Part shown: positions 1 through 64,000 of the stretch, in pieces
Layout of the letters: each line of letters begins with the position of its first letter
Position numbering within the stretch: position 1 is the first letter of the stretch
Source of the DNA: Paenibacillus ginsengihumi DSM 21568
GTDB taxonomy: Bacteria; Bacillota; Bacilli; Paenibacillales; NBRC-103111
NCBI RefSeq assembly: GCF_000380965.1
Contig: NZ_KB905552.1
Span: 62,001-126,000, forward strand
DNA: 64,000 bases
Direction: 5' to 3'
Notes under the pieces: model-generated
What the model saw: the letters and a program-made list of their open reading frames with translations, nothing else
Database searches by the model: none
Told to the model about the DNA's origin: nothing
Program-made: the position numbers and the translations under genes

Positions 1-443
1 TTGCCGCCGTCCAGGTACACGTCGTCGACATCGGTTAAGTTCAGGGTGCCGGACTGGACATAGGGATCGAGCTCGGCAAGCAGTTTCCGTTCCACATATT
101 CGGATAAAAATTTGTAATCCATCTGTATGACGTCGGGCAAGTTTTGGCCGGCCGCCTGGGTGGCGAGCTTGTTCCAATAATCGTCGAAGCCCGTAAATTC
201 CACACTGACCTTAATATGGGGGTATTTTTCCTGAAACAGCTGAATGGCCTTCTGCGTACGGTCGTGCCGGTCCTGAGAGCCCCACCAGGCGACGCGAAGC
301 TGAATCTGCTCCTGCTGCCCGCCTGGCTGCGGAGCATTTCCGCCGGAAGCTTGCTTGCCGCCCGCGCTGCATCCGAGCACGGTTCCGGAAAGCAAGACCG
401 AAGCGGCGAGTGCGGAAACGGTTTTACGAATAGATCCTGTCAT
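1..443 (-). CDS. Sugar ABC transporter substrate-binding lipoprotein, 3' end outside window
   Basis: Reading leftward from an ATG at 443-441, the frame stays open for 147 codons to the window edge, so only the N-terminal part is present. It begins with a lipoprotein signal peptide (basic MTGSIRK, hydrophobic core, lipobox LGCS with Cys25), a Gly/Gln-rich linker, then the start of a family 1 extracellular solute-binding domain (RVAWWG, a KAIQLFQEKYP helix, LPDVIQMD). Such proteins bind mono- or oligosaccharides outside the membrane and deliver them to a two-permease importer. A GGGAGG ribosome site precedes the ATG and touches the end of a repeat. It diverges from a LacI regulator and has its own strong promoter at 884-912. 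The substrate cannot be told from this fragment. Confidence 0.85.
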   Translation of the reverse strand, partial: MTGSIRKTVSALAASVLLSGTVLGCSAGGKQASGGNAPQPGGQQEQIQLRVAWWGSQDRHDRTQKAIQLFQEKYPHIKVSVEFTGFDDYWNKLATQAAGQNLPDVIQMDYKFLSEYVERKLLAELDPYVQSGTLNLTDVDDVYLDGG

Positions 444-460
444 TCTTCTCGAACCTCCCT

Positions 461-700
461 ATCTTGAAAATAGCCCGGGGGGCGTGCGACACATTTTCAT
501 CTTCTGATGGTGCCGCGCCAGCGGCATGGGGGTCTATTTTGAAAATTTGGCGGTAATCCGCCGGCAAATTTTCAAAACCGCAGGTGACGACTGATGATGT
601 AAGATAGCGTTCGTCATAGGCGTCCATCCTGAAAATACTCCAGGGCGCGCCGCCCATTTTCATCATCTGCTTCTGATCGTGCCGCGCAAGAGCCATGAGC
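461..700 (-). repeat. Composite dispersed repeat, A-B-A order, reverse orientation
   Basis: On the minus strand this stretch reads as element A, element B, element A. A is about 70 bp: a GC-rich CGGCACCATCAG part, AGATGAAAATGGGCCGC, then CCCCGGGCTATTTTCAAG. B is about 90 bp with two hairpins (ATGACGA...TCGTCAT and TTGAAAATTTGGCGG...CCGCC). It fills the leader of the left-edge lipoprotein gene and ends at that gene's ribosome site. Confidence 0.8.
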
Positions 701-718
701 GTCTGACAAACAGGATTT

Positions 719-732
719 CTAAAGCGCTTACA
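719..732. promoter_or_regulatory. cre-like or LacI-family operator-like palindrome
   Basis: CTAAAGCGCTTACA shares the core AAAGCGCTT with the site inside the promoter at 884-912, about 165 bp away. It lies in the transcribed leader, where a second operator could support looping or a roadblock. It may be bound by the adjacent LacI protein or by CcpA. Confidence 0.4.
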
Positions 733-883
733 AATCGCCGTCGACATTTCCGGCAAACAGCAGCTTTCAGGCCCCCCTTTCTTTCGCGAATGAACGCGAT
801 CCGTCCGAACAGCATAGGCTTGAGCGGACAGCTTCATGCTTAAAGCTCATAACAACGTTTTTATTTGGTGCTGATATCTGCAA

Positions 884-912
884 TTATAAAGCGCTTTCAT
901 TCTATTTGTCAA
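884..912 (-). promoter_or_regulatory. Sigma-A promoter for the left-edge binding-protein gene, with palindromic operator in the spacer
   Basis: On the minus strand there is a consensus TTGACA (912-907), a 17-bp spacer and TATAAT (889-884). The spacer and the -10 overlap the palindrome TGAAAGCGCTTTAT (899-886), which resembles a CcpA cre site or a LacI-family operator. A regulator bound there would block RNA polymerase. The predicted transcript has a leader of about 430 nt, mostly repeat sequence. Confidence 0.75.
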
Positions 913-988
913 TTGGCAGATGAGTTCAAATTTTAATCAATTGATCCCATAGATGACGGCAAGCTTTTGACTTATAATTAAAGAACAA

Positions 989-998
989 ACAACGTTGT
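989..998. promoter_or_regulatory. Palindrome between -10 and ribosome site of the LacI gene, possible auto-operator
   Basis: ACAACGTTGT is a perfect 10-bp palindrome just downstream of a TATAAT (973-978) and just upstream of the GAGGGA ribosome site of the LacI gene. A related half (AACAACGTTTTT) lies at 850-861. The position suits autorepression, but binding is inferred. Confidence 0.4.
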
Positions 999-1015
999 AA
1001 AAAAGAGGGACGCAC

Positions 1016-2014
1016 ATGTCGGTCACAATCAAAGATATTGCCCGCATGGCGGGCGTCAGCTACTCCACCGTATCCAAAGCGCTCAAAAACAGTCCGCTCG
1101 TGAGCGAGCAGACCAAGCGCAAAATCAAGGATCTGGCGGACGAGTACGGCTACCAGCCGAATCTGATCGCCCAAAGTCTCGTCTCCAAGAAAAGCGGCAT
1201 CATCGGCATCGTCTGGCCTACCGTCGAAATTATCGCCATATCCACGCTGATGACGCATATTACGGCCGAGCTGGAGAAGCGGTCGTATTCCGCCTTACTG
1301 TCCGTCGGCTCGCTGGAGACAGGGGTGCGGCTGTTCAACCGGCTTCATGTCGACGGCATTCTTGTGTTCGAGCTGAACCGGATGTTCGATCCTTCCGAAT
1401 CGGTGCGTTCCGAAATCCCGGTGCTGTCGTTCGGCCTCTCCAATGTGGCCTCGTCTTATGCCAGCATCGATGTCAACCGCAAGGGGGCGATCGAAACGGC
1501 GGTTCGCTATCTCCACGGACTCGGACATCGCCGCATCGGCTTCGTCGGCAATCTGGAAGATCATTTCAGCAAGCAGCATGACAAATTTTTGGGCTATATG
1601 GAAGCGATGGACCGGTTGGGTCTGCCGGCAGACCCCCATCTGCGGGTTCATACGCGCAAGCTTGTATGGCAGGAAGGCTACCGCGCGGCCAAATTTTTGC
1701 TGCAGTGCCGCGATAAGCCGACCGCCATCGTCAGCGCCAGCTATGAGTTGACCGTCGGCATTATTTTGGCGATGAAGGAAGCGCAGCTTCACATCCCGTC
1801 CGACATGTCCATCGTCAGCTATGACCATGTGCCGCAGCTGGCTCATCTGGAAATACCGGTTACCGCCGTAGGCGTGCCGGTCGAGAAGATGGCCGCCTGC
1901 ATCGCAGAGGCGGCGCTGCGGATGGTCGAGCATCCGGGCGACGATTCGCCGCCTATGGCGGAGGTGGAGCTGGCCGAACGGCTGTCCTGCGCGCCGCCGA
2001 AACCTGGGCGATAA
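1016..2014 (+). CDS. LacI/GalR family transcriptional regulator
   Basis: This 332-residue protein has the usual layout: an N-terminal helix-turn-helix with hinge helix (about residues 3-58; TIKDIARMAGVS, STVSKAL, YQPN) and a periplasmic-binding-protein-like effector domain (about 62-325; GHRRIGFVGN, MSIVSYD). The start ATG follows a GAGGGACGCAC ribosome site. It is divergent from the sugar-binding lipoprotein gene at the left edge, the common arrangement for a local repressor responding to the imported sugar or its phosphate. Palindromes in the shared upstream region are candidate operators. After the stop there is a GC hairpin (2018-2049) without a T-run. Family assignment is secure; effector and target are inferred. 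Confidence 0.93.
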   Translation: MSVTIKDIARMAGVSYSTVSKALKNSPLVSEQTKRKIKDLADEYGYQPNLIAQSLVSKKSGIIGIVWPTVEIIAISTLMTHITAELEKRSYSALLSVGSLETGVRLFNRLHVDGILVFELNRMFDPSESVRSEIPVLSFGLSNVASSYASIDVNRKGAIETAVRYLHGLGHRRIGFVGNLEDHFSKQHDKFLGYMEAMDRLGLPADPHLRVHTRKLVWQEGYRAAKFLLQCRDKPTAIVSASYELTVGIILAMKEAQLHIPSDMSIVSYDHVPQLAHLEIPVTAVGVPVEKMAACIAEAALRMVEHPGDDSPPMAEVELAERLSCAPPKPGR

Positions 2015-2300
2015 GCCGGCGGCGGGCTTGCCTCATGCGTCCCGCCGCCATGCGGCAAGCGGCGCGAGACGGCCCGGGCGCGGTCGCAGCATGCCGGTAG
2101 TAGGGGCTTTACGTCCGCCCGGACAGCCGTCCTGTTATGGCTTGCAAGCCTGACGCAGGGCGGTTGTCTGCGTCTGGCCGCCGCGGCACCAGCCGCTCCC
2201 GGACGAAACTGGACTTAAGTCGGGCTGTATTCTCTACGCAGGTCTAAAGCTTCACGCTGCTTCGGAATGTTATACTGAATATGGCTTCGGGATACAGACG

Positions 2301-2455
2301 GGATAGACGCCTACGACGAACGAAGACTTCGTGCTCGGCGTCACCTGCGGCATTGAAAATTCGGCGCGTAGATGCCGCAAGATAGACTCCATGCCGCTTG
2401 CGCAGCCCATCATAAGATGAAAATGGGCCGCGCGCCCCGGGCTATTTTCAAAGAA
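2301..2455 (+). repeat. Composite dispersed repeat, B-A order
   Basis: Element B (2301-2390: ATAGACGCCTACGACGAAC, TTCGTGCTCGGCGTCACCTGCGG, ATTGAAAATTCGG) runs directly into element A (2385-2455, ending GGGCTATTTTCAAAG). The end lies about 30 bp before the DUF4097 start codon. The rest of the 2015-2487 gap holds only the GC hairpin after the LacI stop; I see no gene in it. Confidence 0.8.
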
Positions 2456-2487
2456 AAAGGGATGACGGAAGGAATGGGAAGCGAGCC

Positions 2488-3453
2488 ATGCACAAAAAAA
2501 TAGGTTTGTTGTTTATCGCGGCAGGTGTCCTGCTGCTGATCTTTACGATGAAGCCGATAGACAAAATTTCTGGCGTTATTTTCGGATTTTCCTTTGATAC
2601 CAGAGAGATTGACGATGAGCAGACGTTTGCCGCCGATGATTTTCGCAGCCTGATCATTCGTACGGGGAGCACCGATGTGCGGATCGTCCCTGGCAGCTCG
2701 GATCAGATCAAAGCGCGTCTGTATGGCGAGGTCAGCGCCAAAAACGGGAAGCAGGTGAAGCTGAAGGCCGAGCCGAACGGCGATACGCTGGAGCTGGGAG
2801 TCCAGCTGCCGGAGGGCATCAGTGTGGGCGTCAATATAATGGACATCGATCTGACGGTGGAGCTGCCGGAGAAGCAGTGGACATTGGCCGCAGTCGAAAG
2901 CGGCAGCGGCAATATCGAGATCGAGCGCATTCAAGGGGAAAAGGTGCGAGTCAAGGCTGGCAGCGGCGACATCGATATGAGACAAGCGAAGGCCGGAGAA
3001 CTGACGGTGCACACCAGCAGCGGCAATATGGAGGTTGAGGAGAGCGAGGCCGACGCGATGGTGCTGGAATCCGGCTCCGGCGATATATCGGCCGAGCGTT
3101 ACAAGGCTTCGCTGCTGAAGTTTCAGGGGGAGAGCGGCAACGTCGTGCTGAAGCAGGGCGAGTCAGTCTTGCAGGGACAGACGAGCTCCGGCGACATCCA
3201 TCTGGAAGCGGAGCAGCTGTTGTATGATGCTGATCTTCGGGCCGGCAGCGGCAACGTAACGATCGCTCTCGCCCAGGAGCCGTCCTCGCTGGCCGTCGAT
3301 TTCCAGAGCGGCTCCGGCAATGGGAAAGTGCAGTGGAACGGAATGCAGAACAAGGAAAGCAATGAGGACGGCAACCGCCTGAAAGGGACGTTCGGCAGCG
3401 GCGACGTGAAGCTGAAGGTCCGCACAGGCTCCGGCGATTTCGCGCTGGAATAG
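2488..3453 (+). CDS. DUF4097 (LiaG-like, adhesin-type) membrane-anchored beta-repeat protein
   Basis: The 321-residue product starts with a single membrane segment (about residues 5-21). The rest is an extracytoplasmic domain built of repeated short strands with SGSGNI, SGSGDI, TSSGNM and GSGNV turns, typical of the DUF4097 beta-solenoid found in LiaG-like proteins. In Bacillota such genes often sit with PadR and DUF1700 genes or in the lia envelope-stress operon; here it stands alone between repeats. A GGAAGG ribosome site lies upstream of the ATG. The stop codon TAG is the first three bases of the following repeat. Molecular role unknown; an envelope-stress link is by family only. Confidence 0.8.
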   Translation: MHKKIGLLFIAAGVLLLIFTMKPIDKISGVIFGFSFDTREIDDEQTFAADDFRSLIIRTGSTDVRIVPGSSDQIKARLYGEVSAKNGKQVKLKAEPNGDTLELGVQLPEGISVGVNIMDIDLTVELPEKQWTLAAVESGSGNIEIERIQGEKVRVKAGSGDIDMRQAKAGELTVHTSSGNMEVEESEADAMVLESGSGDISAERYKASLLKFQGESGNVVLKQGESVLQGQTSSGDIHLEAEQLLYDADLRAGSGNVTIALAQEPSSLAVDFQSGSGNGKVQWNGMQNKESNEDGNRLKGTFGSGDVKLKVRTGSGDFALE

Positions 3454-3617
3454 ACGCCCATACCCCTTGCGCGGCACCATCAGAAGATGAAAATGGGCCG
3501 CGGGCCCCGGGCTATTTTCAAGAGAGCCGCCTATGACAAGCGATTCCTTCCGTTATCGGTCGTCACCTGCGGTATTGAAAATTCAGCGTATGGATACCGC
3601 ATAATTTTCAAGAATAG
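3451..3617 (+). repeat. Composite dispersed repeat, A-B order, beginning at a stop codon
   Basis: Element A (3451-3522) starts with TAGACGCCCAT, whose TAG is the stop codon of the DUF4097 gene. Element B follows (3525-3616, GCCTATGACAAGCG, CGGTCGTCACCTGCGG, AATTTTCAAGAATAG). Same family as at 461-700 and 12627-12926. Confidence 0.8.
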
Positions 3618-3790
3618 GTAGCCCAAAATGCCAAATAAGGCTGCTCGCTTGCGTTACAATTTCAAATCTGAATTAAATAAGCTCTGTGGCTTGCGTTAGC
3701 TTAAGTCTGCCCGGCAGAACGCGAGCCCGCCCACGGCACGCCAAACGAGGCTTGCAACGTAACGCTGGCAATGCGAGCAAGCCATTCCCG
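3616..3790 (-). repeat. Dispersed repeat C, reverse copy
   Basis: Read on the minus strand this matches 12331-12500 and part of 33888-33990: ACGTTGCAAGCCTCG, a GC-rich stretch with CGCGTTCTGCCGGG, CTAACGCAAGCCACAGAGC, TTTGAAATTGTAACGCAAG and GAGCAGCCTTATTTG. It lacks the AAAATAGCG part that follows in the other two copies. Confidence 0.75.
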
Positions 3791-3851
3791 GCAGCCCGTC
3801 TAAAAAAGACGGCCGGACTCATCCGTCCGACCGCCTCCGGCTTGTTGAGGC

Positions 3852-4553
3852 TTATTGAATTCCTTCCTTGACGAGCGTCCATTGCTGGCCGTTTGCGCCC
3901 GTATCGCTCCACTGGACGACGCTTGCGCCGTCGCTCGTCGCGTTCTGGTACACCTCCAGCAGCTTGCCGCTGTTGCGATTCGGAAGCTTGTAGTACCCGT
4001 CCGATGTCGGCTGCAGCGACCACTGCTGCGTATGGTGATTCGTGTTGCCCCATTGGTTGACAGCCGCCCCGTCTGCGGTGCTCGCCCCGCCAACCTCGAG
4101 CAGCTTATCGCTGTTTTTGTTGACGATCCGGTAGTAGCCGCTGCCTGCCGATTCGAACGACCAGATTTGCCCGGGCACGCCGGTATCGCCCCATTGAACC
4201 GCAAGCGCCCCGTCGTCCGTTGCGTTCTGGTAAATTTCGAGAAATTTGCCGCTGTTCCGGTTCCGCACCTTGAACTCGCCTGCGGCCGCGACGCCCGGTT
4301 GATAGACGTCGATCATATCGATTTCCGCATAAGTGCCGTTGTAGGAAAACTTGATCGTGTTGACGCCGGCGTTCAGATGGACGTTGAAGGAGGTCGTACG
4401 TTGCGAGCATAGATTGCCGGATGACTGACTCAGCCGCACGTCGACCGTGTTCCCTCCTTTCCCGGTAGCAGCAATTATGATAAAAGCCCGGACGATGAAC
4501 GATGGCCGCAAAGTTGTCCTTTTCCGTTCCCGTCTGGGCTGATATCCTTGCAC
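3852..4553 (-). pseudogene. 5'-truncated remnant of a secreted carbohydrate-binding protein (half CBM6/35-like module plus ricin-type lectin domain)
   Basis: The readable part begins at a GTG (4553) with about 30 residues that look like nothing, and no signal peptide. Then comes the second half of a CBM6/CBM35-like module (NTVDVRLS, SFNVHLNAGVNTIKF, EIDMIDV), followed by a full ricin-B-type trefoil with three repeats, each with an N(R/K)NSGK/DKLLEV-like strand and a Q-x-W motif (GQIWSF, TQQWSL, GQQWTL). Such modules normally hang on secreted glycoside hydrolases. The first CBM half, any catalytic domain and the export signal are missing, so I call it a gene remnant. It lies just downstream of the GH51 gene, whose stop is at 4569-4567. 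A short cytoplasmic lectin is the alternative reading. Confidence 0.6.
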
Positions 4554-4566
4554 GCGTAATGATCAA

Positions 4567-6072
4567 TTACCGGCTTTCTCCCGTCGCCAACCGGACGACG
4601 TTCCAGGAATACGGCGGAAGCAGTACGGCCGTGTGGTCGTCCTTGCTCGTGAACGTCCCCGTTTCGCGGGCCGGGCTGACGTTCAGCGGCTGTGCCGACG
4701 TGTTCACCGCGTCCAGCCGTTCGTGCTTCAGCGCGATGTGCTCCAGCGGGCGGCACGTTCCGAAATCCCGCAGCGACAGCTCCAGCAGGAGCGGCTCGTC
4801 GCCCCGATTGACGGCGAAGACAGTTGCTTCGCCCTGCTCCTCGCGGTATACGGCCGTCGTATCGACGACCGGCACGTCGGTGTACACCGAGGTGTCGTAC
4901 TTCGGCGACTCGACGATCGCCCGCAGCACCTGGCCGCGTCCGTATCGGGAGACGTGGGCGAACGGATAAAACGTCGGATTGCGCCAAGCCGCGCCGCCCT
5001 TCTCGGTCAAAATCATCGGAATCGTGTTAACGAGCAGCGACTGGCAGGCGATGCCGATCCGGTCCGCATGGCGTAAAATCGTCAGCATCGCCGACCCGAA
5101 CACGAGCGCGTCCTCCATCCGGAAACGGACCCAGTCATATGGGCTGCCCGTCTGCCAAGGCGTATATTCCACGTCCGGCGCGCGCCAGACGTTCCACTCG
5201 TCGAACGACAGCATCATCGTTTTGCCGCTGCGCTTTTTGGCCTGCACGTAATCGCACGTCGCGATGACTTCGCGGATCTGCTTCTCCATGTCCATCGGCA
5301 TCGCCAGGTACGTCGCGGTATCGGCCTCGCGTTTGCTGATATAGTTGTGCAGCGACAAATAATCGACATGCTCGTATGTCAGCTCCAGCACTTTCCGGTC
5401 CCATTCCGGGTAGGTCGCCATCTGCCGGGTGGAGCTGCCGACGGCGACGAGCTCGATGCCCGGATCGAGCCATTTCATCACCTTCGCCGTCTCGCAGGCA
5501 AGCAGCCCGTACTGCTCCGGCGTCTTGCGGGCGATCTGCCATTCGCCGTCCAGCTCGTTGCCGAGGCACCACGTCCTGATCCGGTACGGCTGCTCGACGC
5601 CGTGCGCCTTCCGCAGCTCGCTCCAGTAGCTGTCTCCCTCGAAGTTGCAGTATTCCAATATATTTTTGGCATCCTCGATCCCTTTCGTCCCGAGGTTCAC
5701 CGTCATGATCGGGTCTGCGCCGACCTTGCCGATCCATTTCATGAATTCGTTCAGTCCGAACGTATTCGGCTCGATCTGCCGCCAGGCGACGTCCGTGCGG
5801 ACCGGACGCCACTCCTTCGGGCCGATGCCGTCTTTCCAGTCGTAGCCGGACGTAAAATTGCCGCCGGGGTACCGGACGACCGACAGGGCCAGCTCGTTCA
5901 CCAGGCAGAGCACATCCGTGCGGAAGCCGTTCTCGTCAGCCGCCGGATGGTCCGGCTCGTAAATGCCGTTGTAGACGACACTGCCCATATGTTCCACGAA
6001 CGAGCCGAACAATCGCTCGCTCGTCCGGCCGATTGTATAATCTTTGCTGGCGATTAGCTTTGCTGTTTCCAT
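4567..6072 (-). CDS. abfA: Intracellular alpha-L-arabinofuranosidase, GH51
   Basis: The 501-residue protein has normal GH51 length: a TIM barrel (about residues 20-380) and a C-terminal beta-sandwich. The acid/base Glu173 lies in CLGNELDG and the nucleophile Glu292 in SFDEWNVW; RYPGGNF and HNYIS are other family signatures. There is no signal peptide, so it acts in the cytosol, releasing L-arabinose from imported arabino-oligosaccharides. An AAGGTGG ribosome site precedes the ATG. It is the last gene of a minus-strand run: binding protein, two permeases, abfA. Activity on other furanosides or xylosides cannot be excluded. Confidence 0.93.
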   Translation of the reverse strand: METAKLIASKDYTIGRTSERLFGSFVEHMGSVVYNGIYEPDHPAADENGFRTDVLCLVNELALSVVRYPGGNFTSGYDWKDGIGPKEWRPVRTDVAWRQIEPNTFGLNEFMKWIGKVGADPIMTVNLGTKGIEDAKNILEYCNFEGDSYWSELRKAHGVEQPYRIRTWCLGNELDGEWQIARKTPEQYGLLACETAKVMKWLDPGIELVAVGSSTRQMATYPEWDRKVLELTYEHVDYLSLHNYISKREADTATYLAMPMDMEKQIREVIATCDYVQAKKRSGKTMMLSFDEWNVWRAPDVEYTPWQTGSPYDWVRFRMEDALVFGSAMLTILRHADRIGIACQSLLVNTIPMILTEKGGAAWRNPTFYPFAHVSRYGRGQVLRAIVESPKYDTSVYTDVPVVDTTAVYREEQGEATVFAVNRGDEPLLLELSLRDFGTCRPLEHIALKHERLDAVNTSAQPLNVSPARETGTFTSKDDHTAVLLPPYSWNVVRLATGESR

Positions 6073-6111
6073 CGTTTAAGCCACCTTGTCGATTGAGTTG
6101 TCATCCGTTCG

Positions 6112-6945
6112 TCAGCCCTTCAGGCCGGATGTCGACACGCTCTGCACGAAAAATCGCTGGGCGAATGCGTATACGACGAGCAGCGGGAGCAGCGACAGCG
6201 TCGCCGCGGCCAGCGTCGGCCCATATTCGATCGTCCGCTGCCCGACGAACATGGCGAGACCGGCGGACAGCGTCCGCATGTCGGTCTGGCTCGTCAGCAT
6301 CAACGGATAGAGCAGGTCGTTCCAGTTGTTCATGAGCAGAAAAATGCCGAGCGTCACCATCGCCGGCTTGCACAGCGGCAGCATGATGCTCCAATAAATG
6401 CGAAACTCGTTCAGCCCGTCGACGCGGCCGGATTCCTCCAGGTCCTTCGGCAGCGAGACGAAAAAGGAGCGCATCAGGAAGATGCCGAACGCGCTGCTTG
6501 CCCGCGGGAGTATAAGCCCCCAGTATGTATCGAGCAGGCCGAGCTTGAACACTTCCACGAACAGCGGAATCATCGTCACCTGAAACGGGATCATCATCGT
6601 GATCAAAACGAGCGTGAACAGCACCTTGCTGCCCTTGAAGCGGATTCGCGCGAAGGCGTACCCCGCCATCGAATCGAAAAAGACCGATACGACCATGACG
6701 GAAACGGAGAAGATGACGGTGTTCCGGAAAAAGTCGAGCAGCGGAATCCGGTTCCACACTTCCACGTAAGCGTCGAACAGGTAGCGTTCGGGCAGCAGCG
6801 CGGGCGGGTACTGCATCAGCTCCTGCTCCGGCTTGAACGTGGAGAGGAACAGCCAGACGAACGGGTGCAGCACGAACAGGAGCAGCGCCGCCATCGCCGC
6901 GAAGGCGACCGCCCGGCTGAGCGATGGTGTTTTTGGCAGGTTCAT
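6112..6945 (-). CDS. Carbohydrate ABC transporter permease (MalG type)
   Basis: The 277-residue protein has about six membrane segments and the cytoplasmic EAA loop of binding-protein-dependent permeases (EESGRVDGLNEFRIYW, then LPLCKPA; about residues 178-202). It is the MalG-like partner of the upstream permease, and the two form the membrane channel. An AAAGGAGG ribosome site lies upstream of the ATG. The gap to the upstream permease is 14 nt. No ATPase gene is nearby, so the pair probably shares an MsmX/UgpC-type ATPase encoded elsewhere, as is common in Bacillota. Confidence 0.92.
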   Translation of the reverse strand: MNLPKTPSLSRAVAFAAMAALLLFVLHPFVWLFLSTFKPEQELMQYPPALLPERYLFDAYVEVWNRIPLLDFFRNTVIFSVSVMVVSVFFDSMAGYAFARIRFKGSKVLFTLVLITMMIPFQVTMIPLFVEVFKLGLLDTYWGLILPRASSAFGIFLMRSFFVSLPKDLEESGRVDGLNEFRIYWSIMLPLCKPAMVTLGIFLLMNNWNDLLYPLMLTSQTDMRTLSAGLAMFVGQRTIEYGPTLAAATLSLLPLLVVYAFAQRFFVQSVSTSGLKG

Positions 6946-6959
6946 TGGGTGCGCCTCCT

Positions 6960-7874
6960 TTACAGCGACGATTCTTTCCGGTTGAAATAGGCGTTCATCG
7001 TCAGCGTCGCAGCCATGACAAGCACCAGCAGCACAACCGAGACGGCCGACGCGTACCCGAGATCGAACGGCGCGGATTTGAAGCCTGTGTTGTAGATGTA
7101 CAGCACGACCGTTTCCGTCCGGTTCAGCGGGCCGCCCTGCGTCGTGACGAATATCGGGTCGAACACCTGCAGCGCCTGAATCGTCGTGATGACGAAGGAA
7201 AAGCCGAGCGCCGGCATGAGCATCGGCACCGAGATGTGCAGCAGCTTCTTAACCTTGCCGGCGCCGTCGAGCTCCGCTGCCTCGTAGTATGAATCCGGGA
7301 TGCTTTGCAGCCCGGCGACGAGGATGATTGTCGTGTAGCCGAAGTTCCGCCAGAGCGACATCAGCACGATGGACGGCATCGCCAGATCCGGATCGCGCAA
7401 AAATTCGAGCCGCGGTAGCCCAAGTTCATGCAGATAGTGCGGGTACAGGCCGGTTTGCGGGTCGAGCAGAAACGACCAGACGATGCCGATCGCTGTGAAG
7501 GAACAGATGTAGGGCAGGAAGTAGGCCGACCGCAGCAGCTTGCGAAACCGCGTGTTTTTGGCGACGTACACCGCTGCCAGCAGCGACAGGACGATCTGCA
7601 GCGGAACCTCGACGGCCGTAAAGTAAACCGTGTTTTTGAGCGCGTTCCAGAACCGGTCATCCGACAGGAGTTTCTCGAATTGCTCCAGTCCGACGAACGT
7701 GGCGCCCTTTAGGAAAATGTCCAGTCGCAGCGTGCTGATCGCCAGCGTGGCGAGCAGCGGCACGACCGTAAAAACAAGCAGAATAATCAGCGCGGGCGAA
7801 ATAAACAGATAGGCCGCCCTTTCCGGTTTGCTGAGCATTTGAAGCATGCGCTTGCGGGTTTGGTTGGTCATCAT
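6960..7874 (-). CDS. Carbohydrate ABC transporter permease (MalF type)
   Basis: About 304 residues with six membrane segments and an EAA loop (YYEAAELDGAGKVKKL, then SVPMLMP; about residues 210-235). The frame could open at a GTG (7880), but the ATG at 7874 fits the AGGTG ribosome site better. It sits 71 nt after the binding-protein gene and 14 nt before the MalG-type permease, so the three are one operon with abfA. Predicted substrate: arabinose-containing oligosaccharides, inferred from abfA. Confidence 0.92.
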   Translation of the reverse strand: MMTNQTRKRMLQMLSKPERAAYLFISPALIILLVFTVVPLLATLAISTLRLDIFLKGATFVGLEQFEKLLSDDRFWNALKNTVYFTAVEVPLQIVLSLLAAVYVAKNTRFRKLLRSAYFLPYICSFTAIGIVWSFLLDPQTGLYPHYLHELGLPRLEFLRDPDLAMPSIVLMSLWRNFGYTTIILVAGLQSIPDSYYEAAELDGAGKVKKLLHISVPMLMPALGFSFVITTIQALQVFDPIFVTTQGGPLNRTETVVLYIYNTGFKSAPFDLGYASAVSVVLLVLVMAATLTMNAYFNRKESSL

Positions 7875-7945
7875 GGACACCTACTATCGTCGGTAAAATG
7901 CGGCATTCTGCCGGCGGACAACGACGGAATGCCGCGCGCTGGATG

Positions 7946-9295
7946 TCAAGGCTCGGTCTTCAGGATCTCGTCCAGTTGCGCCGACGTCTTCTTCAGCACG
8001 CCTGCCGGATCGACGCCGCTCAGCACCGCCTCCACCATCGGAAAGAGCACGTCGCGGTTGATCCGCTCGGCGTTAACCAGTCCGGGCAGGAACGTCTGCG
8101 CGGCGTCGCCCATGTCGGCCATCGTCGCAACGTTTGCGTCCGCTTTCACGTCGGGATCGCCAATAACCGCTTTCAGATGCGGCGGGAACCCGTTGGCCAG
8201 CGACCATCGCTTCATGTTGTCGGGCGAATTCCAGAACTTGATGAATGCATACGCGGCCTGTTTCTGCTCCGCCGTCGTGCCGGCCGGGACCGCGAAGCCG
8301 ATGCCGCCGAGCTCGACGAACCGGGTTTTGCTGCCGGACGGAATTTGCGCGACGCCGAATTCGACATTGTTGGCCTTCAGTCCGCCGGTCAGCCACGGGC
8401 CGGTAATGTACATGCCCAGTTGGCCGCCGAGCATCAGCTTGTCGAGAGCGGCGCCGGTGGCGCCTTGCGGCGAAACCTTTTTATTCTGCCCCAAATCCTG
8501 GAGCCACTGCAGCGTGGCCAGGTTTTCCGGCGAGTCCAGCGCTGACTTCAGGTTCGCCATGTCGACCACCTCGCCGCCGTTGCCTTTCATGAACGAGACG
8601 AAGTACGTCGGCGCAGATTTCACCGGCAGGGCCAGCCCGTACTGGTTCTGCTCCGGCTTCGTCAGCTTGACCGCGATATCGGCCATCTCCTCCAGCGTGG
8701 CCGGCGGCTTTTCCGGATCGAGTCCGGCTTCCCGGAACAGCTTTTTATTCCAGAACAGATAGATGCCGTTCGTCTGTAACGGCAGCATATACTGCTTGCC
8801 GTCCTTGTAGCGGAACAGCTCAAGCGATGCGTCGGTGAAGTCGGAAGGGTCCGAACCGGTCGCGGCAAAGTAATCGTCGAGCGGCTCGAGCGAGCCGTTG
8901 CTCATATACCCCGGGCCTGCGGCATTGGAGAACGCGACGAGCTGCGGCGCCGTCTTCGTCGCGATCGCCGGTGGAAGCTTCTGGAACAGCAAATCCCACA
9001 TCATCACGTCCATGTTGACTTCGATCTTGCCTGCGTTCTGTTGGTTAAACTCGTCGACTATTTGCTTCAGCAGCTCGCCGTCCGGACCGGTGAAGCCGTT
9101 CCAGAACGACAGCTCGACCGGCTTGCCGGAGGCCGCGGTGCCGGTGTTCACCGCGCCGCCTGCCGCAGGCGACGAAGGTTCCGGCGGTTGATTGTTACCG
9201 CCGCATGCCACTGCGAGCAATGCCAGCAGCGCGGCGACCAGCAGCATTGCTCCTGCACGAATGACGGAATGACGTGTGCGTGCATTGAAGGTCAT
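7946..9295 (-). CDS. Extracellular sugar-binding lipoprotein of the arabinoside importer
   Basis: About 449 residues: a lipoprotein signal (basic NARTRHS, hydrophobic core, lipobox AVAC with Cys about 31), a Pro/Ser/Gly linker and a family 1 solute-binding domain (LSFWNGFTGPDGELLKQIVDEF, GLALPVKS, AYAFIKFWNS). Two ATGs are possible: the one at 9301 abuts the GAGGAGG ribosome site directly, so the second at 9295, six bases from it, is the likely start. It is the first gene of the transport/abfA operon, and a palindrome shared with the LacI promoter lies at 9439-9454 upstream. Confidence 0.92.
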   Translation of the reverse strand: MTFNARTRHSVIRAGAMLLVAALLALLAVACGGNNQPPEPSSPAAGGAVNTGTAASGKPVELSFWNGFTGPDGELLKQIVDEFNQQNAGKIEVNMDVMMWDLLFQKLPPAIATKTAPQLVAFSNAAGPGYMSNGSLEPLDDYFAATGSDPSDFTDASLELFRYKDGKQYMLPLQTNGIYLFWNKKLFREAGLDPEKPPATLEEMADIAVKLTKPEQNQYGLALPVKSAPTYFVSFMKGNGGEVVDMANLKSALDSPENLATLQWLQDLGQNKKVSPQGATGAALDKLMLGGQLGMYITGPWLTGGLKANNVEFGVAQIPSGSKTRFVELGGIGFAVPAGTTAEQKQAAYAFIKFWNSPDNMKRWSLANGFPPHLKAVIGDPDVKADANVATMADMGDAAQTFLPGLVNAERINRDVLFPMVEAVLSGVDPAGVLKKTSAQLDEILKTEP

Positions 9296-9438
9296 GGACA
9301 TCCTCCTCGATGGGTGTTAGCACAGCCGTCGCCTCTTGCCGGCTGCGTTTCCGCAGGCGGCCCGCCGATCTGTCCGTGCCGTATGGCCCCCCTCTACCTC
9401 GCTCCTTGTCCTGTCATCTCGCGCTTCGCATCACTTCC

Positions 9439-9454
9439 TTTAAATCGTTTTAAA
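9439..9454. promoter_or_regulatory. Putative LacI-family operator upstream of the arabinoside operon
   Basis: TTTAAATCGTTTTAAA is a near-perfect palindrome centred on CG, the shape of LacI-family operators. The same core occurs upstream of the adjacent lacI-type gene (10729-10744) and, weaker, at 10807-10822. It lies about 145 bp upstream of the binding-protein start. The remaining 9296-9672 gap holds no recognisable gene. Confidence 0.65.
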
Positions 9455-9672
9455 TTTTGGATAAAAAAATGCTGCTTGCGGATGCGCTTACAAAAACCGC
9501 AAGCGAATATTGAACGCTGGGCAGACGGCAGGGAGGAGGGGCGCATTGCATGCGGCTCACCCGTCGATATCCAGTCAGACGGCCTCCCGCCTTCTACCCA
9601 GCAGCTGGCCTCCAGTTGCTGCCGGCCGGCAGGCAGGCCAGTCGGGCCTACCGGAGCCGAACCTGCACAGAA

Positions 9673-10704
9673 CTAGCTGGTCGCCTGACCGCCGCATGAT
9701 TCGCGCACAATCAGCTGCGTTGGTACGACCGTCCGCATTTCGTCCACTTCCTGACGGTTCAGAACGGCGATCAGCTTCTCGGCCGCCAGATTGCCGATCA
9801 GCCTTAGCGGATGGGAGATGGTCGTCAGCGTCGGGGTCATGAGCGAGGCCATCTCGATATTATCGCAGCCGACGATGGCAACATCGCGTGGCACAGAGCG
9901 GCCCGCGGCCTGCAACTCCCGCATCGCGCCGATCGCCATCAGGTCGTTCGCTGCGAACATGGCGTCGTAGGCGACGCCATGCTCCGCGAGTTTTCGCACA
10001 GCCGCAGCGCCTCCTTCGAGGGTGAAATCGCTTTCGACGACAAGCGCCGGATCATAGATCAGCTTGCGGTCCGCCAGCGCCTGTCTGTACCCTTCCAGCC
10101 GGTCGATGCTGACCTGGAAATCGAGCGGCCCGGAAATATGCGCGATCCGATTCCGCCCGAGCTTCAGCAGATGCTCGACTGCCAGACGCGCCCCGCCTTG
10201 CTCGTTCCGCTCCACCGTGAATATTTCGTCGTGATGCCATTTGCCAAGGTAAACGATCGGAAAGCCGGACTCGACGATTTTCGAAATGTTGCGATCCTTG
10301 ATCGACGCCGGCCACAGGATGATGCCGTCCGCCCGCCGGTTCCGCAAAATTTTGTCGTACGCGGCGGATTCGTCCGTTTCGTTATGCGACGTCGACACCA
10401 GCAGATGAAAGCTGTGCTGCACCAGCACTTCGGAGATGCCTTCGAGCAGTTGGACGAAATACGGATGCGTAAACGCGTTGTGCGGCGTGTTCGGGAAAAT
10501 GAGGGCGATCGTCTCCGTTTTTTTCGCCCGCAGGCTCCGCCCGATCTCGTTCGGCACGTACTGGAGGCGGCGTGCAACTTCCTCCACCGTCTGCCTCGTC
10601 TTTACATTGACCCGGGGATCGCCCGACAGTGCCAACGATGCCGTCGCCGTGGACACGCCCGCTATCCGGGCAATATCTTTGAGGGTGATGTGCCTTTTAT
10701 GCAT
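9673..10704 (-). CDS. LacI family repressor of the arabinoside locus
   Basis: The 343-residue protein has an N-terminal HTH and hinge helix (ITLKDIARIAGVS, TASLAL, YVPNEIGRSLR; residues 6-62) and a sugar-sensing domain (GRNRIAHISGP, FAANDLMAIGAM, VAIVGCDN). It lies upstream of and on the same strand as the transporter and GH51 genes. Palindromes of one type precede both this gene and the transporter operon, so it probably represses itself and the operon until an arabinose-containing inducer binds. The effector is inferred from abfA. Confidence 0.92.
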   Translation of the reverse strand: MHKRHITLKDIARIAGVSTATASLALSGDPRVNVKTRQTVEEVARRLQYVPNEIGRSLRAKKTETIALIFPNTPHNAFTHPYFVQLLEGISEVLVQHSFHLLVSTSHNETDESAAYDKILRNRRADGIILWPASIKDRNISKIVESGFPIVYLGKWHHDEIFTVERNEQGGARLAVEHLLKLGRNRIAHISGPLDFQVSIDRLEGYRQALADRKLIYDPALVVESDFTLEGGAAAVRKLAEHGVAYDAMFAANDLMAIGAMRELQAAGRSVPRDVAIVGCDNIEMASLMTPTLTTISHPLRLIGNLAAEKLIAVLNRQEVDEMRTVVPTQLIVRESCGGQATS

Positions 10705-10728
10705 GGTCAGGTTCCTTTGCAGCTGTTA

Positions 10729-10744
10729 TTTAAATCGTTTTACA
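10729..10744. promoter_or_regulatory. Putative LacI operator in front of its own gene
   Basis: TTTAAATCGTTTTACA shares the first 14 bases with the site at 9439-9454. It lies between the promoter at 10752-10779 and the lacI start at 10704, a good place for autorepression. Confidence 0.65.
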
Positions 10745-10751
10745 TATTCAA

Positions 10752-10779
10752 AATATAGCGATTTCACCCATTTTGTCAA
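10752..10779 (-). promoter_or_regulatory. Sigma-A promoter of the arabinoside LacI gene
   Basis: On the minus strand: TTGACA (10779-10774), 16-bp spacer, TATATT (10757-10752), 48 bp upstream of the start codon. Operator-like palindromes lie on both sides (10729-10744 and, weaker, 10807-10822: TTCAATCGTTTTAATA). Confidence 0.65.
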
Positions 10780-10994
10780 TATTGTTTTTTTATGGGTTGA
10801 GGAAAATTCAATCGTTTTAATAGCTGGTTGCACCGTCGTGATTAATGGTCGTAAATTTACCAGCCGCCGCCCATCGGCATGCAGCCGAGCGCGATTCGAC
10901 TGGCGTCGATGCCTCGCTTATGCAACGGGATTCGAGTCATGGGGCAGCGCTCCTTTTAAAATGATGGTGTACTTTCTTTTTTATTATAATGAGG

Positions 10995-11009
10995 GTGGAA
11001 ACGGTTTCG
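10995..11009. promoter_or_regulatory. Catabolite-responsive element (cre)-like site
   Basis: GTGGAAACGGTTTCG matches the cre consensus WTGNAANCGNWNNCW at all but the two outer positions. A TATAAT lies just upstream (10985-10990) and another downstream (11048-11053). Both are oriented toward the AI-2E-family gene at 11182, but no good -35 is visible. The rest of 10780-11181 shows no gene. Confidence 0.45.
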
Positions 11010-11181
11010 AGATAAGGCAGCGTGAAGCAGGCGCGGGTCAAGTATAGTATAATATTCACGGTGGAGTTTTTTGAATAAAATCTGAATAAAAAAGAAACGA
11101 AAGCGGCATTTTTACGTATTACTTTAGGGAATTTTTTGCGCGCAAGCACCTACTTTATGCAACGTGATTGGGGACAAGCCG

Positions 11182-12219
11182 ATGGAGCAGATCAGACAGT
11201 TTTTTGCAAATTTGACGGTCAGAAGATTTACTATACTGGCCCTGATATGTGTTCTTCTGTTCAGCATTAGGGAGATGCTGAATCTCGTGCTGCTGACGTT
11301 TTTGTTTACGTTCATCATGAACAGTCTGCAAGTTTTTTTGACCCGGCAGTTGAACAAAATCATCCGAGTCAACGAAAAAGTGGTCATCGTCATCCTCTAT
11401 TTGCTCATCGTCGGGCTCATCACCGTGGCGATCATGAACTATTTGCCCAAAATTATTTATCAGATTAAGCAATTGTCGGATACGCTCTTCGCTCTGCTGA
11501 ATTCCCATGAGGCGGAGAACGAGCTGGGGCAGTTTTTGTCCATGGCGATGAAGGAATTAAATTTGCAATCCTATGTCAAACAGGGCTTCGAATACGGCTT
11601 GAAAATAAGCAATTGGGGCGCGAACTTTGTGCTTGCTTTGATCTTGAGCCTCTTTTTCATCCTGGAAAAGAAACGGATTGTCATGTTCACCTCCAAATTC
11701 CATTCGAGCAAAATTTCATGGCTGTACCGCGAGCTCGAATATTTCGGCAAAAAATTCGTTCTGTCCTTCGGCAAGGTCATCGAAGCTCAAGTTATGATCG
11801 CCGTGTTCAATACCGTCTTTACGATTGCCGGTTTATGGATTCTCGGTTTTCCGTATTTGATCGCTTTAACGGTCATGGTCTTTCTCCTCAGCCTTATTCC
11901 CGTGGCGGGCGTCATCATTTCCTTGGTGCCGCTCGGTATCATCGCTTACACGCTGGACGGCTGGATACTCGTCGTTTATGTCTTTGCCATGATCGCTATA
12001 CTGCATTTTTTGGAAGGCTATTTCCTCAACCCGAAGCTCATGTCGTCGAAAACGAATCTACCCATATTTTATACATTCATGGTTTTGCTGTTTTCGGAGC
12101 ATTATTTGGGAGTGTGGGGGCTGATCGTCGGCATTCCGATCTTCGTCTTCCTGCTCGATATTTTGGATGTGAATGTCGTCGGCGCCGACGGGAAAAAAAC
12201 CGAAAAGTCAGGCCGTTAA
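11182..12219 (+). CDS. AI-2E family transporter-like membrane protein
   Basis: About 345 residues. The N-terminal half has membrane segments near residues 18-40 and 65-85, then an amphipathic stretch and a helix pair (NFVLALILSLFFILEKKR). The C-terminal half has the closely packed segments typical of the AI-2E exporter/YdbI family (LIALTVMVFLLSLIPVAG, then HFLEGYFLNPKLMS). A GTG at 11164 is in frame, but the ATG at 11182 has a GGGGA ribosome site at proper distance. Family members include exporters of the AI-2 signal and Na+/H+ antiporters; the substrate here is unknown. A terminator follows directly. Confidence 0.85.
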   Translation: MEQIRQFFANLTVRRFTILALICVLLFSIREMLNLVLLTFLFTFIMNSLQVFLTRQLNKIIRVNEKVVIVILYLLIVGLITVAIMNYLPKIIYQIKQLSDTLFALLNSHEAENELGQFLSMAMKELNLQSYVKQGFEYGLKISNWGANFVLALILSLFFILEKKRIVMFTSKFHSSKISWLYRELEYFGKKFVLSFGKVIEAQVMIAVFNTVFTIAGLWILGFPYLIALTVMVFLLSLIPVAGVIISLVPLGIIAYTLDGWILVVYVFAMIAILHFLEGYFLNPKLMSSKTNLPIFYTFMVLLFSEHYLGVWGLIVGIPIFVFLLDILDVNVVGADGKKTEKSGR

Positions 12220-12235
12220 GGCACCGTCCAGAGTG

Positions 12236-12264
12236 GCGCATGCGATGGCATGCGCTGATTTTTT
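12236..12264 (+). terminator. Rho-independent terminator after the AI-2E-family gene
   Basis: Perfect 8-bp stem GCGCATGC/GCATGCGC with a 4-nt loop, followed by TGATTTTTT. Confidence 0.85.
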
Positions 12265-12330
12265 GGGCATAACATGTCCGGGGCCGGGGGACCTCCGGCT
12301 CGCTTCCTTGTCGCGGCGGCAAAAGCAAAG

Positions 12331-12602
12331 GCGAATGGCTCGCTTCGCTTGTCTCACGTTGCAAGCCTCGTTTTGCTAACCGCGGGCCCGCGTTTTGCCG
12401 GGCGGCCCCAAAGCTAACGCAAGCCACAGAGCTTATTTCACTCGAAACGCTCGATTTGAAATTGTAACGCAAGTGAGCAGCCTTATTTGACATGTTTGGC
12501 TACCCGATTCCGCGTTTTTGACAAAATAGCGTTGCACAGTTTCGTTGCATTTTTGACAGGGTGCGTTTCAGCAAAATAGCGTTTGTCACCAGCGTTAGAG
12601 AA
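12331..12602 (+). repeat. Dispersed repeat C, full forward copy
   Basis: Longest copy of the family. It reads ACGTTGCAAGCCTCG, GCGGGCCCGCG, CTAACGCAAGCCACAGAGC, TTTGAAATTGTAACGCAAG, then a second half with GTTTTTGACAAAATAGCG and TTTCAGCAAAATAGCG ending in AGCGTTAGAG. The second half is also present at 33990-34086, while the first half is present inverted at 3616-3790. Confidence 0.75.
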
Positions 12603-12626
12603 GATAGAAGATTGCTGCTTATGACG

Positions 12627-12926
12627 CTTGTTGGGCACCATCAGAAGATGAAAATGGGTCGCGCACCCCGGGCTATTTTCAAGATAGACCCCCATGCCGA
12701 CTTGCGCGGCACCACCAGATGATGAAAATGTGCCGCGGCGCACCAAGCGCTATTTTCAAGATAGACGCCTATGACGAGCGATTCCTGTCGTCATCGGTCG
12801 TCACCTGCGGTGTTGAAATTTTGTCGGCGTATATTGCCAAATTTTCAAGATAGACGCCCATGCCGCTGGCGCAGCACCATCAGAAGATGAAAATGGGCCG
12901 CCCGCCCTGGGGGCTATTTTCAAGAT
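12627..12926 (+). repeat. Composite dispersed repeat, A-A-B-A array
   Basis: Four units in head-to-tail order: A (about 12627-12684), A (12684-12758), B (12758-12850), A (12850-12926). Units are joined through the shared boundary TTCAAGATAGACGCC. A units differ mainly in the GC-rich middle (GCGCACCCCGGG, GGCGCACCAAGCG, GCCCGCCCTGGGGG). No gene is seen between 12220 and 13125. Confidence 0.85.
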
Positions 12927-13135
12927 GCAAATGTTGTATTTTGTACAACAAAAACGGGAGGATAAGCCCTGCTTACGGCTCAATGTTGTAGAAAGTGCAA
13001 CAATTCGGGCGACGTTCCCGGGTTTGGAGCCCATCGCGCCCAAATTGTTGCACAAAATACAACATTCCCCGTCCTATGGTGCGAAAGTTGTGGGAAATGT
13101 TGCATTTTTTGCAGGATTCGTCGCCTCAGGTGCCG
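12927..13135 (+). repeat. Dispersed repeat D with four small hairpin motifs
   Basis: About 209 bp, matching 33266-33475 along its whole length. It contains four spaced copies of a GTTGYA-N5-TRCAAC motif (GTTGTA/TACAAC, GTTGTA/TGCAAC, GTTGCA/TACAAC, then a weaker GTTGCA/TGCAGG), about 50-60 bp apart, with a conserved CCCGGGTTTG segment between them. Its right end overlaps the stop codon of carB (13126-13128). Confidence 0.8.
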
Positions 13136-16100
13136 ATGGCAAACGGCGCGAAGCGCACCGCCGCAAGCGCTTCGGCGAATGCCCGTGCGGTATCGAGCGA
13201 CGTCAGGCAGACGAGGCCCCGTTCCACCGCTTCGCGGCGCAGCCGGAAACCGCAGCTCGCGTCCGTCTTGCCCGTCGTTGCCGTATTGATCAGCATATTC
13301 GCGCCGAGTCTCGGCATCGCTTGGACGAGCTGATCCAGCGGCATGGCGTCAGCCGGGACCCCGGCGTCGGCCAAAGCGCGGGCGGTGCCGGGCGTGGCGA
13401 CGATGCGGAAGCCGAGGCGGTGCAGCGTGCGCAGCGGCGCGATCGCTTCCGCCTTGTGCCGGTCGGCCACGGAGGCGATGACCGTGCCCTCGGCCGGCAG
13501 CTTCATGCCGGCGGCGACGAAGCCGCGGTACAGGGCGCGGGCGTAATCGCGGTCCTTGCCGATCACTTCGCCGGTCGACTTCATCTCCGGACCGAGTGCC
13601 GGCTCCACCTTGCTTAATTTGGCGAACGAGAACACCGGCGCCTTGACGAAGCATTCGGCTTTGTCCGGCAGCAGTCCTTCGGGATAGCCGAACGAAGCGA
13701 GGCGCTGCCCGAGGATGACCTTGGTGGCGATGTTTGCCATCGGCACATCCGTAACTTTGCTCATGAATGGAACCGTGCGCGAAGCGCGCGGATTCACCTC
13801 GATGATATAAACCTGCTCGTCTGAGACCAGGAACTGGATGTTGACCAGGCCGACGACGTGCAGATGCCGGGCGAGCTTCTCCGTGATCCGGACGATCTGC
13901 TCCTTTGTGCCGGCGGACAGCGTTTGGGGCGGATATACGGCGATCGAGTCGCCGGAATGGACCCCGGTTCGCTCCACCTGCTCCATGATGCCGGGGATAA
14001 GAACCGATTCTCCGTCGCAGATCGCGTCGACTTCGGCCTCGATGCCGTACATGTACCGGTCGACCAGCACCGGCTGTCCGGGATTTACCCGGACGGCCCG
14101 CTCCATATATATCCGCAGCTCGCTCTCCGAATGGACGATCTCCATCGCCCGGCCGCCGAGCACATACGAGGGACGCACCAATACCGGATAGCCGATCCGC
14201 TCGGCCAGCCGGACCGCCTCCTCCACCGCATGGGCCGTGCCGCCCGCAGGCTGGGGAATGTTCAGCTCGCGCAGCAGCGCCTCGAACCGCTTGCGGTCCT
14301 CCGCCGTATCGATGCCGGACAGATCCGTGCCGAGGATGCGGACGCCATGCGCTTCCAGCGCGGACGCCAGCCGGATGGCGGTCTGGCCTCCGAATTGGAC
14401 GATGACGCCGATCGGCTGCTCGTGCTCGATAATGTGCATCACGTCCTCAATGTGCAGCGGCTCGAAATAAAGCCTGTCGGAAATGTTGAAATCGGTCGAC
14501 ACTGTCTCCGGGTTGTTGTTAATGATGACCGCTTCGCAGCCCATCTCGCGGATCGCCCGGACCGCGTGAACGGTCGAGTAGTCGAACTCGATGCCCTGCC
14601 CGATCCGGATCGGACCTGAGCCGAGTACGACAACCCGCGGCTTGGCCGGCGGCGGCGTCTCGTTCTCCGTCTCGTAGGTCGAGTAGTAATAGGATGTCTC
14701 CGCTTCGAATTCCGCGGAGCACGTATCGACCATCTTGAAGACGGGGACGATGCCGAGCCGCTTCCGCAGCTCGCGAATTTCGTCCGCGGCCGCATAACGC
14801 TGCTGCGAGCCTGCGGCACGGCGAATGTCGGCGATCGCCTGGTCGCAGAAGCCGAGCTCCTTCGCTTCGCGCAGCGTCTCCTCCGTCAGCTCCTCTTCGC
14901 CCAGCTTGCGTTCGTAGGCGACGAGCTCTTCGATGTGCTGCAAAAACCAGCGGTCGATACGGGTCAGCTCGTGAAGCGCCTCGACCGAATAGCCGCGGCG
15001 GAACGCTTCCGCGACCAGGAACAGCCGCTCGTCGTCGGCTTTGCGCAGCCTGCGCTCCAGTTCGTCCTGCGCCAGCTGCGCGGCGTCCGGCCGCCACAGC
15101 CGCGACGCGCCGATCTCAAGCGAGCGCACCGCCTTCTGCAGCGATTCGGCGAATGTGCGGCCGATGGCCATCACTTCGCCGGTCGCCTTCATCTGCGTGC
15201 CGAGCGTCCGGTCGGCGCCTGCGAACTTGTCGAACGGCCAGCGCGGAATTTTCGTCACGACGTAATCGAGCGTCGGCTCGAAGAAGGCGTACGTTTTGCC
15301 GGTCACCGGGTTGACGATCTCGTCAAGCGTATAGCCTGCGGCGATCTTCGCCGCCATCTTGGCGATCGGGTAGCCCGTCGCTTTGGAAGCCAGCGCCGAG
15401 GAGCGGCTGACGCGCGGGTTCACCTCGATCACATAGTATTGATCGCTGCTCGGGTCGAGCGCGAACTGCACGTTGCAGCCGCCCTCGATGCCCAGCGCCC
15501 GGACGATCTCGATGGAGGCGGTGCGCAGCATCTGGTAATCGCGGTCGGACAGCGTCTGGCTCGGCGCCACGACGATGCTGTCTCCCGTATGCACGCCGAC
15601 CGGATCGAGGTTCTCCATGTTGCACACGATCAGGCAGTTGTCGTTGGCGTCGCGCAGAACCTCATACTCGATTTCCTTCATGCCGGCAATGCTCTTCTCG
15701 ACCAGGCACTGGCCGATCGGACTGGCGTGCAGCCCGGAGCGGACGATCGCCGCCAGCTCCTCCCGATTCGCGGCGATGCCGCCGCCGGTGCCGCCGAGCG
15801 TATAAGCCGGCCGGACGATGACGGGATAGCCGATGCCGTCCGCGAACCGGACAGCTTCTTCCACCTCGGTCACGATCGTGCTGGCCGGGACAGGCTGATT
15901 CAGCGATTTCATCAGCTCGCGGAACTGCTCGCGGTCTTCGGCGCGGCGGATCGAATGCAGCTGCGTGCCGAGCAGCCGCACGTTCTCTTCCTCAAGAATG
16001 CCGTCCTGCGCCAGCTCGAGCGCCATATTGAGCCCGGTCTGGCCTCCGAGCGTCGCCAGCAGACCGTCGGGGCGCTCCTGGCGAATGATTTGCTTGACGA

Positions 16101-16317
16101 ATTCGAGCGAGATAGGCTCCATATACACTTTGCTGGCGAATGTATAATCGGTCATGATCGTGGCCGGATTGCTGTTGATCAGAATGACCTCAAGCCCTTC
16201 TTCCTTCAAGGCTTCGCAGGCCTGCGTGCCGGCATAGTCGAACTCGGCTGCCTGCCCGATGACGATCGGACCCGAGCCGATGATTAAAATTTTGTGCAGA
16301 TCACGATTTCTGGGCAT
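13126..16317 (-). CDS. carB: Carbamoyl-phosphate synthase large subunit
   Basis: The 1063-residue protein has the full duplicated architecture: two ATP-grasp halves (about 1-400 and 540-935; each opens with an IGSGPI/LGSGPI-type motif and holds a VIEVNPR strand), an oligomerisation domain between them, and a C-terminal MGS-like allosteric domain (about 936-1063). It makes carbamoyl phosphate from bicarbonate, ATP and ammonia supplied by CarA. It overlaps carA by 17 nt and has its own AAGGAG site inside carA. The carA promoter is overlaid by ARG boxes, so this pair is likely the arginine-specific enzyme, not the pyrimidine one. The stop codon lies in the edge of repeat D. Confidence 0.95.
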
Positions 16318-17764
16318 ACACCAATTCTCCTTCCGATGAAGCGGCCGCCTCCTGCGAAGCGTGCGCGTCCTTGTCTTTCGGCGGCTCCGCAGCAGCAGCG
16401 TTCGCGGATGCTGCTCCTGCGGACGCCGCCATCGCAGCCGATGCTGCTCCCGCGGACGCCGCCACCGCAGCTGCCGCGGCCCCTGCAGCCGTCGCGGCTG
16501 CCGCAGTTGGCACCGCAGCCGCCGCCGTGGTCGCCGCCGCCGCCGTGGTCGCCGCCGCCGCCGTGGTCGCCGCCGCCGCCGTGGTCGCCGCCGCCGCCGT
16601 CGCGCCTGCAGCCGCCGTCCCCGCGGAAGTCTCGGCCGCGGGAGCAGGCGGCCGCAGCCTGGCTGCCTGCCATCCGGCCGGACGCGCGGCGCGATGCTCC
16701 CGGATCAGCTCGAGAAACCGGTCGAACAGCCCGTTGCTGTCGTACGGTCCGGGAGCCGCCTCCGGGTGGAACTGCACCGAGAAGACCGGCAAATACCGGT
16801 GGCGCAGCCCTTCGACGGTGCCGTCGTTATTGTTGATATGCGTAACGACCAGGTCAGTGGCAGCGAGCGAGTCGTCCAGCACCGTGTAGCCGTGATTTTG
16901 CGAGGTGATGAGGCAGCGGCCTGTCGCCAGCTCCTTGACCGGATGGTTGGCGCCGCGGTGGCCGAACGTCAGCTTGCCGGTATCCGCCCCGCAGGCCAGC
17001 GCCAGCAGCTGGTGGCCCAGACAGATGCCGAAGATCGGAATGTCCCCGCCCTCGAGCAGCTCGCGAATAGTGTTGATGGCGTAAGGCGCATCCTTCGGGT
17101 CCCCTGGCCCGTTCGAGAGCAGGATGCCGTCCGGCGAATAGGCGCGGATCTGCTCCGCCGTCGCATCGTGCGGGACGACGACCACGTCGCAGCCGCGGGC
17201 CGTCAGCTCGCGCAGAATGCCGAGCTTGCTGCCGAAATCGACGAGCACGATGCGTTCGCCCGCGCCCGGACAGCGGTAAGCCCGGGGCGTCGAGACGAGC
17301 GCGACCGGCTGGCGCACGGCAGGCATTGCCGCAAGCCGCTCCTTCAGCTCGGCGAGCGGCTCGCCGCCGGTCGCGAGCAGCCCGCGCATCGTGCCGTGCC
17401 GCCGCAGGATGCGGGTCAGCATGCGGGTGTCGATGCCGCTGATGCCGGGAATGCCGTATTCCTTCAGCAGCTGATCCAGATTCGCGCCGGCTCTCCAATG
17501 GCTCGGCGACGTCTCGTGCTTGCGCACGACGAAGCCGCGGATCCACGGACGCATCGATTCGAAATCGTCCCGATTTATGCCGTAATTGCCGATCAGCGGG
17601 TACGTCATCGTCACGATTTGCCCGCAGTAGGAAGGGTCGGACAGTACCTCCTGATAACCGGTCATGCCCGTGTTGAAGACCACCTCGCCGGCAGCTTCCC
17701 CTTCGCTTCCGAACGCCTTCCCTTCAAAGAGAGTGCCGTCCTCCAACAGCAGTCTAGCTTTCAT
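16301..17764 (-). CDS. carA: Carbamoyl-phosphate synthase small subunit with long Ala/Thr-rich C-terminal tail
   Basis: Residues 1-365 form a complete CarA: an N-terminal domain and a class I glutamine amidotransferase with nucleophile Cys248 (GICLGHQ), His333 and Glu335 (QFHPEA). It supplies ammonia to CarB. CarA usually ends near 360-385 residues; this one runs to 487. The extra 117 residues are almost only Ala, Thr, Ser and Gly, including four tandem TTAAAA units encoded by an 18-bp repeat. The likely start is the ATG at 17764; a TTG at 17779 overlaps the ribosome site. The tail runs into the carB start. It looks like stop loss plus triplet expansion, probably a flexible tail. Confidence 0.93.
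16513..16590. repeat. In-frame 18-bp tandem repeat within carA
   Basis: About four copies of GCCGCCGCCGTGGTCGCC (plus strand) encode consecutive TTAAAA units in the CarA tail. Flanking sequence continues as a GCC/GCG-rich imperfect array from about 16370 to 16630. Confidence 0.85.
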
Positions 17765-17832
17765 CTGTCTCACTCCCAAGAATGTATTCGATCAAGCGAC
17801 CGGCACCGGCCGCTGTGCGCCTGCTTCATTTT

Positions 17833-17871
17833 GATTGATTAAATATACAATAAAATGAATAAGTATGCAAT
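17833..17871. promoter_or_regulatory. Tandem ARG boxes overlapping the carAB promoter
   Basis: AATGAATAAGTATGCAAT (17854-17871) closely matches the Bacillus ARG-box consensus ([16 protein letters not shown] type). A second, weaker box GATTGATTAAATATACAA (17833-17850) lies 3 bp away, the standard spacing for an ArgR hexamer. Minus-strand promoter elements TTGCAT (17870-17865) and TATATT (17847-17842), 17 bp apart, fall inside these boxes. ArgR with arginine would repress carAB. Confidence 0.75.
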
Positions 17872-18082
17872 ATGCGTTTTGCCGCCGGATGCAGCGATTT
17901 TATTGGCTTCCGCCCCCGTTTTCCCGCGCAGGCTGGCCCTCTCACAGCGTTGGTCTGTACGGCTTAGCGCCTCCCGTCCTTATTATGGAAACCGACTGTC
18001 GTTTTTGGTTGCGCCGGATTTTCGATATAATAAACCCATGCATACGGATGGCGCATAGCCGAGGGGAAGGGAGGGAGCAGGA

Positions 18083-19747
18083 TTGGGCGTTACGGTAAGA
18101 AAAGCGATGCAGATCGGGGGGCTGCTCCGCTGCAAGGTTGTTGCGGGAGAACGGGGCCTGGACCGGACGATCGACCACATTACGGTCATGGAAGTGCCGG
18201 ATGTGATTCAGTGGCTGAAAGGAAACGATCTGCTGCTGACGAGCTTATATCCGATCAAGGACGACCGGGAGGCTATCGGAAAGCTGGTGGAGCAGCTCGA
18301 CGAGGTGGGCAGCTCGGCGCTGGCGATCAAGACCCATCGCTACGTGGAGGCGATCCCGGAATCGATCATCGAGGCCGGCAACCGGCTCGGGCTTCCCATT
18401 ATCGAGATTGACAACGAGGTTTCATATCTGGACATAATGACTCCGCTGATGGAGCTTATGCTGACGAGCCGGGATGCGGACAAGGAACCGCTGGAGCCGT
18501 TCTTTCAATGGATTACGGAGCTGGCCATGAGCGGCAAGGGCATTCTGGCGCTGATCGAGGCCGTGCAGCAAATGACGGAGAACATCATTACGGTCGGCTC
18601 GGAAATTCCGCCGCTCGAGAGCTTGTACAAAGGGCGGAACGTCGCTCCGCTGACGCGCGCCCAGAAGAACGAGCTGAAGGCCGCCAAACGCTCGATCCGC
18701 ATGCAGCGGCTGCTCGACGGCCGGATGACGCCGTGCATCGTGACGCCGCTATTGCTGAACGACGAGCTGTACGGCGATGTCACCTGCTGGCATACGAAGC
18801 GCGAGTTCCGGGAGCGGGACTTTCAAGTGCTGGACCGCACGGTGCTGCTGCTGGCGCTCGAGTTCCTGAAGGTGATCACGAAAGCCGATGTGGAGCAGAC
18901 GTTCAAGGACGATTTTTTGTCCGAGGTGCTGCTCGGGCATGTGGCGGACAAGGATGAAGCGATCAAGAGAGGAGAAATATTCGGCTGGGATTTGGACAAA
19001 AATTACCAGGTGCTCTCGATCGCATTCGCCAAGGGCGCCGCGGAAGGCGCCGATCTCGAAGCGCTGTGGGTGCAGGAGCAGAAGCGGAGGCTGCTGCGAA
19101 AAATCAACGAGATTTTCCGTTTCGGCGTGCACAAGATTATTACCACGATCCGCAAAGATTATCTCGTCGTCCTTTATCCGAGAGAGGACGGGAAGAGCGG
19201 GCAGGAATATCCTTACCGCGACGATCCGCAGAAGGAACCGGTCATGCATATGGCGGAATCGGTCAGGCGGCAGCTGGCCCAGGAATTCGAGGAGCTCGCC
19301 TTCACCGTCGGGGTCGGCCGGTTTTATCCGGGACTGGAGGGCATTCACAAGGGATTCTCCGAATCCGTCCAGGCGATCAAGCTGGGCAAGCCGATCAGCG
19401 GAACGAGCGGCTGCGTGCATTACGAGGACCTCGGTATTTTCCGGATATTGAGCCAATTCAACGATTGGAGGGAACTCGAGTCCATCTATTCCGAGACGGT
19501 CGGCAAACTGGTCGAATACGACTGGAGCAGCAACGCCAATCTTGTGGCGACGCTGACGGAATACTTCGCGAACAACTGCTCGTTGTCGGAAACGGCGGAG
19601 AAGCTGTTCGTCCACGTCAATACCATGAAATACCGGCTGCAAAAAATCGAGCAGCTGACCGGCTGCAGCGTGCACGATGCGGAGAAGCGGCTGCTGCTGC
19701 ATGTCGGGCTGAAGATTCATCAGATTTTGCAGGCGGAGAACATATGA
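18083..19747 (+). CDS. PucR family transcriptional regulator
   Basis: The 554-residue protein has the three PucR parts: an N-terminal PucR domain (about 5-130; VRKAMQIGGL, LLLTSLYPIKDD), a middle GGDEF-like region (about 285-430) and a C-terminal HTH_30 (about 480-550; LSETAEKLFVHVNTMKYRLQKIEQLTG). Relatives activate purine or pyrimidine catabolism and transport. The start is a TTG at 18083 behind a GGAGG site; TATAAT occurs at 18026-18031 without a clear -35. It diverges from carAB and is followed by a terminator, so it is transcribed apart from pyrC. Its target is likely the downstream pyrimidine cluster, by position only. Confidence 0.9.
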   Translation: MGVTVRKAMQIGGLLRCKVVAGERGLDRTIDHITVMEVPDVIQWLKGNDLLLTSLYPIKDDREAIGKLVEQLDEVGSSALAIKTHRYVEAIPESIIEAGNRLGLPIIEIDNEVSYLDIMTPLMELMLTSRDADKEPLEPFFQWITELAMSGKGILALIEAVQQMTENIITVGSEIPPLESLYKGRNVAPLTRAQKNELKAAKRSIRMQRLLDGRMTPCIVTPLLLNDELYGDVTCWHTKREFRERDFQVLDRTVLLLALEFLKVITKADVEQTFKDDFLSEVLLGHVADKDEAIKRGEIFGWDLDKNYQVLSIAFAKGAAEGADLEALWVQEQKRRLLRKINEIFRFGVHKIITTIRKDYLVVLYPREDGKSGQEYPYRDDPQKEPVMHMAESVRRQLAQEFEELAFTVGVGRFYPGLEGIHKGFSESVQAIKLGKPISGTSGCVHYEDLGIFRILSQFNDWRELESIYSETVGKLVEYDWSSNANLVATLTEYFANNCSLSETAEKLFVHVNTMKYRLQKIEQLTGCSVHDAEKRLLLHVGLKIHQILQAENI

Positions 19748-19753
19748 CGTTAG

Positions 19754-19783
19754 CCGAACCGACGAATGTCGGTTCCTTTTTTT
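19754..19783 (+). terminator. Terminator after the PucR gene
   Basis: Perfect 8-bp stem GAACCGAC/GTCGGTTC with GAAT loop, followed by CTTTTTTT. Confidence 0.9.
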
Positions 19784-19845
19784 GTCCCGGCAAACATACA
19801 AACCGCGGCGGACTGTTTGATACGATGCAGATATTCGATAGGTTT

Positions 19846-19936
19846 GGCGCTTATGACGACGAATACTTCGTCATCGGTCGCCACCTTCGGTTATTGAAAA
19901 TTCGCCGGGTAGTATCGTCGAATGATCAGAATAGAA
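19846..19936 (+). repeat. Dispersed repeat B upstream of pyrC
   Basis: GCTTATGACGACGAATACTT, CGTCATCGGTCGCCACCTTCGG and ATTGAAAATTCGCCGG match element B, ending in AGAATAG. The AAGGAG ribosome site of pyrC begins immediately after it. Confidence 0.75.
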
Positions 19937-19950
19937 GGAGTGAAGCCGCT

Positions 19951-21264
19951 GTGAAAACGCTTATTGTTAACGGAACGGTGATCGATCCGGCCAGCGGATT
20001 GAACCGGCGGACGAACGTTCTCGTGGAAGACGGGCGGGTCGCGCAGATCGGCAATACGCCCTCAAGCGCCGCAGACCGTGTCATTGATGCGGAAGGCCTG
20101 CTCGTCGTGCCGGGTCTAGTCGACATTCATGTGCATTTTCGGGAACCGGGCTTTACGCATAAAGAGACGATCCATACCGGCTCCTTGGCGGCGGCGGCCG
20201 GCGGATTTACCGCCGTCGTCTGCATGCCCAATACAAGGCCGGCGATCGATACGGTCGAGACGCTCGCCCAAGTGCTGGAAACCGGCCGGCGGGACGGCCT
20301 GGTCAAGCTGTTCTCATCGGCAGCCATCACCTACGGCATTGAAGGCAGCAGGCTGACGGATATGGAAAGCCTGCATCAGGCGGGAGCCGTCACCTTCACT
20401 GACGACGGCAAAACGGTGATGGACCCGCATCTGCTGTATGAGGCGTTCCGGCGGGCGGCGGAGCTGGATGTGCCGATCAGCTCTCACTGCGAGGATCACC
20501 GCCTGGTCGACCGCGGCGCGCTGAACCGGGGAGCTACGAGCCGCCGGCTGGGCGACCCGGGCATCCCTGCGCTTGGCGAGGAGCTGATTATCGCCCGCGA
20601 TATTTTGTTCGCCGAGGAGACGGGGGCGCGCCTCCATATCCAGCATGTGTCGACGGCTCGCGGGGTGCAACTGATCCGCGAGGCCAAGGCCAGAGGGGTG
20701 CGCGTCACGGCGGAGGGCGCTCCGCACCATTTCACGCTCACGGACGAGCAGGCGCTGATCAGCGGCACGCTGGCCAAGGTGAATCCGCCGCTGCGCACGG
20801 CGCGGGATGTGGAGGCGGTTGCCCAAGGGCTCCGCGACGGGACGCTGGACGCGATCGCGACCGACCACGCGCCCCATACGCTGGAGGAGAAGTCGCTGCC
20901 GCTGGACCGGGCCCCGTTCGGCATGGTCGGCCTGGAGACGGCCGTCGGCCTGACGTTTACCCGGCTCGTGCATACCGGCTTGCTGACGGCCGAGCAGGCG
21001 ATCGCCAAGCTGACCAGCGCCCCGGCGGCCGTGATGGGGCTGCCGGTCGGCCGGCTGGCGGCAGGGCTCGATGCGGATATTGCGATCATCGACCCGCAGA
21101 AGGAATGGGTCGTCGATCCGCAAACCTTTCTCTCCCGCTCGCGCAATACCCCGTTTGGCGGCATGAGGCTGACCGGAAAAACCGTCCTTACGATGGTGAG
21201 GGGAGACATTATTTACGACGATAGGGAAGGAGCGGACAATCCTTGGCCGGCGGATGCCGACTGA
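19951..21264 (+). CDS. pyrC: Dihydroorotase (class I)
   Basis: The 437-residue amidohydrolase has dihydroorotase signatures: metal-binding [10 protein letters not shown] (about residues 55-64), [51 protein letters not shown] and MVGLETA. It interconverts N-carbamoyl-L-aspartate and L-dihydroorotate. The GTG start follows AAGGAG at good spacing. deoB follows after 11 nt, so they are co-transcribed. Motifs favour dihydroorotase over dihydropyrimidinase or allantoinase. There is no pyrB next to it, unlike the standard pyr operon, so its direction (biosynthesis or orotate breakdown) is open. Confidence 0.92.
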
Positions 21265-21275
21265 GGGAAACGAAC

Positions 21276-22490
21276 ATGACGACTCCGTTTAGAAGAATCG
21301 TATTGATCGTGCTAGACAGCGTAGGCATTGGCGAGCTGCCTGACGCTTACCGCTACGGCGATGCCGGGGCGAATACGCTCGGGCATATTGCGGAGGCGGC
21401 AGGCCCCTTGGCGCTGCCTCATCTGGAGCGGCTCGGACTCGGCTGCATCGGCCGCATCCGGGGCGTCGCTCCGGCGGCGCGCCCCGCGGCTTATTACGGC
21501 CGAATGGCCGAGGTCTCCGCGGGGAAAGATACGTTAACAGGCCACTGGGAATTGATGGGCCTGCAGCTCCAGACGCCGTTCCGGGCCTACCCGAGAGGCT
21601 TTCCCGAGGAGCTTGTGAGCGCCTTGGAGGCGGCCTCCGGCCGAGCGGTCATCGGCAACCGGCCCGCTTCCGGCACGGAAATTATCGACGAACTCGGTCC
21701 GCGTCACCTGCAGACCGGCGAGCTGATCGTCTATACGTCCGCCGACAGCGTGCTGCAGATAGCCGCTCACGAGGAGATCGTGCCGCTGGACGAGCTGTAT
21801 GCGATTTGCGCCCAAGCCAGAGCCATGACGCTGCATGAGCCTTATTCCGTCGGACGGGTGATCGCCCGGCCGTTCATCGGGACGCCGGGGCAATTCTCGC
21901 GGACGGCGAACCGGAGAGACTTTGCGGTCAGCCCTCCGCAGCCGACCGTGCTGAGCCGCCTGGCGGACGCCGGCTTCGACAGCATCGGCATCGGCAAAAT
22001 CTCCGATATATACTCCGGCGAAGGCATCACGCGCAGCGTGAAGACGAAGTCGAACCGCGAAGGCGTCGACCGGGTCATTGAGGAGATGCAGAGCGACTTT
22101 CACGGGCTGTGCTTTCTGAATCTGGTCGACTTCGACGCCATATATGGTCATCGGCGGGACCCGGAAGGCTACGCCGCGGCGCTGCGGGAGTTCGACGAGC
22201 GTCTGCCGGAGGTGCTCGGCGCCATGCGGCCTAGCGATCTGCTGATCATTACCGCCGATCACGGCAACGATCCGACGCACCACGGCACCGATCATACCCG
22301 GGAGTATGTGCCGCTGCTGGCTGTCCCGTACGGCGCGGACGGCGGGAAAGACCTGGGCGTCCGCGCGACGCTGGCGGATGTCGGCGCTACTGTGGCGGAC
22401 AATTTTCAAGTCGAGCCGCCCCGGCACGGCACAAGCTTCCTTCGGGAGCTCGCCGCCGCTGGCGAGAATCGCCGGCCTGCAGGCCGTTAG
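21276..22490 (+). CDS. deoB: Phosphopentomutase
   Basis: The 404-residue alkaline-phosphatase-superfamily enzyme has DeoB signatures: [16 protein letters not shown] at the N terminus, DTLTGHWE with the phosphorylated Thr, the metal ligands in [11 protein letters not shown] and ITADHGNDP, and [12 protein letters not shown]. It interconverts (deoxy)ribose 1-phosphate and 5-phosphate. The ATG at 21276 has a GAGGGAAACG ribosome site. With the nucleoside phosphorylase 1.9 kb downstream it connects nucleosides to the pentose phosphate pool. Confidence 0.95.
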
Positions 22491-22832
22491 GCCGATCGCT
22501 TTGCAGCGGGCGGCATAGGAAAAAAGATCTATTCTTTTTTGGGGTAGATCAATGCAGCTTCGGGTCCTACGGCTCTATGAAAAAATAAAAACTTAAAATT
22601 CGTCCTATTTTGATGTATATTTACTGTGATATAACATAACATATTGGAACAATTAAACATTACACCTCTCAGATTTGATATCGGAAAGGATGAATTTTCG
22701 TCTATTTTTTTGTCCTTTCAGACATATTTACTAACATTAAAAAAATATAGAATATAAGTGGAGTAAAGTCGGTTTTTGCAGCTTAGCATCCTATTTTTGT
22801 CGAAAGACTAGGAAAAAGGAAGTGTTTCCGAC
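22491..22832 (+). promoter_or_regulatory. AT-rich control region upstream of the importer operon
   Basis: Much AT-richer than its surroundings, with no gene. It has three related motifs: CGTCCTATTTTGATG (22600-22614), CGTCTATTTTTTTG (22699-22712) and CATCCTATTTTTGTCG (22787-22802). The first two are each followed by a TATATTTACT/CATATTTACT. There is also an inverted repeat TGTCCTTTCAGACA (22711-22724). These could be binding sites for the PucR protein. A weak A/T hairpin at 22519-22541 may end the pyrC-deoB transcript. The exact promoter is not clear. Confidence 0.4.
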
Positions 22833-23573
22833 GTGTCAACAGCGATCCGCATTGAAGATGTCAACAAGATCTATAAATCGAGCGGGGGCCGGGAGGTTCA
22901 CGCGTTATCCCATATTCATCTGGACGTTCGGCAAAGCGAGTTTATTTCCATCATCGGTCCTTCGGGCTGCGGCAAATCGACGCTGCTGCGCATTCTCGCG
23001 AACCTGGATCAGCCTTCTTCCGGCCGCATTCACTGGGAAAGCTCGGCCGACCATATCGGCTTCGTCTTTCAGGACGCGACGCTGCTGCCGTGGAAGACGG
23101 TATATCAGAATGCGAAGTTTCCGCTGGAGGTCAAGAAGCTGGATACGAAGGAAAACTTGGCGAAGCTGGACAAGCTGCTGGAGCTGGCCGGCCTCAAAGG
23201 ATTTGAAAAGGCATATCCGCGCGAGCTGTCCGGCGGCATGAGACAGCGGGTGTCGATCGTCCGGGCGCTGTCCTACAATCCGGACGTGCTGCTGATGGAC
23301 GAGCCGTTCGGCGCCCTGGACGCGCTGACCCGCGACAAGATGGGCATCGAGCTGATGCGGATCTGGAACGAGACGAAGAAGACGATCTTGTTCGTCACTC
23401 ACAGCATTGCCGAAGCGGTATTCTTGTCCGACCGCGTTATCGTCATGTCCCCCCGTCCCGGCAAAATCGACGAGATCCTAAATATCGACCTGCCTCGTCC
23501 GCGGACGGTCGATGTGAAGGAAACGCCCGAGTTCGGCAGCTACGTGAAAAAATTAAGGGAAGTGTTGGGCTGA
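22833..23573 (+). CDS. ABC transporter ATPase (SsuB/TauB/ThiZ type)
   Basis: The 246-residue protein has Walker A GPSGCGKST, a Q-loop (FQDATLLPW), the signature LSGGMRQRV, Walker B VLLMDEPFGALD and the H-loop FVTHSIAEA. It belongs to the nitrate/sulfonate/pyrimidine-precursor importer group. GTG start behind GGAAG. Its stop overlaps the next permease start by one base. It likely energises both permeases in the operon, as it is the only ATPase there. Confidence 0.93.
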   Translation: MSTAIRIEDVNKIYKSSGGREVHALSHIHLDVRQSEFISIIGPSGCGKSTLLRILANLDQPSSGRIHWESSADHIGFVFQDATLLPWKTVYQNAKFPLEVKKLDTKENLAKLDKLLELAGLKGFEKAYPRELSGGMRQRVSIVRALSYNPDVLLMDEPFGALDALTRDKMGIELMRIWNETKKTILFVTHSIAEAVFLSDRVIVMSPRPGKIDEILNIDLPRPRTVDVKETPEFGSYVKKLREVLG

Positions 23574-24349
23574 TGTCACGATTTAGACTGATTGGCGAAT
23601 ACGCCGTCGCGATCGCCATCCTTGTTCTAGTATGGTTCGTCTATGTCATCGTTTTTGACGTGCCCTCGTTCATCCTGCCGCTTCCGTCCGACGTCGGTCG
23701 GGCTTTGATCGATATGATTCCGGAGCAGGACGTCGCCATGCATTTCCTTGTTACCTCCGGCGAGGTGCTGGCCGGGTTCGTGCTCGGTACGATTCTGGGC
23801 TATGTCATCGGGTATCTTATCGGCAAGATCAAGTTTCTGGAAGAAGCGCTCATGCCGTACATTTTGCTTGCCCAGACGGCGCCGAAAATCGCCCTTGCCC
23901 CGCTGTTCGTCATTTGGTTCGGGCTCGGCTTCGTTTCCAAGCTGGTGCTGATTATCTCCATGGTCTTTTTCCCCGTTATGCTTGGCGCGATGTTCGGACT
24001 GAAGAGCATCGACTACAACCTGAAATGTCTGATGCAGATTACCGGCTTATCCTGGTGGCAGAAGATCGTGCAGGTCGAGCTGCCTCATTCGCTGCCGCAA
24101 ATTTTCGCCGGGCTGAAGGTCGGTATGGTCCAAGCGGTCATCGCGGCGATCGTGGCCGAATGGATATCCGGCGAAAGCGGGCTCGGATATCTGCTTGTAT
24201 TCAACAGCACGACGTACAATTCGCCAATGCTGTTCGCCAGCATCATTTATACCATCATTATGGGTATTCTTTTCTACGCGCTCATCAGCTTCTTGGAGAA
24301 CCGCTTCCTGTTCTGGCACGACTCCAAGCAGACTGTGCGCAAATCTTAA
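23573..24349 (+). CDS. ABC transporter permease (SsuC type), first of two
   Basis: The 258-residue membrane protein has about six segments and a permease EAA-type loop (LMQITGLSWWQKIVQVELPHSLPQIF, in the middle third) of the nitrate/sulfonate/taurine family. It starts at an ATG overlapping the ATPase stop, so the two are translationally coupled. The second permease (26253) is related in sequence order: AQTAPKIALAPLFVIWFG here, AQIAPKISIAPLFVLWFG there. This suggests a duplicated, probably heterodimeric channel. Confidence 0.92.
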   Translation: MSRFRLIGEYAVAIAILVLVWFVYVIVFDVPSFILPLPSDVGRALIDMIPEQDVAMHFLVTSGEVLAGFVLGTILGYVIGYLIGKIKFLEEALMPYILLAQTAPKIALAPLFVIWFGLGFVSKLVLIISMVFFPVMLGAMFGLKSIDYNLKCLMQITGLSWWQKIVQVELPHSLPQIFAGLKVGMVQAVIAAIVAEWISGESGLGYLLVFNSTTYNSPMLFASIIYTIIMGILFYALISFLENRFLFWHDSKQTVRKS

Positions 24350-24401
24350 CATATTATGGCTGAATATGGCTAAAATTCTCGAGAGGAGGTGACGATATAT
24401 A

Positions 24402-25196
24402 GTGAGCAGCAGATTTATCCAGGCGGATTTCCCTCTTTACGAAGGGACGAAGGTGCCGCATCTTCGCATTGCCGAAGGCGATGTGGCGCCCTATGTTCTG
24501 CTTCCGGGAGATCCCGGCCGCGTCGAGCTGATTTCCGAGCTGTTCGACAACTACAAGATTTTAAGCTCGAACCGCGAATTCAAGGTAGGAACCGGCGAAT
24601 CCGGCGGCCACCCCGTTTCTGTCTGTTCTACGGGCATCGGCGGGCCTTCGACGGAAATCGCCGTCCTCGAATTGCTGCGGCTGAAGGCCAAGTGCCTGAT
24701 CCGCATCGGCGGCACGGGCGCGATACAGGAGGGGATCGAATGCGGCGACTTGATCATTAACACCGGCAGCGTTCGACTGGGAGGAACCGCTGCGCATTAC
24801 GCGCGTCCCGAATATCCTGCGGTTGCCAACCATTATGTGGTGCAGGCGCTGGTGGAGGCGTGCGAGACGCTGGGCTATCGCTATCATCTCGGGATCGGCG
24901 CGACGACCTCTTCCTTCTATCATGGACAGGACCGGAACGTCGCCGGCTACAATTATTCCGACGGCATGATTCAGGAAATGAAAGCTTTGGGCGTATTGAA
25001 TCTGGAGATGGAATCGGAGACGCTCCTGACGATCGCCTCGGTGATGGGAGCTTATGCCGGAACGCTGCTTGTCGTGCACGCCAACCGCGCGACGAATCAG
25101 TGGCTGGTCGATTATGAAGAAAGCCAGCTGAAGCTGTGCAGAGCCGCATTGCTCGCCATCGACAAAATCATTCAAAAGGGGATTATTCCGCAATGA
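24402..25196 (+). CDS. udp: Uridine phosphorylase-like nucleoside phosphorylase
   Basis: The 264-residue protein is a trimeric/hexameric NP-I family phosphorylase: LLPGDPGRV (phosphate loop), STGIGGPSTEIAVLEL, IRIGGTGAIQ and NLEMES (ribose binding). It splits uridine-type nucleosides with phosphate into base and ribose 1-phosphate, reversibly. GTG start with a full GAGGAGGTGA ribosome site. It sits between the first permease and the binding protein of an importer and overlaps the latter by 4 nt, so transport and phosphorolysis are coupled. The exact base (uracil, or another pyrimidine such as orotate) is not decided by sequence. Confidence 0.85.
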   Translation: MSSRFIQADFPLYEGTKVPHLRIAEGDVAPYVLLPGDPGRVELISELFDNYKILSSNREFKVGTGESGGHPVSVCSTGIGGPSTEIAVLELLRLKAKCLIRIGGTGAIQEGIECGDLIINTGSVRLGGTAAHYARPEYPAVANHYVVQALVEACETLGYRYHLGIGATTSSFYHGQDRNVAGYNYSDGMIQEMKALGVLNLEMESETLLTIASVMGAYAGTLLVVHANRATNQWLVDYEESQLKLCRAALLAIDKIIQKGIIPQ

Positions 25197-26236
25197 AAAA
25201 AGTATTGAGCACGATTGTGTCCATTGCCCTTGTGTCCGTTATGGCCGCCTGCGGATCGGGCGCCGGCGGAGGCGGTACGGCCCAGACGCCGGCTGCCGGC
25301 GGCGGCGAAACTCCGCAGAAAGAAGTCAAGAAGGTGACCGTGCAAATCGACGGAGCGGCCGTTCCTTATTACGCTCCGCTGTATGTCGCCAAGGAAGAAG
25401 GATACTTCGAAGAGCAAGGACTGGATGTCGATTTCGTCTATGCCGACGCTGCCAGCATCGTCAAGAACGTGGCGGCCGACAACGTGCAGTTCGGCTTCCC
25501 GAACGCGGATGCCGTCATTACGGCAAAGTCTCAGGATATCCCGGTGAAGGTCGTGCACACGACGTATCAGCGCGGACTGGGCGCCGTTATTTTCAAGAAG
25601 GATAAAGGCATTGCGCAGCCTCAAGATTTGAAGGGCAAGACGGTTGCCGTCACCAGCTTCGGCAGCCCGAACTATATCCAATTGCAGGTTATGCTTGAGC
25701 AGAACGGACTGAGCATCAAGGACGTCAACACGAAAATCGTCGGCACCGGGGCGATCGTCAATGCGCTCGTATCCGATGAGGTGGACGCCATTGCCTTCTC
25801 CATGCTGAGAACGGTCGAGCTGCGCAACAGCGGCGTGGAAGTAGATGAAATCCGTTCGGACGAATACCTTCCTTCGTTCGGCAACGTGGTCATCACCTCC
25901 GACAAGTTCCTGGAATCGAACAAGGACAGTGTGATCGGCTTCAATACGGCTTTGAACAAAGCGCTGGACTACATCATCGGCGGCAACGCGAAGGCTGCGA
26001 TTGACATGTCCATCAAGAAATACGCGCAGGCTTCGGAAGGCAAGCAGGAGATTACGGAAAAAATCTTTAACGACGTGTTCATTCCTTATCTGTGGCAAAG
26101 CGATCTGACCAAGAAAGACGGGTTTGGAGCGGCTGACATGGCAAGATGGCAGACAGCAATCGATACGCAGAAGAAATTCGACGTCATCAAGAAGGAATTC
26201 AAGGCTGAAGACCTCGTCGTGACGAATCTGAAGTAA
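25193..26236 (+). CDS. NMT1/THI5-like substrate-binding lipoprotein
   Basis: The 347-residue lipoprotein has a lipobox MAAC (Cys20), a Gly-rich linker and an NMT1/SsuA-type binding domain (PYYAPLYVAKEEGYFEEQGLDVD split by short loops, then ADNVQFGFPNADAVI and LKGKTVAVTSFGSP). Relatives bind thiamine precursors, pyrimidines, sulfonates or nitrate. The ATG overlaps the phosphorylase stop (ATGA) and follows AAGGGG. With pyrimidine genes on both sides, the ligand is probably a pyrimidine base or nucleoside; this is inferred. Confidence 0.92.
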   Translation: MKKVLSTIVSIALVSVMAACGSGAGGGGTAQTPAAGGGETPQKEVKKVTVQIDGAAVPYYAPLYVAKEEGYFEEQGLDVDFVYADAASIVKNVAADNVQFGFPNADAVITAKSQDIPVKVVHTTYQRGLGAVIFKKDKGIAQPQDLKGKTVAVTSFGSPNYIQLQVMLEQNGLSIKDVNTKIVGTGAIVNALVSDEVDAIAFSMLRTVELRNSGVEVDEIRSDEYLPSFGNVVITSDKFLESNKDSVIGFNTALNKALDYIIGGNAKAAIDMSIKKYAQASEGKQEITEKIFNDVFIPYLWQSDLTKKDGFGAADMARWQTAIDTQKKFDVIKKEFKAEDLVVTNLK

Positions 26237-26252
26237 TGCAGGGGTGATCGGT

Positions 26253-27026
26253 TTGAATAAATACGGACGCAAGACCGTTCTGGCTATCGGTACACTGATC
26301 ACGTTCCTGCTGCTGTGGCAAGCCTATGTCTCCGTGTTTCAGGTTCCGCCGCAAATTTTGCCGGCTCCGCTGGCGTTTGCTAGCAAGTTCTGGAGCAATC
26401 TGACCATGGGCGGCATCGGCGCTCATATCGGCACGACGCTTTACGAAATATTCATCGGCTTTGTCATCGGCAGCCTGCTGGGACTGGTGTTCGGGTATTT
26501 GCTGGCCAAGAGCGTGCTGCTCGAGCGTCTGTTCACTCCGTACATCGTCCTGGCTCAGATCGCGCCGAAAATTTCGATCGCTCCGCTGTTCGTGCTGTGG
26601 TTCGGCCTGGGGGCGAGCTCCAAGATCGCCTTGGTCATCCTGGTCGTCTTCTTCCCGATCATGGTCAATACGATCATCGGGATTCGGTCCGTGGAGCGGA
26701 ATATGCAGGATTTGCTGCATATTTTGAAAGCCAACCGCTGGCAGCGGTTCTATTCGGTCGAAATCCCGTACTCGCTTCCGTCCATCATGTCGGGCTTGAA
26801 AGTATCCACGACCTATGCGATTACCGGCGCCGTCATCGGTGAGATGATCGGGGCCAAGGCGGGGCTCGGCTATCTGGTCATTCTCGGCAGCGAAACGTTC
26901 GATATCAATATGATCTTAACGGCAGTTCTCTTGCTGAGCGTTATGGGCTTGATCTTGTACTTGCTATCCAACTACCTAGAGAAGAAAGTACTTCATTGGC
27001 ACGAATCGCAAGAAATGATCATGTAA
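26253..27026 (+). CDS. ABC transporter permease (SsuC type), second of two
   Basis: About 257 residues, six membrane segments, EAA-type loop (LHILKANRWQRFYSVEIPYSLPSIM). A GTG at 26244 is in frame, but the TTG at 26253 has the AGGGGTGA ribosome site at the right distance. It is a paralogue of the permease at 23573. A good terminator follows, closing a unit of ATPase, permease, phosphorylase, binding protein, permease. Confidence 0.92.
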   Translation: MNKYGRKTVLAIGTLITFLLLWQAYVSVFQVPPQILPAPLAFASKFWSNLTMGGIGAHIGTTLYEIFIGFVIGSLLGLVFGYLLAKSVLLERLFTPYIVLAQIAPKISIAPLFVLWFGLGASSKIALVILVVFFPIMVNTIIGIRSVERNMQDLLHILKANRWQRFYSVEIPYSLPSIMSGLKVSTTYAITGAVIGEMIGAKAGLGYLVILGSETFDINMILTAVLLLSVMGLILYLLSNYLEKKVLHWHESQEMIM

Positions 27027-27046
27027 CCCGCGGGCCCTGCTCCGCC

Positions 27047-27094
27047 AGCCCCCTTCGACTTGTTCAGCTTTTGAGAGTCTGAGGGGGCTTTTTT
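27047..27094 (+). terminator. Terminator of the importer operon
   Basis: Stem GCCCCCT/AGGGGGC around a loop of about 28 nt with its own weak pairing, then TTTTTT. Confidence 0.85.
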
Positions 27095-27279
27095 CAAAGC
27101 TTCGCATCGTCTTGATAAACGGCGCATCGTCCTGATAGATACATCGGGACGGCGAAGCCGTTTATTGTGGTCCGAGCGGACAAATCCCGCTGGTTTCTTT
27201 CGGCTTCCGCCACAACGACGGCCTGGCCTCATTCCACTATAATGGAAGCAAAGCTGAGGTTTGATCGAGGTGAAGCATC

Positions 27280-28593
27280 GTGAATATAGATCGATTGGAA
27301 GCGTCGATGCGGGAAATCAACGAGTTTGGCGGAACGCCGGAAGGCGGGATTACCCGGCTGGCCTATACGGCGGAGCATTGGGCGGCCACTCGCTACTTTA
27401 TGAAGCAATGCGAGGAGCAGGGGATGTCGGTGCGGATTGATGCCTGCGGCAATGTGATCGCCCGGCGCCCGGGCCTGGTCAGCAATTTGCCGGCGGTAGC
27501 CTGCGGCTCGCATCTCGATACGGTGCAGCAGGGCGGCCGCTTTGACGGCACACTCGGCGTTATGGCCGGGCTGGAGCTGGTAAGAGGCTTGAATGAGCGC
27601 GGAATCGCCACGCGCCATCCCATAGAAGTAATATCGTTCGCCTGCGAGGAATCAGCCCGTTTCGGCGTCTCTACCGTCGGCAGCAAGGCAATGGCGGGGA
27701 AGCTGAACCGCGCGTCGCTGGAGCGGCTGCATGACAAGGAGGGCATCTCGTTCGAGGAGGCGCTGTCCGCGGTAGGATTGGATGTTAACCGCATAGAAAG
27801 CTCCCGTCGCAGCGGCAAGGAGCTCAAAGCGTTTTTCGAGCTGCATATCGAGCAGGGACCGGTTCTGGAGGAGAGCGGGATCGACGTCGGAATCGTTGCC
27901 GGCATCGCCGCCCCGGCCCGCCTGGAGATTACGATCCAGGGCAGAGCCTCGCATTCCGGCACGACGCCCATGACGATGCGCAAGGACGCGCTCATCGGCG
28001 CAGCCGAAATCATTTTGGAGCTGGAGCGGGCTGCGCTGGCGGAATCGTCGTCCGGAACGGTAGCGACCGCCGGCGTCTGCGACGTTCGGCCCGGGGCGAT
28101 GAATGTGGTGCCGGATCAGGTTATGCTGCAGGTCGACGTGCGGGGAACGAAGAAGTCCTCCCGGCAAGCGGTCATCGAGCGCATCTACGGCGTGATGAGC
28201 CGTCTGGAGCTGGAGCGCGGCCTGCGCTCCGAAGTTCGCGTGCTGAGCGACGAGGAGCCGGTGCTGCTGGACAACCGGACGGCCGATCTGCTCGCCGAGC
28301 AGTGTGAGCGCCTGGGCGTCAGCCATGTCCGCATGATGAGCGGAGCGGGGCATGACGCGATGAATATGGCGGCGCTCTGTCCGACGGGGATGATCTTTGT
28401 GCCGTCGAAGGGCGGCCTGAGCCACCACAAGGACGAGTACAGCGCGACAAGCCAGATCGCGCGTGGCGCCTTCCTGCTGGAAGCGGCCGTGCTGAAGTGC
28501 GCTGAGGCGGTTTCGGACGAATCGAAGGACGCGATTATTACTTTGAATAGGGGACATCAGCATGAGAGCGGCAAAGCTAAAGGTATTGTCTAA
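27280..28593 (+). CDS. M20-family Zn-dependent N-carbamoyl amidohydrolase (hydantoinase/carbamoylase type)
   Basis: The 437-residue protein has the di-zinc site of the AllC/PydC/HyuC group: His78 and Asp80 in GSHLDTV, Asp89 in RFDG, Glu123/Glu124 in CEESARFG, His189 in ELHIEQGP, and the dimerisation region ASHSGTTPM. It hydrolyses N-carbamoyl compounds to amino acid, CO2 and ammonia. GTG start behind GAGGTGA; TATAAT at 27238-27243 may be its promoter. It overlaps pyrK by 32 nt. Family members act on N-carbamoyl-beta-alanine, allantoate, ureidoglycine or N-carbamoyl amino acids. Next to pyrC and pyrKD, N-carbamoyl-L-aspartate is a plausible substrate. Confidence 0.85.
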   Translation: MNIDRLEASMREINEFGGTPEGGITRLAYTAEHWAATRYFMKQCEEQGMSVRIDACGNVIARRPGLVSNLPAVACGSHLDTVQQGGRFDGTLGVMAGLELVRGLNERGIATRHPIEVISFACEESARFGVSTVGSKAMAGKLNRASLERLHDKEGISFEEALSAVGLDVNRIESSRRSGKELKAFFELHIEQGPVLEESGIDVGIVAGIAAPARLEITIQGRASHSGTTPMTMRKDALIGAAEIILELERAALAESSSGTVATAGVCDVRPGAMNVVPDQVMLQVDVRGTKKSSRQAVIERIYGVMSRLELERGLRSEVRVLSDEEPVLLDNRTADLLAEQCERLGVSHVRMMSGAGHDAMNMAALCPTGMIFVPSKGGLSHHKDEYSATSQIARGAFLLEAAVLKCAEAVSDESKDAIITLNRGHQHESGKAKGIV

Positions 28594-29350
28594 TCGGCAA
28601 GTCAGCGAACGGTACTGGCATATGGTTGTCGACGCGTCGGAATTGCAGGAGGACGTCAGGCCGGGTCAATTTTTTAATTTTCGCTGCTCTGACGAGTACG
28701 ATCCTTTGCTGCGCCGGCCGTTCAGCATCTACCGGATCAACCGGACCGAGCATACGCTCGAGTTTCTGTATTTGGTGAAAGGGCTCGGCACCCGGCGGCT
28801 GACCGGGGTCGCTGCGGGAGACCAGGTCGACGTATTCGGCCCGCTGGGCCAGGGATTCACTCTGAAGGGACATGGCGGCTCGATCTTGATGCTGGCCCGC
28901 GGAGTCGGCATTGCGACGCTGGCTGCTCTGGCCCAGGAGGCGGCGCAGCAGGGAGTGCGCAGCGTGGCGGTGCTTAGCGCCCGGTCCCGCAACGATCTGC
29001 TTGCGGCCGAAACGCTGCAAGGCTTGGGCGCCGAAGTCTATAAGGTTACCGACGAAGACGGCAGCAGCGCGGTCGAGGAGGTTCGGCCTCTGCTGGAGCG
29101 GATTGTCCGGGAACGCGATATCCAGGCGGCTTATACGTGCGGCTCCAAGCGGCTGTCTCTGCTGCTGCAGGACATCGCCGCCCGCAATGGCATTTTCGCG
29201 GAGATTGCGCTGGAGGAGCATATGGGCTGCGCGATGGGCGTCTGCTTCGCCTGCGTATGCGATATCCGGCAGGCGGACGGCACGTCCCGCACGGTGCGCG
29301 TATGCAAGGAAGGGCCGGTTTTCCCGCTGGAACAGGTGGTGCTGACATGA
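28562..29350 (+). CDS. pyrK: Dihydroorotate dehydrogenase electron-transfer subunit
   Basis: The 262-residue flavoprotein has the FAD-binding RRPFSIYR (51-58), a reductase fold and a C-terminal [2Fe-2S] site with Cys223, Cys228, Cys231 and Cys248. It passes electrons between NAD(H) and PyrD. The usual Gly-rich NAD motif (GGGIGxxPL) reads ARGVGIATL here, so nicotinamide binding may be altered. ATG with a GGGGA site inside the end of the carbamoylase gene; it overlaps pyrD by 4 nt. Confidence 0.92.
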   Translation: MRAAKLKVLSNRQVSERYWHMVVDASELQEDVRPGQFFNFRCSDEYDPLLRRPFSIYRINRTEHTLEFLYLVKGLGTRRLTGVAAGDQVDVFGPLGQGFTLKGHGGSILMLARGVGIATLAALAQEAAQQGVRSVAVLSARSRNDLLAAETLQGLGAEVYKVTDEDGSSAVEEVRPLLERIVRERDIQAAYTCGSKRLSLLLQDIAARNGIFAEIALEEHMGCAMGVCFACVCDIRQADGTSRTVRVCKEGPVFPLEQVVLT

Positions 29351-30282
29351 GCAAGCGAAGCTTATCAGAGGCGGATTTGCGCCTGGATGTGAACATCGGC
29401 AGTCTGCGGCTGCAAAATCCTATTATGCCGGCATCGGGCGCTTTCGGCGAGGATATGGACGAGGTCATCGATTTCAACGAGCTAGCGGCCATCGTCCCTA
29501 AGAGCATCACGAAAGAACCGCGCAAAGGAAACAAGACGCCCAGGGTGTGCGAAACGCCGGCGGGCATGATTAATTCCATCGGCATACAAAGCAAAGGGCT
29601 CGCTTATTACCTGGAGCATACGCTGCCGTATTACCGCCAATACAAGATTCCGCTCATCTCCAGCATTTCCGCCGATTCGTTCGACGAATTCGCCGAGATG
29701 AGCGAGACGATCGGGGGCACCGAGGGCGTGGCGGCGCTCGAGCTGAACATCTCGTGCCCGAACCTCAAAGGCAACGGGCTTGCCTTCGGCATGGATCCGG
29801 AAGCGACCTTCCAGCTGATCCGCCGGGTGAAGGAGGTCACGGACAAGCCGATTATCGCCAAGCTGACGCCGAATGTGACCAGCATTCAGGAGATTGCCCT
29901 TGCCGCTGAGCGGGGCGGTGCGGACGGGCTGAACGTGGCGAACACGATTCTGGCGATGGCGATTGATATTCACACGCGCAGGCCGAAGATCGGCAATGTC
30001 ATGGGAGGACTATCCGGACCTGCGGTCAAGCCGATTATCGTCCGGATGATTTACCAGGTGCGGCAAGTTTCCAAGCTGCCCATTATCGGATGCGGCGGCG
30101 TGATGAACGGCGAGGATGCGATCGAGATGCTGCTGGCCGGAGCGTCCGCCGTGCAGGTGGGAACGGCCAATTTCGTTCAGCCGACGGCCATGATCGATAT
30201 TTTGCGGGAGATCAAGGACTACATGCTTCAATATAATATCGAGGATATTCGCGAATTGATCGGGGCTGCCGTGCAGGATTAA
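29347..30282 (+). CDS. pyrD: Dihydroorotate dehydrogenase, class 1B catalytic subunit
   Basis: The 311-residue FMN barrel has class 1 signatures: MPASGAFG, SIGIQSKG, the catalytic-base Cys137 in ELNISCPN, and GCGGVMNGEDAIEML for FMN phosphate. It interconverts dihydroorotate and orotate, with PyrK linking it to NAD(H). The start overlaps the pyrK stop. pyrF follows after 72 nt. Class 1B enzymes are reversible, and the clostridial relatives were described from orotate fermentation, which matters for the meaning of this cluster. Confidence 0.93.
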   Translation: MSKRSLSEADLRLDVNIGSLRLQNPIMPASGAFGEDMDEVIDFNELAAIVPKSITKEPRKGNKTPRVCETPAGMINSIGIQSKGLAYYLEHTLPYYRQYKIPLISSISADSFDEFAEMSETIGGTEGVAALELNISCPNLKGNGLAFGMDPEATFQLIRRVKEVTDKPIIAKLTPNVTSIQEIALAAERGGADGLNVANTILAMAIDIHTRRPKIGNVMGGLSGPAVKPIIVRMIYQVRQVSKLPIIGCGGVMNGEDAIEMLLAGASAVQVGTANFVQPTAMIDILREIKDYMLQYNIEDIRELIGAAVQD

Positions 30283-30354
30283 CCGGATCGGCTCCGATTT
30301 GGCATCGACGCCGGACGATCGAGGAAGAATCTTATTCTGAAAGAAGTGAGGCTT

Positions 30355-31326
30355 ATGTTTCTTCCACCTCCCAAGTCCCATATTATTTTAGCCTTGGATA
30401 CGCCGGACCGGACGGCAAGCCTGCGCGTGCTGGAGCAGTGCCGGGACGTCGTGGATGCGGTCAAAATCAACTATCCGCTCATTTTGCAGGAGGGCTTGTC
30501 CTTTGTCAAAGAGCTTAAGGATACGTACGGTCTGCCGATTATCGCCGATTTGAAAATCGCCGACGTGCCCGTAACCAACAACCGGATTGTGCGGATGGCC
30601 AAGCAAGCCGGTGTCAGCGCGGTGATGGCGCACGGCTTTATCGGACCGGATGCGCTCGTGGAAATTCTCGAGGTGGCGGGGGAAGATCTGGGCATCTTCG
30701 TCGTCACCGAGCTGACGCATCCGGGCGGGCTCGAATTCACCCGGCCTCACGCCCGGCAGTTCGCCGAGATGGCCGCCTACCTCGGATGCTACGGCATTCA
30801 GGCGCCGGGCACCCGGCCCGATCAAATTCGCGCGCTGCGGGAGACGGTCGGCCCGGAACTGGTCATGATCGCCTGCGGCATCGGCGCTCAAGGCGGCACG
30901 CTGCAGGCAGCCATCCAGGCGGGAGCGGACTTCGGCATCATCGGCCGGGCCATCTACGATGCGCCGAATCCGCGGGAAGCGGCGCTGCGCATTGCCGCTT
31001 CGTCGGCGGACGCGTCAGCCGTCGTTAAGGATGTTCAGGTTGTGCGCTATTGCTCCGAGACCGAGTCCTACACCTTGCGGGTGGAACCGACGGATGAGAT
31101 GAGGGAGATCGTCAAGGCTTTCGTCCGGTATTGTCAAAATCACCGCATCGGATTGACCATGCATCTCGACGGTGGCATTTTGCTGCGGAAGGAAAAGCAT
31201 GTTATTCATTTTTACAGAGACGGCCATTGCTTGCTAAGCAACATGCATTCGGCGAGGGAGGGCGAAGAGTGGGCCCGAAGATGGTTTCAGGAAATCAAGC
31301 GGGATATGAGCGAAGCGGATTCGTAA
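30355..31326 (+). CDS. pyrF: Archaeal-type orotidine 5'-phosphate decarboxylase with extra C-terminal domain
   Basis: Residues 1-215 form an OMP decarboxylase barrel of the archaeal-type branch. The catalytic residues are present: Asp15, Lys37 and the Asp65-x-Lys67-x2-Asp70 array (DLKIADVP), with phosphate contacts in GTRPDQ and GRAIY. It converts OMP to UMP. PyrF usually ends near 230-240 residues; here about 100 more follow (221-323), with a predicted mix of strands and helices and no similarity I recognise. The ATG at 30355 or a GTG at 30346 could be the start; GAGG lies close to the ATG. No pyrE is adjacent. Confidence 0.88.
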   Translation: MFLPPPKSHIILALDTPDRTASLRVLEQCRDVVDAVKINYPLILQEGLSFVKELKDTYGLPIIADLKIADVPVTNNRIVRMAKQAGVSAVMAHGFIGPDALVEILEVAGEDLGIFVVTELTHPGGLEFTRPHARQFAEMAAYLGCYGIQAPGTRPDQIRALRETVGPELVMIACGIGAQGGTLQAAIQAGADFGIIGRAIYDAPNPREAALRIAASSADASAVVKDVQVVRYCSETESYTLRVEPTDEMREIVKAFVRYCQNHRIGLTMHLDGGILLRKEKHVIHFYRDGHCLLSNMHSAREGEEWARRWFQEIKRDMSEADS

Positions 31327-31375
31327 ATACGGACCCGCTATTTTACGCTTCTACAACTACGGAGGGTGAACGACG

Positions 31376-33085
31376 ATGAACGTGTTGGATATGCTTAGAA
31401 ATCTTAATATCCGGTCCAAAATTTGGCTGCTCAACGCAAGCGCGATCGTATTTATACTTCTCGTGTCGATCGTCGGATTCGCCTATATGTCGAAGCTGGC
31501 AGCCAATTCGCAGCAAATGTACCAAAACCGGCTGCTTCCGGTTAAATGGGTCAACAGCATGCAGACATATATGCGGACCAGCGAAGTCATGATGCTGGAA
31601 TTCATGACGACGAAGGACGGGCTCTCCTTGAACCGCATGGAGGAGCAGAATGAGCTGATCGACGGCATCATCGCCGAATACGGCAAGCTGGCCTCCGATC
31701 CGAAGGAGCTGGAGCTGCTGCAGCAGTATACGGAGGCGCTGCCCAAGTTTCGCGAAGCGGCCGTCAAGGTGACGAAGCTGGCGGAGGAAGGCCAGGAGGC
31801 GGCTGCTTACGATGCGTATGTGAACGAGGTCGGCATGATCGGGGCGCAAATTCATAACGCCCTGTCGGAGCTGTCCGAGTACAACCAGCAGGTGGCCGAG
31901 CAGTTGTATGTCCAGAGCGAGCGGGATGCCGGCACGGCCAAGACGATTTCCATCTTATGCACGCTGCTGGCCGTCGCGCTGTTTGTAGGCTTGGGATATG
32001 CGGTGAGCAGGGTAATTACCGGGCCGTTGCAATCGTTGAGGCAGCGGATGATTTTGGCGGAAGCCGGCGATTTGTCAGTAACGGGAGATTATCCTTACAA
32101 AGACGAGCTCGGCGAGCTGAACCGGTCGTTCAATACGATGCTTGACGGCTTGCGCGGACTGATCGCGAGCGTGGCGGACAATGCGCTGACCGTCTCGGCC
32201 AGCGCGGAGCAGCTGCTGGCGAGCACGGAGCAAGGGACGCGGGCGTCGGAGCAGATCGCTTCGTCCAGCGAGCATTTGGCCCGCGAGCTGGACCAGCAGG
32301 CGGCGAGCCTGCGGGAGGCATCTGCCGAGGTGGTTCGGATGACGGGCAACACCGAGTCGATCGGCGCCAGCAGCGAGGAAGTGTACCGATCGGCGGGAAC
32401 GGCTGCGGCTGCCTCGAAGGACGGAGCGTCGACGGTACAGTCGGCATCGGAGCAGATGAGGGCCATTTACTCTACGGTGCAGGCGCTGGATGGGATGATC
32501 AGCTCGCTGACGGACCATATTCGGGAAATCGGCAGCTTTGCCGTCATCATTCAGGAAATTTCCGCCCAGACGAACCTGCTGTCGTTGAATGCGGCGATCG
32601 AGGCGGCCCGGGCCGGGGAAGCGGGCAAAGGCTTCACCGTTGTCGCCGACGAGGTGCGCAAGCTGGCCGACCAGTCGGGCGATGCCTCTGTTCGAATTAC
32701 GAAGCGGATTCAGTCTATCCAAAGCGAGATGCAGCGCCTGGCAAGTTCTATGAAGCAAGGGCTGCTTGAAGCGGAACAAGGGATCGACAAGACGCACCAG
32801 GCGCAGGACGCTTTCGGACGCATTGACGAAGCGGTCGAACGCGTTTATGTCGGTGTCGCATCGGTCAGACAGAGCATTGAGGAACTGACCGCCAGCAGCC
32901 AAAGCATCGCGTCGGCGATGGAGCTTGTCAATGAGGTGACGAAGGAAGGCATGGCGGTGAGCCAGCAGACATCGGCGTCGAGCCAGGAGCAGCTCTCAAG
33001 CATGGAGGAGATTCGCCACTCGGCGGATGCGCTGGCCAAGCTTGCGGAAGAGCTGCAGCTATCGCTGAACCGTTTTAAGATTTAG
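31376..33085 (+). CDS. Methyl-accepting chemotaxis protein
   Basis: The 569-residue receptor has a membrane helix at about 15-38, an extracellular four-helix bundle (about 40-185; 4HB_MCP type), a second membrane helix (about 190-212), a HAMP linker (213-265) and a long cytoplasmic coiled coil with the conserved tip [20 protein letters not shown] followed by [15 protein letters not shown]. It signals ligand state to CheA/CheW. A GGAGGGTGA ribosome site precedes the ATG. It follows pyrF by 49 nt without a terminator and may be co-transcribed; sensing of the imported pyrimidine is possible but only inferred. Its TAG stop is part of the next repeat. Confidence 0.95.
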
Positions 33086-33172
33086 ACGTCTATGACGAAC
33101 AAATCCTACGTCATCGGTCGTCACCTTCGGTACTGAAAATTTGCTGACGTTCATCATCAAATTATAAGAGGT
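33083..33172 (+). repeat. Dispersed repeat B starting at the MCP stop codon
   Basis: TAGACGTCTATGACGAAC, ACGTCATCGGTCGTCACCTT and ACTGAAAATTTGCTGACG match element B. The first three bases are the MCP stop codon. Confidence 0.75.
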
Positions 33173-33198
33173 ATTATTACATAATATTGCTTTCATGG

Positions 33199-33224
33199 AA
33201 GGCGCTCTAGAGGGCGCCTTTCTT
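33199..33224 (+). terminator. Terminator after the MCP gene
   Basis: Stem AAGGCGC/GCGCCTT with inner CT/AG pairs, then TCTT; the T-run is short. Lies after repeat B. Confidence 0.6.
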
Positions 33225-33265
33225 CGCGCTGCCGGGCCGCCCGATGAGGCGGTATTCGTTCATAG

Positions 33266-33475
33266 GCAAATGTTGTATTTTGTACAATAAAAATGGGGGG
33301 ATCAGCCCTATTTGCGGCTCAATGTTGCAGAAAGTGCAACATTTTGGGCGATGTTCCCGGGTTTGAAGCCGATTGCCCTCAAATTGTTGCACAAAATACA
33401 ACATTACCCTTTCTCTGGTGCGAAGATGACGAAAAATGTTGTATTTTTTGCAGGATTTGTCGCCTCTTGTGCCTG
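33266..33475 (+). repeat. Dispersed repeat D, second copy
   Basis: About 210 bp, colinear with 12927-13135 and roughly 85 percent alike by eye. The four GTTGYA-N5-TRCAAC motifs are kept even where the bases differ (for example GTTGTA/TACAAT, GTTGCA/TGCAAC). Confidence 0.8.
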
Positions 33476-33487
33476 GGGAGGGGCCGC

Positions 33488-33632
33488 ACAAACGCGGAGT
33501 CCGAGCGCAAACGTGGAGTCTGAACGCAAACGTGGAGTCTGAACGCAAACGTGGAGTTCGAGCGCTAATGTGGGGTCCGCACGCAAAAGCGGAGTCCGAG
33601 CGCTAATGTGGGGTTCGCACGCTAAAAGCGGG
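33488..33632. repeat. Tandem array of about eight 18-19 bp units (family E)
   Basis: Units such as CGTGGAGTCTGAACGCAAA recur with variants (GCGGAGTCCGAGCGCAAA, TGTGGGGTCCGCACGCAAA, GAGCGCTAA). The reverse complement of the unit resembles the array at 63122-63203. The following 33633-33887 shows no gene or structure I recognise. Confidence 0.75.
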
Positions 33633-33887
33633 CTTCTCGGGTCGCCGGCTGAGTATCTCCGTCGCAGTCAAGGGGAGATTGGCACAATAAGGGCTATGCC
33701 GAAGGCAGGTTTTCTCAGCGCTGCCAAAAAAATCTTTCAATAAAGTTATCACTACGATAAAGCGTTAAAGTGCTGAATCAAAGTGTGACTTGCTGCACCA
33801 GGCAACACTGTCGCTCAAGCGCAGCCGCTCATCTGGTGAAGGGGCTTGGATCGAAGCTTCTCTTCATGCTCGCTAGTACCTATTCTG

Positions 33888-34086
33888 TTTTGCCGGGCTA
33901 ACGCTAGCCACAGAGCTTATTTAGCTCGAAACGCTCGATTTGAAATTCTAACGCAAGTGAGCAGACTTATTTCGCATATTGGGCTACCAGAATGAGCGTT
34001 TTTGACAAAATAGCGCTACCAGGTTGCGTTACATTTTTCAAAGGCTGTATTTCAGCAAAATAGCGTTCGTCACAAGCGTTAGAGAT
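33888..34086 (+). repeat. Dispersed repeat C, forward copy
   Basis: CTAACGCTAGCCACAGAGC, TTTGAAATTCTAACGCAAG, GCGTTTTTGACAAAATAGCG and TTTCAGCAAAATAGCG ending in AGCGTTAGAG follow the same order as 12390-12602. Confidence 0.75.
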
Positions 34087-34097
34087 TCGGAAACTTC

Positions 34098-34185
34098 GGC
34101 GGGAGCGTAGGAAGGAGCGGCTCAGGAGGGGCAGCGCAGGAAGGAACAGCTCAGGAAAGGAACAGGGCAGGAAGGAGCAACAGTT
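34098..34185. repeat. Purine-rich imperfect minisatellite
   Basis: About 85 bp of almost only A and G in one strand with recurring CAGGAAGGARCAG-like units of 13-17 bp. No coding sense seen. Next to repeat C. Confidence 0.55.
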
Positions 34186-34291
34186 GAAAAGAACGCGACT
34201 TGGGCAGCGGTTGGAACCACGCACCCATTCTCTCTCCGTACATCCAACAATTTTGTGGTTGTGATATTTTACCATATAAAATCGAAAAGTA

Positions 34292-34320
34292 TTGACAGCT
34301 TTACCTAAAATCAATAAGAT
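34292..34320 (+). promoter_or_regulatory. Sigma-A promoter of the APH-fold kinase gene
   Basis: TTGACA (34292-34297), 17-bp spacer, TAAGAT (34315-34320), 50 bp upstream of the ATG. Confidence 0.65.
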
Positions 34321-34370
34321 GAGCCCATAGATTTTAGCGACGCCGCGGGCGCGGGCAGGAGGGAGGGCTT

Positions 34371-35336
34371 ATGGATAACTGGCGATCCGTCGTGAGCGAA
34401 GAGGGCCGGCTGATCGGCGATTTGCTGCTGGAGCGGAAGGCGATTTATACCGGGAGAAACGGCAAGCAGGTCGAACGCATCGCCGTTGCCGGGAATGAGG
34501 GAGAGACGCTCAGGCTTATTTTTAAACCGCTTACATGCACAGAGACGATGGGGCGCGAAGCGTGGTTTAGCGCTCATGTTTTGCCGCTGCTGCCGATGAT
34601 TCGCTACCCTCGCCTGTTGGGAGCGGCCGATCATAACGACCCCGAGCGGTATTGGATGATGTTCGAAGACTTGGGCGAGCTGGAGCACAGCTATAGCGAG
34701 GCAACTTTGACGCGCGCGGCCTCGGTCATGCCTTACTGGCATCTTCTGCCGCTGGATACGGTGCCGGAGTCTTACGAAGGACATACGCCCCCGGTCGAAC
34801 AGGTATGGCCGATGGTTGCAAGAGAACGGGAGGAACTGGCCCGGTTCTTGTCCCGGCTTGGGGCAGACGGCGAACTGCTGGGCGCACTGTCCGCATTCAT
34901 CCGGGAACGGAGCGCGATCCCTTGGGATACCGAGCTTGTCGTCTCGCATGGCGATTTGTATCCCTTGAATGTCGTGCTGCGGGATGACGAGCTTATCGTG
35001 CTGGATTGGGAATATATTCACAGGGACAGCGTGTATTGGGATTTGTATAATTTGCTGGACATCACGAGCCCGACCTACCGCCGGCCCCCTGTCGATGGCG
35101 AGACAAGGCTGGCGGTCCTGAGGACCTACGCCGGCCAAAGGGAGCGCATGGGCAGGCCGGTGCGTCCGGACTTCATGCCGCAGTACCACGCCTATTGCGC
35201 GGCCTACTCCGCATGGATATTGCTGCTGATCGGCCGGGATCTTGCCGCAGGGCGCTACAACCCGCAGGAGCTCTTAAGGCAAGGCGCAGAAACGGTGCGC
35301 ATTCTGGCGCAAATGCTGCATTATTTGTCAGCGTAG
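34371..35336 (+). CDS. Aminoglycoside phosphotransferase (APH)-fold small-molecule kinase
   Basis: The 321-residue protein has the APH catalytic motifs VVSHGDLYPLNVV (HGD-x4-N type, about residues 195-207) and VLDWEYIHRDSVYWDLYNLL (metal-binding Asp about 217), with a more variable N-lobe. Family members phosphorylate aminoglycosides, choline, homoserine, sugars or spore-coat components (CotS-like). Nothing nearby fixes the substrate, so I do not call it a resistance gene. An AGGAGGGAGG ribosome site precedes the ATG. Confidence 0.8.
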   Translation: MDNWRSVVSEEGRLIGDLLLERKAIYTGRNGKQVERIAVAGNEGETLRLIFKPLTCTETMGREAWFSAHVLPLLPMIRYPRLLGAADHNDPERYWMMFEDLGELEHSYSEATLTRAASVMPYWHLLPLDTVPESYEGHTPPVEQVWPMVAREREELARFLSRLGADGELLGALSAFIRERSAIPWDTELVVSHGDLYPLNVVLRDDELIVLDWEYIHRDSVYWDLYNLLDITSPTYRRPPVDGETRLAVLRTYAGQRERMGRPVRPDFMPQYHAYCAAYSAWILLLIGRDLAAGRYNPQELLRQGAETVRILAQMLHYLSA

Positions 35337-35414
35337 CCGCCTTTCTTCTCGTTCTGCATCGGCCCTGCCCGGCATATACTGGGGCTGATCGAACCCGGAA
35401 GGAAGGTGGACAAG

Positions 35415-35765
35415 ATGCTGGAGGAGCAATTGCGGCGATACTATGCGATTCGGCTGCAACAGACGGAGCTGGACAAAGAGGCGGAGCGGCTCAGGGCGGA
35501 CATTATGGAGCATTTGGACCGGGAAGGGGTGGCCGAGGTTTTGGCTGGCGAATTTAAAGCGAGCATCACCTCGGCCGAGCAGCGGGAATATGACGACCGG
35601 CTCGTATACGAGACGATCCCCGACCCCGAGCTGTGGAAGCTGGTATCCAAGGTGGATGCCGGGAAGGTGAAAAGCCTCGTGCAGCTCGGGGTGCTTTCCG
35701 ACGACGGATTGCGCGGTACTTATCGGATCAAATCGGTGCGGAGATTGAGCGTTAAGAAGCGTTAA
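35415..35765 (+). CDS. Small conserved-looking charged protein, function unknown
   Basis: 116 residues from an ATG at 35415 with GAAGGTGG upstream (a GTG at 35406 is also in frame). The N-terminal half is a charged helix likely to form a coiled coil (LEEQLRRYYAIRLQ, ELDKEAERLRADIMEHL). The rest is mixed (GEFKASITS, LVYETIPDPELWKLVSKVDAGKVKSLV split by short turns). The pattern is reminiscent of small phage or plasmid accessory proteins with a coiled coil, but I do not recognise a family. It lies 78 nt after the APH-fold gene. Confidence 0.6.
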   Translation: MLEEQLRRYYAIRLQQTELDKEAERLRADIMEHLDREGVAEVLAGEFKASITSAEQREYDDRLVYETIPDPELWKLVSKVDAGKVKSLVQLGVLSDDGLRGTYRIKSVRRLSVKKR

Positions 35766-35769
35766 GGCG

Positions 35770-35804
35770 CAAAAAAAACGACAGGCATCGGTTAGCCTGT
35801 CGTT
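35770..35804 (-). terminator. Terminator of murI, overlapping its end
   Basis: On the minus strand: 10-bp stem AACGACAGGC/GCCTGTCGTT followed by eight T. The upstream arm lies inside the last murI codons and the stop codon is in the loop. Confidence 0.9.
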
Positions 35805-36583
35805 AGCTCCGGCGGCTCCAGCGATTGCAGCAGCTGCATCGCCTGCCTGAGGCGCTCCGTTTCCTCGGGAACCCGCTTGGAAGACATGAATCGGACATGA
35901 CCGCAGCCCCCGCCGCGAATTCCGTGCGTATCGAGAATATATTGAAGCCGGTTGACGGTGCCCGGGCCGCCGTCGATCAGCTCGACATGAGCCGGAACGA
36001 TGCGCCGCAGATGCTCGCGGTAATAAGGAAAATGGGTGCAGCCGAGCACAATCGAGCCGTACTGCTCGAGAGGATAAGGCCTAAGCTTCTCGCGCAAAAA
36101 AGGCTGGATGATGCGATCCCGGAACTCCATTCGTTCGCAATAAGCGACCAGCTCGGGAAGCGGCAGCGTGTCGACGATAGTTTCTCCGTCCACCTTGGCC
36201 ACCAGATCGTGAAATTTGCTCTCCTTCAACGTCAGCGGCGTAGCCAGGACGAGCACCCGCTTGCGCTGCGGCAAATTTCGCTCCACAGCCGGCTTGACGG
36301 CCGGCTCCATGCCTATGATGGGGAACGGAAACTCGCTTCTCAGCGCTCCTACGGCGATGCTGGTTGCTGTATTGCAGGCGATGACAAGCGCCTTGATATT
36401 CTCCGCGTGCAGCTCCCGAACGGCCTGGAACAAGCTTTGCCGCACGACTTCTCTGGGTTTGGTGCCATAGGGCACGTGCGCGGTATCGGCATAATAAATA
36501 AAGTTTTCCTCCGGCAGCCGATTCATGGCTTCCCGCAATACCGTGATGCCGCCGATGCCGGAGTCCAGAAAAGCGATTCGCAT
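35792..36583 (-). CDS. murI: Glutamate racemase
   Basis: The 263-residue enzyme has FLDSGIGG at the N terminus, the catalytic cysteines Cys70 (ACNTATS) and Cys182 (LGCTHFP), and YADTAHVPYG. It makes D-glutamate for peptidoglycan. The frame is open further upstream, but the ATG at 36583 has a GGGGAGG site and matches family length; the extra upstream codons are repeat sequence. A tandem pair of B repeats lies immediately upstream and touches the ribosome site. Confidence 0.95.
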   Translation of the reverse strand: MRIAFLDSGIGGITVLREAMNRLPEENFIYYADTAHVPYGTKPREVVRQSLFQAVRELHAENIKALVIACNTATSIAVGALRSEFPFPIIGMEPAVKPAVERNLPQRKRVLVLATPLTLKESKFHDLVAKVDGETIVDTLPLPELVAYCERMEFRDRIIQPFLREKLRPYPLEQYGSIVLGCTHFPYYREHLRRIVPAHVELIDGGPGTVNRLQYILDTHGIRGGGCGHVRFMSSKRVPEETERLRQAMQLLQSLEPPELTTG

Positions 36584-36593
36584 AAAGCCTCCC

Positions 36594-36774
36594 CTATTTT
36601 GAAAATTTGGCGGTAATCCGCCGACCCAAAATTTCAACACCGCAGGCGACGACCGATGACGAGGAAATGCTCGTCATAGGCGTCTATTTTGAAAATTTGG
36701 CGGTAATCCGCCGACCCAAAATTTCAACACCGCAGGCGACGACCGATGACGAAGGAAATGCTCGTCATAGGCGT
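36594..36774 (-). repeat. Tandem duplication of repeat B, reverse orientation
   Basis: Two nearly identical units of 90 and 91 bp (36594-36683, 36684-36774), differing by a single added A. They show best the long hairpin of element B (TTGAAAATTTGGCGG, TAAT, CCGCC, then CCCAAAATTTCAA) and the shorter GATGACGA/CTCGTCAT one. The near-identity points to a recent duplication. From 36775 to 37003 no gene is evident; CATATAAT at 36934-36941 could be a sporulation-type -10 for tgl. Confidence 0.85.
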
Positions 36775-37003
36775 GTATCCGAAACGATTCGCGCTTCAGC
36801 TTCCGTATGATCTTCGACAATACCAGTATATATGACGCCGGGGAGCGAAACAATCCGCAGCAGAGCCCCTTTTCGCCCGATTATGCTCCCTTGGAGCGTC
36901 TTCGGCATTGCAGGACTGGGCCAACCTTCCTGCACATATAATGTGATAAGCGGAGGCTCCGGCAACAGGCGGCCTTCGGAAGGAAAGGGGGAGTCCAGGC
37001 AAA

Positions 37004-37846
37004 ATGATTGTTATAGCGGGGATGCCGATTCCAGCGCATGCGCCCGGTCTGGCAGAGCTTGACGGCGCGGAGCGGCACGTCTTCGACGCAAAATACCGCA
37101 GCCCTCAAGTGTACAGCTATCCGACAATGGAGGATCTGCAGTTCGAGCTGGCGGCGCGAAGCCGGATTGCCGATGCGGCGGTCGCCCTCGAGCGGAGCGG
37201 AGCGGTCTTCGAAAATTTCAGCGATTCGTATGCCAATCCGCGCTATTGGGATCGGACGGGCCAGGGGGGATTTTTGCTGAAAAGAGGCGTCGCTCCGGCC
37301 GACGCGATAAACGATATATTTTACAACGGCAGACTCTACGGCTTCGAATGCGCGACGGCCGTAATCATCGTCTTGTACAAGGGCATTCTCGATGTGATCG
37401 GCCCCGGGCCGTTCAACAGGCTGTTCGGCGGGCTGTACCTGTATTCCTGGGAGCATGACAACGATCTGCGGCTGATTACGCGAGAGAACGTGCCGGAAAC
37501 GTTCATTGGAGACATCCTGTATGTTCGCAATCCCGACTACGACCCGAAGACGCCGGAATGGCAAGGGGAAAATCTGATTAAGCTGGGGGACGACCGCTAC
37601 TTCGGACATGGCATAGGCATCGGGTCCGTCCAATATTTTATTCGCTCCCTTAACGAAAACCGCAAGCCGGGCAGCACCCGATCCGCTTATTTGATGAACC
37701 AGGCGACTTATCCCGATTATCCTGCCTTACGCCGCCTGGCCTTTCCGCAGTCGGGGATGCCGCCGGTTCCGTTCTATTTCGGGCGCAGCCCGGACGAAAC
37801 GGTGATTCGTATCGGTTCCCGCATCCGGGTGATCGGCGCGTCATGA
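37004..37846 (+). CDS. tgl: Spore-coat protein-glutamine gamma-glutamyltransferase (transglutaminase)
   Basis: The 280-residue protein follows Bacillus Tgl along its length: MEDLQFEL near the N terminus, FECATAVIIV with catalytic Cys116 (the same residue number as in B. subtilis), GDILYVRNPDYDP, WQGENLIKLG and YFGHGIGI. It cross-links spore-coat proteins through Gln-Lys bonds. It is about 35 residues longer than the B. subtilis protein, mainly at the C-terminal end. An AAGGGGGAG ribosome site precedes the ATG. Its presence marks a spore former. Confidence 0.9.
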   Translation: MIVIAGMPIPAHAPGLAELDGAERHVFDAKYRSPQVYSYPTMEDLQFELAARSRIADAAVALERSGAVFENFSDSYANPRYWDRTGQGGFLLKRGVAPADAINDIFYNGRLYGFECATAVIIVLYKGILDVIGPGPFNRLFGGLYLYSWEHDNDLRLITRENVPETFIGDILYVRNPDYDPKTPEWQGENLIKLGDDRYFGHGIGIGSVQYFIRSLNENRKPGSTRSAYLMNQATYPDYPALRRLAFPQSGMPPVPFYFGRSPDETVIRIGSRIRVIGAS

Positions 37847-37892
37847 GCGCTTCGGGGCCGGTCCTTGCGGTCCGAACATAGCGTCAGCGATA

Positions 37893-37944
37893 CACAGCTT
37901 TGCCTGGAGCGGGACATCCCGCGCGGCGGAGCTGTTTTTCTTTT
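37893..37944 (+). terminator. Terminator after tgl
   Basis: Outer stem ACAGCT/AGCTGT enclosing a GCGGGA/TCCCGC hairpin, followed by TTTTCTTTT. Confidence 0.75.
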
Positions 37945-38016
37945 GCCTGCCTCAAGCTGTCCGGCTTAGAATATTGCTCACAAAATTTCAGTAGTATAAA
38001 ATAATATAGCAGATGG

Positions 38017-38080
38017 CCTGTGACGAACATCACCTTCATCATCGGCCGTCGCCTTCGGTTGCTGAAAATTTGCCAGGGAG
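38017..38080 (+). repeat. Partial dispersed repeat B upstream of msrAB
   Basis: GTGACGAACATCACCTTC, ATCATCGGCCGTCGCCTTCGG and TGCTGAAAATTTGCC match element B. The msrAB ribosome site GGAGGAGGG starts where the repeat ends. Confidence 0.65.
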
Positions 38081-38092
38081 GAGGGAATTCCG

Positions 38093-39076
38093 TTGAATCC
38101 GAACGAAACGCAGGAAGGCCGCTATGAGACCGCGACCTTCGCGGGCGGCTGCTTTTGGTGCATGGTCGAGCCGTTCGAGGAATTGCCGGGAATCGTTCGG
38201 GTCGTCTCCGGCTATACGGGAGGGCATAAGCCGAATCCGACTTACGAAGAGGTATGCTCGGAAACGACCGGACATGCGGAAGCGGTACAGATTGTTTTTG
38301 ATCCGGAGCTGTTTTCTTATGAAAGGCTGCTCGCTATATTTTGGAGGCAGATCGATCCGACCGATCCGGGTGGGCAATTCCATGACCGCGGCGAGTCGTA
38401 CCGAACGGCTATTTTCTATCACAGCGAGGAACAGAGGCGGAAGGCGGAGGCTTCCAAGCGGGAGCTCGAGGCAAGCGGCAGGTTCAACCGGCCGATTGTG
38501 ACCCCGATCGTTCCGGCCGCGACCTTCTATCCCGCCGAGGAATACCATCAGGGGTACCATAAGAAAAATCCGCTGCGCTACAAAATGTACAAAAAAGGCT
38601 CCGGTCGCGAGGCGTTCATCAAGGAGCACTGGGGTACCCGGAAGGACCGCGAGGAGCTTCGGCAGAGGCTTACGCCGCTGCAGTTCGAGGTGACGCAAAA
38701 TAATGCGACCGAGCCGCCGTTTCGCAACGAATTTTGGGATCACAAGGAGCCGGGCATTTATGTGGATATCGTCTCGGGAGAACCGCTGTTCAGCTCGCGG
38801 GACAAATTCGATTCCGGCTGCGGTTGGCCGAGCTTCACCAGGCCGATTGCCAGCGGGAGCATTAAGGAAGAAGCGGATTTCAGCCACGGCATGATTCGCA
38901 CCGAGGTGCGCAGCCGCGAAGGCGACTCCCATCTGGGACATGTCTTCGCCGACGGTCCGGCGCCGACCGGGCTCAGGTACTGCATCAACTCGGCGGCGCT
39001 TCGCTTTATTCCGAAGGACAAGATGGAAGAAGAAGGATACGGAGCTTATCTTCCATGGGTGGAGGACAGCCGCTGA
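38093..39076 (+). CDS. msrAB: Bifunctional peptide-methionine sulfoxide reductase MsrA/MsrB
   Basis: A 327-residue fusion. The MsrA half (about 8-170) has GCFWC with catalytic Cys20 and reduces the S-sulfoxide. The MsrB half (about 190-320) has [15 protein letters not shown] and catalytic Cys297 in [11 protein letters not shown] and reduces the R-sulfoxide. No signal peptide, so it is cytosolic. The start is a TTG behind GGAGGAGGG; no other start fits. Terminators on both sides make it monocistronic. Confidence 0.95.
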
Positions 39077-39124
39077 AGTCTTAAAGCAGGCGCCTCCCGC
39101 AGGATATACGAATCGTCTGTACTG

Positions 39125-39150
39125 GCCCTCGCAGCGCGAGGGTCTTTTTT
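39125..39150 (+). terminator. Terminator after msrAB
   Basis: Stem CCCTCG/CGAGGG with a 5-nt loop, then TCTTTTTT. Confidence 0.9.
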
Positions 39151-39471
39151 CATCCGATCATTACGGCGGAAGCTCCCGGGCGGCCGAGCCAATGCTGAAT
39201 AAATTAATGGAAATGTCACTTTTTTTACGTGAAATTTGGCGGCCTGTACGCCCAAACAGGTAAGTTAACGATACGCTGTATTCGATCAAACTTGACAAGA
39301 GATGAAACTTTATTACGAAGCGAGCCACGTCCTGATGGTCGTTTTTACACGATTTTCCGCCGAATTTCGACAAAGTGACGGGGGATCGTCGTTATTATGT
39401 TATCATTTAATTTCGTTGTAGGTAATGTTATGTGTTAGTTAATGTAATATATTATTACAATCCGCAATATC

Positions 39472-39501
39472 TTGTCAAACGGATTTGTTTGCGATTAAAA
39501 T
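39472..39501 (+). promoter_or_regulatory. Probable promoter of gdhA
   Basis: TTGTCA (39472-39477), 18-bp spacer, TAAAAT (39496-39501), in an AT-rich stretch 43 bp before the ATG. The rest of 39151-39471 is AT-rich with no gene. Confidence 0.5.
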
Positions 39502-39543
39502 ACTAAAGAGGTTAATCTATATGAGAAGATGGGCGGGAAGTAA

Positions 39544-40929
<1,386 letters not shown>

Positions 40930-41090
40930 GCTAAGATTTGAAGAGACGGGGCAGGGGCGCTTGCCGCTGTAATGCTACGAAGCCCTGCTGCGCTGCAGAG
41001 CGTTCAATCATTTGCAGGTAAACCTTGGACTGCTTGCGAACGGGCCGATGATGTCCGATTCGTCATCCTATGGATAGGCGTTATTCCCAT

Positions 41091-41154
41091 AAAACGGCCG
41101 GCGCGGCCAATCCGGTGCATGTTTTGCCCGGATGGTCGCGCCGGCCGTTCGTTT
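41091..41154. terminator. Bidirectional terminator between gdhA and the DUF1992 gene
   Basis: Long stem AACGGCCGGCGCG/CGCGCCGGCCGTT with further inner pairing (CCGG/CCGG), TTC-GTTT on the plus side and TTTT on the minus side. It lies between two convergent genes. Confidence 0.85.
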
Positions 41155-41175
41155 GTACAGCGTCTCAGCCGCTGC

Positions 41176-41688
41176 CTACCGCCATCGCTCCCACTGCTCG
41201 CGGATATTGTCGCGCGTCACCTTCCTGCGGTGCAGCGCCAGGCTGGGGGAGCGGGAATTCATCTCGGCGATCAGCCGGTTCACGGCGGCCAATGCTTCGT
41301 CAATCTGTGCCGGATCTCCATCTGCTTCAATCAGCTGCAGCGTCTGCTCCATCTGCAGCTGCAGCTCGCGGCGGAGGGCTACCCAAGGGGGCGGCACATT
41401 GGCCTGCTTCAATATCGTCGTCAGGATATCTCCGGTCGGCACGACGAGCGGCTTGCCCTTGCCCGGCAACTGGTCGAGCCCGCCCTTGCGCACAAATTCC
41501 TCGTAGGCGTCGTCAACCCACTGCTTTTTGCGGCGCTCTCCGGACAGCATCGCCTCGGTATCCTCGAACGTTTCGGCAGGAAGCGGGATGATCGGCCGCT
41601 CGGCATCGCTGCGGGACGAACGGTAAGCGTTCCGGCGTTCCTCACGGCCGGAACCCCCATACGGTCCTTGGGAATCAGCGGACAACAT
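41176..41688 (-). CDS. DUF1992 (DnaJ-homologue subfamily C member 28-like) protein
   Basis: 170 residues from an ATG at 41688 with AGAGGTG upstream; the frame is open further up but without a better start. The DUF1992 core is clear: KKQWVDDAYEEFVRKGGLDQLPGKGKPL, then VPPPWVALRRELQLQ and RDNIREQWERWR at the end. In eukaryotes this domain occurs in DNAJC28; the bacterial function is unknown. No J-domain is present here. Confidence 0.8.
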   Translation of the reverse strand: MLSADSQGPYGGSGREERRNAYRSSRSDAERPIIPLPAETFEDTEAMLSGERRKKQWVDDAYEEFVRKGGLDQLPGKGKPLVVPTGDILTTILKQANVPPPWVALRRELQLQMEQTLQLIEADGDPAQIDEALAAVNRLIAEMNSRSPSLALHRRKVTRDNIREQWERWR

Positions 41689-42125
41689 GCTGCACCTCTT
41701 TTCGGCGGAATCGATAATATCTTCAGCGTAGCGCTTCCAAGGGGTTTGCGTCAAGGCGCATGTGCCGCGGGTGCTGCCGGATTGGCCCGTATATAGCAAA
41801 TCTTGAATCCGCGGCGTGCTCGGGCCAGGTGTCGGCATGCGGCTTACCGGGACCATCAGGAGAACGAATGTTTTAAGCGGCACGGGAAAAGACGGCGATC
41901 ATCGCCGCTTCCGCTTTCGGATAGCCGACCGCGGACTTGGGCAATCCTGATGGTGAGAGGAAGGGCGATCCTCGCTTGAGCCGCAGATATCGCAGATGCA
42001 GATATCGAAATATGAACGGAAGTCTGCGGAGGATTGGCGCCTGCTCGCTTCGCTTCTGGCGTCGGACGGTTCGGACGAGCGGCATGAAACAGGCGCTGTA
42101 CACCGTTATCGCATGATCATTCGCC

Positions 42126-43031
42126 TTACGATTCGGATTTCAACCGTTCGAACTCGGCCAGCGCCTGCTCCAAGCCGTAATTGAGGAGGCGGGTTTTGAA
42201 GCCTTTGGGCTGGTCCTCGGACAAGGCGTCGAGCTTGGCAAGCAAGTCTCGGCGCAGGTGAACCTTGACCTTGTCATGCGTTTGGCGGCGCTTGCTCTTC
42301 TTAAGCGGCTGCTTCAGCAGCTCGATCAGCGCCGCGCTGCCGCTGTCGGTTTCATTCGTCCTTGGCGGGGCATTGTTCGCCGCTGTTCGCATATCGGCTT
42401 TTTCGCGGTCGTTGGCCGCGTGCTCCAGCGCCGCGGCGCGGCGCTTGCCGTCCGCGAGCCCTGCCGCGGAATCGGCAGCAAGCCCCGCCTCGGCGGCGGC
42501 AGGCACCGCCGGAGGCATCGCCGCAGCGGAGGGCGCTTCCACGGCAGGCGCTGCCGTTGCGGCTGCTTCCGCCTGTCGCCGCCTGCCGCTGGGCGACTGC
42601 GTCGCGCTGCGCGGGCGGCCTCCCGCGGCCGCCTTGCTCCGGCTGCGCCGGGCAGCGGGCTTAGCCGCGCTGGCGGCCTCGGCGGGGCGCTCAGGCGGGG
42701 GCGCGCCGGCGCTGTCCGCGTGGTCGGCTTCGGCCGCGGCTTTCGCCACCGCGACGTGGCCCGCTTCCGCCGGGGCGGCGCCCCCCGCGGCTTTCGCTTC
42801 CGCGCCGGCGCTGTCCGCGTGGTCGGCTTCAGCCGCGGCTTTCGCCGCCGCAGCTTTCGCCGCGCCCGTGCCCGCGCCGGACGGCTCCGCGCGCTCCATG
42901 GCGGCCTGTTGCGCGGCGGCGGCCGGCCGCGCGCCGCGACCGCTTGTTGCCGGCTGTCCGGCGCCGTCCGCTGGCTGCGATACGCCGCTCTTGTTCGGCT
43001 GGGCGTCCATGACGTTCGAGTCCTCCGTCAT
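42126..43031 (-). CDS. Ala-rich protein with basic tail and C-terminal ribbon-helix-helix-like domain
   Basis: 301 residues from ATG 43031 (AAGGTGA upstream); ATG 43010 with GGAGG is an alternative. Residues 1-230 are low complexity: Ala-rich, with a 15-residue segment around AEADHADSAGA occurring twice and a basic patch (ARRSRSKAAAGGRPRS, SGRRRQ) like histone-H1 or AT-hook tails. The last 60 residues look folded: a strand (DKVKVHL), a helix (RRDLLAKLDALSED) and a second helix (KTRLLNYGLEQALAEFERL), as in ribbon-helix-helix DNA-binding proteins. A nucleoid-binding role is an inference. Repeat B supplies the start region. Confidence 0.7.
   Translation of the reverse strand: MTEDSNVMDAQPNKSGVSQPADGAGQPATSGRGARPAAAAQQAAMERAEPSGAGTGAAKAAAAKAAAEADHADSAGAEAKAAGGAAPAEAGHVAVAKAAAEADHADSAGAPPPERPAEAASAAKPAARRSRSKAAAGGRPRSATQSPSGRRRQAEAAATAAPAVEAPSAAAMPPAVPAAAEAGLAADSAAGLADGKRRAAALEHAANDREKADMRTAANNAPPRTNETDSGSAALIELLKQPLKKSKRRQTHDKVKVHLRRDLLAKLDALSEDQPKGFKTRLLNYGLEQALAEFERLKSES
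42703..42848. repeat. Direct repeat within the Ala-rich gene
   Basis: A stretch of about 46 bp, starting GCGCCGGCGCTGTCCGCGTG, occurs at 42703-42748 and 42802-42847 with one mismatch visible. It encodes the duplicated AEADHADSAGA segment. Confidence 0.8.
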
Positions 43032-43095
43032 CGGCCGTCACCTTCGGTGATTGAGCATTGGCTGACGATCGTCTTCAAATGATTCATGACGAAAA
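43010..43095 (+). repeat. Degenerate repeat B at the 5' end of the Ala-rich gene
   Basis: CCGTCATCGGCCGTCACCTTCGG and a following TTGAGCATTGGCTGACGATC match element B. The minus-strand ATG at 43031 and its AAGGTGA site are part of the repeat. The remaining gap to 43460 is AT-rich with no gene I can support. Confidence 0.6.
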
Positions 43096-43460
43096 CCTCC
43101 TCTTGGTCAGGGACATGTCATATGAACTGACAACGATAGGGCATAGCGATACGGAGAATTGGCTACATTTTCTTTTATTGTAACATAATTACTTGCGGCA
43201 GGCGAAAATAAAATCTCCGAAACTTCTGGATTGGATAAATCTCTGGAATCGATAATTTGACGCATTTGAAGGAAAAAAGCCTGCGGCATCCGTCTGTACA
43301 TATGAATGATTGTTTTTGACCGCGGGGAAAACGTCGGATGGCCAAAGTCGTGTCTGTTTCGGACGCTTTGCCTGCCTCTTGTTTGCATGCGTGCCTCTTG
43401 TTAGCAGAAGCGGTGCGGCGTGCCGCCGTTTTCCCGATGTCAGGCAGAGGTGTGAGTTCA

Positions 43461-44594
43461 TTGCTTCAAGCGTATTTGTGGCCGATCGGACAGGCGCTGC
43501 TCACTTTTCCGGTGCTCGCGCTTCTGTTCACGCTCCCTTTTCTCATCGTCCAATACCGCAAGCACGGCTATGTGCACAAATTGCGCGGCCTCGTTCTGTA
43601 TTCACTGCTTCTTTATTTGCTGACCGCCCTTTATTTGGTCATTTTGCCCTTGCCGGAAACGCGCAGCAACTGCCCGCCGGGAGCGGGGACCAGCGGCTAT
43701 GTGCAGAGCGTCCCGCTGCAATTCGTCCGCGATTTTCTGAAGGAAACGCAGTTTAAGCCGGGCGTGCCGTCCACCTATTGGGGCGTGCTGAAGGAGCGGG
43801 CTTTCCTGCAGGCGGCCTTCAACGTGCTGCTGTTCGTTCCGTTCGGGCTCATTTTGCGATATTATTTTCGCAGAAAGCTGTGGATTTCGGTCGCTTGGTC
43901 GCTGCTGCTCTCGCTCCTTTTCGAGGTGACGCAGGTGACGGGCATTTACGGCATTTTCGAATGTCCGTACCGGCTGTTCGATGTAGACGACCTGCTCCTT
44001 AACACGTCGGGAGGGCTTCTCGGCTGGTTGGTAGCGCCATGGCTGACCGGATTTCTACCCCGTATCCATAAGCTGGACGACGAGGTCGATTTGACGACAG
44101 TCCGGGTCAGCTATATTCGCCGCCTGATCGCCTGGCAGCTTGACGCCGTGCTGCTCTTCGCCGCGTTCGCGCTGTTCGGCCTGTTCGGGAAGCCGGTCGC
44201 CGCCGCGGCTGTCGCAGGTGTGTATTTCATCGTGCTTCCTTACGTTACGGGCGGCCTGACGCTCGGCAAGGCGGCGGTGCGCATTCGTTTGCAGGGGAGG
44301 GGCGAACGGCCGACGCTGCGCGAGCTGGCGATGCGGTACGTACCTTTATACGGGATCATCGGCGGAATGAATTACATGGTCCTGAGCCGTAAGCTGGAGA
44401 TGCTGCCCCCTTATGTTTTGACAGGGTGGATTTTCGTTCTTGTTCCGGTGAATGCGGCTTTTGCCCTGCATGTCCTGCTACGGCTGTTCCGAAGGGACAA
44501 AGGGCTGTTCTATGAGGAATGGAGCGGAACGAAGCATGTCGTGAGCGCAAGCGGCCTGAAGCCGCGCGAAACGAACCGCCCGAAGCCGCGCTAG
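43461..44594 (+). CDS. VanZ-like/RDD-domain membrane protein
   Basis: About 377 residues if it starts at the TTG at 43461 (AGAGGTG at good spacing); GTG 43452 and ATG 43437 are in frame too. The N-terminal part (about 1-205) is VanZ-like, with segments near AFNVLLFVPFGLIL and SLLFEVTQVTGIYG and an acidic DVDDLLLNTSGGLLGW. The C-terminal part (about 220-350) is an RDD domain (YIRRLIAWQLDAVLLF, GGLTLGKAAVRIRL). VanZ proteins are linked to teicoplanin tolerance and RDD proteins to transport, but neither function is firm. Confidence 0.8.
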   Translation: MLQAYLWPIGQALLTFPVLALLFTLPFLIVQYRKHGYVHKLRGLVLYSLLLYLLTALYLVILPLPETRSNCPPGAGTSGYVQSVPLQFVRDFLKETQFKPGVPSTYWGVLKERAFLQAAFNVLLFVPFGLILRYYFRRKLWISVAWSLLLSLLFEVTQVTGIYGIFECPYRLFDVDDLLLNTSGGLLGWLVAPWLTGFLPRIHKLDDEVDLTTVRVSYIRRLIAWQLDAVLLFAAFALFGLFGKPVAAAAVAGVYFIVLPYVTGGLTLGKAAVRIRLQGRGERPTLRELAMRYVPLYGIIGGMNYMVLSRKLEMLPPYVLTGWIFVLVPVNAAFALHVLLRLFRRDKGLFYEEWSGTKHVVSASGLKPRETNRPKPR

Positions 44595-44673
44595 CCAAAG
44601 TCGCCCACTTTTCCTTTCCGCCGATTTCTAGTAATATGGTTTCTACAAGAGGGTGGAACGGAGGAGAGGCTTG

Positions 44674-45519
44674 GTGAACCGGAGTGACGAGCCGTTAGTC
44701 TCGGTCATTGTACCGACTTACAACCGGCCTGGCTTTTTGTGCGAATTGCTGGAATCGCTTGTCCGGCAAACCTATCGGCGCTTGCAGATCATCGTCGCCA
44801 ATGACGCGGGGGAACCGGTCGATTTCGTTCGGGAGCTGTATCCCGAGCTGGATGTGACGGTCATCCATATGGAGCGGAACGCCGGTCATGTGCATGCGCG
44901 CAATAGAGCTCTAAAAGAGGCGTGGGGCGAGTATGTACTGCTGTGCGACGATGACGATCTGCTGCTGCCGGGCCATGTGGAGCGGATGCTGGCCGAGCTT
45001 GCCGATTGCGATATGGCGTATTCAGACGTGGAAATCTTCGATTACGTCGTCGAGGACGGGGTGCGGCGGGCGGTCAACCGGTTCGTCTTCGCCTATGAGC
45101 ATGACCCGGAAGCGATGCGCCGGTTTTCGACCTTCGTTCCTTCCGGCTGCATGTACCGCCGCAGCATGCACGATGAGCTGGGCGAATTCGATACGGACAT
45201 GTACCATTACTGGGACTGGGACTTTTATCTGCGGTCGGCGGCGCGGTTTCGGGTGAAGCGCGTTCCTTGCGCCAGCGCGCTGTATGCGTACTCTCAGGTC
45301 GGCGGGAATTTGTCTGGCAGCCCGGCGGATATGAGGCCGTATCTGGACAAGCTGTCGGCCAAGCACGGGCTCGGGGAGCTGCCGAGCAAAAACTTCTTCC
45401 TGCTGCTGGAAGAGCCGGAGGTGAAGGCCCGCCGGGCCGTCACGGAGGTGCTGTGGGACGGAGCTCCGTTCGTCTCGCGCCTGGCCGGCAAAGCTTCGAG
45501 GGAGGTCGATACCGTTTGA
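44674..45519 (+). CDS. Family 2 glycosyltransferase
   Basis: 281 residues with a GT-A fold: VSVIVPTYNRPGFL at the N terminus, nucleotide-sugar contacts, the acidic LLCDDDDLLLPGH (DXD motif) and YHYWDWDFYLR further on. It moves a sugar from a nucleotide donor to an unknown acceptor, perhaps in cell-surface glycans. GTG start at 44674 behind GGAGGAG. The stop overlaps the recQ start (TTGA). Confidence 0.88.
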   Translation: MNRSDEPLVSVIVPTYNRPGFLCELLESLVRQTYRRLQIIVANDAGEPVDFVRELYPELDVTVIHMERNAGHVHARNRALKEAWGEYVLLCDDDDLLLPGHVERMLAELADCDMAYSDVEIFDYVVEDGVRRAVNRFVFAYEHDPEAMRRFSTFVPSGCMYRRSMHDELGEFDTDMYHYWDWDFYLRSAARFRVKRVPCASALYAYSQVGGNLSGSPADMRPYLDKLSAKHGLGELPSKNFFLLLEEPEVKARRAVTEVLWDGAPFVSRLAGKASREVDTV

Positions 45520-47315
45520 TTGGAACGATGGCTCAGGCGACGGAGCTGCTGCAAAAAATATACGGCTATCCATCCTTTCGCCAAGGTCAGCAGGGGGTGA
45601 TCGAGAGCCTCTTGTCCGGCCGGGATACGCTCGGGATCATGCCGACGGGCGGGGGCAAATCGATCTGCTATCAGGTGCCGGCGATGATGATGCCCGGGAC
45701 GACGATTGTCATCAGCCCGCTGATTTCGCTGATGAAGGACCAGGTCGACGGGCTGGACAGCTTGGGCGTGCCCGCAGCTTACATTAACAGCTCGCTGACG
45801 TACGCGCAGGCCGAAAGCCGGATTCGCAAGGCGGCCAATGGCGACTATCGCCTGCTGTATGTCGCCCCGGAGCGGCTGGAGTCGGAACGGTTCGCAGAGC
45901 TGCTGCGCGGGCTCGTGGTGCCGATGGTCGCCGTCGACGAAGCGCACTGCGTCTCGCAGTGGGGGCACGATTTTCGGCCGAGCTACATGCGCATTCGCGA
46001 GTTTGTCTGTTCGCTGCCGACAAGGCCGCTGCTGGCCGCCTTTACGGCGACGGCGACCGATCAGGTGCGCGACGATATTATCGCGCATCTCGGGCTGGAG
46101 CGGCCGCAGGTGTTCGTGACCGGCTTCGCCCGGGACAATCTGTCGTTCTCGGTCATCAAGGGCGAGAACAAGCGCGATGTGCTGCTGGATTATATAAGCG
46201 GCCGGCGGAACGAGGCCGGCATCGTCTACGCGGCGACGCGCAAGGAGGTCGATCAGCTCTGCGAGCTGCTGCGGCGCAAAGGCTTTGCCGCGGGCAAATA
46301 CCATGCGGGCATGAGCGACAAGGAGCGGGCCGCAGCCCAGGAGCAGTTCCTCTATGACGAAGTCCGCGTCATGTGCGCCAGCAATGCGTTCGGCATGGGC
46401 ATCGACAAGTCGAACGTTCGCTATGTCATTCATTACAATATGCCGAAGAACATGGAGGCATATTACCAGGAGGCGGGACGCGCCGGACGGGACGGCGAGC
46501 CGAGCGACTGCCTGCTGCTGTTCAGCCCCCAGGATATTCACATTCAGAAGTTTCTGATCGAGCAGTCGGTGTCGGACCCGGAACGGCAGACGCAGGAATA
46601 CCGGCGGCTGCGCCAAATGGCCGATTACTGCCACACCTCGCTATGTCTGCAGCGGTATATTGTGCGCTACTTCGGGGGCGAGATGGAGGAGGATTGCGGA
46701 CGCTGCAGCAATTGCGCCAGCCCGGATATGCAAATGTCCGACATCACCGTGGAAGCGCAGCAAATTTTCTCCTGCGTCAAAAGGATGCGGGAACGGTTCG
46801 GCATGACGTTGGTCGCCTCCGTCCTGAAGGGATCGCGCAACAAAAAGGTGCTGGACTTCGGCTTCGATGGGCTGAGCACGTACGGCTTGATGAAAAATCG
46901 CACGGAAAAAGATATTCTCGATCTGATTCAGCTGCTGGCCGCCGAAGGCTATTTGAGCTTGTCCGAAGGCAAGTACCCGGTGTTGAAGCTGTCGCCCAAA
47001 GCGCTGCCCGTACTGGCGGGGAAAGAGCGGGTAGTGCAGCGCATTCGGGTGAAGCCTGCCGCCGCTGCGGCGGACGACGCGGAGAAGGAGCTGTTCGACG
47101 AGCTGCGGCAGCTGCGCCTCGAGATTGCCAAGCGGGAAGGCATTCCGCCGTATATCGTCTTCCCGGACAGCACGCTGCGGGAGATGTGCGCCGTACAGCC
47201 GACGAATCCGGCCGCGATGCTGAAGATCAAGGGCGTCGGGGAAGCGAAATTTTTCAAATACGGCACGTATTTCATCGACTTTTTCAAGCGCCGGCGGGAG
47301 TCGGACGGAAGTTAG
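45516..47315 (+). CDS. recQ: ATP-dependent DNA helicase RecQ
   Basis: 599 residues. Helicase core with Walker A MPTGGGKS, DEAH box (VDEAHCVSQWGHDFRPSY) and motif VI (YQEAGRAGRDG); the RecQ-C-terminal zinc site (Cys residues in YCHTSLCLQ and DCGRCSNC); a winged helix; and a C-terminal HRDC domain. It unwinds DNA 3' to 5' in recombinational repair. The start is most likely the TTG at 45516, behind GGGAGGT and overlapping the preceding stop; the ATG at 45528 lies too far from a ribosome site. Confidence 0.94.
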   Translation: MIGTMAQATELLQKIYGYPSFRQGQQGVIESLLSGRDTLGIMPTGGGKSICYQVPAMMMPGTTIVISPLISLMKDQVDGLDSLGVPAAYINSSLTYAQAESRIRKAANGDYRLLYVAPERLESERFAELLRGLVVPMVAVDEAHCVSQWGHDFRPSYMRIREFVCSLPTRPLLAAFTATATDQVRDDIIAHLGLERPQVFVTGFARDNLSFSVIKGENKRDVLLDYISGRRNEAGIVYAATRKEVDQLCELLRRKGFAAGKYHAGMSDKERAAAQEQFLYDEVRVMCASNAFGMGIDKSNVRYVIHYNMPKNMEAYYQEAGRAGRDGEPSDCLLLFSPQDIHIQKFLIEQSVSDPERQTQEYRRLRQMADYCHTSLCLQRYIVRYFGGEMEEDCGRCSNCASPDMQMSDITVEAQQIFSCVKRMRERFGMTLVASVLKGSRNKKVLDFGFDGLSTYGLMKNRTEKDILDLIQLLAAEGYLSLSEGKYPVLKLSPKALPVLAGKERVVQRIRVKPAAAAADDAEKELFDELRQLRLEIAKREGIPPYIVFPDSTLREMCAVQPTNPAAMLKIKGVGEAKFFKYGTYFIDFFKRRRESDGS

Positions 47316-47355
47316 CCGGTATGGCTGAATATGATGAGAAACGGAGCAATGGGCA

Positions 47356-48015
47356 GTGGCTAAATCGAAATTTTACGTTGTCTGGGAAGGGCGGCAGCCG
47401 GGGATCTACAAGACTTGGGCGGAATGCCAGAAGCAGACGCAGGGCTATCCGCAGGCGCGCTTCAAATCGTATGAGAGCGAAGCCGAGGCGAAAGCCGCCT
47501 TTGCCCGGGGCTGGAAAGCCGAATACAAAGGGATTCCCCGCTCGGACAGGGCTGCTTCGCGGCAAGGAGCCGCGGCGGCCAAAGCGGCTGCGGGGGAGCT
47601 GCCGCCGGAGATTGAGCTCGACAGCTTGTCCGTTGACGTCGGCTGCAGCGGCAATCCGGGGATCGTCGAATACAAAGGCGTCTGCACACGCACAGGCGAA
47701 GTTCTTTTCGAGCATCCGCCCATTTCCAAAGGGACGAATAACATGGGGGAATTTTTGGCGATCGTGCATGCGCTCGCTTATCTGAAGCGCCAAGGCAGCT
47801 CCATGACGATCTACAGCGATTCCAAGACGGCGATCAGCTGGGTCCGCAATAAAAAGGTCGCCTCCAGTTTGCCGCGCGACGCCTCGACGCAGGAAATTTG
47901 GGCGCTGGTCGACCGGGCCGAAGCCTGGCTGCGCGTGAACACCTATCCGAACAAAATCATCAAATGGAATACGAAGGCGTGGGGAGAAATCAAGGCGGAT
48001 TACGGAAGAAAGTAA
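47356..48015 (+). CDS. Ribonuclease H1 with N-terminal hybrid-binding (viroplasmin) domain
   Basis: 219 residues. The N-terminal domain (1-55; KFYVVWEGRQPGIYKTWAEC, FKSYESEAEAKAAF) is the caulimovirus-type RNA/DNA-hybrid-binding module. A linker with a short Ala-rich part leads to an RNase H fold (80-219) with acidic residues in SVDVGCSGNPG, MGEFLAIVHAL and YSDSKTAISW, and a last Asp in KADYGRK. It removes RNA from RNA-DNA hybrids. GTG start, 41 nt after recQ and likely co-transcribed. Confidence 0.88.
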   Translation: MAKSKFYVVWEGRQPGIYKTWAECQKQTQGYPQARFKSYESEAEAKAAFARGWKAEYKGIPRSDRAASRQGAAAAKAAAGELPPEIELDSLSVDVGCSGNPGIVEYKGVCTRTGEVLFEHPPISKGTNNMGEFLAIVHALAYLKRQGSSMTIYSDSKTAISWVRNKKVASSLPRDASTQEIWALVDRAEAWLRVNTYPNKIIKWNTKAWGEIKADYGRK

Positions 48016-48027
48016 GCGTGACGAACA

Positions 48028-48060
48028 GCGCCTTCCCGGATCGGCCGGGAAGGCGCGTTG
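48028..48060. terminator. Hairpin between convergent genes
   Basis: 12-bp stem GCGCCTTCCCGG/CCGGGAAGGCGC just after the RNase H gene, followed by GTTGTC on the plus side. The T-run is weak, but the position between convergent genes fits a terminator. Confidence 0.65.
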
Positions 48061-48072
48061 TCATGTCCGCCG

Positions 48073-48321
48073 TTATTTGTCGCTGCGGTCGATATGAAGT
48101 CTCGGTTTCGTGTTCGGCTTCGTGTTTTTGTACATTTCCTCTTCCTGGCTTTCCAGGGGCAGACTGACGAGCTCCCATTCCGTCTGACCCATCATCGGGT
48201 CGTACGGGAACTCGTCGCCGCGCTTCAACGTTTCCTCGCGCCCCCATTCGTTCTCGTAAATGCCGTCAGTCTCCACCTCCTCGCCGGACACCGGATTCAT
48301 TCCTTTATCCTCGGACATCAT
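48073..48321 (-). CDS. Small acidic protein, possibly YjzC-like
   Basis: 82 residues with a strong AAGGAGGGG ribosome site before the ATG. Very hydrophilic; the middle (TDGIYENEWGREETLKRGDEFP, with a following WELV) has the layout of YjzC-type small proteins (G-x-Y, then a KGDxFP turn and a Trp). The match is loose, and function is unknown. Start and reading frame are well supported by the ribosome site. Confidence 0.65.
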   Translation of the reverse strand: MMSEDKGMNPVSGEEVETDGIYENEWGREETLKRGDEFPYDPMMGQTEWELVSLPLESQEEEMYKNTKPNTKPRLHIDRSDK

Positions 48322-48579
48322 GGCTTTACCCCTCCTTGGAAGTACATTCGCCAGTTAGTATGCCCGGTTCGGCGGCAGCTATGAAATGAGATGTATTTTC
48401 TTCCTATTATATTATGTAGTGAAGATGATATAGAGAAGATGAATAGAGAAAAGAGCGGAGTTCGGCAGGCATTCGGACATCGGACTTTCGCATTGTGTGA
48501 ACCGCCGTTCCTATGATATCGTAATTGGAGAAGCGCTTTGCGTGACGTTACTGTCCATAAAGCGAAGAGAGGGAGAACG

Positions 48580-49590
48580 ATGAGAGAGCTGCCGCGAGAG
48601 TTGGAATTGGCATGGTTCCGAAACGTGCTAACGATGGAACAGACGGAAGACGGATGGGTACCTGTCCGATTTACGGACAAACAAATGAGGGTTTATGCGC
48701 AGACCGAATCGCTGGACCTTCGCAGCCGCTGCCCGGCGGGCGTCTGTCTTGACGTTCTGACGAACGCTTCGTATATCGAATGGGATTACGCGATCGGCAG
48801 GACGGCTCGGCCTTGGGCATACTTCGACCTGTATGTGGACGGCGTATGGGCGGCATCGCCGGGCTGCGACAATCTCGCGGAAGATCCGGGAACCCGGAGA
48901 TTCGAGCTGCCGGATCGGCCTGGGGACGGGGCAATGCGACGGCTTACGCTGTATTTGCCTCACAACGCCGAGCTTGTCCTCCGGGCGGTTCGCTTTTCGG
49001 AAGGCGCCGAAGTGCGGGAAGTCCCGCGGCCTGCGCGGCGCATGCTCTGCCTGGGCGATTCCATTACGCAGGGCATGGACGCCCGGCGGCCTTCCGCCAT
49101 CTATCCGGTGCTGCTCTCCCGCGCGCTGGATGCCGAGCTGCTGAATCAGGGCGTCGGCGGCTATGTGTTTTCGGAGGAGTCGCTCGATGAGGAGCTGCCT
49201 TACCGGCCCGATGTCATTACCGTCGCATACGGGACGAACGATTGGGGCCGCCACGAAACGATCGCCTCGTTCGAACGGGCCTGCAGCGGCTTCTTCGCCA
49301 AGCTGACGGAGATTTATCCGAGCACGCTGGTCTATGTGCTAACTCCGCTATGGCGCGCAGATCAGGACAAGCCGCGCCCGCTCGGCGCCTTCGCGGATGT
49401 GGGCGCGGCGATTCAGCGCATCGCCGGCGCCTACAGGAACGTATGGCTGATCGACGGCGACGCGCTTATTCCCCACCGGCCGGAGCTGTTCGGCGACGCT
49501 TATTTGCACCCGAATGAGGAAGGCTTCCTGCACATGGCGATGAATACGTTGCAGCGAATCGGCAAATACGAGCTAGTCTCCCCTTTGTAA
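48580..49590 (+). CDS. SGNH-fold esterase with N-terminal beta-sandwich domain
   Basis: 336 residues. The N-terminal part (about 30-145) is a beta-rich domain like that of CE2-type acetylxylan esterases. The SGNH hydrolase follows: block I GDSITQG with Ser161, block II Gly in GVGGY, block III GTNDWG with Asn220, and the Asp306/His310 pair in DAYLHPN. It probably removes acyl groups from a carbohydrate. No signal peptide, so cytosolic. ATG with GAGGGAGAACG upstream. Confidence 0.85.
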   Translation: MRELPRELELAWFRNVLTMEQTEDGWVPVRFTDKQMRVYAQTESLDLRSRCPAGVCLDVLTNASYIEWDYAIGRTARPWAYFDLYVDGVWAASPGCDNLAEDPGTRRFELPDRPGDGAMRRLTLYLPHNAELVLRAVRFSEGAEVREVPRPARRMLCLGDSITQGMDARRPSAIYPVLLSRALDAELLNQGVGGYVFSEESLDEELPYRPDVITVAYGTNDWGRHETIASFERACSGFFAKLTEIYPSTLVYVLTPLWRADQDKPRPLGAFADVGAAIQRIAGAYRNVWLIDGDALIPHRPELFGDAYLHPNEEGFLHMAMNTLQRIGKYELVSPL

Positions 49591-49618
49591 TCTCGGGTAA
49601 ACGGAGGAACCGGCTGCA

Positions 49619-50560
49619 ATGGGCAAGTTCAGATACGAAAATATGAATGGCGTCTCTGTAAGCAAGTCGTTCGCCGAAATCAGACAATGGCGCAAAGAGC
49701 GGAGCGCCAAGCGAAAGGACTTGTCGTTTGTCGTTCCGCTCTGCCCCGATGCATCGGCCGAATGGCTGCAGGAGAACAGGAGCCGCACGGCGGTAACCTG
49801 GATCGGCCATGCCACCTTCCTGGTTCAGATGAACGGGGTCAATCTGCTGACAGACCCGGTGTGGGCCGAGAGGATGGGCTTCGCGAAGCGGCTCGCCCCT
49901 CCCGGCATCGCGCTAGAGAAGCTGCCGGCGATCGATGCCGTGCTGCTCTCTCACAGCCATTACGATCATATGCATATCGCCTCGCTTAAAGCGCTGCACA
50001 GACGGAATCCCGGCATGAAGCTGTACGTTCCGGCCGGCCTGGCGGCGCCTCTCCGCAGACGGGGCTTTGCGCGAATGACGGAGCTGAACTGGTGGGAGAA
50101 GACGGAGCTTGCCGGCTTGGAGCTGCACTTTGTGCCGGCTCAGCATTGGTCGCGGCGAACGCTGACCGATACCAACCGCTCTCATTGGGGAGGATGGATC
50201 ATCCAGCGGTCAGGGGCAAGCCAGGAAGAAGAAGCGATTTATTTCGCCGGGGACAGCGGCTATTTTCCCGGCTTCAAGCTGATCGGAGAACGGTATCGCA
50301 TCGGCACGGCGCTGATGCCGATCGGCGCTTACGAGCCGGAATGGTTCATGGGCAAGCAGCACGTAACCCCCGAGCAAGCCGTGCAGGCTTTCGTCGATTG
50401 CGGCGCGGAGCGGTTTGTGCCGATGCATTACGGAGCCTTCCGCCTGGCCGACGATACGCCGCGGGAAGCGTTGGACCGGCTGCTTGCCGAATGGCAGCGC
50501 CGGGGATTGCCGCCCGACAGGCTCCATGTGCTGCTGCACGGCGGGACGCTGAAGCTGTAA
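49619..50560 (+). CDS. MBL-fold metallohydrolase (NAPE-PLD-like group)
   Basis: 313 residues with the metallo-beta-lactamase fold: TWIGHATFLVQMNGVNLLTDPVW, the metal motif SHSHYDHMH, PAQHWSRR, FAGDSGYF and a last His in MHYGAFRL. This is the group of NAPE-PLD-like hydrolases; bacterial substrates are mostly unknown. It starts 28 nt after the SGNH gene and is probably in one transcript with it. A terminator follows. Confidence 0.85.
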   Translation: MGKFRYENMNGVSVSKSFAEIRQWRKERSAKRKDLSFVVPLCPDASAEWLQENRSRTAVTWIGHATFLVQMNGVNLLTDPVWAERMGFAKRLAPPGIALEKLPAIDAVLLSHSHYDHMHIASLKALHRRNPGMKLYVPAGLAAPLRRRGFARMTELNWWEKTELAGLELHFVPAQHWSRRTLTDTNRSHWGGWIIQRSGASQEEEAIYFAGDSGYFPGFKLIGERYRIGTALMPIGAYEPEWFMGKQHVTPEQAVQAFVDCGAERFVPMHYGAFRLADDTPREALDRLLAEWQRRGLPPDRLHVLLHGGTLKL

Positions 50561-50575
50561 AGACGCTGCGCTACA

Positions 50576-50618
50576 CCAAGAAGGAAGCTTGTCTCCCGCA
50601 AGCTTCCTTCTTGGCATT
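50576..50618 (+). terminator. Terminator after the MBL-fold gene
   Basis: Perfect 16-bp stem CCAAGAAGGAAGCTTG/CAAGCTTCCTTCTTGG with a 7-nt loop, then CATTT. The minus strand has no T-run. Confidence 0.75.
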
Positions 50619-51799
50619 TAACGGCTTTCGTCTCTTCGCGTCATTTGCTGCCAAACGGAGCCTTCCGCAGCGTGCCCGCCCTCGATCCGCTCCAGCGCCA
50701 TGCGCACCTGCATCCGCACCTCGAACTCGGGATCGTTCTCGGCGGCGCGCAGCGCAGGGATCGCCTGCTCGTCGCCTGTCTCATAGAGGAAGCGCGCCGC
50801 GCGCCAACGGACGAGCCGGTTCGGGTCCTTCAGCGCCTCAGCCATCGCCTCCTGCGCGGCGGGATCGCCGATGTCGGACAGCGTATCGCCGGCGGTCCGG
50901 CGCACCGCGGGCGATTCGTCGCGCAGCGCCTCATACAGGTATGGCAGCACTTCCGGCGTCTTCAAATCGCCGATATAGACCGCCGCCAGGCGGCGAACCG
51001 TCGCTCGCTCGTCCTTCAGGGCGATCAAGAGCAGCGGAAGCGTCTCCTCGGACGGCCGAATTTGCTGCAGCGCCGCGTAGCGCTTCTTCCAATCGGGATC
51101 GTGGAGCAGCCGCTCGGTCTCTTCGTAGCTGAACGAAGCGCGCCCCGATACGGCCACCGCTTCCGCTTCGGATGCCGCGGTTCCCTGCATCGCCTGCTCG
51201 ATAAGAAACTGCAGCCGTTCGTCGTCATAAGAGGCGTCCAGCTCCTGAACGGCTTCCTCCAGCACATCTTCCAGCGAGCCGTAGCGGGTGCCCCACTCGA
51301 TCAGCGAACGCTCCTTGATCAGATTGGGCGCTGCGGCAGCCGCGTGAACGGCGGCGTCGGAGAAGCGCTGCGGCAGCGCCGCCCGGGCTTCGTTCGCTCC
51401 GTCGGTGACCCGCACCTGAAGCGGGATGCTGCGGAAATGCTGCAGCAGCACCTTGACCTCGCCGAAGCCGGCCGCTTCTTCCGTTGGCCCGGGCTGCCCG
51501 CCGCCGGCCGTCTTCGTCTGCTCCGGCGCGCTGTACTCCGGCGCCGTCCCGAGCGCGCTGCGCACCTCCGTCAAGATGGCCTGCCAGTCTCCTTTGGCCG
51601 TCCGGTCCAGCGCGATAAAATCGGCGGTGCGGTACAGGCTTTTTACGCCGGGGATCGACAGCAGTTGCTTAAGCTCCGGCGGCGCCTGCTTGGCATTCGA
51701 TGCATCGAAAGTATAGCGAACGCCGGCAGGGAGCGTTTCGTCCACCGTAATCTTCATCGTCAGCGGACTCGGCGTCGGTTCAATGGATGTGATGCGCAT
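50618..51799 (-). CDS. CvfC-like protein: Nfu N-terminal-type domain plus HEAT repeats
   Basis: 393 residues from ATG 51799 with GGGAGG upstream; the frame extends further but into the neighbour gene. The N-terminal part (about 1-85) resembles the Nfu/NifU N-terminal scaffold domain (TPSPLTMKITVDETLPAG, SIPGVKSLYRTADFIALDR split by loops). The C-terminal half carries HEAT-like repeats (LPLLLIALKDERATVRRLAA, VLPYLYEALRDESPAVRRTAG and more). The family includes the staphylococcal conserved virulence factor C; its biochemical role is unknown. Confidence 0.82.
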   Translation of the reverse strand: MRITSIEPTPSPLTMKITVDETLPAGVRYTFDASNAKQAPPELKQLLSIPGVKSLYRTADFIALDRTAKGDWQAILTEVRSALGTAPEYSAPEQTKTAGGGQPGPTEEAAGFGEVKVLLQHFRSIPLQVRVTDGANEARAALPQRFSDAAVHAAAAAPNLIKERSLIEWGTRYGSLEDVLEEAVQELDASYDDERLQFLIEQAMQGTAASEAEAVAVSGRASFSYEETERLLHDPDWKKRYAALQQIRPSEETLPLLLIALKDERATVRRLAAVYIGDLKTPEVLPYLYEALRDESPAVRRTAGDTLSDIGDPAAQEAMAEALKDPNRLVRWRAARFLYETGDEQAIPALRAAENDPEFEVRMQVRMALERIEGGHAAEGSVWQQMTRRDESR

Positions 51800-51817
51800 A
51801 GCTGATTCCTCCCTTGC

Positions 51818-51856
51818 AAAAAAGACCGGGCTCGCCCAAGAGGACGCGCCGGTCTT
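51818..51856 (-). terminator. Terminator of the guanylate-kinase-like gene
   Basis: Minus strand: stem AAGACCGG/CCGGTCTT around a 19-nt loop, followed by a run of T (TTTTTTG). It lies between this gene and the start of the CvfC-like gene. Confidence 0.85.
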
Positions 51857-51867
51857 CCGATATCCGC

Positions 51868-52458
51868 TTAGTCCAGATCCAACAGGTTGCGGTGCAAATA
51901 TTGACTGTCCAAAATTTTGGTGAGATCGAATACGGTATGAGCCGAATCGATATTCTCGAAGGCATGCTCGCACTGATCCTTGTATTCCATCTCGCGATCG
52001 TAATGGGCCATGTACTGATCGATCACTTCCTGGGAGCTGCCCCGGTTCTTTTCGCGCTCCATCACCGTCTGCTTATCGGCGTATATGAAAATCCGCACGA
52101 CCCGGTCTCCGTACAGCTCCTTCAGAATATCCGCTCCGTATCGGTTCAGCACAAGGTAAACCGCACCGTATTTCTGCATCATCTCGGCAACGTCCCGGTC
52201 TTTGATTCCGTACCGATTCCCGTATATTTCAAGGACCTCGATAAATTCGCCGTTCGATTCCGCCCGCGAGAATTGTTCTGCAGTAATGAAATGATAATCT
52301 TGTCCATCCACTTCGATGGGACGCGGCGGGCGGGTAGTGTACGACAACACCTGCTTCATGCCGAGCGTCTCTCCGGCCATGCGTCCGACCGTCCGGCGGC
52401 CGGCCCCGTTAGGGCCTGTAAATACAAAGATAAATTCTTTGTCTTTCAGTTCGTACAT
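51868..52458 (-). CDS. Guanylate kinase-like protein with altered P-loop
   Basis: 196 residues with guanylate-kinase layout: P-loop at residues 15-23, SYTTRPPRPIEVDGQDYHF for GMP binding, a YGIKD strand, VYLVLNRYG, and a lid followed by the RGSS region. In true guanylate kinases the P-loop reads GPSGVGKGT; here it is GPNGAGRRT, so the conserved Lys is Arg21. This usually weakens ATP binding, and the protein may be a paralogue with another role. The ATG has GAAGGAGGG upstream. A terminator follows. The 304-bp gap upstream (52459-52762) holds no gene. Confidence 0.8.
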   Translation of the reverse strand: MYELKDKEFIFVFTGPNGAGRRTVGRMAGETLGMKQVLSYTTRPPRPIEVDGQDYHFITAEQFSRAESNGEFIEVLEIYGNRYGIKDRDVAEMMQKYGAVYLVLNRYGADILKELYGDRVVRIFIYADKQTVMEREKNRGSSQEVIDQYMAHYDREMEYKDQCEHAFENIDSAHTVFDLTKILDSQYLHRNLLDLD

Positions 52459-52716
52459 AGAAACCCTCCTTCGTTAGGTGTATCCCAGCGGATCATCCTG
52501 TTTCCATTTTACCCTCTTTTGGGTGCAAGGTAAAGGAGGCCGTTTTTGTTTAATTGTGGCGAATTGGGTGAAATATTAGCGGAAAATCTCGAAAAATCTC
52601 GTTATTTCGCTGGTTATCGAGAAGATTCGCCGGGACCGAAATCGAGTTTCTACATTATATATGCTTCGGTGACAAGCCTCTTATCGGTATCGATTCGGAG
52701 CGGGCGATGCGGCGCG

Positions 52717-52753
52717 CGAACCCCCTCCCCGTCGAACCGGGAAGGGGGTTTCG
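52717..52753 (-). terminator. Probable terminator after the spore lipoprotein gene
   Basis: Minus strand: GC-rich stem CCCCCTTCCCGG/CGGGGAGGGGG with a short loop, followed only by TTC. Weak T-run, good stem. Confidence 0.55.
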
Positions 52754-52762
52754 GCACGCCGC

Positions 52763-53467
52763 TTATTCCTTGCCGTTGCCTTCGGCCTGATTAGGGATGG
52801 TGGGGTCCGTTCCGAACAGCTTTTCGACCATCGCCATGAAATGCTCCCGGTACGGCTCCAGCGAGCGGCCCTGCCAGCTTTCCTGAGCGAGGCGGTTCAG
52901 CTCGTTGACGAATACCTGGTTGGCCGATATATAGACGTCCTGCACGGTAGGGTCCAGGGAGCGAATGCGCTCGGCGATCTTTTGCTTGAACATATGGGAT
53001 AAATGCTCGTGATGCATCACGGTGTCGGCGCCGTTGCTGCCGGTGATCAGATCGCTTGGATCGGCCCCGTCGTCAAACGGCGTGTTCGGAGAGTACAGAC
53101 CTTTCACCAACCCGTAATTGTTCGACTCCAGCCTGGAGTTGCCGCTCTTCGTTCCGGTGGCGGTTCCGTCGATCGTGATGCCGACATAAGCAACCTTGTC
53201 GCCCATCATGACGATCGCGCTGTTTACTCCGTTAAGAGCCTGCACCTGCTCGGACAAAAACTGGTTCATCTCCAGCCTGGCAATCCGGTGCGATACTTTG
53301 GCATATTGCTGCTTGGTTTGATAGGCGCGCGACGTATCCTGAGGATTCTCATGCCGCTTGCTGCCGTAATTGTGCGAGCTGTTGTAGTCGTACCAAGGGA
53401 AGCAGCCGCTGACCGTCAGGCAGAGGGCAATGCTCCATAGAGCGGCCAACCGACGAAATGTACGCAT
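52763..53467 (-). CDS. YhcN/YlaJ-family sporulation lipoprotein
   Basis: 234 residues: lipoprotein signal with lipobox VSGC (Cys22), a hydrophilic stretch, then the YhcN/YlaJ domain (about 55-200; VQALNGVNSAIVMMGDKVAYVGITID in pieces, IAERIRSLDPTVQDVYISAN). Family members sit in the forespore or spore membrane and are linked to germination or cortex. AGGAGGGG precedes the ATG. Consistent with a spore former. Confidence 0.85.
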   Translation of the reverse strand: MRTFRRLAALWSIALCLTVSGCFPWYDYNSSHNYGSKRHENPQDTSRAYQTKQQYAKVSHRIARLEMNQFLSEQVQALNGVNSAIVMMGDKVAYVGITIDGTATGTKSGNSRLESNNYGLVKGLYSPNTPFDDGADPSDLITGSNGADTVMHHEHLSHMFKQKIAERIRSLDPTVQDVYISANQVFVNELNRLAQESWQGRSLEPYREHFMAMVEKLFGTDPTIPNQAEGNGKE

Positions 53468-53661
53468 GGGTACCCCTCCTTTTTGTACACCGTTTAGGAT
53501 TCATTCTTTGCGAAGATTTATACACGATCGTGAAGACGAGGCAAATATGCATAAAATGCGGGTCAATTGGAAATAACCAAAAGGAGTATCCAGGTTACAA
53601 AATCTGCAAAAACGCTTCCACTGCCAGTTTAGAACAATTTGTGAAGCTTTGTGACGTTTCA

Positions 53662-53690
53662 TTGACAAACCATCTGGACGAATTTATAGT
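53662..53690 (+). promoter_or_regulatory. Upstream promoter of the cta operon
   Basis: TTGACA (53662-53667), 17-bp spacer, TATAGT (53685-53690): a near-consensus sigma-A promoter about 80 bp before ctaC. Confidence 0.75.
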
Positions 53691-53710
53691 TATTATGGTG
53701 ATCAGGTTCA

Positions 53711-53738
53711 TTGACAAATTATGACCTTTGTTTACACT
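53711..53738 (+). promoter_or_regulatory. Second promoter of the cta operon
   Basis: TTGACA (53711-53716), 16-bp spacer, TACACT (53733-53738), 49 bp downstream of the first. The -35 regions share TTCATTGACAAA, as if duplicated. From 53468 to 53661 the gap holds no gene. Confidence 0.6.
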
Positions 53739-53771
53739 AACCAATTTGCTTTGTAAGGTGGGATTGATAAG

Positions 53772-54809
53772 ATGAATCGGTGGCAAAATCTTTGGCGCTT
53801 CATCCCTCTCTTCGGGTTGATGATGCTCATCTTGACGGGATGCGGTGACGATACCATCTCCGCCTTGAAGCCCAGAGGTCCCGTGGCCAGAGATCAGCTG
53901 TTCCTCATGAAGCTCAGTATCGGCATCATGCTGCTGGTCGTTGCGGTCGTATTCGTGATTTACATCTATGTCCTCATCCGCTTCAGAAAGAAAAAAGGCG
54001 ACAAAGACATAGTTCCGAAACAGGTGGAAGGCAGCCATACGCTGGAGGTCATCTGGACGGTCATCCCGATCATCCTGCTGCTCATCCTTGCCGTGCCGAC
54101 CATTCATTACACCTTTAAGCTGCTGGAAGACCATCGCGACAATGAAGACGCCCTGCACGTAAAAGTAACCGCTCACGCGTTCTGGTGGCAGTTCGAATAT
54201 CCGGAGCTCGGCATTGCGACGGCGCAGGACTTGGTCATTCCGACCGGCAAGAAAATCGCTTTTGAATTGACTGCCTCCGACGTCAAGCACTCCTTCTGGG
54301 TTCCGTCCCTGGGCGGCAAGATGGATACGAACGTAGGCAGCACCAACGTGTACTATTTGCAAGCAGATGATGTCGACGTATTCAAAGGCAAGTGTGCCGA
54401 GCTTTGCGGTGCATCCCACTCCTTGATGGACTTTAAAGTCAAATCGCTCGAACCGGCTGACTTCGACAAATGGGTTGCTCAAATGAAAACGCCTGCTTCG
54501 ATTCCGGCGGACGCCAAAGCGGGCGAGCAATTGTTCAAGGATAACTGCCTGTCCTGTCACGCGGTTAGCGCGGAAGGCCTCGGCGCAGGTCCGAACCTGA
54601 ACGGCTTCGCTTCTCGCGAGCTCGTTGCCGGCATTCTGCCGCATAACGACGAAAGCTTGAAACAGTGGATCGCCGATCCGCAATCCGTGAAGCCCGGCAA
54701 CAAAATGCCCGCTTTCGGCGAGAATGCTAAGAACGCCATGAACCCGCTGAGCGATCAGGAAATCAACGATATCATCAAATACTTGAACTCGTTGAAGCTG
54801 CAGCCATAA
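53772..54809 (+). CDS. ctaC: Cytochrome c oxidase subunit II with fused cytochrome c (caa3 type)
   Basis: 345 residues: lipoprotein signal (lipobox LTGC, Cys24), two membrane helices (about 45-70 and 95-115), a CuA domain with His173, Cys208, Cys212, His216 and Met219, and a C-terminal cytochrome c with Cys259-x2-Cys262-His263 and Met312 (GNKMPAF). It takes electrons from cytochrome c and passes them to subunit I. First gene of the oxidase operon. Confidence 0.95.
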   Translation: MNRWQNLWRFIPLFGLMMLILTGCGDDTISALKPRGPVARDQLFLMKLSIGIMLLVVAVVFVIYIYVLIRFRKKKGDKDIVPKQVEGSHTLEVIWTVIPIILLLILAVPTIHYTFKLLEDHRDNEDALHVKVTAHAFWWQFEYPELGIATAQDLVIPTGKKIAFELTASDVKHSFWVPSLGGKMDTNVGSTNVYYLQADDVDVFKGKCAELCGASHSLMDFKVKSLEPADFDKWVAQMKTPASIPADAKAGEQLFKDNCLSCHAVSAEGLGAGPNLNGFASRELVAGILPHNDESLKQWIADPQSVKPGNKMPAFGENAKNAMNPLSDQEINDIIKYLNSLKLQP

Positions 54810-54842
54810 TAAGGGCTTGGGGAAATAAAGGAGGGTAACACG

Positions 54843-56690
54843 GTGGCTCACGCACACACAAAACGATATACCGGCCTTATGGATTGGCTGACGACGGTCG
54901 ACCATAAGAAAATCGGTATCCTGTATTTGATTGCAGGAGGAATCTTCTTCCTTATTGGCGGGCTTGAAGCGATATTGATTCGGATTCAGCTGCTTTATCC
55001 CGACAATAAGATCTTTATCGGCGATACGTTCAACCAGTTGACGACGATGCACGGGACGACGATGATCTTCCTTGCCGTCATGCCGGTCATCTTCGCCTTC
55101 ATGAACGCGATCGTTCCGCTGCAGATCGGGGCGAGGGACGTCGCTTTCCCGTTCGTGAACGCGCTCGGCTTCTGGCTGTTCTTCTTCGGCGGATTGCTGC
55201 TGAACACGTCCTGGTTCCTGGGCGGAGCTCCGGCAGCTGGCTGGACCGCTTATCCGCCGCTGTCCGGCATTGTTGACAGCACCGGGACGTTCAAGGGCGT
55301 AGACTTTTATTTGCTCGGTCTGCAGATTTCCGGTCTCGGTACGCTGATCGGCGGCATCAACTTCCTGGTGACGATCATCAACATGAGAGCGCCAGGCATG
55401 ACTTACATGAGAATGCCGATGTTCACCTGGGCGGCGTTCATTACATCCTTGCTCATCTTGTTCGCCTTCCCGGCTATTACGGTCGCGCTGGTCGAGCTGA
55501 TGTTCGACCGTCTGTTCAACGGCGGCTTCTATGATGTCAGCAAGGGCGGAAGCCCGATTCTGTGGGAGCACCTTTTCTGGCTGTTCGGTCACCCTGAAGT
55601 ATATATCTTGATTTTGCCTGCTTTTGGCATCGTATCTGAAATCGTATCGACCTTCTCCAGAAAGCGTCTGTTCGGGTACAGCTCGATGGTGTTCGCGACA
55701 GCGCTGATCGGTTTCCTGGGCTTCATGGTTTGGGCCCACCATATGTTTACGACCGGTATCGGTCCTGTCGGCGATGCGATATTCGGCGTCGCGACGATGG
55801 CGATCGCCGTGCCGACAGGCGTCAAGGTATTTAACTGGCTGTTCACGCTCTGGGGCGGACAAATTCGCTTTACGACGGCGAATATCTTCGCAACGTCGTT
55901 CATCCCGACATTCGTTATGGGTGGCGTAACGGGGGTTATGCTTGCAGTTCCTGCGGCAGACTTCCAATATCACGATACTTACTTCGTCGTAGCGCACTTC
56001 CACTACGTTATCGTCGGCGGTCTTGTGCTCGGCTTGTTCGCGGCTTCCTACTACTGGTGGCCGAAGATGTTCGGACGCATGCTCAACGAAACGCTTGGCA
56101 AGATTCATTTCTGGACGTTCTTTATCGGTTTCCATATGACGTTCTTCCCGCAGCACTTCCTCGGATTGATGGGGATGCCGCGGCGGGTGTTCACTTTCGA
56201 GCCTAACGTAGGTCTGGAGCAGGGCAACTTTATCAGTACGATCGGGGCATTCCTCATGGGTGTCGGTACGATCGTCTTCCTGATCAACATCGTGGCAACG
56301 GCCAGAAAGCCGATCGACGCGCCGGCAGATCCGTGGGACGGACGCACCCTGGAATGGACGATTCCTTCTCCGCCGCCGGAGTACAACTTCAAGCAGACGC
56401 CTCTTGTACGGGGCCTGGATGCATTCTGGAAAGAGAAGATGGCCGGCAACAAAGAGATGACGCCGGCGGAGCCGGTAGGTCCGATTCATATGCCTTCGGC
56501 TTCTATCCTGCCGTTCCTGATGTCGGTCGGATTGTTTATCGCAGGCTACGGCTTCATGTACCACAAGTATGCGATCAGCATCATCGGGATCGGCATAACG
56601 CTCATTTGTATGCTTCTTCGCTCGGTGTATGACGATAAGGGCTGGCATATCGAGCCGGAAGAATTAAACGATAAGGGGGTTAAGGCATGA
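54843..56690 (+). CDS. ctaD: Cytochrome c oxidase subunit I
   Basis: 615 residues, about twelve or more membrane helices, with haem-copper oxidase signatures: FGHPEVYILILPAFG (copper B His and cross-linked Tyr), HHMFTTG, and HDTYFVVAHFHYV with haem ligands. It reduces oxygen to water and pumps protons. GTG start behind AAAGGAGGG. It overlaps ctaE by 4 nt. Confidence 0.96.
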   Translation: MAHAHTKRYTGLMDWLTTVDHKKIGILYLIAGGIFFLIGGLEAILIRIQLLYPDNKIFIGDTFNQLTTMHGTTMIFLAVMPVIFAFMNAIVPLQIGARDVAFPFVNALGFWLFFFGGLLLNTSWFLGGAPAAGWTAYPPLSGIVDSTGTFKGVDFYLLGLQISGLGTLIGGINFLVTIINMRAPGMTYMRMPMFTWAAFITSLLILFAFPAITVALVELMFDRLFNGGFYDVSKGGSPILWEHLFWLFGHPEVYILILPAFGIVSEIVSTFSRKRLFGYSSMVFATALIGFLGFMVWAHHMFTTGIGPVGDAIFGVATMAIAVPTGVKVFNWLFTLWGGQIRFTTANIFATSFIPTFVMGGVTGVMLAVPAADFQYHDTYFVVAHFHYVIVGGLVLGLFAASYYWWPKMFGRMLNETLGKIHFWTFFIGFHMTFFPQHFLGLMGMPRRVFTFEPNVGLEQGNFISTIGAFLMGVGTIVFLINIVATARKPIDAPADPWDGRTLEWTIPSPPPEYNFKQTPLVRGLDAFWKEKMAGNKEMTPAEPVGPIHMPSASILPFLMSVGLFIAGYGFMYHKYAISIIGIGITLICMLLRSVYDDKGWHIEPEELNDKGVKA

Positions 56691-57310
56691 GTGCAGCACA
56701 TCACGATGTAGGCGGCGCCCTGCCACCTCACGCGGAAACGGCTACGCTGGAAGGCAAGAACAAGGTTCTTGGCTTCTGGCTCTTCCTTGGCGGCGAGTGC
56801 GTACTGTTCGGTACCCTCTTCGCATCGTTCGTCGCGCTGCGCAATCAGGTGCCGGACGGCCCGACTGCCCAGCAACTGTTCCAGCTGGACCTGGTCGGTC
56901 TTTCGACCTTGATCCTGCTCACAAGCTCGCTAACGAGCGTATTCGCCATTATGGCGATGCATCGCAATCAGTTCCAGAAGCTGCAAGCGTGGATGCTGGT
57001 GACGATTCTGCTTGGCCTAAGCTTCCTGGGGCTGGAGATCTACGAATTCGTTCATTACGTGCACGAAGGCCACACGTTCTCCAAGAGCGCATTCTCTACC
57101 TCGTTCTATACGTTGGTCGGATTTCACGGCGCTCACGTATTGTTCGGAATTTTGTGGATCGGCTTGCTTGTCATTCAAGGGTACAGGAAAGGGTTAACGA
57201 CCGTAACGGCACCCAAGTATTACGTTGCTTCACTGTACTGGCACTTTATTGACGTAGTGTGGGTGTTCATCTTTACCGTCGTGTACCTCATGGGAAAGGT
57301 GGGACCATAA
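56687..57310 (+). CDS. ctaE: Cytochrome c oxidase subunit III
   Basis: 207 residues with five membrane helices (LGFWLFLGGECVLFGTLF, then STLILLTSSL, GFHGAHVLFGILW and YWHFIDVVWVFIF). The ATG overlaps the ctaD stop. Structural subunit stabilising the oxidase. Confidence 0.95.
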   Translation: MSAAHHDVGGALPPHAETATLEGKNKVLGFWLFLGGECVLFGTLFASFVALRNQVPDGPTAQQLFQLDLVGLSTLILLTSSLTSVFAIMAMHRNQFQKLQAWMLVTILLGLSFLGLEIYEFVHYVHEGHTFSKSAFSTSFYTLVGFHGAHVLFGILWIGLLVIQGYRKGLTTVTAPKYYVASLYWHFIDVVWVFIFTVVYLMGKVGP

Positions 57311-57311
57311 G

Positions 57312-57620
57312 ATGAGCAGTCAACACTCTTCGGCAGGCGAACGGCATCGTCTGGAAGGTCCAAGAAACCATTACATCACCTACATCATTTCGATCGTACT
57401 CACGATTTTAGCTTTCGCCGCCGTCCTGTACGGCGGTCTGGACAAAGCATTCCTGCTCTGGTTCCTGGTCGGTCTGGCGATCGTTCAATGCGTCGTCCAG
57501 CTGGCTTATTGGATGCACATGAAGGACAAAGGGCATCTGTTTCCTATCATAGGAATCATCTTCGGCTTCATCGTCGCTTTGCTGGCGATGGCTGCGGCAG
57601 TTTATTGGACTTGGTGGTAA
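57312..57620 (+). CDS. ctaF: Cytochrome c oxidase subunit IV
   Basis: 102 residues, three membrane helices (ITYIISIVLTILAFAAVLYG, FLLWFLVGLAIVQCVVQL, IIGIIFGFIVALLAMAAA), with WMHMKDKGHLFP between them. Starts 1 nt after ctaE. Typical caa3 small subunit. Confidence 0.93.
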   Translation: MSSQHSSAGERHRLEGPRNHYITYIISIVLTILAFAAVLYGGLDKAFLLWFLVGLAIVQCVVQLAYWMHMKDKGHLFPIIGIIFGFIVALLAMAAAVYWTWW

Positions 57621-57734
57621 TTGTAGGGAGAGGCGGCTTGATCACTCGAAGCCCCTCTCTTTTGTATAATTAAGGGTTGTTTCACAAGTTGGACACATTC
57701 CGATGGCTTCAGCAAACGAATGAGAGGAGCGCCA

Positions 57735-58616
57735 ATGATCATGAATGCCCAAGCCATTACCCATGCGGCTCACGGCGCCGCGCCGACGTTCGCTCAGTTG
57801 TGGAGTCCCGGCTTTTTGCTCGCTATGGTTGTGCTCGGCGTACTGTATACGTTGGCCACCGGTCCTTGGCGGAGCCGCTTTGCGGAAAGTGAGCCGGTCG
57901 GACTTAAGCCCAGACTTTGGTTCTGGGGAGGACTCGCGCTTTGGTATATCGCGGAAGGCAGTCCGCTCAGCTACTATGGCCACCATGAATTTTTTAGTCT
58001 GCATATGCTGCAGCAGGCGGTTCTGTATCTGGTCATGCCGCCGTTTTTGCTGCTCGGTACGCCGGGATGGCTGCTGCGTCCCCTTTTTCGCACGAAGGGT
58101 GGCGAACGCTTTATGAAAGTGTTTGCCAATCCGATGCTTTCCTTGTTTTTGTTTAACTTTATTTTCTCGCTGTACCATATTCCAATCGTGATGGATTGGC
58201 TTATGGTCCATGAAGCGGCGCTCCGGTTGTATTATGTGATTTTTCTGACGGCTGCTTTTCAGATGTGGTTTCCCGTCTTTTGTCCAATGCCGGAGTACGC
58301 GAAAATTTCGGAGCTCAAGAAAATGCTGTATATTTTTGTCAACGGCATTTTGTTGACGCCCGCCTGCGCGCTGATTATTTTTGCCAAAGATCCGCTGTAC
58401 GCCTCGTATGCCCATATCCCGGCCACGATCTGGTTTCTTGAATCGGTGGACGACCAGCAGTTGGGCGGCGTCGTGATGAAGATCGTGCAGGAGATCGTAT
58501 ACGGCTTCGCGCTCGCCTATGTATTCTTCCGCTGGTATCGGAGTGAACGTCAGAAGGAAGAGGAAGAGGATTTGCTGAGCGACTCCATGATGCATTCCAC
58601 TGGCAATGCTCATTGA
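57735..58616 (+). CDS. ctaG: Cytochrome c oxidase assembly factor CtaG
   Basis: About 293 residues, seven membrane helices, Caa3_CtaG family: HEFFSLHMLQQAVLYLVMPPFLLLG in pieces, a middle FLFNFIFSLYHIP and DDQQLGGVVMKIVQE near the end. It helps build the CuA/CuB centres in Bacillus. ATG 57735 has AGAGGAG at the right distance; the frame is open slightly further. 114 nt after ctaF. Confidence 0.9.
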   Translation: MIMNAQAITHAAHGAAPTFAQLWSPGFLLAMVVLGVLYTLATGPWRSRFAESEPVGLKPRLWFWGGLALWYIAEGSPLSYYGHHEFFSLHMLQQAVLYLVMPPFLLLGTPGWLLRPLFRTKGGERFMKVFANPMLSLFLFNFIFSLYHIPIVMDWLMVHEAALRLYYVIFLTAAFQMWFPVFCPMPEYAKISELKKMLYIFVNGILLTPACALIIFAKDPLYASYAHIPATIWFLESVDDQQLGGVVMKIVQEIVYGFALAYVFFRWYRSERQKEEEEDLLSDSMMHSTGNAH

Positions 58617-58668
58617 TTGCAATCCCGCAGCCCGTATGTCATATTTGCACAATAGGTGGGGATGAGGA

Positions 58669-59130
58669 ATGAAAGTAGCCATATTGCCGACCATTAGCAC
58701 CAGCTTCATCGTCATCAGCGCGGTGCTCGTCGCCATAGGCTGGTACCATATCGTCAACGGCCGCCAGAAGCAGCACCAAACCTTGATGCTGTGGGGCGCC
58801 GGGTTCGCGCTCGCCTTCTTTCTGATTTACGCAAGCCGGACCGTTTTTGTAGGAAATACGAGCTTCGGGGGGCCGGAAGACCTCAAGCTGGCCTATCATC
58901 TGTTCCTGTTCTTCCATATTGCCTTGGCTACGGCGGCTGGCGTGTTCGGCATCATCACGCTTGTTCTCGCCTTCAATAAAAAATTCGCCAGGCATAAAAA
59001 GATCGGCCGCTGGACGGCCGTCATGTGGCTGCTGACCGCTCCGACCGGCGTCGTCGTTTACGTGCTGCTATATTTGCTGTACCCTGGCGGGGAAACGAAG
59101 CCGATGATCGACGCGATCCTGGGCGTTTGA
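58669..59130 (+). CDS. ctaM: DUF420 membrane protein (CtaM/YozB-like)
   Basis: 153 residues, four membrane helices, His-containing ends (YHLFLFFHIALA, HKKIGRWTAVMWL). DUF420 proteins such as staphylococcal CtaM and Bacillus YozB are needed for active haem-copper oxidases. Position at the end of the cta operon supports this. GGGGATGAGG before the ATG; a terminator follows. Confidence 0.85.
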   Translation: MKVAILPTISTSFIVISAVLVAIGWYHIVNGRQKQHQTLMLWGAGFALAFFLIYASRTVFVGNTSFGGPEDLKLAYHLFLFFHIALATAAGVFGIITLVLAFNKKFARHKKIGRWTAVMWLLTAPTGVVVYVLLYLLYPGGETKPMIDAILGV

Positions 59131-59181
59131 CCGGTCTGGCGGTTATGGGGTTATAGGCTTTTGGGGTTGACGATATGAGCT

Positions 59182-59210
59182 GAAAGATCTCTCTTGCAGA
59201 GGTCTTTTTT
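59182..59210 (+). terminator. Terminator of the cta operon
   Basis: Stem AAAGATCTCT/AGAGGTCTTT with one G-T pair, 5-nt loop, followed by T-run. Confidence 0.85.
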
Positions 59211-59225
59211 CAATTTGCGCGACAA

Positions 59226-59257
59226 GAAAAGGCCGCCGATTCGTTCGGCAGCCTTAT
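59226..59257 (-). terminator. Terminator of ppaC
   Basis: Minus strand: stem AAGGCTGCCG/CGGCGGCCTT with one mismatch, 7-nt loop, then TTCTT. Confidence 0.8.
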
Positions 59258-59270
59258 GCGAGGCAGTTGA

Positions 59271-60203
59271 TTATCTTTTGTTGAAAATGTCAGTGAGCAC
59301 CGGCACGATCTGCGATTTGCGGGATACGACGCCTTTCAGTACAGCCTTGTTGTTCTCCAGCTTCACGTTGTAAGCCTGCTCGACAGCGTCGGCGGCCCGC
59401 CCGATGGCGATACCGATGGAATCGTTGTTCAAAATGTCGGTTACGACGAAGAGGAACAGATCCAGTCCCTTCTCGGCGACAATGCCCGAAAGCGCCGCTT
59501 CGACTTCCGCCTGGCGCGACAGCACGTCATTGGTGTCCACCGCATTGACCTGGGCGATCTCAACCTTCGCGCTGCCCATCTGGAACTCCTTGGAGTCGAG
59601 CGAAATGAGCTCGGCGATCGACTTGTCGCTGAGATCGGCGCCTGCCTTCAGCATCTCGAGCCCGTAGCTCTCCGCGTTGACTCCGGCGATCTCGGCCAGC
59701 TCCTTGGCCGCAGCGATGTCTTCCTGCGTGCAGGTCGGCGATTTGAAGAGAAGAGAATCGGAGATGATGGCGGACAGCATGAGACCGGCAATATCTTGGC
59801 GGATGGCGACGCCGCTTTCTTTGTACAATTTGTTCAGAATGGTTGCCGTACAACCGACCGGCTCGGCGCGGTAGTACAGCGGACCGCTCGTTTCGAAATT
59901 GGCGATGCGGTGATGGTCGATGACCTCGGCAATGCGAACCTGATCGATGTCCGACGCGCTTTGCTGACGTTCGTTGTGATCGACCAAAATAACTTCCTTG
60001 GCTTCGCCGGCAACCGATTCGACGAGACGGGGAGCCGACGCTTTGAAATAATCCAGCGCATATTGCGTTTCTCCGTTAATGCTGCCCAGGCGGACAGCCT
60101 CTACGTTGCTGCCGAGGCTCTTCTTCAGTTCAGCATAGGCGATCGCGGAACAAATCGAGTCGGTATCGGGATTTTTGTGACCAAAAATAAGTACTTTGTC
60201 CAT
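59271..60203 (-). CDS. ppaC: Manganese-dependent inorganic pyrophosphatase (DHH family)
   Basis: 310 residues. Metal motifs of the family II enzyme: [15 protein letters not shown] and [10 protein letters not shown] in the DHH domain, and SRKSQIVP in the DHHA2 domain at the C-terminal end. It hydrolyses pyrophosphate to two phosphates. AAGGAG lies 13 nt before the ATG. A promoter candidate is at 60240-60269. Confidence 0.95.
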
Positions 60204-60239
60204 TCTCAGATCTTACTCCTTATTCGTCTTTTTGTGAAA

Positions 60240-60269
60240 AGTATAACCTACTGCGAGCGTGTCTATCAA
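60240..60269 (-). promoter_or_regulatory. Probable promoter of ppaC
   Basis: Minus strand: TTGATA (60269-60264), 18-bp spacer, TATACT (60245-60240), 37 bp before the start codon. A further TATAAT (60276-60271) lies upstream without a clear -35. Confidence 0.5.
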
Positions 60270-60417
60270 GATTATACCACGATATGTCGTTTATTCCTAT
60301 TAATTTAATGGGGATAAAAGAATATTTGTCCTCCAAGAGAGCAAATTTTTGAAATAAGTAGCAAGGAATCATAAAGAATACGCCTTTTATTTATGTTATT
60401 ATTGCACTAAACCGGTA

Positions 60418-60433
60418 AATTAAGCGCTTACTA
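60418..60433. promoter_or_regulatory. Palindrome upstream of the orphan binding-protein gene (cre- or operator-like)
   Basis: The core TAAGCGCTTA (60421-60430) is a perfect palindrome, closely related to the AAAGCGCTT sites at 719-732 and 886-900. It lies about 130 bp before the binding-protein gene. CcpA or a LacI-type protein could bind. The rest of 60204-60557 holds no gene. Confidence 0.45.
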
Positions 60434-60557
60434 TTCGGCAGAAGATCCGGTTATCCCGCTCTGACCATGGGGAAAGAGCACATGCCCATGGACAAGTGCA
60501 TCGACCTGCTTAATGGGTCACATGAACGGTAGTCGATTAAAAAGGGAGGATCAATGA

Positions 60558-61901
60558 ATGGCAAAGAAAAAAGCGTTATTGTCTGCCGCGCTGATTGCAG
60601 CGCTATTGACGGCTTGCAGCGGAGGTCAGGGGCAGGTGGCGTCATCCGGCGAAGGCGGCGGCGCCGAAGGCGAGGCGAAAGGCCAGCAATCGCTCGTCAC
60701 AAGCGACCCGGTAGAGCTCGTGCTCTATTCAACGGCGGCAACCTCGGAGGAAGAGGTGCAGAAGAAGTTTATCGACCCGATCCAGCAACAGTTTCCGAAT
60801 TTCACGATCAAGTATATAAAGAAAGGCAAAGGCACCAATATCGATGAACTGGTCGCCGCAGGACAGCAAATCGATATTTATTATGAAAGCGTGAATTTTT
60901 TCCATACGGTGACCAAGTTCGGGCTTGCCTACGATATGACGGAGCTGATCAAGAAGCATAACATCGATATCGGTAAATTCGAGCCGACGATGATCGACTA
61001 TGCGCAGGGAATGTCCGGGAACGGCATCTACGGCCTCCCTGTATGGTCCGAGAACGTTATTTTGTTTTATAACAAAGATATTTTCGACAAATTCGGAGTG
61101 CCGTATCCGACCAACGGCATGACGTGGAACGAGCTGCATCAGCTGGCCAAGCAGCTGACAAGATCCGATGGAGGCAAGCAATATTTGGGCTTTGCGGCTT
61201 CGCCGTCGCATACGCTGAGAGCCAACCAGTTCTCGCTCACTTTCCTGGACAGCCAGACGGACAAAGCGACGATCAATGCGAATGAACAATGGAAGAAGCT
61301 CTTCGATTACTATTATATTGCGCCATCCAATGATCCGGGCTTCCGCAAGGCGATGGAAGGCTTGAAAAACAAGCTGCCGTACAAGGATCCGTTCCTGAAG
61401 GAGCGTAACCTGGCCATGCTCGCCTACTTGTCTCAGCTGGATTGGGCGGCTGGAGGCGCGGAGGGCATGAACTGGGATATCGCTGCGCTCCCGACCTTCG
61501 AGGAGCTGCCGAACGTCGGTTCGTCGGCTTACCCTTTCTATTGGGGGGTAACGGCACAGAGCAAGCATAAGGACGAGGCAATGGCCGTCATCAAATTTTT
61601 GACCGACACCGAGTACCAGACCAAGCAGGTGCGCAGCGGCACGATGACGACGCTGAAGGACGAAGCGATCAAGCAGCAGTTCGGGCAGGACAGCCCGTAC
61701 AAGGACAAAAACTTGAGCGCCGTCTTCCATAACAGCTATGCGGCGCTGCCGATCAAGTCGATGTACGAAGGAGATGCGCAAAAAGCGTACGAGGATACGG
61801 TTCACGAAGCCGCACTGGGCGTTTCGGACCTGAACACGCTGTTCCGCAAAATCGAAGAGACCGCCAACAAAGCGGTCGACGCGGTGAAAGCGGGGAATTA
61901 A
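60558..61901 (+). CDS. Orphan extracellular sugar-binding lipoprotein
   Basis: 447 residues: lipoprotein signal with lipobox LTAC (Cys20), Gly-rich linker and a family 1 solute-binding domain (ELVLYSTAATSEEEVQKKF, DIYYESVNFFH, YGLPVWSENVILFYNKDIF in parts, WNELHQLAKQLT). No permease or ATPase genes lie nearby, so it must work with a transporter encoded elsewhere or act as a sensor. GGGAGG ribosome site. It faces an AraC regulator across a shared terminator. Confidence 0.92.
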   Translation: MAKKKALLSAALIAALLTACSGGQGQVASSGEGGGAEGEAKGQQSLVTSDPVELVLYSTAATSEEEVQKKFIDPIQQQFPNFTIKYIKKGKGTNIDELVAAGQQIDIYYESVNFFHTVTKFGLAYDMTELIKKHNIDIGKFEPTMIDYAQGMSGNGIYGLPVWSENVILFYNKDIFDKFGVPYPTNGMTWNELHQLAKQLTRSDGGKQYLGFAASPSHTLRANQFSLTFLDSQTDKATINANEQWKKLFDYYYIAPSNDPGFRKAMEGLKNKLPYKDPFLKERNLAMLAYLSQLDWAAGGAEGMNWDIAALPTFEELPNVGSSAYPFYWGVTAQSKHKDEAMAVIKFLTDTEYQTKQVRSGTMTTLKDEAIKQQFGQDSPYKDKNLSAVFHNSYAALPIKSMYEGDAQKAYEDTVHEAALGVSDLNTLFRKIEETANKAVDAVKAGN

Positions 61902-61914
61902 ACGCGGAAGAAAT

Positions 61915-61951
61915 AAGGGCATGGCGCTCGTTAACGGGCGCTATGCCCTTT
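61915..61951. terminator. Terminator between binding protein and AraC gene
   Basis: Stem AAGGGCATGGCGC/GCGCTATGCCCTT with a mismatch, 10-nt loop. TTT follows on the plus side; it also works as a hairpin on the minus strand. Confidence 0.8.
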
Positions 61952-61953
61952 GC

Positions 61954-62085
61954 CGCTTTCCAGAGGTTGCAGTCCGACCGTAGCTGGCCCTTCGCATTCC
62001 AGGGGAAGCGGCGACCTGCCGTGGCTGGCCCTTCGCATCCCGGGAATAGCGGCAACCGGCTGTAGCAGCCCCTTTGCAAGTTCAT
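61954..62085. repeat. Three imperfect tandem units of about 45-55 bp
   Basis: The core GTRGCTGGCCCTTCGCAT with a flanking AGCGGCRACC recurs three times, the last one diverged (TGTAGCAGCCCCTTTGCA). No coding sense seen. Confidence 0.6.
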
Positions 62086-62097
62086 CCGGCGGCGGAT

Positions 62098-62964
62098 TTA
62101 CGACTTCCGCGCGCGCTCGGCTTCGCACTGCTTCCGATACTGGAGCGGCGGGAGCCCGGTTATTTTTTTGAATGTCGTGTTGAAATGGGCGATATGGCTG
62201 AAGCCCGTTCGCTCCGCGATCGTCACGACTTTGTCATTCGTGTCGCGCAGCAGCTCCTGCGCTTTCCTCACCCGGACAGCCTGCACATACTCCCGGAAGT
62301 GAAAGCCGGTCATCTTTTTAAAGATGCGGCTCAGATAGGATGGGCTGACATAAAAGTGCCGCGCCACTTGTTCGAGCGTAATCTCTTCTTGATAATGCCT
62401 GTTCAGGTAAGAGGCGATTTGCGTAATTTTTTCATGCATCGGATGAGGGTATGGAAGCGGCTCTTCGGGTTCCGACTCGTTCAGCCGGTAAATTCGGATC
62501 AGCAGCTTCGCCAGAAGGGCCCGGACGCAGGTGATATAACCGTCTTTTTGCTCCCTGCATTCGGCTAGTATTTCCCGGAACAGCCGTTCGTTCGATTGAA
62601 ACGCTTTCAACGGGAAGCGAATGAGGGGGGACCTGCTCCGGAAAGGAAGCCACGGCGAGACTCCCCCAGGAAGTGCAGGTCGCAGGAAGTCGTCGGCGAA
62701 GTTGATGAGAATGCGCTCGAATTCAGGGACCTCCGAGCTTTCCGTGCGGTGAAGGTCGTACGGGTTGACAACGATCATGTCCCCCCGCCGGGCAGTCAGC
62801 ACCATGCCGTTGATAAAGTAGGTGCGTTCTCCTTGAAGCAGGAAGAAGATCTCGTAAAATGGGTGAAAGTGGGCGTTGGCCATGGTCGAATAGCCTCTTC
62901 TGTACATATATTGAATGGAAAAGTCATTCTCTCCAATCATATATTTTGGACCACAAATATCCAT
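62098..62964 (-). CDS. AraC-family transcriptional regulator with cupin domain
   Basis: 288 residues: N-terminal cupin (about 20-110; HFHPFYEIFFLLQGERTYFI in parts, GDMIVVNPYDLH) and C-terminal double helix-turn-helix (about 185-280; ITLEQVARHFYVSPSYLSRIFKKMTG in parts, VVTIAERTGFSHIAHFNTTFKKITG in parts). It probably activates sugar-uptake genes on sugar binding. The convergent binding-protein gene is a possible target. Confidence 0.92.
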   Translation of the reverse strand: MDICGPKYMIGENDFSIQYMYRRGYSTMANAHFHPFYEIFFLLQGERTYFINGMVLTARRGDMIVVNPYDLHRTESSEVPEFERILINFADDFLRPALPGGVSPWLPFRSRSPLIRFPLKAFQSNERLFREILAECREQKDGYITCVRALLAKLLIRIYRLNESEPEEPLPYPHPMHEKITQIASYLNRHYQEEITLEQVARHFYVSPSYLSRIFKKMTGFHFREYVQAVRVRKAQELLRDTNDKVVTIAERTGFSHIAHFNTTFKKITGLPPLQYRKQCEAERARKS

Positions 62965-63121
62965 CGCCGCATACCCTCCCGTTTCGCTGGTTACGCTTTC
63001 ATTATACCTGATTTCGCTGCGGATATGGATACTTTCACCAAATTGAGAAAAATGTCTATCCGAAGTCCTTTATCGTGCAAACCTAGACTTTGCTGCGACA
63101 AGAGATATTCCGCCGGCGGCC

Positions 63122-63203
63122 TCGAACTCCGCGTCAGCGGTCGAACCTCGCGTTAGCGGTCGAACTCCGCGTCAGCGGTCAAACCTCGCGTTAGCGGTCG
63201 TTT
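63122..63203. repeat. Tandem array of 18-19 bp units (family E), alternating in pairs
   Basis: Units TCGAACTCCGCGTCAGCGG and TCGAACCTCGCGTTAGCGG alternate, giving a period near 37 bp. They resemble the reverse complement of the units at 33488-33632. The gap 62965-63252 holds no gene. Confidence 0.75.
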
Positions 63204-63264
63204 TTCTTGGAACGGCAAGTCGCACTTCGCTCGCTTCAACACTTTAGCGAAGTTAGACGGTAAC

Positions 63265-63310
63265 GCGAAAAGAAAGCTCCCGCCCCACCGGAAACGGTAG
63301 GGACGGGAGC
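63265..63310 (-). terminator. Terminator of the VanY-type gene
   Basis: Minus strand: stem GCTCCCG/CGGGAGC with inner pairing, followed by TTTCTTTT. Confidence 0.85.
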
Positions 63311-63355
63311 GTGCGGGCCGCGTATGGCGTCTTGTTGCTTAAAAAAGACTCTTGT

Positions 63356-64000
63356 TCAAGGCTGAGAAACGGGCACGGCGTCGAAGTATTCCTCCAAGGT
63401 AATGCCTTTCGCGGCCATTTCCTTGGCGATCTCCACTCCGACGTACCGCAAATGCCAAGGCTCGTATTGATAGCCGGTAATGTTCTCCTTGCCTTTCGGA
63501 TAGCGGATGATGAATCCGTATTCCGGAGCATGCTCGGCGAGCCATTCCGCTTCCTTGGTGTCGGCGAAGCAATCGGACGCTGCGCATTTGCCGTCGCTGC
63601 CGGAGACGTCGATGGCCAGCCCGGTCTCATGCTCGCTGGTGCCCGGTACGGCGCTGTAGGTGCGGGCTTTGGCTTCGCCGTCCTTCTTGACATAGCGTTC
63701 GAACAGCGCCTTCTGCGTGGCTCGGGAACGGTAAGCGGACACGCCGGCCAGCGCGACGCCGTCCTCTTTGGCAGCGGCGAACAGTTTCTCGAGCGCTTCG
63801 GCGGCTTCCTTGCGCAGCATACGCTTCTCGATCTTTTCCTTGAACAGGAACGGAACGTCCGGATAGACCAGATCGCTCGGCTTGTAGTTGTCCGGCAAAG
63901 CGTTTTGCTTGTTGACAAGGGCCGTGATGCTTTCGGGCTTGGCGACGACCTGCATTTCCTTGTCCTTCCCCGAAGCGTCATTCCCCTGGTTGACGGGTTG
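63356..64000 (-). CDS. D-alanyl-D-alanine carboxypeptidase (VanY/M15B type), 5' end outside window
   Basis: The frame is open to the right edge; an internal ATG at 63955 is unlikely to be the true start, since the upstream codons (QPVNQGNDASGKDKE) look like the linker after a signal or lipoprotein anchor. Zinc motifs of M15B peptidases are present: SEHETGLAID with its His and Asp, and EPWHLRY with the catalytic Glu and His, plus AYRSRATQKALF. It trims the terminal D-Ala from peptidoglycan peptides outside the membrane. A housekeeping carboxypeptidase is likelier than a vancomycin gene. Confidence 0.9.
   Translation of the reverse strand, partial: QPVNQGNDASGKDKEMQVVAKPESITALVNKQNALPDNYKPSDLVYPDVPFLFKEKIEKRMLRKEAAEALEKLFAAAKEDGVALAGVSAYRSRATQKALFERYVKKDGEAKARTYSAVPGTSEHETGLAIDVSGSDGKCAASDCFADTKEAEWLAEHAPEYGFIIRYPKGKENITGYQYEPWHLRYVGVEIAKEMAAKGITLEEYFDAVPVSQP

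Follow-up and report, generated by a model that had tools for sequence, protein, structure and literature searches.

The window analysed here is a stretch of 64,000 nucleotides from Paenibacillus ginsengihumi DSM 21568, and positions 18083-31326 of it hold genes for a PucR-type regulator, PyrC, DeoB, an ABC/NMT1 importer, a uridine-phosphorylase-family enzyme, an M20 carbamoylase, PyrK, a class 1B PyrD and an archaeal-type PyrF. Every gene named in the original prediction is present; what had been called an NMT1-type importer does include a binding protein of that type, but its full extent is a four-gene ABC system. The cluster genes lack pyrB, pyrE and pyrR, as had been noted originally, and a scan of the window against Rfam gives no family at or above its gathering score. 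The genes are listed below.

18083-19747, plus strand: PucR-type regulator (PF07905, 116 bits; HTH_30, 83.5 bits; GGDEF_2, 64.4 bits)
19951-21264, plus strand: PyrC2, dihydroorotase-type cyclic amidohydrolase, second copy in the genome (TIGR00857, 429 bits, cut-off 279)
21276-22490, plus strand: DeoB phosphopentomutase, one of two copies in the genome (NF003766, 568 bits, cut-off 256)
22833-23573, plus strand: ABC importer ATPase (PF00005)
23573-24349, plus strand: ABC importer permease 1 (PF00528)
24402-25196, plus strand: uridine-phosphorylase-family nucleoside phosphorylase (TIGR01718, 238.9 bits, below the cut-off of 280.3)
~25187-26236, plus strand: NMT1/SsuA-type substrate-binding lipoprotein (PF09084, 151.7 bits)
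26244-27026, plus strand: ABC importer permease 2 (PF00528)
27280-28593, plus strand: M20 carbamoylase, candidate N-carbamoyl-L-aspartate hydrolase (ureidosuccinase) (NF006771, 492 bits, cut-off 399; TIGR01879, 442.5 bits, cut-off 204)
28562-29350, plus strand: PyrK electron-transfer subunit (NF000799, 177 bits, below the cut-off of 314; DHODB_Fe-S_bind, 52 bits, cut-off 23.9)
29347-30282, plus strand: PyrD, class 1B, catabolic clade (TIGR01037, 354.7 bits, cut-off 270)
30346/30355-31326, plus strand: PyrF, archaeal-type OMP decarboxylase with an unclassified C-terminal domain (NF010386, 215.2 bits, cut-off 208)

The M20 and pyrK genes overlap by 32 bases, and PyrC2 starts at a GTG codon preceded by AGAAGGAG. 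Divergent carA and carB genes, both above their NCBIfam cut-offs, adjoin the cluster; the suggestion that they are arginine-controlled is supported by an ARG-box-like site at 17855-17870 (16 bases, one mismatch to an ARG-box pattern; 0.09 matches expected, and at least one found in 9 of 100 shuffles).

A second, complete pyr operon, the first thing that the original prediction proposed to look for, lies on another contig: pyrR, pyrB, pyrC, carA, carB, pyrF and pyrE, each above its NCBIfam cut-off, are found on contig C3 together with a PyrR element, and a class 2 (quinone-type) PyrD is encoded on a third contig. The genes of the cluster are therefore second copies, and the separate operon and other DHODH rule out that they are the sole biosynthetic set, the case in which the breakdown proposed originally would have failed. 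Another DHO_dh gene is present in all 28 cluster genomes searched, a set made up of 26 of the 27 linked loci described below, the window's genome (G000) and G076, and leaving out L057, which is on a short contig. The class 1B DHODHs outside the cluster lie in carB-pyrK-pyrD-pyrF-pyrE order in 18 of 18 cases examined.

The TIGR01037 match, the adjoining PyrK and the DHODH elsewhere in the genome mark the cluster PyrD, on sequence criteria, as a predicted NAD-linked class 1B enzyme apart from biosynthesis. The 29 cluster PyrDs form a single clade (FastTree support 0.907) apart from 18 pyr-operon PyrDs, in a tree that leaves out the canonical PyrD of L034, and 15 positions separate the two groups at 90% or more on both sides. 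PyrK has three matches at 33-35%, among which that of L034 was examined. PyrC2 groups with biosynthetic PyrC (support 1.0) and carries the motifs HxHxR and MPNT; model score, motifs and clade together suggest a dihydroorotase. It falls below the cut-offs for dihydropyrimidinase (TIGR02033, 200 bits against 393) and for the allantoinase equivalog (TIGR03178, 255 bits against 357.85). Two amidohydrolase lineages occupy the ring-opening step across the loci, the one to which PyrC2 does not belong being found in 21. Common to both is the dihydroorotase Arg/Asn motif, HxHxR plus MPN(T/S), which is absent from the allantoinase of the window's own genome (HVHICEPG, MPLNALP) and from the four Pyd dihydropyrimidinases examined (HTHLDMP, FCLT/FCMH). 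The Bacilli-type amidohydrolases score higher with the allantoinase model than with the dihydroorotase model, and three of the four tested pass both cut-offs.

The best solved relative of the M20 enzyme is 3n5f, an N-carbamoyl-L-amino acid hydrolase, and its NCBIfam names are generic (allantoate amidohydrolase). It does not reach the allantoate hydrolase equivalog (NF006768, allantoate deiminase, 327 bits, cut-off 532); a separate cluster on contig C45 of the same genome holds proteins that reach the allantoinase and allantoate hydrolase equivalogs. PyrKD-linked M20 copies do not form a single clade (12 label changes, at least seven of them forced, which is fewer than in any of 500 shuffles), and only one weak column (271 P) marks them, so that the substrate cannot be read from the M20 sequence. 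Arg 214 was rejected as a diagnostic residue, since none of the 53 unlinked copies lacks it and the allantoate hydrolase of this genome has it too.

Most of the gene set is kept in the same order in five named Paenibacillus genomes, one of them without DeoB and three without PyrF. The linkage of carbamoylase and pyrK, which the original prediction had asked to be compared among relatives, recurs widely, with M20, PyrK and PyrD linked in 27 of 80 named loci (G016, G092, G098, G093 and G089 being taken as L037, L036, L035, L038 and L039 and counted once); given this recurrence and the conserved order, the gene grouping exceeds chance. Of these 27, 24 have PucR and, anywhere in the fetched locus, 26 have an amidohydrolase and 26 one of three mutually unrelated importer types: NMT1-ABC in 5, DctPQM TRAP in 13 and an aromatic-acid-symport-like MFS protein in 8. 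Two of the three types are organic-acid-like. The NMT1 importer gives no pointer to a carboxylate.

The nucleoside phosphorylase is the sole match in the genome at E ≤ 1e-10, and six cluster copies of it were aligned. The enzyme has His 174 and His 226 at positions occupied by Pro and Ile in the solved uridine phosphorylases compared, which could be the mark of a different base. The C-terminal extension of PyrF spans about 97 residues, is modelled with a pLDDT of 90.5 and yields no Foldseek match at E ≤ 0.001; an archaeal-type PyrF with this domain occurs in 3 of 104 family genomes. Orotate could be used without the phosphorylase, DeoB or PyrF, which would fit uridine equally.

A palindrome, TTTGTC-N6-GACAAA, is found in pairs 32 bp apart before the ring-opening, importer and carbamoylase units, at the following positions.

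19749-19798, no strand: tandem operator-like pair before pyrC (boxes at 19749 and 19781; genome-wide pattern match with 1 mismatch, C5:81750-81796)
22677-22726, no strand: tandem operator-like pair before the importer unit (right box at 22709; pattern match with 1 mismatch, C5:84678-84724)
27167-27216, no strand: tandem operator-like pair before the carbamoylase unit (boxes at 27167 and 27199; pattern match with 3 mismatches, C5:89168-89214)

The first pair overlaps a terminator-like hairpin 3' of pucR, and the left box of the second is too weak to enter the pair count. A genome-wide search with the pair pattern gives five matches in the window's genome, three of which precede the three units of the cluster; the box search in the window alone is not significant (2 matches, 0.46 expected, 2 reached in 9 of 100 shuffles). 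The 32-bp spacing is seen in 34 pairs in 29 cluster loci, the next commonest spacing in 8, and 53 control loci contain 6 pairs at 32 bp. The motif, derived from six Paenibacillus-type loci, was afterwards searched for in the others, and the independent check is therefore limited to the 20 of 34 pairs outside those six; beyond Paenibacillus-type genomes the genome-wide pair pattern hardly exceeds the control. TCGTC-type repeats before the window's units are absent in five relatives and were rejected as a shared element. The predicted control by PucR gains in these pairs a candidate operator before each of the three putative operons; the regulator encoded at 18083-19747 is probably that of the cluster, and we infer that it binds them.

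Gene content, second copies, separate clades, motifs and shared operator-like pairs, all read from sequence, point to a cluster that is probably a PucR-controlled catabolic module for orotate. The second pyr operon, the linkage and the candidate operator support the breakdown proposed originally; the exact molecule may be orotate, orotidine or a close analogue, and we infer the direction of PyrKD and the specificity of the M20 enzyme along with it. The importer would take up orotate. In the version found in the window it may take up the nucleoside orotidine instead, from which the phosphorylase would release orotate, leaving ribose-1-phosphate for DeoB. PyrKD, working in the NADH-oxidising direction, would convert orotate to dihydroorotate, PyrC2 would open the ring to give N-carbamoyl-L-aspartate, and the M20 enzyme would remove the carbamoyl group to yield aspartate, ammonia and CO2. 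PyrF may channel OMP, formed by the housekeeping PyrE from imported orotate, into UMP, although this is a guess. More tentatively, and with a confidence that stops a little short of even, we propose an orotate-degradation regulon across Bacilli, so far unrecognised at the genetic level, with its own NADH-linked PyrKD clade and a gene for N-carbamoyl-L-aspartate hydrolase, in which dihydroorotases and importers are interchangeable and the PucR operator consists of two palindromes separated by three helical turns. The window's lineage would have extended it to orotidine through the addition of an orotidine phosphorylase, DeoB and an OMP decarboxylase whose C-terminal domain is new.

A ring-carboxylate analogue, e.g., a 5-substituted orotate, uracil-5-carboxylate or a hydantoin acid, in place of orotate is unlikely. 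The sequence beside the PyrD substrate loop is INSIGIQSK in the catabolic clade versus LNAIGLQNP in the pyr operons, a change that makes a different substrate possible, and an analogue would also be in keeping with the CapA-like (16 of 27) and nitroreductase (9 of 27) genes of many Bacilli versions among the M20-PyrKD loci and with the nitrile hydratase genes that adjoin the G076 version. However, the PyrC-clade dihydroorotase of the Paenibacillus version suggests dihydroorotate at the ring-opening step, and a hydantoin would need no PyrKD.

Slightly less likely again is the catabolism of uridine and uracil, with uridine imported and cleaved by the phosphorylase, uracil reduced by PyrKD, PyrC2 acting as dihydropyrimidinase and the M20 enzyme as beta-ureidopropionase. 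PyrD is far nearer to DHODB (1ep1, 274.8 bits) than to dihydropyrimidine dehydrogenase (1gt8, 99.5 bits) and reaches 148.9 bits with the PreA model, below the cut-off of 335 for PreA/PydA-type enzymes, while PyrC2, as described above, falls with the dihydroorotases in clade and motif. The cluster does contain a uridine-phosphorylase-family enzyme and DeoB, but neither is found within the 19.5 kb examined of the G076 version. M20 enzymes include N-carbamoyl-beta-alanine hydrolases, and the window's genome has only two DHO_dh matches (E ≤ 1e-15) and therefore no PreA-type enzyme of its own; against this, a further DHO_dh that is PreA-like in score and length is present at another locus in 10 of the 28 cluster genomes. 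A gene with the dihydropyrimidinase motif adjoins in four of the five such genomes in which these loci were examined, and the family names checked there, two PreA and one dihydropyrimidinase, are all above cut-off. The uracil reading was set aside on family scores, trees and these separate PreA loci. Back-up biosynthesis, in which an NAD-linked DHODH permits pyrimidine synthesis without oxygen in a quinone-dependent organism, is very improbable: the genome's other PyrD is of the quinone type, so that an NAD-linked one could help in anoxia, and PyrC and PyrF are duplicated too, but the cluster is without pyrB and pyrE and has PucR in place of PyrR, the intermediate would be lost to the carbamoylase encoded in the same row of genes, and the pyr operon of 18 of the 28 cluster genomes already includes PyrKD.

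The textbook account of orotate breakdown to aspartate comes from a single anaerobe, and to our knowledge its genes have yet to be clearly assigned, in particular the one for ureidosuccinase (EC 3.5.1.7); among the matches listed in a search of titles and abstract openings of the open-licence literature, no description of orotate breakdown or its genes was found. A catabolic module for orotate would assign genes to a route known mainly from old enzyme work. It would also mean that cluster genomes can be misread as carrying duplicate pyrimidine-synthesis genes, and that a pyrC or pyrKD match alone is insufficient to infer biosynthesis. With the operator-like pair, the regulon can be searched for and the ligand of PucR tested.

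Lieberman and Kornberg reportedly followed orotate fermentation in Clostridium (Zymobacterium, now Faecalicatena) oroticum from orotate through dihydroorotate and N-carbamoyl-aspartate to aspartate. Compared by chemistry and enzyme class, the three chemical steps are those proposed here and the DHODH is class 1B in both, as PMC10395836 gives it for C. oroticum; that organism is an anaerobe known through enzyme work, whereas the cluster occurs in Bacilli, together with PucR, an operator-like pair and importers of several types. Reductive pyrimidine degradation by PydABC/PreTA runs in the same order as the proposed route, namely dehydrogenase, cyclic amidohydrolase and decarbamoylation (PMC7332683), but differs in that PreA/PydA has ferredoxin domains, the dihydropyrimidinase lacks the Arg of HxHxR, and the system is encoded at a locus of its own in the five cluster genomes examined for it. 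Ergothioneine utilisation by ErtD and ErtE likewise pairs a cyclic amidohydrolase with an M20 enzyme acting on an N-carbamoyl dicarboxylic amino acid, but it is without PyrKD, its substrate is a hydantoin, and the cluster M20 scores 428.7 bits with the ErtE model, below the cut-off of 520. The PucR-regulated ureide (allantoin) cluster has allantoinase and allantoate hydrolase equivalogs that PyrC2 and M20 do not match. The Bacilli pyr operon (pyrR-B-C-carAB-K-D-F-E) has homologues of PyrC, PyrK, PyrD and PyrF and the pyrK-pyrD-pyrF order in common with the cluster, which, in contrast, is without pyrB, pyrE and the PyrR element and has a carbamoylase, an importer, a separate PyrD clade and divergent carAB with an ARG-box-like site.

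Every gene named in the original prediction, which proposed that the cluster may break down orotate to aspartate instead of serving standard pyrimidine synthesis, is confirmed by family scans, and the comparative evidence supports this reading well enough that we consider the breakdown route probable. The prediction had proposed a genome search for a second pyr operon, and the 5.68-Mb genome carrying the window (99.69% complete; nearest kin, judged by the cluster genes, Paenibacillus) contains one: on contig C3, a PyrR element (RF00515; 58 bits against a gathering score of 54) accompanies pyrR, pyrB, pyrC, carA, carB, pyrF and pyrE in that order, each above at least one NCBIfam cut-off, without pyrK-pyrD, while contig C21 encodes a quinone-type PyrD (TIGR01036, 440.7 bits; cut-off 200). 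The cluster is therefore not the cell's own pyrimidine pathway. DeoB also has a second copy in the genome, no second phosphorylase is found there at E ≤ 1e-10, and allantoin genes are located on contig C45. Intergenic gaps suggest that the cluster comprises four units: pucR; pyrC2-deoB; ATPase-permease-phosphorylase-binding protein-permease; and M20-pyrK-pyrD-pyrF. The carA gene is divergent from the adjacent pucR in the window (13126-17779, minus strand) and in five relatives; its frame in the window spans 492 codons, with the NCBIfam match stopping at residue 363. A methyl-accepting chemotaxis protein gene comes right after the cluster (window 31376-33085). Of five named relatives in Paenibacillus, four keep this gene downstream at 55-58% identity, so its product may sense the cluster's substrate.

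The cluster has a patchy distribution, like that of an optional trait. Cluster-type PyrK (at least 69% identity) occurs in 7 of 104 family genomes, the window's included; three further genomes have PyrK at 33-35%, and the one such locus read shows no M20 match nearby. PyrD at 72% identity or above is found in 10 genomes, including the window's, of a 398-genome sample of the class. Of the other matches listed, one lies at 62%, some six between 51 and 59%, and the rest at or below 52%, where pyr-operon PyrDs fall (42-48%). The predicted carbamoylase-pyrK linkage recurs, with M20 beside PyrK and PyrD in 27 of the best 80 of 178 M20 relatives from named genomes. In these linked loci, where M20, PyrK and PyrD are constant by selection and other genes were counted anywhere in up to 21 kb, we find PucR in 24, an amidohydrolase in 26 (5 of PyrC2 type, 21 of another lineage) and an importer of one of three types in 26 (NMT1-ABC 5, DctPQM TRAP 13, MFS 8). 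The sole linked locus lacking an amidohydrolase, L046, has genes that by eye are molybdenum-hydroxylase-like (4531-8263) just before pucR. Nitroreductase genes occur in 9 and CapA-like (PGA_cap) genes in 16 of the 27, e.g., L076 14469-16553; against the MslH epimerase model the CapA-like protein reaches 293.9 bits, short of the cut-off of 700, and a racemase role is imaginable. The version in a genus-mate, L032, has PucR, PyrC2, M20, PyrK, PyrD and other ABC genes, and the 19.5 kb read contains no phosphorylase, DeoB or PyrF, so that these three look accessory. Directly after its pyrD lie genes for the alpha and beta subunits of nitrile hydratase and for a hydrolase of the isochorismatase family (L032 2255-4742, minus strand).

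Each of the 28 cluster genomes searched has at least two DHO_dh matches, and all 18 non-cluster class 1B PyrDs read lie in carB-pyrK-pyrD-pyrF-pyrE order. When 29 cluster PyrDs and 18 from operons are placed in a tree with class 2 as root, those of the cluster all fall into a single clade (support 0.907). The two sets differ at 15 positions, at ≥90% on both sides, and several of these positions surround the loop INSIGIQSK. Ten of the 28 genomes carry a further DHO_dh match with a PreA-like score; all five such loci read contain the PreA-like gene, four with an adjoining DPHTHLDMP hydrolase, and by NCBIfam the two tested are PreA (678.6 and 683.4 bits; cut-off 335) and the one tested hydrolase is a dihydropyrimidinase (664.3 bits; cut-off 393). 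Uracil reduction in those cells thus very likely belongs to a separate locus.

The seven PyrC2 copies group together next to biosynthetic PyrC (support of 1.0 for all nine in FastTree), apart from the other amidohydrolase lineage (0.981), the dihydropyrimidinases of reductive uracil breakdown and allantoinase. HxHxR and MPN(T/S) appear in every copy inspected, seven of PyrC2 and, from linked loci, all 21 of the other lineage. Against this, that lineage, L109 included, scores slightly higher with the allantoinase than the dihydroorotase model. In dihydroorotase structures, the carboxylate of dihydroorotate is bound by the Arg and the Asn of these motifs. That two lineages with the same feature fill the same step argues for an acid substrate at ring opening. 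The three MFS proteins tested find their best match in the aromatic-acid/H+ symport family without reaching its cut-off; the single DctP tested exceeds that of its own family. Passages in two papers describe orotate uptake by E. coli DctA (PMC5703999, PMC13328217), so that acid carriers could plausibly carry orotate.

A candidate control site recurs in the cluster loci. In 24 upstream regions of six Paenibacillus-type loci, which are kin and hence not independent, the 7-mer GGACAAA appears in 15 (any-7-mer maximum 10 in 100 base-shuffles) and resolves into the palindrome TTTGTC-N6-GACAAA. With ≤2 mismatches, this gives 108 matches in 29 cluster loci vs 36.8 expected from first-order resampling, and 85 vs 89.4 in 53 M20 loci without PyrKD. 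Box pairs in the cluster loci are spaced 32 bp apart in 34 cases, the next most frequent being 8 at 33 bp; control loci have six pairs at each of 32 and 20 bp, and three of the control pairs (L041 twice, L043) belong to loci with a PucR of the cluster kind. Most pairs precede PyrC2, ABC, DctP, MFS or M20 genes; in L046 an extra operator-like pair (G110:C33:913294) lies ≈11.6 kb upstream from the pair at M20. Searched genome-wide as a 47-base pattern (≤3 mismatches, palindromic sites counted on both strands) against the backwards pattern as control, the pair matches five times in the window's genome (control, 1). Three of these five sites, among them the two with a single mismatch, precede units of the cluster. 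The counts are 47 vs 12 in six Paenibacillus-type genomes (the window's and G104-G108) and 126 vs 70 in all 28, with some at or below their own control and G109 giving no match. A box search within the window alone yields no significance. We infer that PucR binds this site; should the units prove to be operons, one regulon would unite M20-PyrKD with the phosphorylase, DeoB and PyrF.

Six copies of the phosphorylase (window 24402-25196) have invariant His174 and His226, positions taken by Pro and Ile in the solved uridine phosphorylases compared. Having a phosphorylase at all suggests orotidine or uridine, orotidine as entry substrate being a bold extra. PyrF with a C-terminal extension occurs in 3 of 104 family genomes, always within the cluster; this domain (≈97 residues, window 31033-31326) lies outside Pfam and PDB-sequence matches, and its model (pLDDT 90.5) has weak likeness to TATA-binding protein folds, with no fold-search hit at E ≤ 0.001.

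Class 1B DHODHs are NAD-linked and reversible. In the proposed mechanism, orotate would enter the cell, PyrKD with NADH would reduce it, PyrC2 would open dihydroorotate and the M20 enzyme would release aspartate. M20 belongs to the carbamoylase family and is the weakest link, since the linked copies form no single clade and share only one weak marker column. None of the literature matches listed describes these genes, the control site or their distribution. The C. oroticum DHODH is of class 1B in a passage of PMC10395836, and the cluster would represent a variant of a known pathway type.
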